Shown in pieces: positions 1 to 64,000 of a DNA stretch of 64,000 bases; the first letter of the stretch is position 1, and each line of letters starts with the position of its first letter. The DNA comes from Acidobacteriota bacterium (lineage in GTDB: Bacteria > Acidobacteriota > Vicinamibacteria > Vicinamibacterales > UBA2999). The stretch covers positions 62,001 to 126,000 of the forward strand of contig JAUYQQ010000023.1 of assembly GCA_030697165.1 (NCBI GenBank), written 5' to 3'. A program made the position numbers and the translations under genes. The notes under the pieces were generated by a model, which worked only from the letters and a program-made list of their open reading frames with translations, was not told the origin of the DNA and did not search any database.

Positions 1-722
1 GCGCCCTCGAGCAGCGTCACGGCGCGATTGAGCAGCGTGCCAGCCGGCTCGCCCTTCGCATCTTTCAGAATCTCGCCCCCTACCGGCGGCTGGGTGGCGC
101 GGGTGATACCGGCTTTCTCGAAGGCCAGCCGGTTACCCCACACGGCGAACCCGTGGAGGCTGTCGAGCACGACCGGGTGGTCAGGTACCCGCTCACTCAA
201 CAAGCGCATCGTGGGGTATCGGCCGGCCCACGCACCCTCGTCCCAACCCCGGCCCACCACCCACTCGCCCTTGGGCACGTTGGCCGCGTACGCGACCGTG
301 CGGGCCACGGCTTCCTCTTCGGTCGCCACGCCGGTCAAGTCCAGTTGTGTCTCGGCTTGGCCAAGCTCCCGGATGTGCACGTGCGAATCCACCAGCCCCG
401 GCAGCGCGGTGGCGCCCTTCAGGTCCACCACGCTCGTGGCGGGGCCGCGATAGGCCTCGGCCTGCTGCGACGTTCCAGTAAAGACGATCCGGCCGGCGCG
501 GATGGCGACGGCCTCGGCATCGGGCCGCCAGCCGTCGACAGAATGTGGGGCGCCGGCGGCGGGCTTGCCGTCTGCGGCGGGGTCGTCCCAGGTGAACGTG
601 TAGACGCGCCCGTTCGTCAGGAGCGTGTCGGCGGGCGCCACGGTGGGCGTACTGGTGCACGCGGCGGTGAGCGCAAGCGCGCACAGGGCGCCGCTGGTAA
701 TGCGGAGAGTCATGCTGCTCAT
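1..722 (-). CDS. YtcJ-like amidohydrolase, lipoprotein (3' end outside window)
   Basis: The gene reads out of the window at base 1, so only the N-terminal 240 residues are visible. The start is at 722 (ATG AGC AGC ATG), with a second in-frame ATG at 713. A hydrophobic leader ends in a lipobox-like LALTAAC, so a lipid-anchored exported protein is likely. The composite beta-sandwich (LLTNGRVYTF, AVAIRAGRIVFTG) leads to GLVDSHVHIRELG, which carries the HxH metal-binding pair of the amidohydrolase superfamily. WVVGRGWDEGAW and LDSLHGFAVWGNRLAFEKAG are typical of the YtcJ/amidohydrolase-3 branch. The substrate cannot be predicted. It differs from the degenerate relative at 39592-40710 in keeping the HxH motif. 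Confidence 0.85.
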   Translation of the reverse strand, partial: MSSMTLRITSGALCALALTAACTSTPTVAPADTLLTNGRVYTFTWDDPAADGKPAAGAPHSVDGWRPDAEAVAIRAGRIVFTGTSQQAEAYRGPATSVVDLKGATALPGLVDSHVHIRELGQAETQLDLTGVATEEEAVARTVAYAANVPKGEWVVGRGWDEGAWAGRYPTMRLLSERVPDHPVVLDSLHGFAVWGNRLAFEKAGITRATQPPVGGEILKDAKGEPAGTLLNRAVTLLEG

Positions 723-858
723 GATATCGGACGATACGCTAGCCTGCCTTGCATGAGAGCGCTCTCGGTGTCTGGCGCAGGTGCCCGGTACCGCCAGGGG
801 TGCAGCTTGAGGGTCGCAGCGCTGCCAGTTCCGTCGAAGGATACCTGGACTGCGCCGA

Positions 859-1035
859 TCAGAGTCCGCGAACCTGCACTGCGACCAGCAAGAGCCCGAA
901 TCCGATGATCCACGACCACTGTGCGAGCTGGCTGTCGACACTGATGACACCGAACGTGGCCAGCAGGGCGACGGCGTAGAGGACGACGCAGATCAGCCAG
1001 GTGATCTGTTTGGGAGCAGATGGATTCGTTGCCAT
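859..1035 (-). CDS. small two-helix membrane protein
   Basis: A 58-residue protein starting MATNPSAPKQ. The ATG at 1035 fits better than an upstream alternative at 1089, which would run through the palindromic site at 1064-1090. It has two hydrophobic segments, ITWLICVVLYAVALLATFGV and WSWIIGFGLLLVAV, joined by a short loop, and ends in VQVRGL. I do not recognise a family. It is divergent from the reductase at 1122, so the 86 bp between them must hold both promoters. Confidence 0.6.
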   Translation of the reverse strand: MATNPSAPKQITWLICVVLYAVALLATFGVISVDSQLAQWSWIIGFGLLLVAVQVRGL

Positions 1036-1063
1036 AGTGCCGGGAGCATACGCCCGCCCGGGT

Positions 1064-1090
1064 TCGGCGCCCTGTGCAATTGAGCACATC
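1064..1090. promoter_or_regulatory. palindromic site, copy 1
   Basis: A 27-bp segment that recurs at 2044-2070 with 25 of 27 bases identical. Its core is an inverted pair, TGTGC (1073-1077) and GCACA (1084-1088), separated by six bases. It lies between two divergent genes and ends 19 bp before the presumed -10 box of the reductase. A transcription-factor operator is the simplest reading. Confidence 0.5.
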
Positions 1091-1108
1091 GGTCCTGCTC
1101 CTTGGGAA

Positions 1109-1114
1109 TACGAT
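1109..1114 (+). promoter_or_regulatory. -10 box TACGAT, leaderless start
   Basis: TACGAT ends 7 nt before the ATG at 1122, and no Shine-Dalgarno lies between them. This is the same geometry as many other starts in the window. Confidence 0.4.
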
Positions 1115-1121
1115 TGACGTC

Positions 1122-1991
1122 ATGGACTGGGCCACACGCCTTGCCGCTTTCGTCGCCCACAAGACAACCGCCGCGGTGACGGCGCGCATCCCGGGATATG
1201 TCACGACGGAGTCCCACGGTGCGGGGCTCGGTCTTCGCTCGATCACCAACGCGTGGGCGAGCGAGCGCTTCGATGGCCCGTTCTTCGAATCCGACGCGGC
1301 CGACCCGTCGCTGCCAGCGGTGAACACCGTGTTTGTTCGATCCTCAGATGGCAACACCGGTGCCGAGAATCCAATGGACCTGGGCGGAGGCCTGACCGAC
1401 AAACACCTGATCTACGAGGGTCTGTCAAGCGCTCACGCCGACGCGATCATCACCGGCGCTTCAACGATTCGCGGCGCACAGATGATCATGGCCATCTGGC
1501 ATCCGGAATTGGTGGCCCTGCGGTCCACCCTGGGACTTGATCGCTATCCCGCGCAGGTGGTGGCCACGCGCAGCGGGGACTTGGACATCGAGTCCGCGTT
1601 GTTGTTCAACGTTCCCGAGCTGCGTGTCTTCATCTTGACTAACGACACAGGGGCGGAAGAGTTGGCACCGCACACCAGGCCACGGCCATGGATCCGGGTA
1701 GTGAGCGGCGGCCGAGCATCTGATGTCATCGCCGGATTGAAGACGCTGCGCGCGGATCATGGCATCACGCGAGCATCGTGCATTGGCGGCCGGACACTGA
1801 CGACCCAGTTGATCGATGCCGGTGTCGTCCAGGATCTCTACCTGACGACCTCACCCAAAGCAGGCGGCGAGCCGAATACACCGTTCTACACCGGCGCACG
1901 GCCTCTCAACACCGCGCTGGTCGTCAGTAAAGCCGGCCGGGACGTAGAAACGGGTGTCCGATTCGAGCACTTTCGGTTGGCCGACGACTGA
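1122..1991 (+). CDS. RibD C-terminal / dihydrofolate reductase-like protein
   Basis: 289 residues. The start at 1122 (MDWATRLAAF) is chosen because the upstream in-frame extension would overlap the operator-like repeat. The second half matches the RibD_C fold: HADAIITGASTIRG near the middle, and CIGGRTLTTQLIDAGVVQDLYL followed by the GGEPNTPFYTG strand-loop near the C-terminus. This fold binds NADPH and reduces pteridine-like or nitro substrates. There is no deaminase domain, so it is not a full bifunctional RibD, and no riboflavin gene is nearby. It is a single-gene unit bracketed by the repeats at 1064-1090 and 2044-2070. The true substrate is unknown. Confidence 0.8.
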   Translation: MDWATRLAAFVAHKTTAAVTARIPGYVTTESHGAGLGLRSITNAWASERFDGPFFESDAADPSLPAVNTVFVRSSDGNTGAENPMDLGGGLTDKHLIYEGLSSAHADAIITGASTIRGAQMIMAIWHPELVALRSTLGLDRYPAQVVATRSGDLDIESALLFNVPELRVFILTNDTGAEELAPHTRPRPWIRVVSGGRASDVIAGLKTLRADHGITRASCIGGRTLTTQLIDAGVVQDLYLTTSPKAGGEPNTPFYTGARPLNTALVVSKAGRDVETGVRFEHFRLADD

Positions 1992-2043
1992 CGCTTCCTG
2001 TTGTCCATCTCGCCGGTCAGGCCCAGTACGGCCTGAACAGACA

Positions 2044-2070
2044 TCGGTGCCCTGTGCAATCGAGCACATC
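2044..2070. promoter_or_regulatory. palindromic site, copy 2
   Basis: Second copy of the 27-bp element at 1064-1090, in the same orientation and exactly 980 bp away. The TGTGC/GCACA arms are at 2053-2057 and 2064-2068. It sits between the reductase stop and the promoter of the HELQH gene, about 75 bp upstream of that -10 box. Confidence 0.5.
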
Positions 2071-2145
2071 CTTAGGCCGGACGATGCCGGCCGGCCCGTC
2101 TGAATCCGTATGACGGCCGTCATGGAAGACCGGGCTCCGGACGGC

Positions 2146-2151
2146 TACAAT
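2146..2151 (+). promoter_or_regulatory. -10 box TACAAT, leaderless GTG start
   Basis: TACAAT ends 5 nt before the GTG at 2157. No ribosome-binding site is present. Confidence 0.45.
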
Positions 2152-2156
2152 GACTT

Positions 2157-2813
2157 GTGCAGTCGTGGTCTCGCTGGCCCTATCTGCTGCTGCCACTGTG
2201 TTGCGAGCCGGTTGTGAGGCTGGCATCCCAGTCGGCGGAACCCGCGGGTCCGGCAAGCGTGCGGGAGTTACTCTCGCCGCTGGTTGAGCCGGTTAACCGT
2301 GGTTGTCCCGGGTCCGCCGGGGAGGCCGCGTCTTCGGCGATTCGATCGCCCGACGCGCCGTTGACGGCTCTGTTCATCGACGGCTGCCGGCGGTCGCCAA
2401 CCCTGCAACGGCTCGCAGACGCGATCGGCCGCACCGACGGTGTCGTGTACATCTCTATCGGCGCGTGTCCAGTCCGGTCGCTCCGCGGGTGCCTGCTACA
2501 CGCGATCGCAGACACCGGGAATGCCCGCTACATGTGGATTCGGCTGAGCGCCAACACCGACTCGGTGATCCTGGTCAGCACCCTGGCGCACGAACTGCAG
2601 CACGCGCTCGAAGTATTGGGGCGCGCCACCGTCCGCAGCCAGCGCGATTTGCTCGAGTTCTATCAGTCCCACGAGTCGCAAGCCTTTAGCTCGACCACCT
2701 CAGCGGGGCCGTTTCGAACCTACGAAACGAGTGCGGCCATCGCCGTGGCCGCCGTAGTTCGGGCGGAACTGGGGGCTGCGTCTCGCGGCGTGGCCGCGGA
2801 CGACCGTGAGTGA
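2157..2813 (+). CDS. HELQH-motif putative zinc protein, paralogue A
   Basis: 218 residues from a GTG start directly after a TACAAT box; the upstream ATG at 2122 is in another frame. The N-terminus is hydrophobic (WPYLLLPLCCEPVV), which suggests export or a lipobox-like leader. The core holds TLAHELQHALEVL, an HExxH zinc-binding motif with His145, Glu146 and His149. A conserved Glu in YETSAA (about 30-40 residues on) could be a third ligand. Its closest visible relative is the protein at 47926-48489, which shares the HELQHAxEVL segment and a C-terminal TSAG...ET...REL region. I recognise no named family. A small secreted metalloprotease is an inference, not established. Confidence 0.7.
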   Translation: MQSWSRWPYLLLPLCCEPVVRLASQSAEPAGPASVRELLSPLVEPVNRGCPGSAGEAASSAIRSPDAPLTALFIDGCRRSPTLQRLADAIGRTDGVVYISIGACPVRSLRGCLLHAIADTGNARYMWIRLSANTDSVILVSTLAHELQHALEVLGRATVRSQRDLLEFYQSHESQAFSSTTSAGPFRTYETSAAIAVAAVVRAELGAASRGVAADDRE

Positions 2814-2912
2814 GGCACACGGTCAGCGGCTGGGTCACGGCGCGGGCACGCCCGGGCTACGGCTCACCTATTCCTTTGTCCTCGAGTTCAAACGTCCCAC
2901 TCGCTCGCATCT

Positions 2913-5114
2913 CTACTTCTGGCCCGGCTTGTAGGTCCGCTCGGTGTGGCCCTCGAGCTGCTCCCGATAGAAATAGACGTCGCGCAGGTTGCCGGTAGCA
3001 TAGCGATCGGCCTGGTCGTTGAAGTGCTTCGAGCCCGGCACGCTGTTGACGCCGCCGGCGGTCACGGCCTTGGCCGTCACGCGGTCGCCGAACTCAACAA
3101 CGGCGACGAAGCTGTTGCCGCTGGTGCCGTACCACTTCTTCGTGCCCGGATACGCGCGTGAGCCGAACGACGCCAGCGATCCCCAACGCGCCGAGGCAAA
3201 CATCACCGGCGTGCTCGGCTTCGCATCGTCAAACTGCTGGACGATGTTCCCGTCGTTGCGCTGGAAGCGGTTGATGTCGCCCCACGGGGTCTGCCATTTG
3301 CCGAAGTCGGCCTGCAGCTTGTCGGCGGCGGCCGCCAGCGACTCCAGTCGCTCTTGCGCCGTTGCCCTGCTCTTCATGTACTCGTAGGTGTTCACGCCGG
3401 CTTTGCGTGCCGCCGGGGCCACGCGCTGCCACAGGTCTTCGCCGTAGAAGATCGCCACGGACGTCGGCACCGAGGTGGCCGACCAGCGGTAGTCCCAATC
3501 CTTGAGCGCGGCAACCTGGTCCGCGACCTTGGCCTTCAGGGGATTGGACGAGGCCGCCTGCGCGTGCGCCTTCAACAGCAGCGGAATCTGGATCTCGAAC
3601 TCCGGCAGGTAGCTGGAGTAGGCGGCGGCGATGTGCGAATCGATGGTGAAGCCCTTCTTGCCGTCGAGCACGCGGATCGCGTGCACGCCACGCGGGTTCT
3701 CGCTGCCCGTGTCCATGTACGCCGGGAAGTCTTTCTGCTTCGGGCTGTGCGCACCCGCCGCCGAGTACGGGTAGTTGTTGGTGTTGTAGACCCAGCCGTT
3801 CGGCGGGTTCACGACATTGGGCGATTCGTCGAACGAGTGCAGGCCGTTCCACTCCGTCGCCGGGTTGGTGCCGTCAACCGGCCGCGACCAGTCGAACTTC
3901 GGGTCGCGCTTCGGGACAAAGTTCGAGTGGAAGTAGGCGATGTTGCCGTCGGCATCCGCATACAGGGTGTTGTTCGACGAGTTGGTGTGCAGCGCCATCA
4001 CTTTCTTGTATTCGTCGAGAGTGCGGGCCTTGGTGCGCAGGTAGGACTGCTCGAGCGCCTTGAGCGGCTCGTTCATCAGCCGGACACTCACCCACTTGCC
4101 GTCAACCGAGCGGACAATCGGCCCACGGTGCGTCTGGTAGACGGTGAACTCCTTGTTCGCCAGGCCGGCGCCCGATTTGTAGGGCACGGTGATCTTGGTC
4201 GCGGTCAGCGGCCGTTCTTCGGTCCCGACCCGATAGGTGTAGGTGCCGTCGGCCTTCTTGGTGACCGTCTCGAGGTACTCGTCGATGTTGTCAACGCTGC
4301 TGCTGGTGTGCATCCAGCCGGCCTTGTCGTTGAATCCCTGGTAGATGAAGAACTGGCCCCAGGTCAGCGCGCCGTAGGCGTTCAGGCCCTCTTCGCTTAC
4401 CATCTGCGCCTCTTCGCGGAAGAAGAACGAGGTGTGGGGGTTGATCAGCAACTGCGCCTTGCCCGACGCGGTGTTGGCGCCGGCAATGGCGAAACCGTTC
4501 GAGCCGCGAGGTTCCTCGGGAGGAGCGAGGACATCCGTCGAGTCCAAGCGCGCCGTGCTGGTCGGCGGCGCGGCCGCCCCATAAAACGCCTCGAGCTGAC
4601 CGATGTTCACGCGCTCGATGTCGCCGCCAATGCTGCCCTCGCTGAAGCTGAGCGCCATCCACGGCTCGAACTTCGTAATCACGCGCGGCTTCACGTCGGG
4701 ATGGGTGGCCAGGTAGAAATTGAGGCCGTCGGCCCACGCGTCCATCAGCGCCTTGAGCCATGGCTCCGCCTTGGCGTAATCGGCCTTGAGGTTGACCGGG
4801 TCGATGAACAGCTTCATGCGCAGGTCGCGATAGATCTCGGCCTCGCCTTCCGCTTCGGCGAGCCGGCCCTGCGAGTTGATGAAGTTGGTCTCGACGCGGT
4901 TGAAGTCGTCTTCCGCCTGGGCGTACATGAGGCCGAACACGACGTCGGCGTCGGTCTTGGCGTAAATGTGCGGGATGCCCCAGTCGTCGCGAATAATCGT
5001 GACGCCGTCGGCGCGCTTCTGCCAGGCGGCGACTTCAGGGCTGACGGGGGGCGCGGCGGGCTGCGACGAACAGGAGGCCAGCGCGAGGACACAGAGCAGG
5101 GCAAGCTTCTTCAT
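2913..5114 (-). CDS. penicillin/AHL acylase family Ntn hydrolase, lipoprotein
   Basis: 733 residues, a usual length for the family. MKKLALLCVLALASC is a lipoprotein signal. IIRDDWGIPHIYAKTDADVVFGLMYAQAEDDF is the alpha-chain start typical of acyl-homoserine-lactone and penicillin acylases. The autocatalytic cleavage site is in PRGSNGFAI, making Ser205 the N-terminal nucleophile of the beta chain. Downstream NPH, RGPIV and NNTLYADADGNIAY are also family features. Members hydrolyse amide bonds such as acyl-homoserine lactones or cyclic lipopeptides in the periplasm, but the substrate cannot be fixed from sequence. The start at 5114 lies 9 nt after a TAGAAT box on this strand, which abuts a GGGATCA-type repeat array. 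Confidence 0.92.
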   Translation of the reverse strand: MKKLALLCVLALASCSSQPAAPPVSPEVAAWQKRADGVTIIRDDWGIPHIYAKTDADVVFGLMYAQAEDDFNRVETNFINSQGRLAEAEGEAEIYRDLRMKLFIDPVNLKADYAKAEPWLKALMDAWADGLNFYLATHPDVKPRVITKFEPWMALSFSEGSIGGDIERVNIGQLEAFYGAAAPPTSTARLDSTDVLAPPEEPRGSNGFAIAGANTASGKAQLLINPHTSFFFREEAQMVSEEGLNAYGALTWGQFFIYQGFNDKAGWMHTSSSVDNIDEYLETVTKKADGTYTYRVGTEERPLTATKITVPYKSGAGLANKEFTVYQTHRGPIVRSVDGKWVSVRLMNEPLKALEQSYLRTKARTLDEYKKVMALHTNSSNNTLYADADGNIAYFHSNFVPKRDPKFDWSRPVDGTNPATEWNGLHSFDESPNVVNPPNGWVYNTNNYPYSAAGAHSPKQKDFPAYMDTGSENPRGVHAIRVLDGKKGFTIDSHIAAAYSSYLPEFEIQIPLLLKAHAQAASSNPLKAKVADQVAALKDWDYRWSATSVPTSVAIFYGEDLWQRVAPAARKAGVNTYEYMKSRATAQERLESLAAAADKLQADFGKWQTPWGDINRFQRNDGNIVQQFDDAKPSTPVMFASARWGSLASFGSRAYPGTKKWYGTSGNSFVAVVEFGDRVTAKAVTAGGVNSVPGSKHFNDQADRYATGNLRDVYFYREQLEGHTERTYKPGQK

Positions 5115-5123
5115 GGCCCCGGA

Positions 5124-5129
5124 ATTCTA
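5124..5129 (-). promoter_or_regulatory. -10 box TAGAAT of the acylase gene
   Basis: Read on the minus strand, TAGAAT ends 9 nt before the ATG at 5114. The repeat array at 5133 begins 3 nt upstream of it, so the -35 region is entirely repeat sequence. Confidence 0.4.
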
Positions 5130-5132
5130 TCT

Positions 5133-5293
5133 CAGGGATCGGGGATCGGGGATCAGGGATCAGGGATCAGGGATCAGGGATCAGGGGATCGGGGATCGGG
5201 GATCGGGGATCAGGGATCGGCGATACCCTGATCCCTGATCCCTGATCCCTGATCCCTGATCCCTGATCCCTGATCCCTGATCCCTAATCCCTG
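5133..5293. repeat. GGGATCA heptamer array with inverted half
   Basis: About 12 units of GGGATC(A/G) run on the plus strand from 5134 to 5219. A 6-7 bp spacer follows, and then about 10 units of the reverse complement (TGATCCC) to 5293. The whole can fold into a long hairpin. It fills the gap between the acylase start and the stop codon of the outer-membrane protein gene at 5294. Related arrays lie at 8961-9025 and 56576-56653. Confidence 0.95.
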
Positions 5294-5893
5294 CTAAAAC
5301 CGCCAGCCGGCGCCGAGGGTGAACTTGAACGCGTGACCGAAGAAGCCATCCTCGCTGATCTCGTCTGCCGGACCGAAGGTTGGCCCGGGATACCGGAGGA
5401 TGCGATCGACGGCGTCGAAGCGGAGAAAGGTCCGGGCCGAGGTCGACACCTCCACGCCGCCGCCGATCTCGACAGAGGGCATGGTGTCACCAGCCGCGAG
5501 CAGACAGTGCAGTGGCGGCGGGAAAATGGCGATGCAGGCGAACGGCGCAGGTGCCGGCGACGATCGCAGGAACCCGGCGCCCAGCCGCACGAACGGCCGG
5601 ATGCGGTCGATGCGTGGACCGGCGGTGATGGCGACGACGCCCTCGAGACGATGGCCGCTGAATGCGACGTTCTGGCCAGGAAACTCGGAAGGGAACCAGT
5701 TTACTTCCCCTTCCACGCCCAGCACCGTCCTGGCTTTCCACGACAGCCGTCCGCCGATACCAAAGTCAGAGCCCTCGAACTCACTCCAGTTCGCACCAAC
5801 GACGTGCGCACTGAGATCGACCGACTGGGCTTGGGCGGCTGTGGCGGACGCAACGACAAGCAGGGCGAGGGACAACGCGATGCGAATAGTCAT
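5294..5893 (-). CDS. outer-membrane beta-barrel protein
   Basis: 199 residues. The start at 5893 is chosen because MTIRIALSLALLVVASATAAQAQ is a clean Sec signal peptide; an upstream extension to 5953 adds non-signal sequence. The mature protein alternates polar and hydrophobic residues in short strands (VDLSAHVVGANW, IGGRLSWKA, VLGVEGEVNWFP, VEIGGGVEVSTS) and ends in LGAGWRF with a terminal Phe, the usual sorting signal for outer-membrane barrels. About eight strands are likely. The function is unknown. It is preceded by the DUF349 gene on the same strand. Confidence 0.8.
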   Translation of the reverse strand: MTIRIALSLALLVVASATAAQAQSVDLSAHVVGANWSEFEGSDFGIGGRLSWKARTVLGVEGEVNWFPSEFPGQNVAFSGHRLEGVVAITAGPRIDRIRPFVRLGAGFLRSSPAPAPFACIAIFPPPLHCLLAAGDTMPSVEIGGGVEVSTSARTFLRFDAVDRILRYPGPTFGPADEISEDGFFGHAFKFTLGAGWRF

Positions 5894-5956
5894 GTAAGAA
5901 GCAGACGACCGGCGCGGCGCTTGGCCGGGCCGGTCGTCCCAGACGAGTGCCACGAC

Positions 5957-8830
5957 CTACGGGCGGGCCGCGCTGCGGCGTTTCAGCTCGAGGAACTTGC
6001 GGACGGCGCGATCGAACCGGTCCTGCAACGGCTTGCGCTGCTCGGGTGACAGCGGCCCCAGGCGGGCCCACGCGGCCTGCGCGCTGCGCACTTCCTGCTC
6101 GGCGGCGCGCTGGCGCGCGTCTTCGGCCTGGCGGGCGGCGCCGGCGCCCATGGTGTTGGCGGCCAGCGCTTCGCGCCACTGGCGCGCCAGCAGTTCGGCC
6201 GGCGACAGGTTCTTCGCCGGTTCGGCCGCCTCGGTCGGCAAGAGCTTCTCGACCTTGGCGACCAGCTTCTCCATCTTGCCCCGGGTCAGCTCGGGATCAA
6301 GGTCGGTGCCCTTGAAGCCGTCCGGCCAGCGGGTGACCAGCGCGAACAATGCCGCGTTGACGCGGTCGGACAGCGGCGCGAGCGTGTGCCGCGGCAACTC
6401 GGGGCCCTGCACCCAACGGGCGCGCGCGGCCTGCACCTTGGCGTACAAGTCGTCGGGCTGCGACGCCTCGGCGGCATCCGCCGCCGGCACCAACGCCTCG
6501 AGCTCGGTCACCGCCGATTCGCGGTCGACCAGCTTGCCGGTCAGCGCCGCCGAGTCGCGGTTCTTGAACCGCTCGAAGAACAGGTCGCAGGCGGCGCGGA
6601 ACTGGTTCCAGATGGCGTCGGACTTGCTCTTCTTGACCGGGCCAATCGTCTTCCATTCGACCTGCAGCCGCTTGATCCGCGACGCCGCCTGTTCCCACTC
6701 GGTCGACTGCGACAGCTGCTCGGCCTCGGCCACCAGCGCTTCCTTGCGCTTGAGGTTCTCGGTCCAGTCCTGCTTGCGCTGCTTCAGGTCGTCCTGCCGG
6801 CGCGTGAAGAACTTGTCGCAGGCGGCACGGAAGCGCTCCCACACGGCCTTTTCGTTGCCGCGCGTCACCGGGCCAATGGCCTTCCACTCGCCCTGCAGGG
6901 TCTTCATGGCGTCGGCGGTTTTCACCCAGTCGGTGGACTCGGCCATCGACTCGGCGCGCACGCACAGCTCTTCTTTCTTCTTCAGGTTCTCGACGCGCTC
7001 GGTCGCCTGGTTGGCAAAGAAGTCCTTGCACTTGTCGTAGACCTGCTCCTGCGCCGCCTTGAACCGGGTCCACAGGGTCTCGGCCTGCGAGCGAGGGGCG
7101 GCCGCGACCGGCTTCCAGCGCTCCTGCAAGGTGCGCATCTCGTTCGACGCTTTCTCGGGATCGGTTTCGGCGAGCGGGATGAGCGCTTCCATCTTGGTGC
7201 ACAGCTCTTCCTGCACCTGGACGTTCGCCCAGCGCTTCCACTCTTCGGCCTCGCGCAGTTCCTGGATGCGCGGGGTCAGCGACGTGCGCACCGCCTGCAG
7301 CCGCACCATCAGGTCTTCGCGATCCTGCTTGGTGGGCAGCGGCCCCATGGTGCCGACCGCCAGCTTGACGTCCTTCAGCAGTTGATCGGTCTGCTTGAGC
7401 GTCAGGCCCTCGGCCGAGGCGCGGGTTTCGAACTTCTGCAGCATCGCCTGCAGCCGCTGCAGGTTCTGCGTCTGCTGCTGCCCCTTGGTGTCGCGATACG
7501 CCTGTTCGTGCCCTTCCAGCACCTGGGCGGCCGCCTCGTACCGCGCGGTCAACTCGGCGTCGATCGCGACGTCGCGGGCAATCGCCTGCCACTGCTTGCG
7601 CAGCGCGTACCACTGGCTGCGAATGTCGGCGTACGCCGGGTTCGCCGACAGCGCCTCGACCTCGGGCACCAGCGCCGGCAGCCGCTCGGCCGACTGCTGC
7701 GCCTGCAGGCGGCGTTCGTGACGGCGTTCGGCGGCGCGGCACGCCTCGGCGAATCGGCGATCGAGCTCAACCGCCCACGTCTCGGGCATCGCCGGCATGC
7801 CCTCCCACGTCGCCCGCGACGCGGCCAGGCGATCGACAATGTCTTCTCCACTCAGCCCTTCAACCGAGGCGCACACCGCGATGCGGTCGGCCTGTTCCTG
7901 CTCGAGGGCGCGGCGCTGGCGCTCGGCGTCGGCGCGCGCGGCTTCATCCGCCGCCAACCGCTGGCGCACGACGTCGGACGCGCTTTCGAAATCCGCCTGG
8001 ATGCTGTCCTGGATGTCGGCATCGGCCAGGAGCTCGACCCAGGCCACGCGGCCGGCGGCATAGGCTTCGCGCAGCTGGGTGAAGTCACCGACAGCCGAGA
8101 GCGCGGTCATCTGCGCGACGAGATCGCGAGCCGTCTGCTGATCGCCTTCCTTGAAGGCAGGACCCGACTCCACCGCCACCGGCGCCGGCTCACTGGCCTT
8201 GAGCAGCGTGCGCGCTTTCTTCTGCGCCGCCTTGGCGCGTGCCTTCTGGCTGATGGCGGTCAGCGTCTCGGTCGAGGGAGTCACCAGGCGATCGACTGCC
8301 GCCACGGCCGCGTCGGCGTGCTCGCCGCGCATGGCGACGCCTTCAATCTCTGCCGGATCGGTCAGCCGTTCGACGGCCAGCAGCCGCGCGCCGCCGTCGG
8401 CGGCGTGGCGGGCGACGCTGCCGAGCGACTTCTCGTCGCGCAGGGCGGCAATGGCCGCGCGCCGCACGGCCTCGGGCCCCGGAGCCTTGGCCACGGTGGC
8501 CAACTCGCGCTCGCGGCCGAGGGACGCCAGGGCGGCCACGGCGGGCGCGGCCACCGCCGCATCGTGCCTGGAGGCCTGCTCGACGAGCTGCCCCACAGCG
8601 TGATCGCGAACGTTGGCTTCCGACTCGTTACGGGCGACGTCGGCCAGCACGGCCGTGTCGGTAATCCGCGACACCGCGGCGCGCCTCACCCGCGGATCGG
8701 CATCATCTTTCGCAAAGCTGCTGAGGGACGCCACGTCATCGGCGTCGGTCTCGTGGACCGCTTCGATGCGGATGTTGGGATCGGGGTGGGTGGCCTTCGA
8801 TTGCGGGCGGAGCTTGTCGAGAATTCCCAT
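5957..8830 (-). CDS. HEAT-repeat plus DUF349 coiled-coil protein
   Basis: 957 residues starting MGILDKLRPQSKATHPDPNIRIEAV at 8830; an upstream in-frame start at 8953 would run through low-complexity sequence. Residues 1 to about 220 form HEAT-like helical repeats (DPNIRIEAV, DPRVRRAAV, EANVRDHAV). A long alpha-helical, glutamine- and arginine-rich region follows. It then has several DUF349 units, recognisable by repeats such as LQGEWKAIGPVTRGNEKAVW and LQVEWKTIGPVKKSKSDAIW, each followed by an FRAACD(K/L)FF helix. There is no signal peptide, so it is cytoplasmic. DUF349 proteins are poorly characterised. A scaffolding role is inference. Confidence 0.88.
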   Translation of the reverse strand: MGILDKLRPQSKATHPDPNIRIEAVHETDADDVASLSSFAKDDADPRVRRAAVSRITDTAVLADVARNESEANVRDHAVGQLVEQASRHDAAVAAPAVAALASLGRERELATVAKAPGPEAVRRAAIAALRDEKSLGSVARHAADGGARLLAVERLTDPAEIEGVAMRGEHADAAVAAVDRLVTPSTETLTAISQKARAKAAQKKARTLLKASEPAPVAVESGPAFKEGDQQTARDLVAQMTALSAVGDFTQLREAYAAGRVAWVELLADADIQDSIQADFESASDVVRQRLAADEAARADAERQRRALEQEQADRIAVCASVEGLSGEDIVDRLAASRATWEGMPAMPETWAVELDRRFAEACRAAERRHERRLQAQQSAERLPALVPEVEALSANPAYADIRSQWYALRKQWQAIARDVAIDAELTARYEAAAQVLEGHEQAYRDTKGQQQTQNLQRLQAMLQKFETRASAEGLTLKQTDQLLKDVKLAVGTMGPLPTKQDREDLMVRLQAVRTSLTPRIQELREAEEWKRWANVQVQEELCTKMEALIPLAETDPEKASNEMRTLQERWKPVAAAPRSQAETLWTRFKAAQEQVYDKCKDFFANQATERVENLKKKEELCVRAESMAESTDWVKTADAMKTLQGEWKAIGPVTRGNEKAVWERFRAACDKFFTRRQDDLKQRKQDWTENLKRKEALVAEAEQLSQSTEWEQAASRIKRLQVEWKTIGPVKKSKSDAIWNQFRAACDLFFERFKNRDSAALTGKLVDRESAVTELEALVPAADAAEASQPDDLYAKVQAARARWVQGPELPRHTLAPLSDRVNAALFALVTRWPDGFKGTDLDPELTRGKMEKLVAKVEKLLPTEAAEPAKNLSPAELLARQWREALAANTMGAGAARQAEDARQRAAEQEVRSAQAAWARLGPLSPEQRKPLQDRFDRAVRKFLELKRRSAARP

Positions 8831-8960
8831 TGGGTGTTTCAGACCCCGGCGGCTCGGCGTGAGCCGGCCGGTGCCTTGTCCTTTTTGCTTGTGTCTTACG
8901 TCAGGCGCCCATGACTCATTCAGGGCGCGCGTCGCACGAAATAAGAGGGGCATTATCCCA

Positions 8961-9025
8961 CAGGGATCGGGGATCAGGGATCAGGGATCAGGGATCAGGG
9001 ATCAGGGATCAGGGATCAGGGACCG
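8961..9025. repeat. GGGATCA heptamer array
   Basis: Nine near-perfect GGGATC(A/G) units on the plus strand, with no inverted half. It lies in the 257-bp gap between the divergent DUF349 gene and the ArsR-methyltransferase gene. Nothing else in that gap is recognisable apart from the operator and -10 box at 9064-9087. Confidence 0.95.
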
Positions 9026-9063
9026 GGGCCCCGCTGCCGCGCCCGCCGGGGTTGCCTTATTTA

Positions 9064-9087
9064 ATCCATTCATCTACATTAGTGGAT
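9064..9087 (+). promoter_or_regulatory. inverted-repeat operator overlapping -10 box
   Basis: An imperfect 24-bp palindrome runs from ATCCA to TGGAT, ending at the ATG. The central TACATT (9075-9080) ends 7 nt before the start codon at 9088 and can serve as the -10 box of a leaderless transcript. ArsR/SmtB repressors commonly bind imperfect inverted repeats at their own promoters, so autoregulation is inferred. Confidence 0.5.
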
Positions 9088-10040
9088 ATGGAACAGGCGT
9101 CCGCGCTCTACCGGCTGCTCGGCGACGAAGCCCGGCTGCGGCTGCTGCGCGTGCTCGACCAGGACCGCTTCAACGTCAAGGAACTGACCGGCATTCTCGG
9201 CCTGGCCCAGTCGGGCGTGTCACGCCACCTCGGGTTGCTCAAGGACGCCGGGCTGGTCGTCGAAGAGCGCGATGGGTCGTACAGTTTTTACCGCCTGGCC
9301 CCCACCGTGCGAGACGAACGCAAGGGATCCCTCTGGCCAGTGCTTCATGCGCAGTTCACGGAGGCGGCCGGGGCCAGCATAGTCAAGGCAGACGAGGCGC
9401 GGCTGCAGGAAGTGTTGCGGCTGCGGCGCGAGAACTTCGAACACGTCAGCCCCGACACCCGCGACGGCCGCCAGCTGGTCCCGGGCCGCAGCTGGGCGGC
9501 GTGGTCGCGTGCGCTCGGCATGTTGTTGCCGCCACTGGACGTGGCCGACCTCGGGTGCGGCGAAGGCTATCTCACCGTCGAAACCGCCCGCTGGGCACGG
9601 CGTGTCGTCGCCATCGATCGCGCCACCGGCGTGCTCGATCGCGCCAAGGCGCTGGCGGCGCGCAAGCGGCTGACCAACATCACCTGGAAGAAAGGCGAGC
9701 TCGAGAAGCTGCCGCTCGACGCGGCGACGATGGATGTGGCGTTGCTGTCGCAGGCGTTGCACCACGCCAGCCAGCCGGCGGCAGCGCTGGCCGAGGCCGC
9801 CCGCATTCTCAAGCCCGGCGGCCGGCTGCTGATTCTCGACCTGCGCGCCCACGACGAAACCTGGGTGAAAGAGAAGCTCGGCGACCAGTGGTTCGGCTTC
9901 AGCGACGACCACCTCGCCGGCTTGCTGACCCGCGCCGGCTTCACCGACGTTCGCGTCGCGCTTGGCGCGCGGCGTACCCATGATCCATTTGCAGTGCTGC
10001 TGGCCATTGGCACCAAGCCGGCAAAGGCCCGAAAAAAGAC

Positions 10041-10044
<4 letters not shown>
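9088..10044 (+). CDS. ArsR-type HTH fused to SAM-dependent methyltransferase
   Basis: 318 residues. Residues 1-90 are a winged-helix ArsR domain ([28 protein letters not shown], then [17 protein letters not shown]). Residues 140-300 are a class I methyltransferase with [11 protein letters not shown] (motif I), VVAIDRA (motif II) and [12 protein letters not shown]. The stop codon overlaps the metH start by 4 bp (ATGA), so the two are co-translated. ArsR-family regulators of methionine-cycle genes that sense SAM or SAH are known in Proteobacteria (SahR type). That precedent and this coupling suggest that this protein monitors the methyl cycle. Whether the methyltransferase domain is catalytic or a sensor cannot be told. 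Confidence 0.88.
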
Positions 10045-13817
<3,773 letters not shown>

Positions 13818-13841
13818 CGCGGGGCTGCAGAAAAGCCGGAT

Positions 13842-13861
13842 GGGGCCGTCCGGGCCCCTTT
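13842..13861 (+). terminator. possible weak terminator after metH
   Basis: GGGGCC (13842-13847) pairs with GGCCCC (13853-13858) across a 5-nt loop and is followed by TTT only. The short U tract makes this a weak candidate. Confidence 0.3.
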
Positions 13862-13969
13862 GGGGCGAGCTCTTGCGTGGACGGGTGGTTTCAGCCATTA
13901 TCTGGCTCGATTCGTTAGCCCCAGTCAACCGCTGCGAGTTGCGTCAACCGGCCCAGCAAAGGAATCTCT

Positions 13970-14914
13970 ATGCGCAAACCCCTATTTCTTGTCTCAGGTG
14001 GAGTCGTCGCTCTGTTGGGCGCTGTAGCCCTAGGCCCAAGCCAGCCGCTTTCCGCAGCCTCCAACGCCAAAGTCGACCTGTGCCACGCAACCGGCGACGG
14101 CCTGTTTCGGCCCCTCAGCGTCAGCTCCAACGCGGTGGGCGCCCACCTCGGCCATGGAGATGTCCAGCAGCCCAACGGAGCGGTGCCCGGGAGTCCGGGC
14201 TTCGTCTTCGACGCCTCGTGCAGTCCAGTGAGTTGGGGCTACGGCGTCAACGTCGCTCCGGATCCGGCGGCTCAGGATCCGGCGAGCCCTGGCAACCTCT
14301 TCGTCGGAAGCGGAATACCGGCTACAAACTTCGGCGTTGCCCGAAATGAAGCCGCTGGGATCGAGCTGGGTTTGATGACGCTTTATCGGCAGGGGCCGAC
14401 GGTGATGTCGACGGATGACTACGCCGACGGCATTCTGAACTTCGCTGTCGCGTCGGGCCCGCAATCTACGGCCAACGGCTCGTTCGCGAACAACGCGAAT
14501 CGCGCGGCCTGGAATTTCACGTTCTCGGTCGCGACCGGCCTCAACGGGGCCACGACCGACTTGAGCGACTACACGTTCCAGCTCTTGTACGATGTTGACC
14601 CGGGTGCCGGCACCTCCTATCGCACGTTCACTCTTGAAGCCGAAACGCTGGCGCAGGCTGCAGGGCAGTCGGGATTCCAGTGGCGCGATCAGGGAACGGC
14701 GGCCGTCTTCATCGCGGACGACGAAGGTAACGTGAACGTAACGCAGAATTCCCAGAACTACGGGTTCGGGTTTTACCAGGCTTTCCTGACGGCGCCCTAC
14801 GGGCCCGGCAACGCGTTCGCTGGTCCGGCAAGGTTCGACATCATCCTGCAGGCGCTCGACGGAGCGCAGATTGTCGTCCGCAACCACATTGCCGTAAACG
14901 TCGCCGCGCCTTAG
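13970..14914 (+). CDS. secreted protein with LCHATG...HLGHGD N-terminal module
   Basis: 314 residues with a signal peptide (MRKPLFLVSGGVVALLGAVALG, cleavage near PLSA-AS). Mature residues about 34-65 read KVDLCHATGDG through AHLGHGD, a small Cys/His module also seen at the start of other bacterial surface proteins. The rest is Asn/Gly/Ala-rich, beta-strand-like (FGVARNEAAGIELGLMTLY, YTFQLLYDVDPGAGTSYRTF, RFDIILQALDGAQIVVRNHI). There is no PEP-CTERM or transmembrane anchor at the C-terminus. It is convergent with the PQQ gene, 26 bp from its stop. No enzyme motif was seen. An extracellular or surface role is inferred. Confidence 0.75.
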   Translation: MRKPLFLVSGGVVALLGAVALGPSQPLSAASNAKVDLCHATGDGLFRPLSVSSNAVGAHLGHGDVQQPNGAVPGSPGFVFDASCSPVSWGYGVNVAPDPAAQDPASPGNLFVGSGIPATNFGVARNEAAGIELGLMTLYRQGPTVMSTDDYADGILNFAVASGPQSTANGSFANNANRAAWNFTFSVATGLNGATTDLSDYTFQLLYDVDPGAGTSYRTFTLEAETLAQAAGQSGFQWRDQGTAAVFIADDEGNVNVTQNSQNYGFGFYQAFLTAPYGPGNAFAGPARFDIILQALDGAQIVVRNHIAVNVAAP

Positions 14915-14940
14915 TAACATTCCCCGCCACTGAGCACTCG

Positions 14941-16797
14941 TCAGCGCGTAACGGCGCTGTCGAGTGCCAGTCGGTACGCCGCCATCTCTTCGCCGTTGCG
15001 AATCAACAGGACATCGCCGATCAACACCGGGTGGTTCCAGGTCTTGGCGTTCAGTGCGGGAATCCGCGCGAGCTCCATGTACTTCCCGGGTGTCGCCGAC
15101 ACCAGCGCCAGCTCTCCCTCTTCCGACGTGATCAGCAACACGTCCTGGTCGGCCAACAGGAGCATCTGGCCGTTGCCGTAGCGTCCGCCTTTCCAGGCGC
15201 GTTCGCCGGTCTCGAGGTTGACGGACGAGAGGATGTTGCCATCGAAGCCATAGGCATGTCCCTTGTGAATGACGTAATCGTTGAAGTACGGCTTCAGCCC
15301 GCGAGACGTCCACCGCTCGGTGGCCGTCCAGCCATTCGGCGCGTGCGCCAGGCCCAGCCGCCGCACGCCGAGCCCACCCATCGCGTCGGCGCTGGTGATC
15401 AGCAGGTCGCCACCGGGCAGCAGCGCCGGCTGCACCATCGGGGAGCCGGCCCAGTTGTTTTCCCACAGCACGGCGCCATCCGCGACGGCCACACCGGCGG
15501 TTCCCTGCCCACCCATCAGCACCACCTGGGGCACACCGTTGATGGTCAGCAGGTGCGGCGAGCTGTAGCTGCCGCCGCGCGACTTCATCACCCAGCGTGT
15601 CTCTCCCGTGTCGGCGTCGTAGGCGATCAGGGCGCCCGAGGCGGCGATGATCACCTTGCCGTCGATCACCAGCGGCGAACTCGAGAAGCCCCAGCCGGGC
15701 ACCGGCACGCCGGTGTCGGCGGATGAGTCGTGGGACCACAACAATCTGCCGGTTCGGGCGTCGAGCGCGTTGACCATGCCGGTCGCGCCGTGCGCAAACA
15801 CGCGGTCGTGGTCGATGGTCGGCGTGGCGCGCGGACCGGCGCCGCCATTCGATTCGTAGAAGCGCACGGGATTGCTGTGGCGCCACACCGGCTCGCCGGT
15901 CGACAGCCGGTAGGCCGCGACCATCTCTTCATCACCGCGCTGCTCCTGCGTGTAGATCACGTCACCCTGCACCGCAAACGAGGACCAGCCGGGGCCGATC
16001 GGACGGCGCCACAACTGCGCGGGCGGCGAGGCCGACCAGTCGGTGTTGATGCGGACGCCCTGGACGACGCCGTCGCGCGCGGGGCCACGAAAGCCAGGCC
16101 ACTCGACTCCCGGGGCAGGTGCAGCAGGTGCGGCGGGAGCAGTGGGTGCCGTGGGTGCGGCGAGTGCCGTGGGTGCGGTGGACGCGGGCGTCGCAACCGC
16201 TAACGGCGCCGGCGTTTCGACGACCGGCGGCGGCACCACGCGGTCCGGCTGGGCCGCCGTCTTCGCCAGCAACAACTCCTCTGCCGTCGGGGTCCAGCGC
16301 CAGTGATAGTCCGAGCCGAGCAGGCTGCTGTTGACGCCGTCGGTACGGATGATCGCCCAGAACCCGCACGCGGCGACGAGCGCGGCAGCCATCGAGGCGC
16401 GCCGGACGCCGACCGAGAGTTCGCGAGTGGCGACGGCCCACAACACCAACGCCAGGGTCATCAGCTGGATACCCCCGAGGTAAATCAGGTATCCCTGGCC
16501 CGCGCCGGCAATGGACGGGTGCGCAATCGCCTTCGTGGCGAACACCGCCAGTCCCATTACCGCCAGCGCGCCCAGGCGCTCGGTCCACGGGGCGCGGCTG
16601 AACAACAGCCACCACACGATGATCCCGAGCGTGGCGATCACGGAACCCACCAGGCCCACGAGGCCCGTGTCCATCCCATAGATCGTCGCGTCGGGCAGCG
16701 CCGCGGGCAGCCCGAAACGGATCAGCACTGCGAACACGGCCAGGGCAACGCCGGGCCAGAGCCGCAGGGAAACGGGGTCGGGGATCTTTTTGCTCAT
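14941..16797 (-). CDS. membrane-anchored PQQ-like beta-propeller protein
   Basis: 618 residues. Residues 1-160 contain about five hydrophobic helices (VALAVFAVLIRFGL, LVGSVIATLGIIVWWLLF, LGALAVMGLAVFAT, YLIYLGGIQLMTLALVLWAVA, AALVAACGFWAII). A low-complexity Ala/Pro/Thr linker coded by 16117-16195 follows. The C-terminal propeller has WD/PQQ-like blades such as ALDARTGRLLWSHD and IAYDADTGETRWVMKSRG. No clear quinone or metal ligands are visible, so a BamB-like or outer-face scaffold is as likely as a dehydrogenase. The first codons (SKKIPDP) are themselves the left arm of an 18-bp inverted repeat. Confidence 0.85.
   Translation of the reverse strand: MSKKIPDPVSLRLWPGVALAVFAVLIRFGLPAALPDATIYGMDTGLVGLVGSVIATLGIIVWWLLFSRAPWTERLGALAVMGLAVFATKAIAHPSIAGAGQGYLIYLGGIQLMTLALVLWAVATRELSVGVRRASMAAALVAACGFWAIIRTDGVNSSLLGSDYHWRWTPTAEELLLAKTAAQPDRVVPPPVVETPAPLAVATPASTAPTALAAPTAPTAPAAPAAPAPGVEWPGFRGPARDGVVQGVRINTDWSASPPAQLWRRPIGPGWSSFAVQGDVIYTQEQRGDEEMVAAYRLSTGEPVWRHSNPVRFYESNGGAGPRATPTIDHDRVFAHGATGMVNALDARTGRLLWSHDSSADTGVPVPGWGFSSSPLVIDGKVIIAASGALIAYDADTGETRWVMKSRGGSYSSPHLLTINGVPQVVLMGGQGTAGVAVADGAVLWENNWAGSPMVQPALLPGGDLLITSADAMGGLGVRRLGLAHAPNGWTATERWTSRGLKPYFNDYVIHKGHAYGFDGNILSSVNLETGERAWKGGRYGNGQMLLLADQDVLLITSEEGELALVSATPGKYMELARIPALNAKTWNHPVLIGDVLLIRNGEEMAAYRLALDSAVTR
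16117..16195. repeat. GTGGGTGCC nonamer array inside PQQ gene
   Basis: Imperfect 9-bp units such as GTGGGTGCC and GTGGGTGCG code for the Ala/Pro/Thr linker on the other strand. It is the same GGTGCC/GGCACC family as the intergenic arrays at 44938-45006, 51017-51094 and 61243-61300. Confidence 0.65.
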
Positions 16798-16877
16798 CTC
16801 AATACATCCTCTTGGGACCCAACTGACTTACGGCCCCAACCTGTTGAGTCAAAGGACTGAAAAAGATCCCCGACCCC
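16774..16877. repeat. 18-bp perfect inverted repeat pair
   Basis: GGGGTCGGGGATCTTTTT at 16774-16791 is exactly complementary to AAAAAGATCCCCGACCCC at 16860-16877, with 68 bp between the arms. The left arm codes residues 3-8 of the PQQ protein. The right arm ends 6 bp from the ADOP stop codon. Confidence 0.9.
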
Positions 16878-16883
16878 TTTTTC

Positions 16884-19508
16884 CTATTCCGAACGCAGCG
16901 CCTGCAACACGTCCACGCGCGAGGCGCGCGCGGCCGGCATCAACGAGGCCAGAATCGCGGCACTGCCCAGCACCGCTGCCGCGGCCAGCACCGGCACCAC
17001 GCCGGGCAACTCGATCCCGGCGACGTAGCTGGCGGCAATTCCCGCGCAGGCGTAGCCACCCGCGATTCCGGCGGCAATCCCAATCGTCACGATCGCCAGG
17101 CCCTCGGAGAGCACGCTGATCAGCAAGCTGCGCGGCGTGGAGCCAATGGCCAGGCGCACGCCGAACTCCCTTGTGCGGGCGCTGACGCCGAAGGCCAGCA
17201 CGCCGGCCACTCCCACCACCGCGATCAGCAGCGCCACGCCGGCAAAGCCCGAAATGACAAACGCATTCAGCCGGTCCGGCGTCAGCACCGTGGCGCGCAC
17301 GTCCTCGAGGGTCGCGGGCCGCTCCACCGGTTGATCCGGCGACAGTTCGCGCACCACCCGGCGCACCGGCCCCACCAGCGCGTAGGGATCGCCCGCGGTG
17401 CGCACGAACACCCGCCCGGCCACGCCCATCTGCTGAAAGGGGTGATAGACCGTGAGGGCCGGCGCGCGAACGACATTCTCGTCGTCCACATCGGCCACGA
17501 CGCCCACGATGCGGCGGGGCTCCACCACCTTCCCGAAGAACGGATCGGTCCACCACATGGTCCGGTTCAACGCGTCGCCGTTCGGAAACATCCGCTGCGC
17601 GACGCTGTGGCTTACAATCACCACCGCCTCGCGGCCACGGCGGTCGTCGGCCGTGAACGCGCGGCCGGCCACGAGCGGCACGCCGACCACATCGAAGAAT
17701 CCCGGCGAGACGATCCGGAACCGCGCTCGCGGCTCTTCCTCACCGTCGGCGGGAACGAGGCCCTCAACCGCAAACGACACCCCGGGACCAAACGAGCCGG
17801 CATCACGCCATGGCACGAAGCTGCCGACGGCCACGCCGTCGACGCCGGGCAGCTCGCCGACCCGCCGCGTGATCTCCTCGTAGAAGTCGATCGCCTTGGT
17901 GCTGTAGTCGCCCAGTGGCGCCGGGACATCGAGCGCGAGGACGCGGCGCATGTCGTAGCCGGTGTTGGCGGTCTGCAGCGCCAGCAGCGTCGCGACCAGC
18001 GTGCCGGCGCCCGCCAGCAGCACGAACGAGAGCGCAATCTGCATGGTTGCAAAGACCCGCAGCCGGCGATTGGTGCCGGGTGTCAGGCGCACGCCGGCAC
18101 TGATTAGGCCGGGACCGGTTGGCGTCTGGGACGGCAGCCGCGGAACGTAGGCCAGCAGGATCGCCGCCGCCATCGCGAGGCCGGCGCCCACCCACAGCAC
18201 ACTGGTATCCACGGTCACGTCGAGGGCCCGCACCGAGAAGCGGGCCGCGAAGCTCGCCACCACCGCGACCAACGGACGCGCCAGCAGTACGCCCAGCACG
18301 GCGCCGGCACCACACAGCACCAGGCTTTCGGCCAGCAGCGTCCGGCGCAGTGCTCCGGCACTGGCGCCGAGCGCGGCGCGAACCGCGAGCTCGCCTTCCC
18401 GGCGAACCGACCGCGCCAGGATCAGGTTCGCGACATTGGAGCAGGCAATGATGAAGACGACGCCGGCCGCCGCCAGCAACAGCAGCAGAATCACGCGGGC
18501 CGGCGACGTGATCTGGTCGCGCAGCGGCGTGGCGCTCAACATCATGCCGGCCTTGGCGGAGTACGCCTCGGGATGCGCGCTCACCATGCCGGCGTAGACC
18601 GACTCGAGTTCGGCGCGCGCCTCTTCCAGCGTGGCGCCAGGCGCGAGGCGGCCGAACAGCTCCGTCATGCGATGCGTGCGACCGGTGATCATGGTCGCGC
18701 CCATGTGATGAGGGCTCGACACGATGTTGGCGATGATCTCGGTGTCCGCCGGATACGGCACCGACGGCTCCAGCACGCCGACAATAGTGGCGGTGCGCGT
18801 GCCAAGGCCAATCGTCTTGCCGATGACCGTGGGATCGCTGTTCAAGCTGCCGGTCCAGAACCGGTGGGTCACCACCGCCGCACCGGCCGCGTCGAGGCCA
18901 TCATCTTGCGCCGACAGCAGACGGCCAAGCACGGGACGCAGCCCCATGACCTCGAAGAACGAGCCGCTCACGACCCCGGCCTGCACCACGCGGGCGTCGC
19001 CCAACCCGGTCAAGGTGAAGCCGACCGTCGAGAAATCGCCAAACGCGCTGATCGTTCGCACGCGCGCCTTCAGATCGTCGATCTCCGGGACGGAGAACGT
19101 CAGGTTCCCGGCACCGAGCCCGGGCGCGCTCTGGCGGATGTAGATCAGGCGCGCCTCATCGCGATTGACCAACGGCCGCAACAGCACGCTGCGCACCACG
19201 CTGAAGATGGCGGCGTTGGCACCGATGCCGAGGGCGAGGGTGATGACCACCGTGGCGGCCATGCCCTTGGCGCGCAGCAACGACCGCAAGCCGACCCGCA
19301 GGTCCTGGGCGAGCGCTTCGGCCAGGTCGAACCCGCGGCTGTACCACACCCGCCGCATCTCGTCGCGCGCCGCGGGGATATAGCCGAACTCCCGCAAGGC
19401 CGCGAGTCGCGCCGCCTCGGGGCTGTCGCCGCGCTCGATGCGCTCCTGGACGCTGAGCGCCAGGTGGCCGCGAATCTCGTCGTCCAGGTCGCGATCGTCG
19501 GGACGCAT
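16884..19508 (-). CDS. ADOP-type FtsX/MacB-like ABC permease
   Basis: 874 residues from ATG 19508 (MRPDDRDLDDEIRGHLALSV); longer in-frame starts run back into the PadR gene. The N-terminal permease prefix (DDEIRGHLALSVQERIERGDSPEAARLAALREFG) is the hallmark of acidobacterial duplicated orphan permeases. Two MacB periplasmic domains and two FtsX blocks of transmembrane helices follow (VILLLLLAAAGVVFIIACSNVANLILARS; ALLIAVVGVAGVLAFGV). No ATPase is encoded alongside; ADOPs are thought to borrow one. It is co-transcribed with PadR, whose stop is 2 nt upstream. The exported substrate is unknown. Confidence 0.93.
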   Translation of the reverse strand: MRPDDRDLDDEIRGHLALSVQERIERGDSPEAARLAALREFGYIPAARDEMRRVWYSRGFDLAEALAQDLRVGLRSLLRAKGMAATVVITLALGIGANAAIFSVVRSVLLRPLVNRDEARLIYIRQSAPGLGAGNLTFSVPEIDDLKARVRTISAFGDFSTVGFTLTGLGDARVVQAGVVSGSFFEVMGLRPVLGRLLSAQDDGLDAAGAAVVTHRFWTGSLNSDPTVIGKTIGLGTRTATIVGVLEPSVPYPADTEIIANIVSSPHHMGATMITGRTHRMTELFGRLAPGATLEEARAELESVYAGMVSAHPEAYSAKAGMMLSATPLRDQITSPARVILLLLLAAAGVVFIIACSNVANLILARSVRREGELAVRAALGASAGALRRTLLAESLVLCGAGAVLGVLLARPLVAVVASFAARFSVRALDVTVDTSVLWVGAGLAMAAAILLAYVPRLPSQTPTGPGLISAGVRLTPGTNRRLRVFATMQIALSFVLLAGAGTLVATLLALQTANTGYDMRRVLALDVPAPLGDYSTKAIDFYEEITRRVGELPGVDGVAVGSFVPWRDAGSFGPGVSFAVEGLVPADGEEEPRARFRIVSPGFFDVVGVPLVAGRAFTADDRRGREAVVIVSHSVAQRMFPNGDALNRTMWWTDPFFGKVVEPRRIVGVVADVDDENVVRAPALTVYHPFQQMGVAGRVFVRTAGDPYALVGPVRRVVRELSPDQPVERPATLEDVRATVLTPDRLNAFVISGFAGVALLIAVVGVAGVLAFGVSARTREFGVRLAIGSTPRSLLISVLSEGLAIVTIGIAAGIAGGYACAGIAASYVAGIELPGVVPVLAAAAVLGSAAILASLMPAARASRVDVLQALRSE

Positions 19509-19510
19509 GG

Positions 19511-19864
19511 CTATTCGGTCCCCGCGGGGTTCATGATGCGGCCGATGGCGCCGACCAGTTGCGACCAGCGGTCGCGTTCGCGCGACAACTGCGCCTTGCC
19601 AGCCGCCGTCAACTGGTAGTACTTCGCCCGCTGGTTGGCCTCGCTTACCCCCCATTCCGACTTGAGCCACCCTTTCTTCTCGAGACGGTGCATGGCGGGA
19701 TAGAGTGAACCGGTCTCGACCTTGAGCAAGTCGTCGGACTGGGCCCGAATCGCCTGGCCGATCCCGTGGCCATGCTGGGGGCCCCACTGCAGGGTGCGCA
19801 GGATGAGCATGTCGAGGGTGCCCTGCAGCAGTTCCAGGCGCTGGTCATCGCGGGGTTTGGCCAT
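19511..19864 (-). CDS. PadR family transcriptional regulator
   Basis: 117 residues. The PadR winged helix is complete: LLQGTLDMLILRTLQWGPQHGHGI, then VETGSLYPAMHRLEKKGWLKSEWG, then AKYYQLTAAGKAQLSRERDRW with the C-terminal dimerisation helix. The start at 19864 fits. PadR genes next to ADOP permeases are a recurring acidobacterial pairing and usually repress the adjacent transporter. The stop codon precedes the ADOP start by 2 nt. The divergent MacA-like operon begins 113 bp away, so one regulator may control both. Confidence 0.95.
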   Translation of the reverse strand: MAKPRDDQRLELLQGTLDMLILRTLQWGPQHGHGIGQAIRAQSDDLLKVETGSLYPAMHRLEKKGWLKSEWGVSEANQRAKYYQLTAAGKAQLSRERDRWSQLVGAIGRIMNPAGTE

Positions 19865-19868
19865 AGAT

Positions 19869-19906
19869 GTAGACGCTCTACGGCCTTAGACGTAGGACGT
19901 CTACGG
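19869..19906. promoter_or_regulatory. PadR operator candidate
   Basis: Two palindromic TAGACG/CGTCTA half-site pairs lie in tandem directly upstream of padR: one around GTAGACGCTCTAC and one TAGACGTAGGACGTCTA. They sit between padR and the divergent MacA-like gene, where a dimeric winged-helix repressor would be expected to bind. Confidence 0.55.
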
Positions 19907-19977
19907 CTTGTTCCTGACACCGAATTATCACGATTTCGGCCGTAAACGGCTGCGCTGCCGCGAGAGTAACCCTGAAC

Positions 19978-21687
19978 ATGAAGCGAGCGATCGTCGTCGT
20001 CGTGCTGCTGGCGGTGGTCGCAGCCGGAGCCGGATACTGGTATTCCAACCGCGCGCGGGTCGAGGTGGCGGTCAACACCGTGCCGGTCACCCGGGGCGAA
20101 ATCATCGACACGGTCGGCGCCACGGGCACCCTGCAGGCGGTGACGACCGTCCAGGTCGGCAGCCAGGTGTCGGGCAACATCGAGTGGCTCGGCGCCGACT
20201 TCAACTCCATCGTCAAGCAAGGACAAGTCATCGCGCGGCTCGATCCGTCGCTGTTTGACGCGCAGCTCCAGCAGGTTCAAGCCAACCTGATCCAGGCGCG
20301 GGCCAACCTCACCAGGGCCAACAGCGAACTTGACCGCACCAAGGTGCAATTGACCGATGCGCAGCAGAAGTTCGCCCGCGCGAAGGAACTGGCGACGCAG
20401 AGCCTGATCGCCCAGAGTGATCTCGACGCCGCCAAGATCGCGGTGGACACGGCGGCCGCGGGGGTCGCGTCACAAACGGCCTCGGTCACCCAATCGCAGG
20501 CCGCGGTCACGCAAGCGCAGGCCTCGGTCAACCAGTCGCAGGTGAACCGCAATCACACCATCATCAGGGCACCCATTGACGGCATCGTCACGCAGCGAAG
20601 CGTGGACGTGGGCCAGACGGTGGCCGCCAGCATGTCGGCGCCGACGCTGTTCGTGATTGCCGCGGACCTGACCGAAATGCAGGTCAATGCCAACATCGAC
20701 GAGGCCGATGTCGGCCGCATCCGGCCCGGGCAGCACGTCACGTTCCGGGTTGATGCCTACCCCACCGACAACTTCGAGGGCACGGTGACGCAGGTCCGCC
20801 TGCAGCCGGTGGTGGTGCAGAACGTCACCACCTACGGCACGGTGATCGACGTCCCGAACAAGCAACTCAAGTTGAAGCCGGGGATGACGGCGAACGTGAA
20901 GATCGAGATCGCGAAGCGCACCAACACCTTGCGGATCCCGAATGCCGCCCTGCGCTTCCGCCCGACCAACGAGATGTTCGCGGCGTTCAAGCAGGAGCCG
21001 CCACCCGAGATGACCGCATTCGGCGGAGGCGGCGGTCGCGGTGGCCCTGGTCGTGGGGCGCCAGGCGCGGCCCCGGCCGCTCAAGCAAACCAATCGCCGG
21101 GGGCACCCTCGCCCATGGCGGAAGCCCGTCCCTCGACTCCTTCTCGCGACGCCCTGAGCAACGTCGAAGGGCGCGCCGGCCGTGGCGGCGGCGGATTCCC
21201 CGGAGCCGGCCGAGGCGGGCCCGGTGGGGGCGCCGACTTCCAGGCACGCTCGCTCGAGCGCTTCAAGACCATGACCGCCGACGAGCGGGTGCAGTTCATC
21301 GCGCGAATGAAGGAGCGCGGGACCGACACCAGCGCGTTCGAGGCGCTGATGGCGCTACAGGGCAGCAAGCCTCAGGGGGCGGCCACGGCGCAGGCGCAGA
21401 CCATCGACGCGCTGTTTGCGCCGTTGCCGGTGGTCGAGTCGCGCGGACGCGCGTGGACCTTCACCGACGGGCAACTGAAGCCCTTGCAACTGCGACTGGG
21501 TATCAGCGACGGCACGAACACGGAAGTGCTGGGCGGCGAGCTCCAGGAGAATGCCGAAGTGGTCACCGGCGTCACGGGCCTTGGCCCGACCCGCGCAACA
21601 CCGACCCAGGGTGGCACCGGCAATCCCCTGATGCCGGCCGGACGCGGTGGCCGGCCGCCAGGAGGCGGCGGACGCGGTGGCAACTAA
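19978..21687 (+). CDS. MacA-like periplasmic adaptor (membrane fusion protein)
   Basis: 569 residues. One N-terminal transmembrane helix ([19 protein letters not shown]) is followed by the split lipoyl domain ([27 protein letters not shown]), a long coiled-coil hairpin ([27 protein letters not shown]) and the beta-barrel ([22 protein letters not shown]). It links inner-membrane ABC transporter to outer-membrane channel. Unusually it is about 180 residues longer than typical MacA, with a Gly/Arg/Pro-rich extension after residue 340 and an insert coded by 21130-21174. The next two genes complete a MacAB-like pump; no TolC homologue is in the window. Confidence 0.93.
21130..21174 (+). repeat. 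CCCTCGACT...GTCGAAGGG hairpin element inside MacA-like gene
   Basis: An imperfect inverted repeat, CCCTCGACTCC on the left and GTCGAAGGGCG on the right, is read in frame as [10 protein letters not shown]. It resembles dispersed intergenic hairpins common in high-GC genomes and lies in the low-complexity extension. Confidence 0.6.
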
Positions 21688-22465
21688 CGCACTAGGGTCG
21701 GGCGACGTCCCGGCATCCACCGTCATCGCGACCCGGAACCTGGTCCGCACCTACGAGGTCGGCGAGCACCTGGTGAGGGCGCTGCGTGGCGTCAACCTCG
21801 ACGTGCAGCGAGGCGAGTTCCTGTCGGTGACGGGGCCATCGGGCTCCGGCAAATCGACCTTCATGCACATTGTCGGCTGCCTGGCGCAGCCGACGTCCGG
21901 CCAGTACTTCCTTGACGGCCAGGACGTGTCGCAGATGTCGAAGAATGACCTGGCGGCGGTGCGCAACACCAAGATTGGATTCGTGTTCCAGGGCTTCAAC
22001 CTGCTGTCGCGCACCTCGGCGCTCGACAACGTCGAACTGCCGCTGCTGTATGGCGGCTCCGCGATGAAAACGTCGGAACGGCATCAACGCGCAAAAGACA
22101 TGCTGGCGGCGGTCGGCCTGGCCGATCGCGCCAGCCATCATCCCAACCAATTGTCGGGCGGCCAGCAGCAGCGCGTCGCGATCGCGCGGGCGCTGGTCAA
22201 CAACCCGTCGATCATCCTCGCCGACGAGCCCACCGGCAACCTCGACTCCAGGACCAGCATCGAAGTGATGGAGCTGTTTCAGCGCCTGAACATCGAGCGC
22301 GGCATCACCATCCTGCTAATCACCCACGAGCACGACATCGCCGAACATGGCACACGCATCGTCGCGTTTCGCGACGGCCTGGTCGTTACCGATCACCCGG
22401 TGCCCGATCGCCGCATGGCCGCCGAAGAACTCGCCAACCTGCCCGTCGAAGCGGAGGCTGTGTAA
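21677..22465 (+). CDS. MacB-type ABC transporter ATPase
   Basis: 262 residues. The GTG at 21677 is preferred to the GTG at 21647 because AGGAGG lies 11 nt upstream of it. It overlaps the adaptor gene by 11 bp. It has Walker [11 protein letters not shown]-loop VFQGFNLL, signature LSGGQQQR, Walker [13 protein letters not shown] and H-loop LLITHEHD, matching the LolD/MacB ATPase group. It powers the permease encoded next. Confidence 0.95.
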
Positions 22466-22468
22466 GTC

Positions 22469-23680
22469 ATGAGCATGCTGATGGTGTTCCGCGTCGCCCT
22501 CAAGGCGCTGGCCCGCAACAAGATGCGCACCTCGCTGACCATGCTCGGCATGATCATCGGCGTCGCCGCCGTGATCACCATGGTGGCCCTTGGCACCGGC
22601 GCGCAGGCGTCGATCGAGACGCAGATCCAGGCCGCCGGCACCAACATGATCATGGTGAGCGCCGGCAACTTCATGTCAGCCGGCGTCCGCACCGGCCAGG
22701 GCAACGCCAGCACGCTCACGCCGGAAGACGCGCAGGCGATTGCCGAAGTCCCCGGCGTGCAGTACATCGCGCCGGGCGTGAACACCCGCGGCCAGGTCGT
22801 GGCCGGCAACCTGAATTGGGGCACCCAGATCCAGGGCACCGACGTGGACCTGCCGCTGATCCGCTCGTGGCCCACGGCCACGGGCGCCTTCTTCAGCCCG
22901 GCCGACGTCGCCTCGGCGGCCAAGGTCGCGGTGCTGGGCTCCGTGGTCCACGTACAACTGTTTGGCGCCGACGTCGACCCGGTGGGCCAGATCATCCGCA
23001 TCAATAACCAGCCGTTCACGGTGTCGGGGGTGATGTCGAGCAAGGGCCAGTCGGGGATGGGCCAGGATCAAGACGACGTCGTGTATGTGCCGTATACGAC
23101 GGTGATGAAGAAGCTGCGCGGCATCACCTACGTGCAGAACATCACCGTCTCGGCGGCCTCGGCGGCCGACACCGCGCCGACCGCGGACCGCATTGCCACC
23201 TTGCTGCGCTCGCGCCACCAGATCGTGGACGAAGACGACTTCATGGTCCGGACCATGGAGGAGATGGCCAGCGTCCGCGTGCAGGCCACCGAGACCATGA
23301 CGGCCCTGCTGGCGAGCATCGCCGGCGTGTCGCTGTTGGTCGGCGGCATCGGCATCATGAACATCATGCTGGTGTCGGTGACCGAGCGCACGCGCGAGAT
23401 CGGCCTGCGCCTGGCGATCGGCGCGCGCGGCCGCGACGTGCTGATGCAGTTCCTGGTCGAGGCGATCGTGCTCAGCATGGTCGGCGGCTCGATCGGCATT
23501 GCCCTCGGCCTCGGCTTGTCGGAGGGCGTCACGCTGTGGATGTCGTGGCCCACGAAGGTCTCTCCGCAGGCGGTGGCGGTGGCTTTCGTGTTCGCCGCAG
23601 TGACGGGCGTGTTCTTCGGCTTCTACCCGGCCCGCAAGGCCGCGGCGCTGGACCCGATCGACGCGCTGCGGTTTGAATAG
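22469..23680 (+). CDS. MacB-like ABC permease
   Basis: 403 residues. One N-terminal helix (SLTMLGMIIGVAAVITMVAL) precedes a periplasmic MacB_PCD domain (IQAAGTNMIMVSAGNFMSAG) and a C-terminal FtsX block (LLASIAGVSLLVGGIGIMNIMLVSVTERTREIGLRLAIGA, then AVAFVFAAVTGVFFGFYPARKAAALDPIDALRFE). Unlike canonical MacB, the ATPase is a separate gene. It starts 3 nt after the ATPase stop and forms a three-gene pump operon. Confidence 0.95.
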   Translation: MSMLMVFRVALKALARNKMRTSLTMLGMIIGVAAVITMVALGTGAQASIETQIQAAGTNMIMVSAGNFMSAGVRTGQGNASTLTPEDAQAIAEVPGVQYIAPGVNTRGQVVAGNLNWGTQIQGTDVDLPLIRSWPTATGAFFSPADVASAAKVAVLGSVVHVQLFGADVDPVGQIIRINNQPFTVSGVMSSKGQSGMGQDQDDVVYVPYTTVMKKLRGITYVQNITVSAASAADTAPTADRIATLLRSRHQIVDEDDFMVRTMEEMASVRVQATETMTALLASIAGVSLLVGGIGIMNIMLVSVTERTREIGLRLAIGARGRDVLMQFLVEAIVLSMVGGSIGIALGLGLSEGVTLWMSWPTKVSPQAVAVAFVFAAVTGVFFGFYPARKAAALDPIDALRFE

Positions 23681-23729
23681 GCCTCTACCCCCACCTGGGC
23701 CGCCCTTAGACCTCGCGGGGAAAGGCGCG

Positions 23730-23735
23730 TATCAT
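23730..23735 (+). promoter_or_regulatory. -10 box TATCAT, leaderless start of hicB
   Basis: TATCAT ends 6 nt before the ATG at 23742, with no Shine-Dalgarno between. Confidence 0.45.
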
Positions 23736-23741
23736 GTGGGC

Positions 23742-23963
23742 ATGGACCTGCAATTCACGGCGGTCTTCCGCAAAGTGCCGGAAGGTTACATTGGATTCGT
23801 CGAAGAAGTCCCCGGCGCGAATACTCAAGGCGCTACGCTTGAGGAAGCCCGCGCCAACCTCCAGGAAGCCGTCGAAATGGTGCTCCAGGCAAACCGAGAA
23901 CTGATCGCCGAAACGGCAAATGGCGGCGAGGTTATTCGGGAGCCCTTCAAGGTCAGTGCGTGA
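23742..23963 (+). CDS. hicB: HicB-like antitoxin
   Basis: 73 residues. The start at 23742 follows a leaderless promoter; an extension back to 23673 adds a proline-rich tail out of the ABC gene. FTAVFRKVPEGYIGFVEEVPGANTQGATLEEARANLQEAVEMVL is the partial RNase H fold of HicB, including the G..VEE(V/L)PG core and the EA..NL.EA helix. There is no C-terminal DNA-binding domain, so it is the short form. It overlaps hicA by 4 bp. Confidence 0.88.
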   Translation: MDLQFTAVFRKVPEGYIGFVEEVPGANTQGATLEEARANLQEAVEMVLQANRELIAETANGGEVIREPFKVSA

Positions 23964-24145
23964 AGCGTCGGGCGCTCGTTCGGCACCTCCAGGATCAAGG
24001 GTGCGAGTTGCTGCGAGAGGGCGCCAACCACTCGATCTTCGTTAACCGGGCCGCTGGCAAGACATCGACGGTTCCACGGCACACCGAAATCAACGAGAAT
24101 CTGGCTCGCAAAATCTGCAAGGACCTTGGCGTCCCCGCCCCGTAG
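23960..24145 (+). CDS. hicA: HicA-like mRNA interferase toxin
   Basis: 61 residues from a GTG start overlapping hicB. LVRHLQDQGCELLREGANHSIFVN has the double-stranded RNA-binding-like fold, with the catalytic His24 in GANHSIF. TVPRHTEINENLARKICKDLG is the conserved C-terminal half. HicA cleaves mRNA and is neutralised by HicB. The order antitoxin then toxin is the reverse of classical hicAB but is common elsewhere. Confidence 0.9.
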   Translation: MKRRALVRHLQDQGCELLREGANHSIFVNRAAGKTSTVPRHTEINENLARKICKDLGVPAP

Positions 24146-24176
24146 CGTCGAAGCACGACGACTGCAAGCTCAGGGC

Positions 24177-25154
<978 letters not shown>

Positions 25155-26282
25155 TGTCGTTTCTCCATGTAGAGGAAGTACGGGATCGAACAGAGCGCCA
25201 GGGCGCCGGCCACGGCGAAGGCCCGGCTGAAGCCGTAGTGTTCGCTGAGCCAGCCGACCGAGATCGAGCCGCTGCCAATGCCGGTATCGAACGCGCCAAT
25301 CAAGGCGCCGAAGGTGGCGCCCCGGCGATGGTCGGGCACGTGCTGCATCAGGTGGGCGACGAACACCGGATAGGCCGAACCGAAGCCGATGCCAAACAGC
25401 ACCGCCGACAGCCCGAAGGTCAGCCGCGTCGACGCGAACACCAGGACCGCCACGCCCAGCACCATCATCGCCAGGCACGGCACGATCACCCGCGCGTGCC
25501 CAATGCGGTCGGCGTAACGGCCGATGAAGGGCCGCGTGGCGACGATCGCCAGCGCGAAGATCGTGAAGAACAGCGCCCGCGGCGTCACGCCGACGCTATC
25601 GGCATAGACGGCGACGAAGCTGGTCACGCCGCCATAACTGAAGGAATACAAGAACAGCGTCACCGCGCCAATGACGACCCGCCACTCGACCAGGTCTGAC
25701 GGCCGCAGCGACAACGGCGGCATTTCCCGACGTGTGTCAGGCGGCAGCCGCCACGCGATGAAGGCCATCAGCAGGTTCAGCGCCGCCATCTCGAGGCACA
25801 GCAGCGTCCACCCGCCCCGCTCGAACACCCACAGGCCGAGCCCGGGCGCAATGGCGATGGCGAGAATGCTGGCAAAGCCCGCATAGCCCAGCCCCTCGGC
25901 CCGGCGCGAGGCGGGGACAATGTCGAGAATGTAGGCGCTGGACGAGGACAGCAGTCCCGACCAGAACACCCCGTGAACGAGCACCAGCCCGAGGATGACG
26001 TGGTACGACGGCGCGACGGCGTAGAGCAGCGAGAACCCCGTGATCGCCAGGCTGGCGACGATCAGCACTTTGCGCTTGCCCAGCCGATCGCCGATGCCGC
26101 CGGTGATTGGCGCCGACACCGCCGAGGCGTAGGTGAGCAGGCCCAGGAACAGGCCGGCCTCGCTCCCCGTCCCGCCGAGCGACAGAATGTGAAAGGGCGC
26201 CACCGGCAGCAACTGGAACACGGACATGAAGACCGTGAAGCCGTAGCTGCACATCAGGAAGAACCGGGGCGTGAATAACGGC

Positions 26283-27266
26283 TCAGGCTCTGAGCGTGAG
26301 GACGAGCTTGCCAATGTGCGTTCCGGCCTCCATCAGCCGGTGAGCATCCGCGGCCTGGGCCAGCGGAAACACCTGGTGAACGATCGGCCGGACCACGCGC
26401 GCCTCGAGCAGCGGCCACACCTGCTGGCGCAACTGCTCCGCGATCACGCCTTTCTGGGCCGGGGTTCGCGGCCGCAGCGTCGATCCGGTAATCCACAGGC
26501 GCTTGCGCATCATCATCGAGAAGTCGAGCTCGGCCTTCGGACTTTTCAGGAAGGCGATCTGGACCAGCCGCCCTTCAAGCGCCAGCACGTCGAGGTTGCG
26601 GGCGATGTAGTCGCCGCCGACGATGTCGAGCACGACGTCCACACCGCGGCCATCGGTGGCCTCCTTCGCCGCCACTACCCAATCCGTGGTGCGGTAGTTG
26701 AAGGCATGCGAAGCGCCCAGGCCGCGCGCGGCCGCGCACTTCTCGTCGCTGCCGGCCGTGGTGAGGACGATCGCGCCACGGGCGCGCGCCAACTGAATGG
26801 CGGTCGTGCCAATGCCGCTCGTGCCGCCGTGGATCAGGATGGTCTCGCCTCGCGTGAGCCGGCCACGGTCGAACACGTTGGTCCACACCGTGAAGTACGT
26901 CTCGGGAATCGCCGCTGCCTCGATCATCGTCAAACCGCGCGGTACCGGCAGGCACTGCTCCTGCGGCACGTTCACCCGTTCGGCGTAGCCGCCACCGGCG
27001 ACCAGGGCACACACCTCGTCGCCAATCGCGAACGACGCCGCGCCGGGTCCGAGCGCGGCGACCGTGCCTGCCACTTCGAGCCCTGGCAGATCGGAAGCAC
27101 CGGGCGGCGGCGGATACTTACCCAGCCGCTGAATCACGTCCGGCCGATTGACGCCGGCGGCCACGACGTCAATCAGCACTTCGCCCGGCCCCGCGACAGG
27201 TTCCGGCCGATCGGCAAGCTTCAGGACATCCGCTGGCCCGAACTGTGAGATTTCAACGACCCGCAT
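26283..27266 (-). CDS. NAD(P)H quinone oxidoreductase (zinc-free MDR family)
   Basis: 327 residues. The ATG at 27266 (MRVVEISQFGPADVLKLADRP) is preferred because the longer form enters the repeat element at 27269. Medium-chain dehydrogenase fold: VLIDVVAAGVNRPDVIQRLGKYPPPPG, then the Rossmann motif ILIHGGTSGIGTTAIQLA. It matches the PIG3/TP53I3-like quinone reductase branch and lacks the catalytic zinc ligands. It is the first gene of the operon with MFS and aldo/keto reductase, which hints at carbonyl or quinone detoxification. Confidence 0.92.
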   Translation of the reverse strand: MRVVEISQFGPADVLKLADRPEPVAGPGEVLIDVVAAGVNRPDVIQRLGKYPPPPGASDLPGLEVAGTVAALGPGAASFAIGDEVCALVAGGGYAERVNVPQEQCLPVPRGLTMIEAAAIPETYFTVWTNVFDRGRLTRGETILIHGGTSGIGTTAIQLARARGAIVLTTAGSDEKCAAARGLGASHAFNYRTTDWVVAAKEATDGRGVDVVLDIVGGDYIARNLDVLALEGRLVQIAFLKSPKAELDFSMMMRKRLWITGSTLRPRTPAQKGVIAEQLRQQVWPLLEARVVRPIVHQVFPLAQAADAHRLMEAGTHIGKLVLTLRA

Positions 27267-27268
27267 CA

Positions 27269-27383
27269 AATGCCTCGCACGGAAACACCGAAGCACCGAA
27301 CCATCACCAAGTGTTTGCCCGCAACACAACCAAGACCAATGGTTTCCGTGCTTCCGTGTTTCGGTGTTTCCGTGTCATGCATT
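27269..27383. repeat. 115-bp inverted-repeat element, CGGAAACA family (copy 1)
   Basis: Starts AATGC, then tandem octamers of the CGGAAACA type (ACGGAAACACCGAAGCACC). It ends with inverted copies (CTTCCGTGTTTCGGTGTTTC) and GCATT. The same architecture recurs at 45461-45566. It fills the whole gap between the quinone reductase start and the DUF885 stop. Confidence 0.9.
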
Positions 27384-28714
27384 CACTTCAGTCCTGACGG
27401 CAGCCGTGGCGACGAGAGCAGCGCGCCGAACTCGGCCCACACGCGCGTGGCCGACGCATTGTTCCCGGCCTTGCGCGTGAGATACGCGCGAACGAGGTCC
27501 TTGCCCAGGTTGTAGTTGATCACGTAACTGCGGTACTGATCGACGAACTTCACCCGCTGCTCGGCGCGTGGCGCCGTGTACAACGCGTACTTCTCGAGCC
27601 ACGCCGCCGCGCCGGCGCGGTCGATCGTGCCGTCAAGATACCGGCGGGCGGCCTCGTTGCCGGCATACGACAAACGCTCAACTAGGGCCAGCACGTCGTA
27701 ATACTCCTGCACCCGCTTGCCGTCGAGACCCGCCAGCGGAAACAGCACCTCGCGCTCGAACGTGATGCGCTCGGCGGTCGGGAAGGCCACGTCAATGCCG
27801 TAGTTGGCGGTGCCCTCGGCGATCAGCGACTGGGGCGAGAACAGCGGGTAAACGGTGTATTCAATCCAGCCGCGGTCGCGCACCAGGTTCTTCTCGAGCA
27901 GCACGTTGTAGACGTGATGGCCGGGATAGCCCTCGTGGCACGCCAGGTCAATGGCGCGATCGACGTAGATGGGCAGGTCGGTGTTGACCTGGATCAGGCT
28001 CTTGTAATTCCCCTGGTACCAGTTGTAGCCCGACCACGACTTGCCGGTCACGTACTCGACCGTGAACCGTTCCTCGACCGGCAACTCCAGGTGCGCCAGG
28101 GTGCGATCACGGCAGGCGCGAATGGCCTCGCGAAACACCCGGTCAACGCGAGCGGTGGGGATGACGAATGCCTGCTTGAACCGGTCGTACCGCTCAATCA
28201 GCGAGCCCTCGCCCGGCAGACGGGCCTCGAGCTGCTTCAACACGGCCTCGAACTCCACTTCGGTCTGCGTCGGCGCGACCGCGTCGTACAGGGCCCGCGA
28301 CTCCTCGTCAAACGTCAGCCGCTTGCCTTGCAACATCGCCACCCGTGCCCGCAGCGCCGACATCTGCCGGGCCAGGTACTGCCGGCGCAGCGCCCACAAC
28401 TCGGTGTCCGTCGCGACGGGCCCGCCTTCGCCAGGCTTCGGCGCGGCAGGCTGAGCGGCGATCTCTTTCTCGAGCGCTTCGGCCTGCTGATCGATGGCCG
28501 CGAGCGGCGCCTTGGCCGCCTCGGCCTCCTTGCGCCACTCGGCCGGCCCGTAGAAGGCATCGACGTAGTCGGCGTCGTGCTGCCCCACGGCCAGCACCAG
28601 CTTGACGTAGCGTTCGGCCACGCCGCGCATGGGGTCGGCCGGGGACTGGGCAGTCAGCATCAGGGGAACTCCGGCAAGGGCCAGCACCAGGGGCAACAGC
28701 GTCTTATTTCGCAT
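27383..28714 (-). CDS. DUF885 family putative metallopeptidase
   Basis: 443 residues with a signal peptide (LLPLVLALAGVPLMLTAQ). The family motif HEGYPGHH is near residue 260, the HExxH-like zinc site of DUF885 proteins. A downstream LIAEGTANYGID holds a probable third ligand. An exported zinc hydrolase is likely; no substrate is known. Its start overlaps the end of the epimerase gene by 11 bp, and the stop lies on the edge of the 27269-27383 element. Confidence 0.88.
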   Translation of the reverse strand: MRNKTLLPLVLALAGVPLMLTAQSPADPMRGVAERYVKLVLAVGQHDADYVDAFYGPAEWRKEAEAAKAPLAAIDQQAEALEKEIAAQPAAPKPGEGGPVATDTELWALRRQYLARQMSALRARVAMLQGKRLTFDEESRALYDAVAPTQTEVEFEAVLKQLEARLPGEGSLIERYDRFKQAFVIPTARVDRVFREAIRACRDRTLAHLELPVEERFTVEYVTGKSWSGYNWYQGNYKSLIQVNTDLPIYVDRAIDLACHEGYPGHHVYNVLLEKNLVRDRGWIEYTVYPLFSPQSLIAEGTANYGIDVAFPTAERITFEREVLFPLAGLDGKRVQEYYDVLALVERLSYAGNEAARRYLDGTIDRAGAAAWLEKYALYTAPRAEQRVKFVDQYRSYVINYNLGKDLVRAYLTRKAGNNASATRVWAEFGALLSSPRLPSGLK

Positions 28715-29726
28715 AACGGGAACCGATCGTCGGAATCAGGTAGTCGCGAAACGCGCGGTTGAAGTCGTAAGCGGGGGCGAAGCCCCAGTCGCGGCGGGCG
28801 GCGGTGTCGTCCACGTCCTCGGGCCACGAGTCGACGATGCCCTGCCGTTTCGTGTCGTTCTTCCAGGTGAGGTCGGCGCCAGGGAAGGCGCGCACGACTT
28901 CCTGCCGTACTTCCTCGGCCGACGGATTGAAGGCGGCCAGGTTATAGGCGGTGCGCGTCAGCGACGCCTTCGGCGCGGCGGCGAGCCGAAGCAAGGCCTC
29001 GACCCCATCGGGCATGGCCATGAACGGAATGCGGGTATCGGGTCGCACGAAGCAGGCATACGGCTCGCCCTTCGCCGCGGCATGAATCATCTCGGGCGCG
29101 TAGTCGGAGGTGCCGCCAGACGGCACGGTGAGCGCCGAGATCAGTCCCGGGAAGCGGACGCACCGAAAATCGACGCGACCCGACTGCGTTTCGGCGGCGA
29201 GCTGCTTATAGAAGCGCGCATAGTAACGGCCCAGCTGTTCGCAGTAGAGCTTGTTGCACCCGTACATGGTCGACGGCGTGTTGAAGTCGTCCTCTTTCAC
29301 CTTGCCGGCCTGGCGCTTGGTCGCAAGATCAGGCAGCCCGTAGGCGGCAATGGACGAGGGGTACAGGAAGGTCACCGGCCGGCCATGGGACTCGGCCTCC
29401 CGCTGCGCAAACTCCAGCAGGTTCAGCGTCCCTTCCACATTCACCTGGTGTGCGGTCGTCGGCGTGAACTCCGAACGGGTCGAGAGCAGCGCCGCGAGGT
29501 GATACACGGTTTCGACCTCGAACTCCGACAGCACGCGCTCGAGCAGCGACTTGTCCATGATCGAGCCGGTGACTTCGCGCTGCACTTTCTTGGCCAGCGC
29601 GGGTTCCAGCGGATTCACGTCCAGGGTAATCACCGGCTGTGCGCCGGCCTCGGCCAGGTGCGCGATCAACCCGTGGCCAATCTCGCCGCCTGCACCCGTA
29701 ATCAACACGACCGGCTTACGCATCAA
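28704..29726 (-). CDS. NAD-dependent epimerase, L-threonine dehydrogenase-like
   Basis: 340 residues. Extended SDR: ITGAGGEIGHGLIAHLAEAG (NAD-binding glycines), VYHLAALLS, and the active site YPSSIAAYG with YGCNKLYCE (Tyr-x-x-x-Lys). FRCVRFPGLIS and TAYNLAAFNPSAEEV match the short-chain L-threonine dehydrogenase/UDP-glucose epimerase subgroup. ATG at 29726 or 29723; both overlap the histidine kinase stop. The neighbours on either side overlap by 11 bp. Confidence 0.9.
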   Translation of the reverse strand: MMRKPVVLITGAGGEIGHGLIAHLAEAGAQPVITLDVNPLEPALAKKVQREVTGSIMDKSLLERVLSEFEVETVYHLAALLSTRSEFTPTTAHQVNVEGTLNLLEFAQREAESHGRPVTFLYPSSIAAYGLPDLATKRQAGKVKEDDFNTPSTMYGCNKLYCEQLGRYYARFYKQLAAETQSGRVDFRCVRFPGLISALTVPSGGTSDYAPEMIHAAAKGEPYACFVRPDTRIPFMAMPDGVEALLRLAAAPKASLTRTAYNLAAFNPSAEEVRQEVVRAFPGADLTWKNDTKRQGIVDSWPEDVDDTAARRDWGFAPAYDFNRAFRDYLIPTIGSRYAK

Positions 29727-31593
29727 GACGTTCTCCCGTCACGGCTGGCAGATACACGCGAAAGCTGGCGCCGCGCCCACGATCGCTGACCACTGAAATG
29801 GCGCCGCCGGTCTGGCGAATGATGCCGTAGACCGTGGCCAAGCCGAGGCCGGTCCCGCGACCGGTCTCCTTGGTGGTGAAGAAGGGTTCGAAGATCCGGG
29901 CCTGCGTCGCCTGGTCCATGCCAATGCCGTTGTCGCTGACCGCGAGCAGCACGAACCGGCCGGGCGCCAGCCCCGCTTGCAGCATTTCGGGCGAGTCGGC
30001 CTCGAGGCGGACGTTGGCCGTCTGGACCGTGATCATGCCGCCCGTCGGCATGGCGTCGCGGGCGTTCACGATCAGGTTGAGCAGCACTTGCTCGATCTGG
30101 GCCGGGTCAGCGAGCACCTGGGACAGCGTCGGCGCCAGTTCCTGTTGCAACTGCACGGCAGTGCCAATCAACCGCCGCGCCATGCGCGAGACGCTCGCCA
30201 CGATCTCGTTGACGTCGAGCGCGACCGGTTGCAGCACCTGCTTGCGGCTGAACGCCAGCAGCTGGCGCGTCAGCGAGGCGGCGCGATCGGCGGCGTGCAG
30301 GATCTCGTCCACCTCGGCCGCCATCGCCGGGTCTTTCTTGACCCGGTGCGACATCAGCTCGGCATTCCCGCGAATGGCGGTCAACAGGTTATTGAAGTCG
30401 TGCGCGATGCCGCCGGCCAGGCGGCCGACCGCTTCCATCTTCTGCGCCTGCCGCAGTTGGTCCTCGAGCTTGACGCGATCGCTGATGTCGATTACGGTCG
30501 CCAGGATCGCCGGCTGGCCGCTGAACTCGGTCACCGAGCAGAACGCTTCGACCTGAACCACGGTGCCATCCTTGCGCACGCCGCGCAACGTCAGCTGGAT
30601 GTTCGCGCGTTCGGCGTCCAGCCGCGACAACTGGTCGATAACCAGCGCCCGGTCCTGCTCGTGCAGCAGCGCAAACGCCCACGGCAGGTCGAGCAGTTCC
30701 TGTTGCCCGTAGCCGATGATGTCGGCGCCCTTCGGGTTGACGTAGACCAGGCGGTCGTTCTGCAGGATGTAGACGCCGACCAGCGACTGCTCCACCAGGC
30801 CGCGGTACTTGGCCTCGGCAGCGCGCAGGGCGTCTTCGGCGCGGCGCCGTTCGGTGATGTCGCGGGCCACCGCCTGCATGCCGGTGTACTGCCCCTTGGT
30901 GTCGAACACCAGCCACGCGTTCTGCCCCAGCCACACTTCCTGCCCAGACTTGGTCACGCCCGGGAACTCGACATAGGAATTGAGCACGCCCTGGCTGACC
31001 TGCTTGTAGTAGTGCTGCAGGATCGTCGGGCGGTAGTCGGCGCGGATGAACTCGGTGAAGCGGCGGCCAATCACCTCGTCGTTCGAATAGCCGAACACGC
31101 GCAACGTCTCAGGATTGACGAAGCGGAAGTACCCCTCGGCATCGGCTTCGAAGATGATGTCGGCCGCGGCGTCGAACAGGTGGCCATAGCGGTCTTCGGT
31201 CACCCGCAGGGCGTCCTCGGTGGCCTTACGCTCGGTCACGTCGCGATAGTGCACGACGATGGCGCCGACCCTCGGCTCGGCGAGCAGGTTACGGGCCACA
31301 CCTTCGGTCCAGCGAATAGTGCCGTCGCGATGGCGGCACCGGAACGCGCCGGTCTGGGGCGCCTCGGGATGGTCGAACAGCTCGCGCACCAGGTCTTGCC
31401 AGGCCGCCAGATCCTGCGGTTCAACGATGTCGCGGACGCGCAGGCCGACCAGGTCGCCTGGTTCGAAGCCCAGCACGTTCGTGGTGGCGGGATTCGCCCA
31501 GCGGATGACGCCGCCGATATCCACCAGCACCACCGCATCGACGCTGAAGTTGATGAGCGCGGCGAGTTGCTCGACGCTGGGCGTCTCGTTCAC
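29716..31593 (-). CDS. soluble multi-PAS sensor histidine kinase
   Basis: 625 residues with no signal peptide or membrane helix. Three PAS units: NFSVDAVVLVDIGGVIRWAN, FDAAADIIFEADAEGYFRFVN and VEQSLVGVYILQNDRLVYVN. The dimerisation helix is GRLAGGIAHDFNNLLTAIRGNAELM, with the phospho-acceptor near His397. HATPase boxes are LLNLIVNARDAM, VSDNGIGMD and GRGTGLGLATVYGI. There is no receiver domain, and no response regulator lies next to it, so the partner is elsewhere. Confidence 0.93.
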   Translation of the reverse strand: MNETPSVEQLAALINFSVDAVVLVDIGGVIRWANPATTNVLGFEPGDLVGLRVRDIVEPQDLAAWQDLVRELFDHPEAPQTGAFRCRHRDGTIRWTEGVARNLLAEPRVGAIVVHYRDVTERKATEDALRVTEDRYGHLFDAAADIIFEADAEGYFRFVNPETLRVFGYSNDEVIGRRFTEFIRADYRPTILQHYYKQVSQGVLNSYVEFPGVTKSGQEVWLGQNAWLVFDTKGQYTGMQAVARDITERRRAEDALRAAEAKYRGLVEQSLVGVYILQNDRLVYVNPKGADIIGYGQQELLDLPWAFALLHEQDRALVIDQLSRLDAERANIQLTLRGVRKDGTVVQVEAFCSVTEFSGQPAILATVIDISDRVKLEDQLRQAQKMEAVGRLAGGIAHDFNNLLTAIRGNAELMSHRVKKDPAMAAEVDEILHAADRAASLTRQLLAFSRKQVLQPVALDVNEIVASVSRMARRLIGTAVQLQQELAPTLSQVLADPAQIEQVLLNLIVNARDAMPTGGMITVQTANVRLEADSPEMLQAGLAPGRFVLLAVSDNGIGMDQATQARIFEPFFTTKETGRGTGLGLATVYGIIRQTGGAISVVSDRGRGASFRVYLPAVTGERLDA

Positions 31594-31687
31594 CGCGCGC
31601 TCCGGACAGGCATCTGCCTATTCTAGGCTACAGATTGACGCCGCTTGGCGCAGATACCGCTAACGCAGTGGCAGCCGGGCGCGGCGC

Positions 31688-31921
31688 TCACCAGAGCGCG
31701 GCTTTCATCTCGGCAATCGCGATCTCGACCTGCCCCAGTTCCGCGAGCACCCGCTCGACCTCGGCCAGGGTGGCGGCCAGCGCCTCGGGCGGCGGCACGC
31801 TCCCGCGCTTGACCTCCCACGCCAGGTCGCGGGTCGTCTCGGCGCAGGCCCGGCACACCTGGAGGGTGTGTTCGTGCGCGTCGATCAGCCGCCGGACTTC
31901 CTCTTGTTCCTCGGGAGTCAC
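31688..31921 (-). CDS. small helical hypothetical protein
   Basis: 77 residues from a GTG at 31921 (VTPEEQEEVRRLIDAHEHTLQVCRACAETTRDLAWEVKRGS). It is mostly helical, with one CRAC pair and a C-terminal LAELGQVEIAIAEMK helix. It follows the DUF6526 gene by 11 nt on the same strand. No family recognised; a longer reading frame upstream overlaps DUF6526 and is unlikely. Confidence 0.55.
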   Translation of the reverse strand: MTPEEQEEVRRLIDAHEHTLQVCRACAETTRDLAWEVKRGSVPPPEALAATLAEVERVLAELGQVEIAIAEMKAALW

Positions 31922-31932
31922 TGCAGGGCGCC

Positions 31933-32358
31933 TCAGGTGCGGTAGGGATCGGGGCGCCAGGTCCGGATCGACGCCTTGATGGCCTTGGGGGCCAGGTTCT
32001 CGCGCGCCGCGCGTTCGAGCAGGGCACCCAGTTCCTCGTCCGACGCAAACCGCAGCGCGACGATCTGCTTGGCCGACAGCTTGGCCAGCAAGGCATCCTG
32101 GCCGGCCGCCAGGACCTCGGCGCAGCGCACCTTCACCTCGAGCATGATGATGCGGTCCTGCAGCGCGACGGTGTTCCAGCGCGTGATCGAGAGCAGGATC
32201 ATGACCGCGACGATGAGGGTGAAAAACGCCCAATGATCGGTGTGCCACCCGAGGTGGAGGTCGCCGTACATCAGCCCCAACGTCAACAGGATGAAGCCCG
32301 TCGCCCAGTAGGTGGGCACGGGATGGTAGATGTGGTGCTCGTAACTCTGCTCTGCCAT
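31933..32358 (-). CDS. DUF6526 family membrane protein
   Basis: 141 residues (MAEQSYEHHIYHPVPTYWAT). Two hydrophobic helices (GFILLTLGLMYGDL and AFFTLIVAVMILLSITRWN) are followed by a soluble tail with LQDRIIMLEVKVR and SDEELGALLERAARENLAPKAIKASI. The start codon shares one base with the MBL gene stop (TAATG), so it is co-translated with it. Function unknown. Confidence 0.8.
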   Translation of the reverse strand: MAEQSYEHHIYHPVPTYWATGFILLTLGLMYGDLHLGWHTDHWAFFTLIVAVMILLSITRWNTVALQDRIIMLEVKVRCAEVLAAGQDALLAKLSAKQIVALRFASDEELGALLERAARENLAPKAIKASIRTWRPDPYRT

Positions 32359-33290
32359 TACTTCAGCTTTCCGTCGATCTCTTCGTAGACCTTGCGCACG
32401 GCTATCGGCCCCTGCTGCTCGGCGAGGTACCACTCCTTGTAGGGTCCCCAGTTGGCCTGCTTCGCAGCCTCGGCCGCCGGCAGCCCGAGCTGGTGCAGGC
32501 GATTCACCTCGGCGATCACGGCGCGCATCGCCTTCTGGTACTCGACCAGCTCTTCCCGCGCCGCCTTCGGCTCTTCGATGAAGCCATGGCCCGGCACGAA
32601 CTGCACCACGTCCATGGCCAGCGCCTGGTCGATCACGCCCACCCATTCGGTGGGATACGCCGAGCGCATGGCCGGGAACACGCGATTGAGGTAGACCTCG
32701 CTCATGAACAGGAGCTTCTGCTGCGGCAGGTAGACCAGCAGGTCGCCGCCGGTGTGGGCGCGGCCGGCGTAGATCGCCTGCACCTCGATGCCGCCCAGGT
32801 TGATCACCTCGCGGTCGCCGGTCATGGCCGGCGCGTCCAGCTTCATGGCCGCCTTCGACGCGGGCGTCACGATATAGGTGATGCCCTGTGGCAACACCGC
32901 GTTACCCGCGGTGTGATCGCCGTGATCGGAACCGACGATATACCACTTGACCGGCTTCGGCGTGACCTTGGCGATCGCGTCCAGCAGCTTCTGGGTCGCG
33001 GCCGGACTGCCCTGCCCATCGGCAATCAACACGCCGTCGTCACCGACAACGAACAGCGACACCGTCGTCATGCCGGCGCTGTGAAAGTCTTCGTAGCCGT
33101 AGACGTTGTCGAGGATCTTGGTGGTGCGGGGAAACTCGGCGCGGCTCAAGCCGCGCTTGATGGGGTCGGCGGTTCTGACCTGCGCGGCAGACCTGTCCGC
33201 CATAGCGCGAAGCGCGACGGTGGATGACGCCGACACCACCAGGGCCACAGATAACGCTGATAACGCAGACTTCAGAATTCTTGAAGGCAT
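32358..33290 (-). CDS. secreted MBL-fold metallohydrolase
   Basis: 310 residues with a signal peptide (ILKSALSALSVALVVSASSTVALRA). The metal site is WYIVGSDHGDHTAGN, with later AGRAHTGGDLLVYLP and FVPGHGFIEEP (distal His). The HxHxDH motif is altered to DHGDH, as in some class B3/quinoprotein-relay relatives. The start at 33290 follows a TACCAT box by 8 nt. The repeat at 33320-33376 lies just upstream. Confidence 0.88.
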   Translation of the reverse strand: MPSRILKSALSALSVALVVSASSTVALRAMADRSAAQVRTADPIKRGLSRAEFPRTTKILDNVYGYEDFHSAGMTTVSLFVVGDDGVLIADGQGSPAATQKLLDAIAKVTPKPVKWYIVGSDHGDHTAGNAVLPQGITYIVTPASKAAMKLDAPAMTGDREVINLGGIEVQAIYAGRAHTGGDLLVYLPQQKLLFMSEVYLNRVFPAMRSAYPTEWVGVIDQALAMDVVQFVPGHGFIEEPKAAREELVEYQKAMRAVIAEVNRLHQLGLPAAEAAKQANWGPYKEWYLAEQQGPIAVRKVYEEIDGKLK

Positions 33291-33319
33291 GGCCCGTTAT
33301 GGTACCACGCACAATCGAA

Positions 33320-33376
33320 ACAGGAGATGAGGAGCTCAGGAAACCTAAAGTGGCTCCTGACCTCCTGGCCTCCTGT
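33320..33376. repeat. AGGAG-octamer inverted element
   Basis: Three 8-bp units (AGGAGATG, AGGAGCTC, AGGAAACC) are followed by inverted counterparts (GGCTCCTG, ACCTCCTG, GCCTCCTG). It sits 15 nt upstream of the presumed -10 box (33299-33304) of the MBL gene. Confidence 0.75.
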
Positions 33377-33386
33377 TGTAGCCTTT

Positions 33387-34439
33387 CTAGCGTCCGTCGA
33401 TCAGATCGCCCAGTCCGCCGACGCGGTCGAGGATTGAGCCCTCGCCCTTGCGCGAGCCGCCGGTTTGCGGGGCCGCGGCGTAAATGCGATCCGCCATGCG
33501 CGACAGCGGCAGCGACTGCAGCCACACGCGGCCGGGTCCCCGGAGGGTCGCGAAGAAGATGCCTTCGCCGCCGAACACTGCCGTCTTGATCCCGCCGACG
33601 AACTGAATGTCGTAGTTCACGCTCGGCTGCAGCGCGACCAGGCAGCCGGTGTCGACGCGCAGGGTCTCGCCGGCGCCCAGTTCGAAGTGATGAATGGTGC
33701 CACCCGCGTGGACGAAGCACAGGCCATCGCCCTCGAGTTTCTGCATGATGAAACCCTCGCCGCCGAACAGCCCGACGCCCAGTTTCTTCTGGAACGCGAT
33801 GCCGATGGACACACCGCGGGCGGCGCACAGGAAGGCATCCTTCTGGCACACCAGGTGCCCGCCAAGCGCGCGCAGGTCCATGGGGATGATCTTGCCGGGA
33901 TACGGCGCGCCGAACGCGACCTTGTGCCTGCCCTGGCCCTGGTTGGTGAACACCGTCATGAACAGGCTTTCACCGGTCAGGATGCGCTTGCCGGCGCCGA
34001 GCAGGGCGTCCATCACGCCCTTGGATTGCTGCTGGCTGCCATCGCCGAAGATGGTCTCCATCTGAATGCCGCTCGTCATGTACATCATCGAGCCGGCCTC
34101 GGCCACCGCGCCTTCGCCCGGGTCGAGCTCGACCTCGACGAACTGCATCTCGTTGCCATGGATCTCGAAGTCAATGTCGTGGGCGCGGCGGCCCGGCGGC
34201 GGTGGTGGGACAAAGCCCGCTCCGGCGGCCTGGCCCGCCGAAGCGCCGGCGGGGCCTTTGACAAACGGCGCGAAGGCAGCAACGTCCTTCACCTTCTGCC
34301 ACGACGTCATGCCCGCGGTGAACACGAGCGTTTCGGCGTCGATGCTGCCGTTTTGCAAGTTCGAGACGATCTCGCTCTGCGCCACCGGGCCTACCTGATG
34401 GCCACCGATGGCCATGTACCACTGATTCGAGCCGTCCAT
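33387..34439 (-). CDS. GYF domain plus AIM24 (TIGR00266) protein
   Basis: 350 residues. The N-terminal 60 residues are a bacterial GYF_2 domain ([34 protein letters not shown]). After a Gly/Pro linker comes the AIM24 beta-helix ([57 protein letters not shown]). AAGGAG lies 6 nt before the ATG at 34439, one of few clear Shine-Dalgarno starts here. Function unknown; tail [22 protein letters not shown] is disordered. Confidence 0.92.
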
Positions 34440-34453
34440 GTGTTCTCCTTGTT

Positions 34454-34578
34454 AGTAGCCAGATGCCAGTAGCCAGATGCCAGTAGCGCCAGTTTCCAGT
34501 AGCCAGTAGCCAGTAGCCAGTAGCCAGCAATCAGAGAGCACTTCGTCTCTGGATACTGGCGTCTGGATACTGGCTACT
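34454..34578. repeat. TAGCCAG heptamer array with inverted end
   Basis: Units of TAGCCAG and ATGCCAG run to about 34528. A short inverted segment (CTGGATACTGGCGTCTGGAT) follows and runs into the stop of the TerB-like gene at 34574. It fills the gap between the AIM24 start and that gene. Confidence 0.9.
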
Positions 34579-35218
34579 CTTCCTGCGCGTCGATCTTCGC
34601 CGTGGTCTCGGCTTCGATGGCGGCGACCGCCGCCGGATCGAGTCCCAACCGGTGCGCCAGCTGCGCCAGGTAGATGCGTTCGGCGCCGGTCACCACTTCA
34701 TCGGCCCGCACAATCGTAAACGCCAGCGTGTAGAACTCCTTGCGGGCGGCCGGGTCGGTCACGCCCTGGACGATCTCCGAGAGCGGCCGCGAGGTCTGCG
34801 CCAACTCGGGCTCGATGATCGCTTCGAGTCCAGCGGCCCTGGCACGGGCCAGGATCGCCTCGCGCTCCACCGCGGTCAACTCACCGTCGGCACGCGAGGC
34901 CGACACGGCCAGGCGAATCAGCTGCAGCACGGGGCTCGGAAGGTCGGCCGGCAGCACCGGAATCGGCGGCACTGTGGCACCCATGGCACCAGCACCCATA
35001 GGCACACTAGGCACCCCAGGCACCTGAGGCACATTCTGTCCCTTGACGCTGTCGTAAATGCCCCAGACCACGCCCGCCGCCGCCAACACAGTACTGGCGG
35101 TCAGGAAGCCGCCGTTGCCGGTGATGTACTTGGTGGCGCGCCGGGCGCGCTTGCGTCCCGAGCGGCCCATGGCGCCGCGTAAGACCACGGAAAGGATGTC
35201 AGCCGGATTGTTGAACAC
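34574..35218 (-). CDS. TerB-like (DUF533) protein with membrane anchor
   Basis: 214 residues. N-terminal FNNPADILSVVLRGAMGRSGRK and a hydrophobic stretch (LTASTVLAAAGVVWGIYD) precede a Val/Pro/Gly linker coded by the repeat at 34974-35034. The C-terminal TerB fold has LQLIRLAVSASRADGELTAVEREAIL and LGLDPAAVAAIEAE, including the acidic DGE motif of this tellurite-resistance-like family. Biochemical role unknown. Confidence 0.85.
   Translation of the reverse strand: MFNNPADILSVVLRGAMGRSGRKRARRATKYITGNGGFLTASTVLAAAGVVWGIYDSVKGQNVPQVPGVPSVPMGAGAMGATVPPIPVLPADLPSPVLQLIRLAVSASRADGELTAVEREAILARARAAGLEAIIEPELAQTSRPLSEIVQGVTDPAARKEFYTLAFTIVRADEVVTGAERIYLAQLAHRLGLDPAAVAAIEAETTAKIDAQEE
34974..35034. 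repeat. GGCACC nonamer array inside TerB-like gene
   Basis: Units such as TGGCACCCA, AGGCACACT and AGGCACCCC code for the PQVPGVPSVPMGAG linker on the minus strand. It belongs to the same family as the intergenic arrays at 44938-45006 and 61243-61300. Confidence 0.7.
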
Positions 35219-35310
35219 TTCGTTCGCCCCTCAGTGATGAAAATACTGGCAGAAGGCCGCAAATGTTCCAATTGAAAAACGGATGGATCGCGCGCTAATA
35301 GACGGCCTTC

Positions 35311-35385
35311 CCTACAAAGCCGCGAAGCGGCCGAGCCCTACGAGGGGCGCAGCCCGAGCCCCACGAAGGCGCGGAGCGCCGAGCC

Positions 35386-35389
<4 letters not shown>
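35311..35389. repeat. tandem CGAAG..CGGAGCGCCGAGCCCTAC element
   Basis: Three imperfect units of about 25 bp, each ending in GAGCCC(T/C)AC, fill the end of the 167-bp gap before the ABC exporter stop codon (35386-35388) and overlap it. The rest of the gap shows nothing recognisable. Confidence 0.7.
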
Positions 35390-37311
<1,922 letters not shown>

Positions 37312-37323
37312 AGGGTGCTGTCT

Positions 37324-37341
37324 ATCCGCCTACAGGCGGAT
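37324..37341. repeat. 18-bp palindrome, copy of the CCGCCT..AGGCGG family
   Basis: ATCCGCCTACAGGCGGAT is a perfect palindrome except for its central pair. Related copies lie at 42482-42499 and 54861-54878. Confidence 0.85.
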
Positions 37342-37362
37342 GCCACATCTGTCGGGATGGCT

Positions 37363-37746
37363 TCAATTCAACGCGTACGGGACGGCGAGCGTAAACGGGG
37401 CGATGCGCGCTTCGAACGTGTCGCCGTCGGCCTTCACCATGGTGTAACTGCCGTGCATGGTGCCGACCGCGGTCTTCAAGTGGCAAAAGCTGTTGTAGTC
37501 GTAGGTGGCGCCCGGCGCCAGCACCGGCTTCTCGCCGACGACGCCCTCCCCGCGCACTTCCTCTTCTTCACCATCGGTGTTGGTGATCACCCAGTGACGG
37601 CTCAGCAGCTGCGCGGTGTCCTCTCCCACGTTCGAGATACGAATGAAATAGGCGAACCAGTACTCGTGGTCCTTCGCCGAACTGCGTTCGGGGATGAACT
37701 TCGTCGTAACTTGCACGCGGATGCCGTTAGTCGTCGTATCGCTCAC
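37363..37746 (-). CDS. apaG: ApaG protein
   Basis: 127 residues from GTG 37746 (VSDTTTNGIRVQVTTKFIPE). The fibronectin-like ApaG fold is complete: HEYWFAYFIRISNVGEDTAQLLSRHW, ITNTDGEEEEVRGEGVVGEKPVLAPG and YDYNSFCHLKTAVGTMHGSY. GATAAT on this strand ends 7 nt before the start. A longer in-frame start at 37869 would overlap the repeat at 37774-37797 and the UbiD gene. Confidence 0.95.
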   Translation of the reverse strand: MSDTTTNGIRVQVTTKFIPERSSAKDHEYWFAYFIRISNVGEDTAQLLSRHWVITNTDGEEEEVRGEGVVGEKPVLAPGATYDYNSFCHLKTAVGTMHGSYTMVKADGDTFEARIAPFTLAVPYALN

Positions 37747-37773
37747 GCCAACGATTATCCCACGCTTGTCGCG

Positions 37774-37797
37774 CCGTAGCCTTGGCGAAGGCGGATC
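37774..37797. repeat. GTAGCCTTGGCGAAGGCGG element
   Basis: GCCGTAGCCTTGGCGAAGGC recurs as its reverse complement at 42427-42450, next to the CCGCCT..AGGCGG palindrome. It is a short dispersed repeat. Confidence 0.75.
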
Positions 37798-37802
37798 ACA
37801 CG

Positions 37803-39608
37803 CTAATCGAGGTGCCCGCGCTCGGCGTCGCCCATCTCGACCTTGCCGCCCGGGAAGTACTCGTTCCACCTGGTACTAACCTGTGATGCCACGTCCGGGC
37901 GGCAGGTTACTTCGCGGGGATACCAGGGCTTCATGCGCGCGTCGATCACCACCGGCGGCTCGTACGCAATGTGGTTCCGCACCACCTGCTGGGCGGCCGA
38001 ATGGATGTCGGCCGCCGGCTCGAAGCGCGTGAACGTCGTCCACAGGAAGTTCATGTCGCTGCGCGTGGCGCGCTCGGGCTCGTCGCTGACAATCACCAGC
38101 GGCCACCCGGCAAAGGCCGGGTGCGCGGCCACGCGGCCGGGCGCCTGCGGGTCGTCCGCAAAGCTCCGCGTCCCCACCACCAGGCACCCGCCGCAGAACA
38201 CGCGCACGTCGGTAACGTCGGACGGCGGCGGCACCGGGGGCGCAAACGTCCGCGGCAGGTCGCGGACGGGATCGCCCAGGCCGAGCCACACGCCCTTCGA
38301 ACCCTCATTGACCACAGGACCGGTGTAGTCGAGCGTGTCCATCGACAGGTTCGAGAACACGTACAGGTCGGTGCGCGGGTCGGTGCGCGCCAACACGTGC
38401 TCCAGCGTGGCGCGGAAGTCCCGAAGGTCCACATGCTGATCGGTCAGCAGGATGAACTTGGTCAGCGACAGCTGGCCCTCGCCGAGAATGCGGAAGGCGC
38501 TGGCCATGGCTTCGCGCTTGTAGCGCTGCTTGACCACGGCACCGGCCAGCGAGTGATAGCCGGTCTCGCCGTACGACCACAACTGCTCCACCGCCGGCAT
38601 GACCAGCGGGAACAGCGGCGACAGCAGGTCCTGCAACAGGTCGCCGATAAAGAAATCTTCCTGCCGCGGCTTGCCGACGACGGTGGCTGGGTAGATGGCG
38701 TCCTTGCGGTGCGCGATCTGCGAGACGTCGAACACCGGGTAATCGTGCTGCAGGGAGTAGTAGCCGTAGTGATCGCCGAACGGGCCTTCGGGCCGGCGCA
38801 CGCGCGGCGCGACCTGCCCCATCAAGGCGAACTCGGCGCTCGCGATCAGGGGATGGGGATGACCGTTGGGACCCGCGACCTGGGGCAGGCGCTCGCCCGC
38901 AATCAACGAGGCCAGCATCAGCTCCGGCAGGTTCTCGGGCAGGGGCGCGATCGCCGACAGTATCAGCGCTGGCGGCCCCCCCAGGAACACCGTGACCGGC
39001 AGCGCTTCGTTCCGCGCTTCGGCGCGGGCATAGTGAAACCCGCCGCCCTTGCCAATCTGCCAGTGCATGCCGGTCGAGGTGCGGTCGTAGACCTGCATGC
39101 GATACATGCCGAGGTTATGTCCCGGCTTCTCGGGATGGTGCGTGTAGACCAGCGGAAAGGTGACGAACGGTCCCCCGTCATCGGGCCAGCAGGTCATGGC
39201 CGGGAGCTGATCGAGCCGCACATCGCTCGTCACCACCTCGCGCACGGGACCGGTGGCCAGGCGCTTCGTCCCGACCTTCAACAGTTCGAGGCCCACGTCG
39301 CGAGCGCCCCATAACTTCGCAGGGGTCGGCGGCAGCATCGTCTCGGCCAGGTGCACGATGCGCTTGATGAGGTCGAGCGGCCTCTTGCCAAAGGCCAGTT
39401 CGGCCCGCCGCGGTGTGCCGAACAAGTTGGTGGCGAGGGGGAATGCCGCGCCCTTGATGTTGGTGAACAGCAGCGCCGGGCCGCCGGCGGCGATCACGCG
39501 CCGGTGGATCTCGGCAGCTTCCTGGTTGGGATCAACCGGCGCGGTGATCTCGACCAGGTCGCGATCGCGGCGCAGGTGATCGAGAAACGCTCTAAGGTCT
39601 GGGAACAT
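37803..39608 (-). CDS. UbiD family decarboxylase
   Basis: 601 residues; ATG 39608 (MFPDLRAFLDHLRRDRDLVEI), with an alternative at 39626. It shows the UbiD hallmarks: PALLFTNIKG, the prFMN-binding region (HYYSLQ-like YGYYSLQHDYPVFDV), GPFGDHYGYYS, and the C-terminal SDEPERATRSDMNFLWTTFTRFEP. Such enzymes use prenylated FMN to (de)carboxylate aromatic or unsaturated acids; the UbiX partner is not in the window. It overlaps the amidohydrolase by 17 bp. Confidence 0.92.
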   Translation of the reverse strand: MFPDLRAFLDHLRRDRDLVEITAPVDPNQEAAEIHRRVIAAGGPALLFTNIKGAAFPLATNLFGTPRRAELAFGKRPLDLIKRIVHLAETMLPPTPAKLWGARDVGLELLKVGTKRLATGPVREVVTSDVRLDQLPAMTCWPDDGGPFVTFPLVYTHHPEKPGHNLGMYRMQVYDRTSTGMHWQIGKGGGFHYARAEARNEALPVTVFLGGPPALILSAIAPLPENLPELMLASLIAGERLPQVAGPNGHPHPLIASAEFALMGQVAPRVRRPEGPFGDHYGYYSLQHDYPVFDVSQIAHRKDAIYPATVVGKPRQEDFFIGDLLQDLLSPLFPLVMPAVEQLWSYGETGYHSLAGAVVKQRYKREAMASAFRILGEGQLSLTKFILLTDQHVDLRDFRATLEHVLARTDPRTDLYVFSNLSMDTLDYTGPVVNEGSKGVWLGLGDPVRDLPRTFAPPVPPPSDVTDVRVFCGGCLVVGTRSFADDPQAPGRVAAHPAFAGWPLVIVSDEPERATRSDMNFLWTTFTRFEPAADIHSAAQQVVRNHIAYEPPVVIDARMKPWYPREVTCRPDVASQVSTRWNEYFPGGKVEMGDAERGHLD

Positions 39609-40710
39609 CGTAAACGGACCGTCCACCGATCATAGTCAACACCGACCGGATTCGGCCGAGTTCTTCTTCGCCAGCCGTGAACGGGTCGCGGTCGAGCACC
39701 GCGAGGTCGGCGACGGCGCCGACGATCAGCCGGCCCTTGTTGGTCTCCTGGAACTGGCTGACCGCCGATCCGTAGGTCGCGGCGACGAGCGCCTGCTCCA
39801 CCGTGAGCGCTTCCCCACCGAGAGCCGGCGCAGTGGCAAGGCTGATCATGGCGAAACCCAGGAACGCGTCGCCCGACCCGAGTCCGAGCGCCACGCCGGC
39901 CTCGAGAAACGAGCGCAGCGGCGCGCCCGGCCGCGGCACCTGCACCGCCACCGCTCCAAGCCTGGGCAGCCGCGCGAACCACGCCGCCGGCATGGCCACC
40001 GCCTGCTCGACACGAGGCCGCTTCGCCTTCCATACCTCGGCCACGCCGTGGCGCTCGAGCGCGGTGACGTAGTCCTCTGCCGCCTGCGCGTCGAGACCGG
40101 CCACGGCCAGTGGATCCTCGCTGCCGTACGCCCAGCCGACGGCCTGGCGCATGCGCTCCCCCTCGGACCCGGCCAGCGCGAATCCCATGCCGCGAACGTC
40201 GAGTCGCGACGTCGGTTGCGGTGGGAAGAAGGGGCGGCTGTCTCGATTGGCGCCGGTCCCATCGGGCATCGGCATCCGCAGGACGCGCACCCGCATGGGC
40301 AGCTGCGCTTCGCGGAACGCTGCCACGGTCTCGGCCACGGGACCGAGCGAGAACACCTGGAGTGACGTCACGCCCTGCGCCACGGCATCGGCGCCGAGCA
40401 CGCGCACGCTGGCCGGGGTCGCGCCCGCCAGCGTCAGGTGCGCATCGTTGAGACCGGGGATGACCACGCGGCCGGCAAGGTCGATGCGGCGGGTCGCGCT
40501 TCCCGCTGCGCGGCTAATGTCTGCGGACTCGCCGACCGCGATGACCCGTTCACTGCTGATGGCGAGCGCCTCGGCCCAGGGTTGCGACGGATTGGACGTG
40601 AAGACCTTGCCGTTGACGAGAACGGTGTCGGGCGCGGGCGCCGCGCAGGCGCCCAGGCAGAGCGCCCATGCCAGGATCGCGACGCGCAGCAACGGACCAC
40701 CGTACGACAC
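39592..40710 (-). CDS. degenerate YtcJ-like amidohydrolase
   Basis: 372 residues against about 550 for YtcJ relatives. The likely start is GTG 40710 with leader LLRVAILAWALCLGAC, a lipobox. The N-terminal sandwich is intact (TVLVNGKVFTSNPSQPW) and the C-terminal one too (NKGRLIVGAVADLAVLDRDPF), but the metal site reads GLNDAHLTLAG with Leu-Thr instead of Val-His. The central barrel is much shortened. It is probably catalytically dead or internally deleted. The fragment still reads open and overlaps UbiD. Confidence 0.7.
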   Translation of the reverse strand: MSYGGPLLRVAILAWALCLGACAAPAPDTVLVNGKVFTSNPSQPWAEALAISSERVIAVGESADISRAAGSATRRIDLAGRVVIPGLNDAHLTLAGATPASVRVLGADAVAQGVTSLQVFSLGPVAETVAAFREAQLPMRVRVLRMPMPDGTGANRDSRPFFPPQPTSRLDVRGMGFALAGSEGERMRQAVGWAYGSEDPLAVAGLDAQAAEDYVTALERHGVAEVWKAKRPRVEQAVAMPAAWFARLPRLGAVAVQVPRPGAPLRSFLEAGVALGLGSGDAFLGFAMISLATAPALGGEALTVEQALVAATYGSAVSQFQETNKGRLIVGAVADLAVLDRDPFTAGEEELGRIRSVLTMIGGRSVYDVPRP

Positions 40711-40712
40711 GT

Positions 40713-42392
<1,680 letters not shown>

Positions 42393-42426
42393 TAGGACTC
42401 TTGACTATAGCAGACGCGCTCCGGCT

Positions 42427-42499
42427 AACCGCCTTCGCCAAGGCTACGGCTGGTCAAGAAGCCGGAGGCTACAGATGTGGTGTCCGCCTTTAGGCGGAC
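42427..42499. repeat. composite dispersed repeat with GTCCGCCTTTAGGCGGAC palindrome
   Basis: CCGCCTTCGCCAAGGCTACGG (42429 on), then CTACAGATGTGGTG, then GTCCGCCTTTAGGCGGAC at 42482-42499. The palindrome supplies the last three residues and the TAA stop of the VOC gene (42490-42492). Confidence 0.85.
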
Positions 42500-43473
42500 G
42501 TGATTTCGATGAGCTCGATCGCCTCGCGGCTGGGGCCTTCGATCATGACTGCGCGATACGGCCCCACCTTGTAGGGCTGTTGCAGGAACGTCACGCCACC
42601 GGCGCGCAGCTTGGCGACCCACGCGTCGAGATCCGTGACGCTTAGCGCGATGTGGTCCATCAGGTGGCCCCGGCTGGGCGCCGCCGGCGTGTCGCCCTGG
42701 TTCATGTACCAGAACAGCGAGACATCACCGAACACGGTGTTCGTGACCGACGGCGTGCGATACATCCCGCCATGTTCGAGGGCCGGCCACGTCTTGTCGG
42801 GACCGCGCTCAACCCGGCAGTTGTCCGCGGTCCGCACCGGCTGGTTCGCTGCCTGGCGGACCGGCACGTTCAAGTGGCTGCGATACCAAATCTGCGCACA
42901 GAACGGCTGGTCGTGGAAGAAGTGGACGTGATTGAAGCGCTCCATGGGCATGTTCCCCTGGTACTCCACCATCGCGTCATCCGGACCGCGCAAATAGGCG
43001 AACCCGGCGCCCAATGTGGGCTTCACGCCCCTGGCCTTGGCGTCGGCAATGCCCGCTTGCGTCAGCCCCAAGGCACCGCCGGCGCCGGGCCAGGTATCGG
43101 CACTCGTGGACACGGTGCCGCTGCCGTCACCCGTGTAAAGCGGGAGCAGGGTCGCGCCCCGCTCGACAAATGACTGGATGCTCTTGTGCACGTTGGTGAC
43201 GTGCCAGCCGAAGTGCCAGAACGCGGTTTGCGGCTGGGTCGGAGGCGGCGTCGTCACCTTGTTGAACAGCAGGAGCACGTTGTTCGGCGAGTGCAGCGCC
43301 GGCTGTCCGGCAAAGGTCGTCTTCGACGTGCTCGGGAACAGCTTCGTGTAGAACTCGATCGCCGCGCCGGGGTTGATCGAGTTCAGGTGAAGGTGATGAA
43401 AACCCGGCGGTGGGAGCTGGGCCGGCTGAACCAGACCGGCCACGGCCACCAACGCCACAATCCAGCGAATCAT
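42490..43473 (-). CDS. secreted tandem VOC/glyoxalase-like protein
   Basis: 327 residues with a signal peptide (MIRWIVALVAVAGLVQP). Two vicinal-oxygen-chelate units: FHHLHLNSINPGAAIEFYTKLFPS with WHFGWHVTNVHKSIQSFVERG, and a second DHIALSVTDLDAWVAKLRAGGVTFL. The His/Glu metal-type residues are plausible but no activity can be named. The final residues and stop come from a repeat palindrome. ATG 43473 overlaps the M16 stop by 4 bp. Confidence 0.82.
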   Translation of the reverse strand: MIRWIVALVAVAGLVQPAQLPPPGFHHLHLNSINPGAAIEFYTKLFPSTSKTTFAGQPALHSPNNVLLLFNKVTTPPPTQPQTAFWHFGWHVTNVHKSIQSFVERGATLLPLYTGDGSGTVSTSADTWPGAGGALGLTQAGIADAKARGVKPTLGAGFAYLRGPDDAMVEYQGNMPMERFNHVHFFHDQPFCAQIWYRSHLNVPVRQAANQPVRTADNCRVERGPDKTWPALEHGGMYRTPSVTNTVFGDVSLFWYMNQGDTPAAPSRGHLMDHIALSVTDLDAWVAKLRAGGVTFLQQPYKVGPYRAVMIEGPSREAIELIEITSA

Positions 43474-44922
43474 GCTTCGGGCTTCAGCGTGACCAGCGTG
43501 TAGCGGTCCATCGGGAAGTACTTCTGGAACATCGACTTCACGATCTCGGGCGTCAGTGAGTCGGTGCGCTCGAGACGCTTGTTGATGCGGCTTGGGTCCC
43601 AGCCGAACATGTGGACCGTTTGCATGGAGCCCATCCAGTACGCGTTCTGACGGGCATTGGTCTCGAGATCGCGCCTCTCCGCTTCCTTCACCTTGTTCAC
43701 ATCGTCTTCGGTCGGCCCCTCGACCTTGAGACGCTCGATCTCCTTGAGCGAGGCGGCCACGAGCTTGTCGGCATTCTCGGGCGAGCTGCCAAACTGGATG
43801 ACCATGGCCCCGTAGCCCTTGAACGGGGGGGAGTTGTTGAACCCAACCGAGACGCCGTAGGTACCGCCCAGTTCCTCGCGCAGGATCTCGCGCAGGCGGG
43901 TGCTGAGCACCTGCGAGGCGGCGCGAGCGCGGTGCATTTCGTATTCGTCAAAGCCCGGATCGGCGAAGAACGACAACACCGTCTGGCTGGCCGGCTCCTT
44001 GCCCTTGTTCACTTCCTCTTTGACCACGCCCACCGGGAACTTGACCCCCATGTCGCGATGCGCGGACGACTTCTTGCCCTGCGACGGCAGGGTCGCGACC
44101 CACTTCTCGAGCAGCGGGGTGATTTCGTTGACGGTGAAGGCACCGACGAAGAAATAGGTGAAGTCGGCGGCGTTGGCGAACCGCGCCTGGTAGAACGACT
44201 TCATGGTGTCGAGGTTCAGCAGCGGCACATCGGCCGGCGTCATGGCGACTGCGCTGTAATGATTCGACGAGTTGACTTGTCCGACCTTCTCGCCGAAGAC
44301 CGCGCGGGGATTCTGATCGCGGTTCTGGAGCGAGGCGGCCAGACGGCGCTTGATCAGGTCAAGCACCTCGGGGGTCATGTTGGGCGCGGTGTGCGCGAGG
44401 TAGTTGAGCTGCAGCGCCGTGTCGAGGTCGCGCGGCGTGCTGGATCCGCTGATCCCTTGCGTGTACTCGCCGACGTTGGGCGAAGCCTGGGCAATCTTGC
44501 CGGCCAGCATCTTGCTGAGGTCCACCGGGCTCAGCCCGCCCATGCCGCCAATGCCGACCATGGCCGTGGCCAGGCTCGCGCTCTTGAAGTCGGCTTCGCT
44601 GGCCAGCGACACGCCCCCGGGCGCGTAGGCGGTGAACAGGACCTGATCGTTCTTGAAGTCGGTGGGCTTGAGCCACACCTCGACCCCGTTCGACAGCGTC
44701 AGTACCGTGGCCCCAATCTCCCCCACCTCGCGACGTGAGGCCACCGTGCCGGCCGGCGGCACCGCCCGAGCGCACCGCGGGGTCGACCGGCAGTGGCCGA
44801 TCGAGCGCCAGCTCCGCCGGCACGGCCGGCGCCTGCGACGCGGCGACCTGCGCGCGCGGAATGGCCACGAGAGCCGTCACCAATAACACCACTGCAGCCA
44901 CGGCGGAACTCAAGCGACTCAT
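43470..44922 (-). pseudogene. M16 zinc peptidase with internal deletion and frameshift
   Basis: The first 60 codons from ATG 44922 encode a signal peptide and the start of a pitrilysin-type protein (MSRLSSAVAAVVLLVTALVA, ending LDRPLPVDPAVRSG). Around 44760 the frame changes, and 43470-44762 continues as the C-terminal half of an M16 peptidase (SNGVEVWLKPTDFKNDQVLFTAYAPGG through MDRYTLVTLKPEA). The N-terminal catalytic half with the HxxEH motif is absent, so about 450 residues seem deleted compared with full-length relatives. An open fragment from 44762 (MPPAGTVASRREV) could still be made. GGGAG lies 8 nt before the ATG. Confidence 0.75.
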
Positions 44923-44937
44923 TCAACACTCCCTCTT

Positions 44938-45006
44938 GGCACCCTTGGCACCGGCACCCTGGCACCCGCCCGGCACAATAGGCCCCGTAGGCACCCCAGG
45001 CACCCA
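44938..45006. repeat. GGCACC nonamer array before dut
   Basis: Imperfect 9-bp units such as TTGGCACCC, CCGGCACCC and TAGGCACCC. It ends 1 nt before the TACTAT box of dut, replacing any -35 region. Confidence 0.9.
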
Positions 45007-45007
45007 T

Positions 45008-45013
45008 TACTAT
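45008..45013 (+). promoter_or_regulatory. -10 box TACTAT, leaderless start of dut
   Basis: TACTAT ends 6 nt before the ATG at 45020, without a Shine-Dalgarno. It directly follows the repeat array. Confidence 0.5.
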
Positions 45014-45019
45014 TCTCTA

Positions 45020-45451
45020 ATGCGCCTGAAGATCAAACGTCTGGATTCATCCATCGGCCTGCCCGAACCCGCCACCGCCGGCGCCGCCGGCTTTGACCTC
45101 GCCGCCGCGGCTGACATGGAGATTCCGGCCCGAAGCATTCGATTGGTAGGCACTGGCCTGGTGATCGCCGTGCCCGACGGCCACTTCCTGGGGATATTTG
45201 CGCGCAGCAGCACGCCGCTCAAGCGCGGACTGATGGTCGCCAACGGGGTAGGCATCGTCGACGCCGACTACTGCGGGCCCGCCGACGAGATCAAAATCCA
45301 GTTGTTGAACGTCACCGATCAGCCCGTGCAGGTGAAACGCGGCGACCGCCTGGCACAGGGTGTGGTACTGCCCTGCCCCCAGGTGACGTGGGACGAAGTG
45401 CCGGAAATGGCCGCCCCCACCCGCGGCGGGTTCGGCAGCACGGGATCTTAA
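45020..45451 (+). CDS. dut: dUTP diphosphatase
   Basis: 143 residues. All five trimeric dUTPase motifs are present: AAGFDLAAAADM, FARSSTPLKRG, GIVDADYCGPADEIKIQLLN, RGDRLAQGVV and APTRGGFGSTGS. It hydrolyses dUTP to dUMP, protecting DNA from uracil. It is a single gene ahead of the repeat at 45461 and dinB. ATG 45020 is set by the leaderless promoter. Confidence 0.96.
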   Translation: MRLKIKRLDSSIGLPEPATAGAAGFDLAAAADMEIPARSIRLVGTGLVIAVPDGHFLGIFARSSTPLKRGLMVANGVGIVDADYCGPADEIKIQLLNVTDQPVQVKRGDRLAQGVVLPCPQVTWDEVPEMAAPTRGGFGSTGS

Positions 45452-45460
45452 CCCCTTCTC

Positions 45461-45566
45461 AATGCGGCGCACGGAAACACGGAAACACCGAAACAAATAC
45501 TCATTGGGTCCGTCCCATCCGTTGGCATTCGTGCTTCCGTGTTTTCGTGCTTCCGTGTAACGCATT
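45461..45566. repeat. 106-bp inverted-repeat element, CGGAAACA family (copy 2)
   Basis: Begins AATGC and carries octamers ACGGAAACACGGAAACACC. A unique core follows, then inverted copies (TTCCGTGTTTTCGTGCTTCC), ending GCATT. It is the same layout as 27269-27383. It ends 8 bp before the dinB start. Confidence 0.9.
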
Positions 45567-45574
45567 CAGCAGCC

Positions 45575-46654
45575 ATGCGAAAGATTCTCCACATAGACAT
45601 GGATGCGTTCTACGCATCCGTCGAGCAGCGGGACAATCCCTCGCTGAAGGGGAGACCGGTCGCGGTGGGCGGCGACCCGACCACGCGCGGCGTGGTCGCG
45701 GCGGCCAGCTATGAAGCGCGCAAGTTCGGCGTGCGCTCGGCTATCCCCATGTCGCGCGCCGTTCGACTGTGCCCATCGCTCGTCATCGTCCGGCCCGACT
45801 TCCAGAAGTACCGCACCGTGTCTCAGCAAGTGTTCGCCCTCTATCGCGAGGTAACACCGCTCGTCGAGCCGCTGTCGCTGGACGAGGCGTATCTCGATGT
45901 GACCGAGAACAGCTGGGACGAGCCGCTCGGCGTCACCGTCGCGAAGCGGCTGAAGGCCGCCATCCAGGAGACCACCCGGCTGACGGCGTCGGCCGGCGTC
46001 GCCCCCAATAAGTTCCTGGCGAAGATCGCCTCGGGATGGCAGAAGCCGGACGGGCTGACGGTCGTCGCCCCCGAGCGGGTCGAAAAGTTCCTCGAGGGTC
46101 TGCCGGTGGATGCGCTGTGGGGCGTCGGCCCGGTGACCGCCGCCAAGTTGCGCGAACACGGCATCGAGAAGCTCACCGACGTCCGGGCACGGACGCCGGC
46201 CGACCTCGAGGCGGTGGTCGGCAGCCTCGCCCCCTGGCTGATCGACCTCGCCCACGGCCGCGACGAACGCCGGGTGGAACCCAACCGGCCGTCGAAGTCG
46301 TCGAGCTCCGAGCGGACGTATGCCAGCGACCTGTCGGGCATGAGCGAGATCCGCCAGGAGATCGACAAGATGGCGCGCGATGTCGCCGCCTGGCTGCAGA
46401 AGCGTGGAATCACCGCGCGCACGGTGACCATCAAGGTTCGCTACGACGACTTCACGACCGTGACCCGCAGCCACAGCACGCCGCAGATGACCGACGATGC
46501 GGAGGCGATTGCCACACGGGCGCTCGCGCTGTTGGCCAAAACCGAGGCCGGGGCGAGGCCGGTGCGCCTGCTCGGCGTCGGCGTGCACAACCTGAGCACC
46601 GACGAAGACGAGACGAAAGCTGAGTCAACGGATCTTCGGCTTCCTTTTCAGTAA
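45575..46654 (+). CDS. dinB: DNA polymerase IV (Y-family)
   Basis: 359 residues. ILHIDMDAFYASVEQRDNPSLKGRPVAV and PLSLDEAYLDVTENSW carry the metal-binding acidic residues. ASYEARKFGVRSAIP is the fingers motif. SAGVAPNKFLAKIASGWQKPDG and a little-finger domain follow, and a clamp-binding LRLPFQ ends the protein. Translesion polymerase. No LexA-like site recognised. An extension to 45539 would be coded by the repeat element. Confidence 0.96.
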   Translation: MRKILHIDMDAFYASVEQRDNPSLKGRPVAVGGDPTTRGVVAAASYEARKFGVRSAIPMSRAVRLCPSLVIVRPDFQKYRTVSQQVFALYREVTPLVEPLSLDEAYLDVTENSWDEPLGVTVAKRLKAAIQETTRLTASAGVAPNKFLAKIASGWQKPDGLTVVAPERVEKFLEGLPVDALWGVGPVTAAKLREHGIEKLTDVRARTPADLEAVVGSLAPWLIDLAHGRDERRVEPNRPSKSSSSERTYASDLSGMSEIRQEIDKMARDVAAWLQKRGITARTVTIKVRYDDFTTVTRSHSTPQMTDDAEAIATRALALLAKTEAGARPVRLLGVGVHNLSTDEDETKAESTDLRLPFQ

Positions 46655-46657
46655 GGC

Positions 46658-47761
46658 CTACTTCCGGACGACCGTCACCTTCCTGAGTTCCACGCGATCG
46701 ATCGGCGTCTCGCCGTTCACCGCCACGGCTTCGATCTGCTCCACCACATTGAGTCCGCTCTCGACCATTCCGAACGCCGTGTACTTGCCATCGAGCGCGT
46801 CGGCCTTGGCGGTGACGATGAAGAACGACGCGCTGGCCGAGTCGGGCTCGGCGAGCCGCGCCATCGACAGCGTGCCTTTCACGTGCAGTTGATCGTTGAA
46901 CTCCGCTGTCATCTGCCGCACGTACTTCTGCTGGGTCTCGCCCAGCGGTGTCGTGCGTGTCGGCAGGTGCCCCGACTGGATCACGAAGCCCTTGACCACG
47001 CGGTGAAAGCTCATGCCGTCGTACACACCAGCCTGCGCCAGCCGCAGGAAGTTGCGCACGTGGTTCGGCGCCTTGTCGGGCGTGAACGACAGCGTGATCT
47101 CCCCCATCGAGGTGTCGAGCACGGCGCGATAGCGCGCCAGCTCCTCGACAGTCGCGGTCGAGAACGGCTCGGGCACGTCCGCCGGCCGGTCGCGAATGGT
47201 CACCTTGTTGACCACCACGCGATCGACGGCGAGGCCGGTGTCGTCCACGGCGGTCTCGGAAATCTTCTGCGCCACGAGGATGCCCTCGTGGACCCGCGCG
47301 AAGATCGTGTAGCGACCGTCGAGCCCGGGTTGATCCGTCACGGCGATGAAGAACTGCGTGCCGGCGCTATCGGGCTTGCCGGGAATCTGCGTCGCCGAGA
47401 CCGCGCCGCGCGTCTGCTTCTCGTCTGAAATCTCCGGCTTCAACAAGTTGAGGCCGCCGCTGCCGTACTTGGCGCGCGCCGCGGGATCCTTCGTCACCGG
47501 GTCGCCGCCCTGGATGATTCCGAACTTGATCATGCGAAAGAACGTCGTGCCGTCGTAACCGCCGGACTCCGCCGTCTTGATGAACAGCGCGACATGGTTC
47601 GGCGCCCGATCGGCGAGCAGGTCTAGAACGATCGTTCCAGCTGTGGTGTCGATCACCGCCTGCTGGCCCTGAGCGAGCGTTGGCGGCGCTTGCGCCGACA
47701 ACAGCGAGTCGAAGGGGACGAGCAACAGCACCAGCAGCGTGATGAGGCGGGGCGATGTCAT
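46658..47761 (-). CDS. tandem cyclophilin-type peptidylprolyl isomerase
   Basis: 367 residues; start at 47761 (MTSPRLITLLVLLLVPFDS) 6 nt after a GATAAT box on this strand. A signal peptide ends near LLSAQA. Two cyclophilin domains follow: YDGTTFFRMIKFGIIQGGDP with GTQFFIAVTDQPGLDGRYTIFARV, and YDGMSFHRVVKGFVIQSGH with SASFFIVTAKADALDGKYTAFGMV. Key FF and GGDP/QSGH positions suggest domain 1 is the more canonical. Exported proline isomerase, periplasmic folding. Confidence 0.93.
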   Translation of the reverse strand: MTSPRLITLLVLLLVPFDSLLSAQAPPTLAQGQQAVIDTTAGTIVLDLLADRAPNHVALFIKTAESGGYDGTTFFRMIKFGIIQGGDPVTKDPAARAKYGSGGLNLLKPEISDEKQTRGAVSATQIPGKPDSAGTQFFIAVTDQPGLDGRYTIFARVHEGILVAQKISETAVDDTGLAVDRVVVNKVTIRDRPADVPEPFSTATVEELARYRAVLDTSMGEITLSFTPDKAPNHVRNFLRLAQAGVYDGMSFHRVVKGFVIQSGHLPTRTTPLGETQQKYVRQMTAEFNDQLHVKGTLSMARLAEPDSASASFFIVTAKADALDGKYTAFGMVESGLNVVEQIEAVAVNGETPIDRVELRKVTVVRK

Positions 47762-47767
47762 GCGCGC

Positions 47768-47773
47768 ATTATC
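47768..47773 (-). promoter_or_regulatory. -10 box GATAAT, leaderless start of cyclophilin gene
   Basis: GATAAT on the minus strand ends 6 nt before the ATG at 47761. Confidence 0.4.
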
Positions 47774-47925
47774 CGTCCCTCCGCTCACCACCGCAAACTC
47801 GCGCGCGCGACGAACCTGCGGCCCGGGTGCCCCGTCTACCTTCCCAGTACACGACCTGCAAGAACCGCAAGTTGTAAGACCCTCAGAGGCAACGGACGAG
47901 AGACGTGACGGGCGGAGAGGACACC

Positions 47926-48489
47926 ATGCGTTCGGTACTCTGCGTCGCTCTGTGTTCCGCGCTGTCGATCTCGAACCTGTTCGCCGAGCCGGCGACGAGG
48001 CCGCGTGACGGCGGCGCGCGCATCCGGCCGCAAGACACGCGCAGCGCGCAGCTGTTGCGCGACGGCATGGCGCGGTCCGACACCTTCCGCGCGCTCGTCG
48101 AGCGCCTCGAAGCCAGCAACGTGTTCGTCTACGTGTCGGTCAGCCCCCTGATCAAGTCGAGCCTCGCCGGCCAGTTGAACTGGATGACGCAGGCGGGGCG
48201 CTACCGCTACCTGCGGGCGACCCTGAACGCCGGACTGGGCACCGACCAGCAGATCGCGACGCTCGGGCACGAACTGCAGCACGCCGTCGAAGTGCTGGAC
48301 GACGAACTGGTGGTGTGCGAGAAGAGCCTGGAGGCGCTGTACCGGCGCATCGGGCAGCCCAGCCGGGCCACCAGTGCAGGCTGGGAAACGCTGGCGGCCC
48401 AGGAAACCGGCTACCGGGTTCGCCGCGAGCTCGTGGTGACGCTCGGAGTGTCGATGGCCGCTCAAATGTTCAGTTTCGACCACTTGTGA
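47926..48489 (+). CDS. HELQH-motif putative zinc protein, paralogue B
   Basis: 187 residues starting MRSVLCVALCSALSISNLFA, a signal peptide. GGAGAGGA lies 5 nt upstream, so this start uses a Shine-Dalgarno. ATLGHELQHAVEVL carries His115, Glu116 and His119. TSAGWETLAAQETGYRVRREL is the region shared with paralogue A at 2157-2813. Overall similarity is low outside these blocks. It is unlinked to other protease genes. A metal-dependent secreted peptidase is the inference. Confidence 0.72.
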   Translation: MRSVLCVALCSALSISNLFAEPATRPRDGGARIRPQDTRSAQLLRDGMARSDTFRALVERLEASNVFVYVSVSPLIKSSLAGQLNWMTQAGRYRYLRATLNAGLGTDQQIATLGHELQHAVEVLDDELVVCEKSLEALYRRIGQPSRATSAGWETLAAQETGYRVRRELVVTLGVSMAAQMFSFDHL

Positions 48490-48575
48490 CGCAGCTGTCC
48501 GTTCCTGTTATGCTGTGTCCGGCAAGCGGGCCCCTTTTTCCTTCGTTTCTCGCTTGGCTTGCCCGACCAAGCAGC

Positions 48576-49925
48576 ATGTACGAGGAGTATTTCGGGTTCG
48601 TTCAACCGCCGTTCAGCCTGACGCCGGATCCGCGGTTCTTGTACCGCAGCGAATCCCACGATGTCGCGCTGCAACAGGTCTGGCAGGCGATCCGCCGCAA
48701 GGAGGGCTTTATCGTCCTCACCGGCGACATCGGGACCGGCAAGACCACGCTGTGCCGGACCCTCCTCGAGCAGTTTGATCAGACCACGTTCACGGCCCTG
48801 ATCCTCAACCCGTTCCTGTCGGTCGAGGAACTGCTCCGCGAAGTGCTGCTCAGTTTCGGGGTCGTCTCGCGCGATGCGCTCAAGTCGGGACGGCTGGCGA
48901 CCGCCAGCAAGCACGAGCTGATCCGCACGCTGCACGATTTCCTGCTGTCGCTCGTGCCGCTGCACGGCAGCGCCGTGCTGATCATCGATGAAGCGCAGCA
49001 CTTGTCGACCGACGTGCTCGAGGAGATCCGCATTCTCTCGAACCTCGAGACCAACGATCAGAAACTGCTGCAGATCGTGATTGTCGGGCAGCTCAACCTG
49101 CTGGACGTGCTCCAGAAGACCGAGCTGCGGCAACTCGACCAGCGCATCTCGATTCGCTGCTCGCTGAAGGCGCTGACCCGCGAAGAGGTCGAGGCCTACG
49201 TGACCCACCGGCTGTGGGTGGCGCGCGGCTCGACCTCGGTGTCGTTCACGCCGAAGGCGTTCGATCTCGTCCACGCGGTGTCGGGCGGCGTCCCACGCAT
49301 GATCAACCTGTTGTGCGACCGGGCGCTGATGGTGGCGTGCGAAGCGCAAACCAGCCGCATCACCGAGGAGCAGGTCGTGCAGTCGGCCCGCCAGATCGGG
49401 CTCGCGGTCCCGAAGGGCAAAGTCAGGGGCGAGCGCTCGGCCGCGGCCACCCGATCGTCCAATCGCAGCTGGGTCCTCGCCGCACTGCTCGTGCTCGCAG
49501 CCGCCGGCGGCGCGACGTATTACTTCCTGGGCAACCCGATCGAGCTGTTTAGCGCCGCCGAAATGCCGTCGGTACGGCGCGCGCCGCCGGCGCGGTTGCC
49601 CGCGCGGGTCGCCGCGCTGGCCGTCCCCGCCGGCCTGCCTGAAATTGGGCCGCCACCGGCCGTGGCCGGCTCGTTCTCGGTGCTGGTCGGCACGTTCGAC
49701 ACCGCGCGCCAGGTGGATCAGCTCGAGGCAGAACTGCGCGCGCAGCGCCTCCCCGTCTACCTGATCGACGTGCTGGTGGCGCCAGGCGACCTGCAACGCC
49801 GCGTGCTGGTCGGGCGTTATTCCTCGCGCGAGGAAGCGGATGAGGTACGCCAGAAGCTCGGCCCGGCGATGAACGCCGCGCGCGTCGTTCCCGGTACCGT
49901 CGAACGCTTCCGGATCGTGCCTTAA
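48576..49925 (+). CDS. ExeA/GspA-type AAA ATPase with C-terminal SPOR domain
   Basis: 449 residues. MYEEYFGFVQPPFSLTPDPRFLY is the classical ExeA start. Walker A GDIGTGKTTL, Walker B VLIIDEAQHLS, sensor region RQLDQRISIRC, winged tail GGVPRMINLLCDRALM. One transmembrane helix (WVLAALLVLAAAGGATYYFLG, near residue 300) leads to a periplasmic SPOR fold (SVLVGTFDTARQVDQLEAELRAQ with RVLVGRYSSREEADEV). SPOR binds denuded glycan strands, so a septal or envelope role is inferred. Its stop shares bases with the rsgA stop. Confidence 0.9.
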   Translation: MYEEYFGFVQPPFSLTPDPRFLYRSESHDVALQQVWQAIRRKEGFIVLTGDIGTGKTTLCRTLLEQFDQTTFTALILNPFLSVEELLREVLLSFGVVSRDALKSGRLATASKHELIRTLHDFLLSLVPLHGSAVLIIDEAQHLSTDVLEEIRILSNLETNDQKLLQIVIVGQLNLLDVLQKTELRQLDQRISIRCSLKALTREEVEAYVTHRLWVARGSTSVSFTPKAFDLVHAVSGGVPRMINLLCDRALMVACEAQTSRITEEQVVQSARQIGLAVPKGKVRGERSAAATRSSNRSWVLAALLVLAAAGGATYYFLGNPIELFSAAEMPSVRRAPPARLPARVAALAVPAGLPEIGPPPAVAGSFSVLVGTFDTARQVDQLEAELRAQRLPVYLIDVLVAPGDLQRRVLVGRYSSREEADEVRQKLGPAMNAARVVPGTVERFRIVP

Positions 49926-50998
49926 CGATCGCGGGATTTATACAGCTTCTTGATCGACTGGCTGATCGTCTTCATCTTGCGCTTCTCGTCGATCTGCGCG
50001 CGCGCGTCCTTGCGCACATCGAGGCTGCGCATTTCTTCCTGCAGCTTGTGGTAATTCACGAGGCGCGCGGCGTCGAGCGTGCTTTCGGCAATGGCCTGCT
50101 TCACCGCACACCGCGGCTCCTCGCGGTGCCGGCAGTCGCTGAAATGGCAGCCGCCCGCCAGGCTTTCGATGTCCTCGAAGGTCTCGCGCGTGCCCTCGGT
50201 CTGGCTCCACAACTGGATCTCGCGCATACCGGGCGTGTCGATCAACAGGCCCCGGCCCGGCAGCAGAATCAGGTGGCGATGCCGGGTCGTATGCCGCCCT
50301 CGCGAGTCGTCCGTGCGCACCTCGCTGGTCTTCAGCATGTCCTCGCCAACCAGGGCATTGACGATGGTGGACTTGCCGACGCCTGAGGACCCGAGCAGTG
50401 CCCCGGTTCGGCCGCGGCCGAGGTACTGCTCGATGACCGCGATGCCGGTGCGCTGCTTGGCGCTGATGCCGTGCACCGGGACGCCGACCGCCAGCGCGGC
50501 GATCTCGTCCAGGTGTGCGGACAAATGGTCAGCCACATCGGCCTTGTTGAGCAGCACCACGGGACGGGCGCCGCTCTCGTAGGCCATCAACAGGTATCGC
50601 TCGAGCCGCCGCGGGTTGTAGTCCCCATCGAGGCCCATCACCAGGAACACGGTGTCGATGTTGCTGGCGACAATCTGCTCTTCGGTGGTCTCGCCGGCGA
50701 CCTTGCGGGAGAAACGGCTGCGCCGCGGCAGCACGGCCTCGATGGTGGCCGACGCCTCACCGGGGGTCGGCAAGACCGCCACCCAGTCGCCCACCGCCGA
50801 ACGGTTCTCGCGGCCCTCGGCGTGGTGGCGCATGCGCCCGGCATGCTGCGCCTGCAGCTCGCCGGCCTCGGCGTAGAGCCGGTAGAGGTAGTTGAACTCG
50901 ATGGCGACGCGCGCCGGGATCAACCCGGCGGCCGCGTGCGGGGCGAACACCCGCGCCCACTCGTCGTCCCAGCCCAGTTCGTTCAGGTCGAATCCCAC
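49922..50998 (-). CDS. rsgA: ribosome small subunit-dependent GTPase A
   Basis: 358 residues from GTG 50998. Circularly permuted GTPase: NKADVADHL (G4), then GSSGVGKSTIVNAL (G1), then DTPGMREIQLW (G3). The OB domain precedes (VAVLPTPGEASATIEAVLPR), and a C-terminal zinc knuckle follows (CHFSDCRHREEPRCAV). It matures the 30S subunit. TATTCT on this strand is 9 nt before the start and abuts the array at 51017-51094. The TTAA at 49922-49925 provides stops for both convergent genes. Confidence 0.96.
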   Translation of the reverse strand: MGFDLNELGWDDEWARVFAPHAAAGLIPARVAIEFNYLYRLYAEAGELQAQHAGRMRHHAEGRENRSAVGDWVAVLPTPGEASATIEAVLPRRSRFSRKVAGETTEEQIVASNIDTVFLVMGLDGDYNPRRLERYLLMAYESGARPVVLLNKADVADHLSAHLDEIAALAVGVPVHGISAKQRTGIAVIEQYLGRGRTGALLGSSGVGKSTIVNALVGEDMLKTSEVRTDDSRGRHTTRHRHLILLPGRGLLIDTPGMREIQLWSQTEGTRETFEDIESLAGGCHFSDCRHREEPRCAVKQAIAESTLDAARLVNYHKLQEEMRSLDVRKDARAQIDEKRKMKTISQSIKKLYKSRDR

Positions 50999-51016
50999 GC
51001 GGAAGTAAGAATAACA

Positions 51017-51094
51017 GGGTGCCTAAGGTGCCTAAGGTACCTAAAGTGCCTAAAGTGCTCTGAGTGCGGAGTCCGCGCTCCGTAGGCACCCTAG
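51017..51094. repeat. GGTGCCTAA nonamer array with inverted end
   Basis: Units GGTGCCTAA, GGTACCTAA and AGTGCCTAA, decaying to AGTGCTCTG, then an inverted part (CGTAGGCACCCTAG). It begins 3 nt upstream of the rsgA -10 box (51008-51013). Confidence 0.9.
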
Positions 51095-51135
51095 CGGACA
51101 CTACATCGATGTCGCGTCCGTTCTAGGCGGACCTC

Positions 51136-51168
51136 TTGACAGGCCGGTGGTAACTGTCCTACTGTCCT
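51136..51168 (+). promoter_or_regulatory. GntR operon promoter with tandem ACTGTCCT operator
   Basis: TTGACA at 51136-51141 and TACTGT at 51160-51165 (18-bp spacer) form a recognisable promoter. ACTGTCCT is directly repeated at 51153-51160 and 51161-51168, overlapping the -10. This suits autorepression by the GntR/YtrA-type protein encoded downstream. Confidence 0.5.
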
Positions 51169-51188
51169 ATGACACATGGCGAACGCCG

Positions 51189-51593
51189 ATGCAGTTTCAA
51201 CTCAACTTCAAGTCCGGTAAGCCGGTTTACCTGCAGCTGGTCGACCAGGTGAAGTCGGCGGCCGCGTCCGGAGCGGTGCTGGCCGGCGAGCCCCTGCCGT
51301 CCATTCGTCCCCTTGCCGAACGGCTGCGCGTGAACCGCAACACCGTGGCCAAGGCCTATGCCGAGCTCGAAAGCCAGCGGGTGATCGAGACCGTCGCCGG
51401 CAAGGGCTGCTTCATCCGCGAAACCAGCTCGCCGTTCAGGAAGGACGCGCGGCTCAAGCTGCTGACCGAAGAGGTCGACCAGGCGGTCGTGCAGGCCCAC
51501 CACCTGCAGGTCGCGAAGGACGACTTCCTGAAACTGGCGGCAGACCGATTCGACGCGTTCGCACACAAGCGCACCCGCGCGGAGCACTCATGA
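51189..51593 (+). CDS. GntR family regulator, YtrA subfamily
   Basis: 134 residues from ATG 51189 (MQFQLNFKSGKPVYLQLVDQV). Winged helix: LPSIRPLAERLRVNRNTVAKAYAELESQRVIETVAGKGCFI, then a short C-terminal dimerisation helix rather than an effector domain, as in YtrA. Overlaps the ABC ATPase start by 4 bp. It probably represses this transporter operon. Confidence 0.93.
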   Translation: MQFQLNFKSGKPVYLQLVDQVKSAAASGAVLAGEPLPSIRPLAERLRVNRNTVAKAYAELESQRVIETVAGKGCFIRETSSPFRKDARLKLLTEEVDQAVVQAHHLQVAKDDFLKLAADRFDAFAHKRTRAEHS

Positions 51594-52507
51594 TGGCCAT
51601 GCCCCCGGACGTCCCCGTGATCGACATCCAGCAACTGGTCCGCCGCTACGGCCGCACCGACGCGGTCAACGGCCTCAACCTGCAGGTGCCGGCCGGCCGC
51701 TGCTACGGCTTCTTCGGCCGAAACGGCGCCGGCAAGACCACGACCATCAAGTGCCTGCTCAACCTGCTGCGGCCCACCAGCGGCACGGCGCGGCTGTTCG
51801 GACTCGACCCGGCCCGCGACGAGGTGGCCGTGAAGTCGCGCCTCGCGTATGTCCCCGACCAGGTCGCCTTCTATCCGTGGATGACGGTGCGCGAGACGCT
51901 CGATTACTTCGCGTCGTTCTGCGACCGCTGGAACGACGACACCGAAGGCGCATTGCTCGGCCAGTTTCGACTCGACACGCGGCAGAAGACCAGCCACCTG
52001 TCGAAGGGACAGCGCACGCAGTTGGCCCTGATCACGGCCATTTGCCCTGAGCCTGAGTTGCTGGTGCTCGACGAACCCACCTCCGGACTCGATCCCATCG
52101 TCAGGCGCGAGTTCATCCAGACCGTGATCGGCGCCTACCAGGACGGCGACCCCGGGCGCCGGACCGTGTTCGTCTCAACTCATCTCATCGCCGAGTTCGA
52201 GGGCCTGATCGACGAGTTCACGATCATCGAGGAGGGCCGTGAAGTGCTGACGCTGGCGGCCGACGCGGCCCGCGAGCGCTACCAGAAGATCTACGCGCGC
52301 TTTGCGAGCGAGCCGACGGAACTGGACCTGGCCGGCGTGCAGGTCCTGCGCCGGGTCGGCCGCGAAGTCGAACTGGTCGCCAACGGCAATTCCGGCGCGT
52401 TGCTCGATCGCCTGAAGGCGCGCTCGCCAGAGGCACTCACCAGCGAGTCGCTCACGCTCGAGGAGATCTTCGTCGCGACGTTGCAGGCGGGCGGGGCCAC
52501 CGCGTGA
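51590..52507 (+). CDS. ABC-2 type transporter ATPase
   Basis: 305 residues. Walker [11 protein letters not shown], signature LSKGQRTQ, Walker B LLVLDEPTSGLDP, H-loop FVSTHLIAEFEG. It lies in the operon of the YtrA-type regulator and overlaps the permease by 4 bp at each side. Exports an unknown substrate, perhaps an antibiotic or lipid. Confidence 0.94.
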   Translation: MMAMPPDVPVIDIQQLVRRYGRTDAVNGLNLQVPAGRCYGFFGRNGAGKTTTIKCLLNLLRPTSGTARLFGLDPARDEVAVKSRLAYVPDQVAFYPWMTVRETLDYFASFCDRWNDDTEGALLGQFRLDTRQKTSHLSKGQRTQLALITAICPEPELLVLDEPTSGLDPIVRREFIQTVIGAYQDGDPGRRTVFVSTHLIAEFEGLIDEFTIIEEGREVLTLAADAARERYQKIYARFASEPTELDLAGVQVLRRVGREVELVANGNSGALLDRLKARSPEALTSESLTLEEIFVATLQAGGATA

Positions 52508-53877
52508 GCCCGCTCGAGATCGCGTTCCGCAAGGAGCTCCGGGCGCTCTGGCCCGCATTGGCCATCGCGGTCATCGCGATCGGCGCGCTGGCGCTGCGGT
52601 CGGACGGCCGCGACGCCGACCTCGGCTGGGTCGCGCTCTATGTCGGAGCTCTCACCCTCACCGGTCTGTCGATCGGCCACGAGTACTCCAACGGCACGCT
52701 CGCGATGTTGCTCTCCCAGCCGATTGAGCGCCGCCGCCTGCTGCTCGTCAAGCTCGGCGCAGCGCTCCCCCTGGTCGCGCTGCTCGTGGCGATCGGAATC
52801 GCGGTGTTGCCGCCAGGGGATAGCCGCGGACCGAGCGAGCTGCCGTTCCTCGCGCTGCTCTGCGGCCTGGTCGCGGCGCCGTGGCTGACGATGGTGTGTC
52901 GCGGTCCGCTGGCCGGCATCCTGTTCGGTAGTTCGATCACCGCGCTGGCGCATATCGCTGCGGAAGTGGCGCTGATCATTCGCTACGGCTCGCTTGACAC
53001 CAGCGGTGCCAATCAGGCGGCGTTTCGCATGGCGGTGCTGACCGCCGGCCTGGCAGGTGGCACGCTGATCTCGGCCATTGCCGGGTGGCGATTGTTCATG
53101 CGGCTCGAGGCCGTGTCGGGACCAGCCCCGAGCATCGAGCTGGGCCGCTGGTGGCCGGCTCGCCATTCTGCCACTGCCCGCCCCCTTGCCAGGTCAACAC
53201 GGCGACATCCACTGTGGCTGCTGGCGCTCAAGGAATTGCGTTTACAGCAGCTGACGCTGGTCGTGACGCCGATGTTTGCGGTGGGATGGTTCGCCTTGAA
53301 CAGCGTGTTCGGCGGCAGCGACGTCCTGACCGCCGTCGCGTTTATTTACTACGGCGCACTGGCGATCCTGATCGGATCACTGGCCTCTGCCGAGGAACGT
53401 CAACTGGGCACGCACGAGTGGCAGACGCTGCTGCCGGTCGCCACGTGGCAGCAGTGGTCCGTGAAGCTGGTGATCGTCGTCGGGCTGGCCCTGACGGTCT
53501 CAGTGGCCGTCCCGACGATGTTGGCGGCCGGAGCGGCAGACGTTCGCGCCTGGCATGCCGGCACGATCACGTTCCTGGCCGTTGGCAGCTTGTACATCTC
53601 CTCGCTCTGCCGCAGCGGCCTGCACGCCCTGGCGTGGTCTGTGCCGGTGCTGGTGTTCGCGTTGCCGCTGCTGGGATCGCGCCTCGGCGGGCCGCTGCTG
53701 TTCGGCAACCAGCTGCTGCTGGCCGCCGCGCTCACAATCGCCGGAGCGGCGGCGGCCTGGTTCGGGTTCGAGAATCATCGAACCACGAAGCCGGCCGTCA
53801 GCAGTGTCGCCTGGCAGGCTCTCTTCATCGCCGCCGGACCACTGGCCGGCGCAATCATTTCCCAGTGGCCGCGCTAA
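52504..53877 (+). CDS. ABC-2 type permease
   Basis: 457 residues from a GTG at 52504. About ten to twelve hydrophobic helices, for example LWPALAIAVIAIGALAL, LPLVALLVAIGIAVL, AGTITFLAVGSLYISSL and LLLAAALTIAGAAAAWFG. The linker IELGRWWPARHSATARPLARSTRR is cytoplasmic and basic. It is the membrane part of the GntR-ABC operon. The 3' end overlaps the convergent hydrolase by 23 bp. Confidence 0.88.
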   Translation: MSPLEIAFRKELRALWPALAIAVIAIGALALRSDGRDADLGWVALYVGALTLTGLSIGHEYSNGTLAMLLSQPIERRRLLLVKLGAALPLVALLVAIGIAVLPPGDSRGPSELPFLALLCGLVAAPWLTMVCRGPLAGILFGSSITALAHIAAEVALIIRYGSLDTSGANQAAFRMAVLTAGLAGGTLISAIAGWRLFMRLEAVSGPAPSIELGRWWPARHSATARPLARSTRRHPLWLLALKELRLQQLTLVVTPMFAVGWFALNSVFGGSDVLTAVAFIYYGALAILIGSLASAEERQLGTHEWQTLLPVATWQQWSVKLVIVVGLALTVSVAVPTMLAAGAADVRAWHAGTITFLAVGSLYISSLCRSGLHALAWSVPVLVFALPLLGSRLGGPLLFGNQLLLAAALTIAGAAAAWFGFENHRTTKPAVSSVAWQALFIAAGPLAGAIISQWPR

Positions 53878-54538
53878 TCTCGTCGATGAACACGCCGGCT
53901 CTCGCGACAAACGACTCGTCCCACTCGTGACCGCCCTCGAATACGTGTTCGCCGACCGTGATCCCGGCACCGCGCAGCACCGCCAGGTCGGCTGCGGCCT
54001 TCGCTTCCGTGTACCACCTGTCAGCTCGACCGCGGCCCAGCAGGACCGGTGGCAAGCCGGTCGCCACCGGCGCGACATCCGGCGGCACGTCACCGGCCAG
54101 GGCAATCACGCCGTCGCACGGGCGCTGACCGAAGGCCGCGGCGCGGTACGCCATCGCGACCCCTTGTGAGAACCCGGCATAAATCATCGGCCGCGTAATC
54201 CCCGGCTCGCCCGCCAGTTCCGCCAGCACGGCCGCCACGTAGGCAATGTTGTCGGCGATCGCGAGTTCGCGATCCTCGGAGGTCATCCAGCCGGCCACGA
54301 CGGCATTCGCGCGCGTGTAGAAGCGGTTGAGCGCCTGGACGCTGATCAGGTTGAGCGCTCTCCCGTTCGCGATTCGACGCAGCACCGCCAGGTGGATGGC
54401 GGCGTTCTCCTGGTAGCCGTGAAAACCCACCAGCGTCGCCACGGCGTCGGGGCGCTCATCGATGAGGTAGCGGCCGTGGGTGCGAACCGCGATGGTTTTT
54501 GTGCCGCTCGTCAAGCTCGGCCGCTCCGCCTGTGTCAT
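53855..54538 (-). CDS. alpha/beta hydrolase, phospholipase/carboxylesterase type
   Basis: 227 residues from ATG 54538 (MTQAERPSLTSGTKTIAVRT). Nucleophile elbow YAGFSQGVAMAY (Ser in GFSQG), LVGFHGYQENA oxyanion region, GRADRWYTE with a candidate Asp, and GGHEWDE with the catalytic His. It fits predicted esterases. It is divergent from the second hydrolase at 54566, with 27 bp between the starts and a GCTATAAC core that can serve both. Confidence 0.85.
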   Translation of the reverse strand: MTQAERPSLTSGTKTIAVRTHGRYLIDERPDAVATLVGFHGYQENAAIHLAVLRRIANGRALNLISVQALNRFYTRANAVVAGWMTSEDRELAIADNIAYVAAVLAELAGEPGITRPMIYAGFSQGVAMAYRAAAFGQRPCDGVIALAGDVPPDVAPVATGLPPVLLGRGRADRWYTEAKAAADLAVLRGAGITVGEHVFEGGHEWDESFVARAGVFIDEISAATGK

Positions 54539-54565
54539 GCCCGATGATGCTATAACGGGATCATC

Positions 54566-55198
54566 GTGAGTCCCGTCGCATTCGAGATCGCCGTCGACGC
54601 CGACAGTCCCGTAACTGCGGCCTTGTACCCAGCCGAGTCCGCCACGGCCCTTGGGGCGGTCTTGGTGTTCGCGCATGGCGCCGGCGCCGGGCACTTGCAT
54701 CCCTTCATGACCAACTACGCCACTGCCTTAAGCTCGCGGGGCGTGTCGGTGGTCACGTTCAACTTTCCGTACATGGAGAAGCGGCGCAAGACGCCTGATC
54801 GCGCGCCCGTGCTGGAAGACGCCTTCCGGCGCGTGGTCGCCGGCGCGGTGCAACACGTCAGTCCGCCTAAAGGCGGACTCCACATTTTTGTCGGGGGCAA
54901 ATCGATGGGCGGGCGCATTGCCACGCACCTGGGCGCCGCGCTCGACCGGTGGCCGGATGCACCGCAGCCGTCCGGCATCATCGCGTTCGGGTACCCGCTG
55001 GCGCCGCCGCGCGGCAAGCGGACCGGCGACCGCGTCACGCACCTCAAGGCGCTGACGGTGCCGACGTTGATCGTGCAGGGCACCCGCGATCCGTTTGGCG
55101 GTCCCGACGAGATCGCCGAGGCCATTGCCGATGCGAACCCGGCGCCGCCGCTCACGGTGCTGGCCGTGGAGAGCGGCGATCATCCTTTGCCGTGTTGA
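54566..55198 (+). CDS. KANL3/Tex30-like alpha/beta hydrolase, frameshifted at 3' end
   Basis: 210 residues from GTG 54566. [31 protein letters not shown] (Ser nucleophile), [14 protein letters not shown] (Asp) and ESGDH (His) are a full triad. The frame then breaks near 55185: one base fewer than the expected GDHSFAVL reading gives GDHPLPC and a TGA. The correct tail ([31 protein letters not shown]) continues in another frame to 55287. A hairpin inserted at 54861-54878 codes [16 protein letters not shown] lies 9 nt upstream. Confidence 0.85.
54861..54878 (+). repeat. GTCCGCCTAAAGGCGGAC palindrome inside hydrolase gene
   Basis: A perfect 18-bp palindrome, except for the central pair, read in frame. 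Copies lie at 37324-37341 and 42482-42499, and a decayed form at about 51115-51132. Confidence 0.9.
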
Positions 55199-55287
55199 AG
55201 TCGAGCGGGCGGGACCAGGCGACGGTCCACACCACCATCCAGGACGAGGTGGTGGCGTGGATGCGTGCCCGGTGTGCGGGCGCCTAG
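55185..55287 (+). pseudogene. out-of-frame tail of the hydrolase at 54566
   Basis: Encodes [18 protein letters not shown] and [12 protein letters not shown], the expected C-terminal helix of the upstream hydrolase. The TAG at 55285-55287 shares bases with the TerC stop, which is how the intact gene would have ended. Confidence 0.75.
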
Positions 55288-56027
55288 TCTCCGGCGATTG
55301 GCGCGCGCAGCTTGACCGGCTTCGCCCGGCTCGCGCGCACCCGCAGGTTGATTACTTCGACGAAGATCGAGAAGCCCATCGCGAAGTAGATGTAGCCCTT
55401 CGGAATATGCACCCCGAAGCCGTCGGCGATCAGCGAGAAGCCGATCAGGAGCAGGAAGCTGAGCGCCAGCACCTTGACCGTGGGGTGGCGCTCGACAAAG
55501 CCGCTGACCGCGGCCGCCGAGAACATCATGATCGCCACGGCGATGACGACCGCCGCGATCATGATCGACAGATCGTCGGCCATGCCCACCGCCGTAATCA
55601 CCGAGTCGAGCGAGAAGACCAGGTCGAGCAGCATGATCTGGCCGATCACGGCGCCAAACGTCGGCGCGATCTTGGCCGAGACGTGCCCCTCTTCGCCTTC
55701 GAGCTTGTCGTGAATTTCGTGGGTGGCCTTGTAGATCAGGAACAAGCCGCCGATGGCGAGAATCAGATCGCGGCCCGAGAACGCGTGGCCGAACACGGTG
55801 AAGAGCGGCGCCGTCAGCCGGACGATCCACGCAATCGACATCAGCAGCAGGATGCGCATGCCCATGGCGCCCAGCAACCCGACGCGGCGCGCCCGCTCCT
55901 GCTGCGCGACCGGCAGCTTGCCGGCGAGAATGGAGATGAAGATCACGTTGTCGATGCCGAGCACCACCTCGAGCAAAGTGAGGGTGACCAGGGCGATCAG
56001 TCCGTCAGCGGTCAGGAAGGCTTCCAT
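55284..56027 (-). CDS. TerC family integral membrane protein
   Basis: 247 residues, seven or eight membrane helices. [14 protein letters not shown] and [14 protein letters not shown] carry the paired acidic residues that define TerC, proteins tied to metal efflux (Mn or tellurite). [16 protein letters not shown] is a loop. ATG 56027. It sits next to a hypothetical gene with which it shares strand, about 28 bp apart. Confidence 0.93.
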
Positions 56028-56055
56028 GGCGGTCAGTCAGGTGGAGCGGCGGGCG

Positions 56056-56559
56056 TTATTCGAGGGCCAGTTCGGGCCGGCCCTTGAGGCCGCCCCAGGT
56101 TTCCGGGTCTTGCCACAGCAGCGCCCAGAAGTACCGGGCGACGGCGTCCTTGGGATAGGCGGCCGACAGCGTCTTGATGCCCGCATCCAGCTTCGCGTCG
56201 TCCGGCTTTGCCGGCGACTCGTCCTTGATCAGTCCATCCTCGTGCGCGATTCCCAGGGCGTCGAGAAACGCGCCCATCATGGGGCGCTGGTGTTCGAGGT
56301 GAAACGAGATCACGAGCCGGGCCGCCAGCAGGTCCGAGATCTGAACCAGCCCGGCCAGGTGCTTGGCACGCTTGTCGACGCTTAAGGTGAGGATGCTCTT
56401 GGGCCGGAACTTGATCTGCCGGGCGATCAGGGCGACGGCCTCGGCCTGCTCGAGCGCGGCCTGCTCGTCACTCCAGAAGGCCGCGGCGGCCAGCACGCGA
56501 AGGTCCAGCGGCATCAGGCGCCACAGCCGGGCCGGGCGAATCTCTTCAACAGACGACAT
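56056..56559 (-). CDS. hypothetical helical protein
   Basis: 167 residues, mostly helical. The start at 56559 follows a TACACT box by 8 nt. [45 protein letters not shown] is the most distinctive part, and a C-terminal [23 protein letters not shown] follows. No family recognised. The array at 56576-56653 begins just upstream of its promoter. Confidence 0.65.
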
Positions 56560-56567
56560 ATCTCTTC

Positions 56568-56573
56568 AGTGTA
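56568..56573 (-). promoter_or_regulatory. -10 box TACACT of the hypothetical gene
   Basis: On the minus strand, TACACT ends 8 nt before the ATG at 56559 and begins 2 nt after the GGGATCA array edge. Confidence 0.45.
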
Positions 56574-56575
56574 TC

Positions 56576-56653
56576 TCAGGGATCGAGGATCAGGGATCGG
56601 GGATCAGGGATCGGGGATCAGGGATCAGGGATCAGGGATCAGGGATCAGGGAA
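56576..56653. repeat. GGGATCA heptamer array between divergent promoters
   Basis: Eleven GGGATC(A/G) units with one GAGGATC variant. The array lies exactly between the -10 boxes of two divergent leaderless genes (56568-56573 and 56665-56670). Nothing else is found in the 117-bp gap. Confidence 0.95.
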
Positions 56654-56664
56654 TCCGAAGTCAC

Positions 56665-56670
56665 TACAAT
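56665..56670 (+). promoter_or_regulatory. -10 box TACAAT, leaderless start of gdh
   Basis: TACAAT ends 6 nt before the ATG at 56677 and starts 11 nt after the repeat array. Confidence 0.5.
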
Positions 56671-56676
56671 GGCGAT

Positions 56677-58092
<1,416 letters not shown>

Positions 58093-58124
58093 GCCGTCCC
58101 CGCCGAAGGTCGGCGGAGGCGGGC
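58093..58124 (+). terminator. hairpin between convergent gdh and typA
   Basis: CCCGCC pairs with GGCGGG across a GAAGGTCGGCGGA loop region in the 32-bp gap. There is no U tract, so a dispersed-repeat palindrome is as likely as a terminator. Confidence 0.35.
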
Positions 58125-59963
58125 CTAGTCGTCCGACTTGCGCGGACGCATGTTCTGCTGGAGAATGCGCTTGCGGAGCCGGATGCTCTTCGGCGTCACT
58201 TCCACCAGCTCATCGTCGTTGATGAACTCAACGGCGACTTCGAGCCCCATCAAGTGCGGCGGGACCAGGCGAATCGCGTCATCCGCGCCCGACGAGCGCA
58301 TGTTGGTCTGCTTCTTCTCGCGGCAGATGTTGACGTCGAGGTCGTTGGTGCGCGAGTTCTCGCCGATCAGCATGCCCTCGTAGACCTGGGTGGTCGGCTC
58401 GATGAAGATGGTGCCGCGCTCCTGCATGCTGGCAATCGCGTAGGCGGTGGCCACGCCGGTGCGGTCCGAGACCAGCGTGCCGTTGGCGCGCGCCGCAATC
58501 GGGCCGTGCCAGGGCTCCCATCCCGAGAAGATGTGATTGATGATGCCGGTGCCCTTGGTGTCGGTCAGGAACTGCGAGCGGAAGCCGATCAGGCCGCGGG
58601 CCGGAATGCGGAACTCGAGGCGGACGCGGCCGCTGCCGTTGTTCACCATCTTGGTCATGGTGCCCTTGCGAGTGCCGCACATCGCGATCACCACGCCCTG
58701 GAACTCTTCGGCGACGTCGATGACCAGCTCCTCGACCGGCTCCATGCGAACGCCGTCGATCTCCTTGACGACGATCTCGGGACGCGAGACCTGCATCTCG
58801 AAGCCTTCACGCCGCATCATCTCGATCAGGATGGCCAGCTGCAATTCGCCGCGGCCCAACACCTTGAACTGCTCCGGCGTCTCGGTGGGTTCGACGCGGA
58901 TCGAGACGTTGCCGAGCAGTTCCTTCTCGAGGCGTTCCTTGAGGTGGCGCGAAGTCAGGTACTGCCCGTCGCGACCGGCCATCGGCGAAGTATTGACGCC
59001 GAAGATCATCGAGACGGTCGGCTCGTCCACGGCCACCGGCGGAATCGGCTTGGGATTGACCGGGTCGGCGATCGTCTCGCCGATGGTGATGTCGTCGATG
59101 CCGGCGAGGCAGACGATGTCGCCGGCCGCGGCTTCATTGATCTCGACGCGCTTCAGCCCCTCGAAGGTGAACAGCTTGGTGACCTTGGTCTCCTTATACT
59201 TGCCGTCCAGCTTGCAGATCACCACCGGGTTGTTCAGCTTGACCCGGCCGTTGGAGATGCGCCCGATCGCGATGCGGCCCAGATATTCGCTGGAGTCGAG
59301 GTTCGAGACCAGCATCTGGAGCGGGGCGTCGACGTCGCCACGGGGTGGCGGCACGTGGGCAATGATCGACTCAAACAGCGGCCGCAGGTCTTCTCCCTGC
59401 ACCTCGAGACTGGTGCTGGCCGTGCCCGCGCGGCCATTGGTAAACAGCACGGGAAACTCGATTTGCTCCTCGGTGGCGTCAAGATCGATGAACAGGTCAT
59501 AGACCTCGTTCAGCACTTCCTGCGCCCGGGCGTCGGCGCGGTCGATCTTGTTGATCACGACAATGGGCGGCAGGCCGCGCTCGAACGCCTTGCGGAGCAC
59601 GAAGCGAGTCTGCGGGAGCGGCCCTTCGGCCGCGTCGACCAGCAGCACGACGCCATCGGCCATGGAGAGCACGCGCTCGACTTCGCCGCCAAAGTCGGCG
59701 TGCCCCGGCGTATCCATGATGTTGATCAGCGTCTCGCCGTAGTGGACGGCGGTGTTCTTGGCCAGGATGGTGATGCCGCGCTCGCGCTCGAGTTCGTTGC
59801 TGTCCATCGCTCGCTCGGTGATGCGCTCGTGGGAGTTAAAGACGCCGCCCTGGCGGAACATCGCGTCAACGAGGGTGGTCTTGCCATGGTCGACGTGCGC
59901 GATGATGGCGACGTTGCGGCGAAGAGGATTGGCGATCGGTAAGGATTTTAGAGATGAAGACAT
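58125..59963 (-). CDS. typA: translational GTPase TypA/BipA
   Basis: 612 residues, usual length. [15 protein letters not shown] (G1), [16 protein letters not shown] (G3), [15 protein letters not shown] (G4), then domain III and V, ending in [14 protein letters not shown]. It binds the ribosome during stress. The start follows TATACT on this strand with a 6-nt spacer (CTGAG region), another leaderless promoter shared with the divergent HTH gene. Confidence 0.97.
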
Positions 59964-59969
59964 CTCAGG

Positions 59970-59975
59970 AGTATA
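59970..59975 (-). promoter_or_regulatory. -10 box TATACT, leaderless start of typA
   Basis: On the minus strand, TATACT ends 6 nt before the ATG at 59963. Confidence 0.45.
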
Positions 59976-59985
59976 TCAGCCTTGC

Positions 59986-60011
59986 TATTCTATATTCATG
60001 ATTCTAGAATA
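59986..60011 (+). promoter_or_regulatory. palindromic operator of the HTH/NTase operon
   Basis: TATTCTA (59986-59992) is inverted as TAGAATA (60005-60011), and ATTCTAGAAT (60001-60010) is a perfect 10-bp palindrome that overlaps the TAGAAT -10 box. A repressor site at the start of a winged-helix gene implies autoregulation. Confidence 0.55.
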
Positions 60012-60015
60012 AGGA

Positions 60016-60552
60016 ATGATTCAGGCCTCTCTTAAGGCCCAAGACGTCCTCGTCCTCGCCAAACTCATCGTCGGCCAGGGGCAGCGGCGAACTATGGCCA
60101 TCCTGGCCGCCGAACTGGGTCTCAGTGCGTCACAGGTGCATGGGTCGCTCAAACGGCTCGAGAAATCGCGTCTCGTCGCCACGCCCGCTGACGGTGGCCG
60201 CCCCATTGTTCACGCCGTCGAGGAGTTCCTGATCTACGGCCTCAAGTACGTGTTCCCGGCCCAACGCGGCGAGATCACTCGCGGCATTCCGACCGCCCAC
60301 GCCGCGCCGCCCTTGAACCAGCACTTTGCGCCAGGCGCCGACCTGCCGCCGGTCTGGCCCGACCCGGAGGGCGAGGTCCGCGGCACCGCCCTCGATCCGC
60401 TGCACAAAATGGTGCCCGGGGCCGTCCGCAAGGATCCCGCCTTGTACGAACTGCTCGCCCTGATCGAGGCGCTGCGCGACGGCCGCGCCCGCGAACGACA
60501 ACTCGCCGAGCGCGAGCTGGCCACGCGCCTGCGCAGGCTGCTCCATGGCTGA
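60016..60552 (+). CDS. winged-helix protein, putative antitoxin/repressor
   Basis: 178 residues. The start at 60016 follows TAGAAT by 5 nt; AAGGA lies directly against the ATG, too close to act as a Shine-Dalgarno. Residues 1-70 form a winged helix (QRRTMAILAAELGLSASQVHGSLKRLEKSRLVAT). The C-terminal half (LNQHFAPGADLPPVWPDPEGEVRGTALDPLHKMVPGA) matches no domain I know, and a charged helix ends it (ALRDGRARERQLAERELATRLRRLL). Overlaps the nucleotidyltransferase gene by 8 bp. A regulator or antitoxin for it is inferred. Confidence 0.75.
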   Translation: MIQASLKAQDVLVLAKLIVGQGQRRTMAILAAELGLSASQVHGSLKRLEKSRLVATPADGGRPIVHAVEEFLIYGLKYVFPAQRGEITRGIPTAHAAPPLNQHFAPGADLPPVWPDPEGEVRGTALDPLHKMVPGAVRKDPALYELLALIEALRDGRARERQLAERELATRLRRLLHG

Positions 60553-61243
60553 TCCCAACCGCGACCTGTTCGAGCGAGCCGTGCGGCTCCTCGCCCCTGT
60601 GCTGGACGAGCTGATCTTCGTCGGCGGCTGCGCAACGGGATTCATGTTCACCGACCCGGCCGCCGCCGGAATTCGTCCGGCCAACGACCTCGACGCGATT
60701 GCGGACGTCGCTTCGTACGCGGCCTACACCACCCTCGCGAACCGGCTGCGCGCCATCGGGCTGCAAGAAGACACGAGCGCGGGCACCATGACGGCGCGCT
60801 GGCGCCATGACGACGCGGTGGTGGATGTCACGCCAACCGACCGCAGCGTGCTCGGGTTCTCGAATACTTGGTACGCGCCGGCAGTCGCCGAAGCCCAGCG
60901 GGTCACCATCGCGGACTTGCCGGTGCGCATGGTCACGCCGCCGTTCCTGATCGCGAGCAAGCTCGAAGCCTTCCACGTCCGCGGGCACGCCGACGTGGTC
61001 ACGAGCAGTGACCTGGAAGATGTTGTCTTGATCGTTGACGGCCGGCCCCAACTGCTCGCCGAGATCGAGCGCGCCGGCGGCCCGGTTCGGCACTTCATCG
61101 CGTCGGAATTCGGGGCCCTGCTGGACAACCGGCGGTTTCTCGACAGCCTCGCCGGCTTGCTCCCCCAAGACCGCGCGAGCCAGGCCCGGCGGCCATTGCT
61201 CGAGAAGCGGTTGCGTGGCATCGCCGCCCTGCAGCAGCCGTAG
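60545..61243 (+). CDS. minimal nucleotidyltransferase-like protein, putative toxin
   Basis: 232 residues. VGGCATGFMF is the GG-type helix of the pol-beta nucleotidyltransferase fold. PANDLDAIAD carries Asp48 and Asp50, and VVDVTPTD carries Asp94, a complete catalytic triad. LPVRMVTPPFLIASKLEAFHVRGHADVV and HFIASEFGALL complete the AbiEii-like body. It overlaps the HTH gene. Such proteins modify tRNA or proteins and act as toxins with HTH antitoxins (AbiE, MenTA). Assignment to either group needs structure comparison. Confidence 0.78.
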   Translation: MADPNRDLFERAVRLLAPVLDELIFVGGCATGFMFTDPAAAGIRPANDLDAIADVASYAAYTTLANRLRAIGLQEDTSAGTMTARWRHDDAVVDVTPTDRSVLGFSNTWYAPAVAEAQRVTIADLPVRMVTPPFLIASKLEAFHVRGHADVVTSSDLEDVVLIVDGRPQLLAEIERAGGPVRHFIASEFGALLDNRRFLDSLAGLLPQDRASQARRPLLEKRLRGIAALQQP

Positions 61244-61300
61244 CACCCTGGCACCCTGACACCCTAGGCACCTTAGGCCCCCTAGGCCCCCTAGACACGT
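61243..61300. repeat. GGCACC/GGCCCC nonamer array before the zinc-ribbon gene
   Basis: Units TAGCACCCT, GGCACCCTG, AGGCACCTT and AGGCCCCCT. It begins at the stop of the nucleotidyltransferase gene and ends flush with the TAGAAT box at 61301. Confidence 0.9.
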
Positions 61301-61306
61301 TAGAAT
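61301..61306 (+). promoter_or_regulatory. -10 box TAGAAT, leaderless start
   Basis: TAGAAT ends 6 nt before the ATG at 61313 and is adjacent to the array. Confidence 0.5.
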
Positions 61307-61312
61307 GTGTCC

Positions 61313-61543
61313 ATGCCAATGTTCGAATACCAGTGCCGGTCGTGCGACCACAAGTTCGAGCTGCTGGTCCGCGAGTCCACCCGCTACGAATGCCCCAACT
61401 GTCAGGGGCGCGAGCTCGACAAACAGCTGTCGGTATTTGCGGTCAGCGCGCCCGGCAGCGGTGTCGGCATGGCCATGAACGCCGGGCCCTCGGCCTGCGG
61501 CGCGTGCGGTGACCCGCGCGGCGCCGGCAGTTGCCGGAACTGA
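61313..61543 (+). CDS. FmdB-type zinc ribbon protein
   Basis: 76 residues (MPMFEYQCRSCDHKFELLVRES). Cys8, Cys11, Cys27 and Cys30 form the ribbon. The C-terminus adds a CGACGD and a lone Cys, as in many FmdB relatives. It is likely a small regulatory or assembly protein. It lies 4 nt upstream of the sialidase-like gene. Confidence 0.88.
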   Translation: MPMFEYQCRSCDHKFELLVRESTRYECPNCQGRELDKQLSVFAVSAPGSGVGMAMNAGPSACGACGDPRGAGSCRN

Positions 61544-61547
61544 CGCC

Positions 61548-62801
61548 ATGAACAAGATCATCCTGTGCGTCATCGCCGGCCTGATTGCGGCCGCCGCAAG
61601 CACCTCGAGCACGGCCGGAGCGGCCCAGGGCGCAGCCATCACGCCGCAGGCCATTCCCTCTCCGGCCTCAGGCACGTCAGCGCAGCCGCAGTTGACGGTC
61701 TCGTCGCGTGGGGTGCTCCTCAGTTGGATCGAGCGTACCGGCGATCTCGCCACCTTGAAGTTCGCGGAGCGCACTGCCTCGGGATGGACTGACGCGCGCA
61801 CGGTGGCGTCGGGCCGCGACTGGTTCGTCAACTGGGCCGACGTGCCGTCGGTCATGCGCCTGCCCAATGGCACGCTCGTCGGCCACTGGCTGCAGAAGAG
61901 TGGCCCCGACACCTATGCCTACGACGTGCGGCTGTCGTACTCGAAGGACGAAGGGAAGACCTGGTCGCCGTCGTTCGTTCCCCATCACGACGGCACCAAG
62001 ACCGAGCACGGCTTCGCTTCGCTGTTTCCGCTGGGCGACGGCCTGGGCGCCATCTGGCTCGACGGCCGCAACATGAAGTCCGCCGGCGGTCACGACGAAC
62101 ACGGCGGTGGCGGCGTCATGACCGTGCACTTTGGCCGGTTCGACAAGAACTGGAAGCAGGTCGAGGAATCCGTCGTCGACGCGCGCGTCTGCGAATGCTG
62201 CCCCACCGCCGCGACCGTGACCAGCGAGGGCGTGATTGCGGCCTTCCGCGATCGCAGCGACGGCGAAATTCGCGACATCTACACGTCGCGCCTCGTGAAC
62301 GGCAAGTGGTCCGAGCCGGCGGCGGTGCATGCCGACGGGTGGAAGATCGCCGCGTGCCCCGTGAACGGTCCCGCGTTAAGCGCCTCCGGGCGCAATGTGG
62401 CGGCGTCGTGGTTCACAGTAAAAGGAGACGCTGTGAAGGGCGAGCAGGGCCAGGCCTACCTGGCTTTCTCGAGCGACGCCGGACGCACTTACGGCGCGCC
62501 CATTCGTGTGGACGATGGCGGATCGCTGGGGCGAGTGGATGTGGCGTTGGTGCCCGACGGCAGCGCGGCGGTGGCCACGTGGATTGAGTTCGCCGATCAG
62601 CGGTCGCAATTCCGCGCCCGGCGCATCGACCGCACCGGCGCGCGCTCGGCCCCCGTGACCATTGCCGGCCTCGCCGGCGGCCGGTCCAGTGGCTACCCGC
62701 GCATGGCCCTGAACGGCCGCGAGTTGGTGTTCGCGTGGACCGAGTCGAGCGCTGGCGGCGCCATGCAGGTGAAGACGGCCACGGCCGTGCTGCCGCAGTA
62801 A
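61548..62801 (+). CDS. secreted sialidase-fold protein with CxCC motif
   Basis: 417 residues; signal peptide MNKIILCVIAGLIAAAAS. Asp-box-like repeats (YSKDEGKTWSPS, SSDAGRTYGAP) point to a six-bladed propeller. Cys215, Cys217 and Cys218 (VCECCPTAATV) and Cys270 (IAACPVNGPAL) are conserved-looking and may bind metal or form disulphides. No sialidase arginine triad is evident. The cytochrome c gene follows by 8 nt, so the pair may be functionally linked. Confidence 0.8.
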   Translation: MNKIILCVIAGLIAAAASTSSTAGAAQGAAITPQAIPSPASGTSAQPQLTVSSRGVLLSWIERTGDLATLKFAERTASGWTDARTVASGRDWFVNWADVPSVMRLPNGTLVGHWLQKSGPDTYAYDVRLSYSKDEGKTWSPSFVPHHDGTKTEHGFASLFPLGDGLGAIWLDGRNMKSAGGHDEHGGGGVMTVHFGRFDKNWKQVEESVVDARVCECCPTAATVTSEGVIAAFRDRSDGEIRDIYTSRLVNGKWSEPAAVHADGWKIAACPVNGPALSASGRNVAASWFTVKGDAVKGEQGQAYLAFSSDAGRTYGAPIRVDDGGSLGRVDVALVPDGSAAVATWIEFADQRSQFRARRIDRTGARSAPVTIAGLAGGRSSGYPRMALNGRELVFAWTESSAGGAMQVKTATAVLPQ

Positions 62802-62809
62802 GACGGTCC

Positions 62810-63457
62810 ATGAAGCGCGCGCTACGATTCGCCGCCTGGCTGTTGTTGTTGCTGGCGTTGGTGGTGACCGGCGCCATGCTGGTGGTGCAGGGCCGCGGCG
62901 TCAGCGCCCGGCCCCAACCGTCATGGATCGAGACGCGCGCCGCGCTGTTCCTGCGCGGGTGGCTGACGCCGCCCATGTACAAGGGCCTGCGCAATCCCGT
63001 CACCGCCACCCCCGGCAACTTTGCGGACGCCCGGCAGCACTTCGCGGATCACTGCGCCAGTTGCCATGCGAATGACGGCAGCGGCAATACCGAGATGGGC
63101 CAGTCGTTCTACCCCAAGGCGCCCGACATGCGCCTGCCGCGCACGCAGGAGTTGAGCGACGGCGAGATCTTCTACTTCATTGAGAACGGCATCCGGCTCA
63201 CCGGCATGCCCGCCTGGAGCACGGGCACCCCCGAAGGCGAAAAAGCCAGTTGGGAGCTGGTCCACTTCATCCGCCGCCTGTCGGCGCTGACTTCCGAAGA
63301 CCTGGCGATCATGGAGCGCTTCAACCCCACCTCGCGCGACGTGTTCGAGGAAGAGCTGCGAATCGAGCGCTTCCTGAGCGGCGAAACCCCCGACCCACCA
63401 GCCCCACCCGTCTCACCCGCCCCCGATCCCCACGCCGGCCATGAACCCCCGAAATAG
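62810..63457 (+). CDS. membrane-anchored monoheme cytochrome c
   Basis: 215 residues. N-terminal anchor (FAAWLLLLLALVVTGAMLVV), heme site HCASCHAND (Cys82, Cys85, His86), distal Met133 in LTGMPAW. The tail is Pro-rich (PDPPAPPVSPAPDP), coded by C-rich tandem units. It is the second gene after the zinc ribbon with the sialidase-like protein between. A periplasmic electron carrier. Confidence 0.92.
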   Translation: MKRALRFAAWLLLLLALVVTGAMLVVQGRGVSARPQPSWIETRAALFLRGWLTPPMYKGLRNPVTATPGNFADARQHFADHCASCHANDGSGNTEMGQSFYPKAPDMRLPRTQELSDGEIFYFIENGIRLTGMPAWSTGTPEGEKASWELVHFIRRLSALTSEDLAIMERFNPTSRDVFEEELRIERFLSGETPDPPAPPVSPAPDPHAGHEPPK

Positions 63458-63512
63458 GGCCGGTTTCACCACGAATTTCGATCCCACTTGAGCAAGATGA
63501 GGCACAATGGCT

Positions 63513-63534
63513 TATAATTGAGACTTAGTCTCAA
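63513..63534 (+). promoter_or_regulatory. feo promoter with Fur-like 8-1-8 palindrome
   Basis: TATAAT at 63513-63518 overlaps TTGAGACTTAGTCTCAA at 63518-63534, a perfect inverted repeat around one central base. The half-site spacing and TGAGACT core fit a Fur- or DtxR-type iron box. Sitting at the +1 of feoAB, it suggests iron-dependent repression. The remaining 63458-63512 shows nothing further. Confidence 0.6.
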
Positions 63535-63553
63535 CTTTGGGTTATTCACCATT

Positions 63554-63787
63554 GTGATCAGAAAACACGCTTCCCTCGCCGCCCTGCCGGTCGGCGGTAC
63601 CGCCACCGTCGCCCACGTTCGCGGTGAGCGCGCCGTGGTTCGCCGCCTGCTGGAAATTGGCCTGGTGCCGGGCACGACGGTCACCATGCGACGCGTCGCG
63701 CCCATGGGCGATCCGATCGAGCTGAAGGTGCGCAACTTCGCGCTGTCAATTCGCCGGTCCGAAGCGCTCGGCATCGAAATCGAGTGA
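63554..63787 (+). CDS. feoA: ferrous iron transport protein A
   Basis: 77 residues from GTG 63554 (VIRKHASLAALPVGGTATVAHV). The SH3-like FeoA core is clear: RRLLEIGLVPGTTVTMRRVAPMGDPIELKVRNFALSIRRSEA. It regulates FeoB in the inner membrane. A longer in-frame reading to 63518 would start inside the palindrome. Stop codon lies in a 12-bp direct repeat shared with the feoB start. Confidence 0.95.
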   Translation: MIRKHASLAALPVGGTATVAHVRGERAVVRRLLEIGLVPGTTVTMRRVAPMGDPIELKVRNFALSIRRSEALGIEIE

Positions 63788-63798
63788 CGCGGCATCGA

Positions 63799-64000
63799 GT
63801 GACGCCGCTTCCCATCGTTCTGGTTGCCGGCAACCCCAACTCAGGCAAGTCCACGCTCTTCAACGCGCTCACCGGCGCGCGCGCCCACGTCGCCAACTAT
63901 CCCGGCGTCACGATCGATCGGGTCGCGGCGACGCTGGCCGGCGCCGACGGCAACGCGTTCGAACTGGTTGACCTACCCGGCACTTACGGCCTGAGCGCGC
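63799..64000 (+). CDS. feoB: ferrous iron transporter FeoB (5' part)
   Basis: Only the first 67 codons are in the window. GTG at 63799 (VTPLPIVLVAGNPNSGKSTLFNAL) gives the G1 motif. HVANYPGVTIDRV is the G2 region and ELVDLPGTYGLSA the G3 motif. It is the N-terminal G domain of the ferrous iron permease. Confidence 0.95.
   Translation, partial: MTPLPIVLVAGNPNSGKSTLFNALTGARAHVANYPGVTIDRVAATLAGADGNAFELVDLPGTYGLSA

Follow-up and report, generated by a model that had tools for sequence, protein, structure and literature searches.

Intergenic octamer-bracketed units of an Acidobacteriota genome share their word and termini with a cassette that carries a GxxExxY gene

MITEs are short, gene-less units with inverted ends and a target-site duplication, and have an autonomous parent with a transposase. 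REPINs consist of two inverted blocks around a variable core, and their partner gene is flanked by such blocks. Excerpts of PMC3733652 give a GTAG or CGTC tag at the repeat end as a feature of the REPIN/RAYT system. In Geobacter metallireducens, tandem octanucleotide arrays paired on opposite strands are described in excerpts of PMC2700814 (2009) as predicted global regulator sites; for class 2 the consensus is TCTCCGTS[Y], which reads on the opposite strand as a CACGGAGA-like word, and the correspondence of IHF/HU genes to the sites is stated there to be unknown. The TAACTGA repeats of Beggiatoaceae are nearly all direct, according to an excerpt of PMC4679880. GxxExxY proteins (TIGR04256) are named after their motif only, and no function for them was found in the literature searched. 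The name does not occur in the main text of PMC2700814, and an excerpt of PMC8934634 mentions it in one unrelated passage. No printed link between GxxExxY and octamer arrays was found in the literature searched, which was mostly without subscription papers and preprints, and text searches of that literature for PDDEXK_3 and for five octamer arrays returned no papers.

The window analysed here is a stretch of 64,000 nucleotides from an Acidobacteriota bacterium (contig JAUYQQ010000023.1). Two units in it follow a common plan, in which a core has an array of CACNGAAN words on its left and an inverted array on its right:

27269..27383, 115 bp: element 1, between a minus-strand zinc-type dehydrogenase gene and the stop codon of the next minus-strand gene
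27269..27273, plus strand: element 1 left terminus, AATGC
27278..27301, plus strand: element 1 left array, three CACNGAAN words
27302..27343: element 1 core, private to this copy (no other core matches at E 0.01)
27344..27374, minus strand: element 1 right array, four inverted words
27379..27383, minus strand: element 1 right terminus, GCATT, whose final base is the final base of the minus-strand TGA stop codon
45461..45566, 106 bp: element 2, between dut and dinB
45470..45493, plus strand: element 2 left array, three CACNGAAN words
45494..45527: element 2 core, without relation to the core of element 1
45528..45557, minus strand: element 2 right array, four inverted words, in part degenerate
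45562..45566, minus strand: element 2 right terminus, GCATT, 8 bp ahead of the dinB ATG

Element 1 reads AATGC-CTCG-CACGGAAA CACCGAAG CACCGAAC ... TTCCGTGC TTCCGTGT TTCGGTGT TTCCGTG-TCAT-GCATT. An earlier note on this DNA had placed both units at exactly these coordinates, with AATGC and GCATT ends and inverted octamers, and was right that the cores differ, as neither window core matches any other core at E 0.01. Pfam confirmed dinB, dut and the zinc-type dehydrogenase as neighbours, and the noted distance of 8 bp to dinB holds. The first unit does end on the last base of a stop codon, that of the minus-strand gene 27383-28714, but the name DUF885 given to this gene did not stand: neither Pfam (E 0.001) nor NCBIfam (E 0.1) gave a family for its protein. 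With at most one mismatch, CGGAAACACNGAA was found 8 times in the window against 0.28 expected, a number reached in none of 100 shuffles; one of the 8 matches, at 62018, lies outside elements 1 and 2. The window also holds a third element at 34454-34571, made of inverted tandem heptamers (GTAGCCA/GATGCCA), whose word type is that of the bracket around a four-helix-bundle gene at locus L309.

The two units belong to a family. Across this genome (G000), CACGGAANCACNGAA had 102 matches with at most one mismatch, compared with 2 for the reversed control, and the search for copies that the earlier note had proposed gave at least 26 octamer units, 24 of them outside the window. This number is a lower bound because the pairing script covered only the window and 23 picked loci of this genome. 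Together with 40 congener loci, fetched from about 62 places with octamer matches counted by eye, its input came to 64 sequences and yielded 54 paired units. Four more pattern matches (L091-L094) were lone matches without arrays. A general inverted-repeat detector was swamped by GC-rich noise, and element 2 was missing from its list. Contig C15 of this genome carries a 513-bp pair of long inverted GGTGCC-type octamer arrays at 144463-144975 (in L296).

Of the 54 units, 26 had two recognised termini, with the consensus A/ATGC...GCAT/T; an A stood ahead of ATGC in 22 and a T after GCAT in 24 of these 26. When the 26 units were examined for target-site duplications, the other 28 being left out, no 5-bp direct repeat was found at 36 offsets, and 4-mer direct repeats reached a count of 2 at the most favourable offset (p 0.01, uncorrected for the 36 offsets). 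At the two variable word positions, the arms of the same unit had an identity of 0.327, compared with 0.374 when shuffled (54 units); at the conserved positions the values were 0.935 and 0.934. The arms do not covary, and it is therefore the word that is conserved and not the pairing of the arms. The element is defined by its octamer arrays, not by the 5-bp ends alone. The median distance from a unit end to the neighbouring stop codon was 1 bp, with 29 of 46 within −5 to +20, in a count that used naive longest ORFs and in which 12 of the 54 units lay inside a called ORF; distances to start codons are unreliable with such gene calls.

Among 60 genomes, matches to CACGGAANCACGGAANCAC (at most one mismatch, both strands) were found in 8, this genome included. 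The counts, with the reversed control in brackets, were 55 (0) in G000, 42 (6) in G007, 36 (0) in G001 and 26 (0) in G005, and lower in G002 (11; 1), G004 (2; 1), G011 (1; 0) and G039 (1; 0); the congeners G003, G006 and G008 had no matches at this threshold. In G052, of the same order, the reversed octamer control was itself abundant (46 and 37 matches), which suggests another word family.

A 20-kb query spanning both window sites was mapped onto eight congeners, and 14 junction stretches were read. Element 1 was missing from all six congeners that span its site (G003 does not cover the site, and G001 covers it in part), with collinear flanks. The genes almost touch in G004 and G007, while G008, G005 and G006 have an element of CACGAAG words there and G002 a short CACGAAG stretch; the G001 contig begins inside the site and shows the CACGAAG type. 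Element 2 was missing from all seven congeners that span its site, again with collinear flanks, G005 being without coverage. G001 and G003 have next to nothing between the genes, and the remaining congeners have other short sequences, such as GGTGCCAG repeats in G006. Three copies at unrelated loci of this genome are alike in core and right edge. Absence at orthologous sites together with dispersed copies argues for insertion, and the finding of different words at one and the same junction suggests that some sites are tolerated or preferred. At six aligned junctions with units in both this genome and a congener, the words were kept and most cores had diverged, the exceptions being L070, with an alignable and possibly coding core, and in part L072. 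The unit core at L070 (about 4005-4124), also seen at L262 and L275, is alignable across three species, and the right array of L070 is apparently read as N-terminal coding sequence of the downstream gene. The idea that element 1 replaced an older CACGAAG element in place was rejected: its core was no closer to the same-site CACGAAG elements than shuffled cores were (summed p 0.26; one of four comparisons had p 0.047).

The suggestion that the units are mobilised and MITE-like is thus partly borne out, by defined ends, dispersed copies, related copies at three loci and relatives that lack the units at collinear sites, the last a check proposed in the note; the target-site duplications named alongside were not found in the 26 units with both termini. 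The likeness to MITEs extends to small size, the lack of genes, inverted fixed ends, presence or absence at orthologous sites for elements 1 and 2, and a larger gene-bearing relative with such ends. In addition to the duplications, the difference lies in this relative, which carries a nuclease gene and no known transposase.

The relative is a cassette in which a GxxExxY gene is bracketed by ends of the same kind, found at one junction in three genomes (G000, G005 and G007). In this genome (C9:398701-399296) the gene has a left array on one side and a further unit on the other, and at the orthologous junction of G005 and G007 it lies between the two arrays. The junction is empty in G006 and G008; G001 has half an element, G002 a CACNGAA left array with a CAGGAG-word element and G004 a right array of the CACNGAG type, while in G003, where the neighbouring gene differs, no array was present in the 240 bp read. 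The word and the termini of the window units are thus common to a gene-bearing cassette of the same genome, and the units differ from it in being gene-less. All CACNGAA-type nuclease genes that were found represent this one orthologous locus. The G005 gene has one in-frame stop, and the gene of G000 is without the first 8 profile positions; the latter may be decayed, so movement in this genome may be past. G001 and G002 carry short units, and no nuclease gene of the CACNGAA type was found in them. The words differ at the remaining GxxExxY genes of the genus, for example CACGGAGN, CACAGAGA, CACGAAGG, CAGATTAN and CAGGAGNT. At L105, L107, L111 and L118 the GxxExxY gene is separated from the outer word arrays by long GC-rich palindromes.

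All 19 members examined matched TIGR04256, and Pfam assigns the protein to PDDEXK_3 (PF13366; PD-(D/E)XK nuclease). Alignment A1 shows no variation at D55, K67, Q79 and the H, G, E and Y of the GxxExxY region, and almost none at E65; the presumed active-site residues D, E and K are all fully or almost fully conserved. An AlphaFold2 model of the G007 protein had a pLDDT of 92.8. Lambda exonuclease and LHK-Exo took the top Foldseek ranks, with no E-value of 0.001 or below. By structural alignment, the closest of the listed solved chains was 4ic1 (SSO0001, which we take to be a Cas4 protein), with Z 9.5 over 98 residues; the other listed chains, at Z 5.6-7.6, were mostly restriction-fold nucleases, Hjc resolvases included, a range in which chance arrangements are common. 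A sequence-profile search of solved structures gave no match at E 1, and PADLOC matched two families, each by one member. The modelled fold supports a nuclease, without showing its substrate.

The association of such genes with bracketing words is wider than the genus. Five GxxExxY query sequences were used in a wide scan, from which the best 80 of 573 relatives were kept (the best-80 set); the record titles of this set cover many bacterial phyla and, among archaea, Methanophagales and Methanoperedens. Loci were scored for at least two words per side, in inverted orientation and within 300 bp, with a word list compiled after inspection of these loci and applied equally to the controls. The words were present at 60 of 78 loci of the best-80 set (2 of the 80 had less than 150 bp of flank) and at 14 of 25 loci of the genus, with 11 of 25 failing; 25 of the 29 genus loci were scored, L103, L108, L121 and L123 being at contig edges. 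The controls gave none at shifted positions (0/66 and 0/67, or 0/133), at Y1-transposase loci (0/26) or at PF05635 loci (0/26). The 60 loci carried CACNGAG (45), CGCNGAG (6), CACGAAG (5), CACAAAG (2) or CGCRAAG (2), and of the 18 others in the best-80 set, 9 had a weaker bracket and 9 none. Linkage of the GxxExxY nuclease gene to octamer ends is thus shown.

Inverted flanks of any sequence, at a score of at least 16, were found at 22 of 25 GxxExxY loci of the genus (shifted positions 0/50) and at 46 of 67 loci of the best-80 set (shifted 4/137), the other 13 of the 80 having less than 500 bp of flank. In a swapped-partner control on the same 67 loci, a score of at least 14 was reached by 39 of 200 swapped pairs, while the figure for real pairs was 55 of 67 and for shifted ones 8 of 116; this control is inflated because most loci have one word in common. 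A clear period was seen at only 4 of the 22 genus loci and 5 of the 46 loci of the best-80 set, because the words vary and their spacing runs from 8 to about 11 bp, and it is therefore the word count and not the period that carries the claim. Array period was also rejected as a separator between gene families, since at the threshold applied flanks were called aperiodic at 18/22 genus loci, 41/46 loci of the best-80 set and 15/15 Y1 loci.

On our leading reading, to which we assign a probability of about 0.58, the window units are gene-less, non-autonomous octamer-bracketed elements moved in trans by the GxxExxY nuclease. The firmer part is that they are genuine elements of the octamer type linked to GxxExxY, dispersed and inserted, and a mover role for the nuclease is the mechanism we consider most likely. 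The ends are short inverted tandem arrays of an 8-bp word, closed by AATGC and GCATT, and insertion is between genes and often right at a stop codon. Longer relatives have the GxxExxY gene, coding for a compact PD-(D/E)XK nuclease, between the arrays. This nuclease would recognise its own word as repeated binding sites and cut there, the cutting would drive movement, and repair or copying would then place the element in a new intergenic site. Short units that retain the word arrays could be moved in trans.

The main alternative, which we consider unlikely, is that the GxxExxY gene is a passenger or homing gene that invaded ready-made octamer elements, the arrays having spread otherwise, for example by host recombination or repair or by an unrecognised enzyme. 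It owes its place to four-helix-bundle genes with comparable brackets. Inverted flanks were present at 20 of 26 loci of this unrelated family (PF05635) in the genus (shifted positions 1/52), 8 of them with a clear 7-bp period (L309, L310, L318, L326, L328, L330, L331 and L338); 4 of 30 loci had been lost as too short, both here and in the Y1 set. Brackets of tandem words are thus not unique to nucleases, and this family has a similar plan, with heptamers at the 8 periodic loci. Gene-less units also far outnumber cassettes (26 to one of this word in G000), and elements of other words occupy the same junctions. Against a passenger, the word tracks the nuclease tree. When word type was placed on the protein tree, 16 changes were needed over 78 rows compared with a shuffled mean of 27.2, and none of 500 shuffles was as low; resolution of the tree is low, with 49 of its 98 inner branches open and 6 starred, and 23 of 101 proteins were left out as unlabelled. 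The result was the same for the wide-scan rows alone, from the best 80 of 573 (11 changes against 15.6; 0/500), and for the genus alone (5 against 9.1; 0/500). Within the genus, the CACNGAA proteins of the window family (L115 and L124) form a sister pair (100*) that falls within the CACNGAG clade (support 94 and 85), as if the word of the window family had shifted by one letter along with the protein. In the best-80 set, loci whose protein is about 45-60% identical to the query still have brackets, beyond what would be expected for a chance guest. This coupling of word and protein may nevertheless reflect linkage alone.

Co-occurrence across genomes did not serve as decisive evidence. The CACNGAG pattern was found in 29 of 297 genomes of the phylum, and PF13366 in 26 of these 29 (105 of 297 overall), but PF05635 was found in 27 of the 29 (139 of 297 overall), so that co-occurrence does not discriminate GxxExxY. 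With kinship ignored, GxxExxY was still associated with the pattern among PF05635-positive genomes (p 2.7e-5), and PF05635 among GxxExxY-positive genomes (p 0.004).

It is improbable that the arrays are not mobile and are maintained by selection, be it as sites of a global regulator such as IHF/HU or as gene-end RNA hairpins or terminators. The Geobacter metallireducens arrays were, in the excerpts of PMC2700814, interpreted as regulator (IHF/HU) sites; classes 1 and 2 are alike to ours in their tandem repeats of about 8 bp, opposite-strand pairs and variable distance, and the class 2 word is close to CACNGAG. Our units moreover abut stop codons, and orthologous sites keep their words despite the divergence of most cores. 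Against such a role speak the congeners that lack the unit at both window sites, the related copies at unrelated loci, the nuclease genes inside the brackets, the arms, which do not covary, and the absence of Rfam matches at gathering scores in 26900-46000. Mobilisation as REP/REPIN-type units by a RAYT (Y1 tyrosine transposase) is highly improbable: the units are short, intergenic and REPIN-like in having a variable core between two inverted conserved blocks, this genome has 6 Y1_Tnp matches and 15 of 26 Y1 loci of the genus have some inverted flanks (none periodic; shifted 0/52), but here the blocks are tandem octamers without arm covariation, the partner is a PD-(D/E)XK protein, and none of the 26 Y1 loci has the words on both sides.

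Movement by the GxxExxY nuclease has a broader form, which we hold only tentatively: GxxExxY proteins may move a class of mobile element of their own, in which a single compact PD-(D/E)XK nuclease would read inverted ends made of tandem words about 8 bp long and would mobilise gene-less units in trans as well, with many co-evolving word types in bacteria and archaea, and the heptamer-bracketed four-helix-bundle genes may be a parallel class.

The link to word-bracketed elements gives the GxxExxY proteins a testable role. It offers an explanation for intergenic octamer repeats and supplies pairs of word and protein for binding tests. If the proteins do act as movers, DNA would be moved in an unusual manner, by a Cas4-like nuclease together with repeated words. 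Together, the gene-less units and their nuclease-bearing relatives point to a little-noticed type of mobile DNA.
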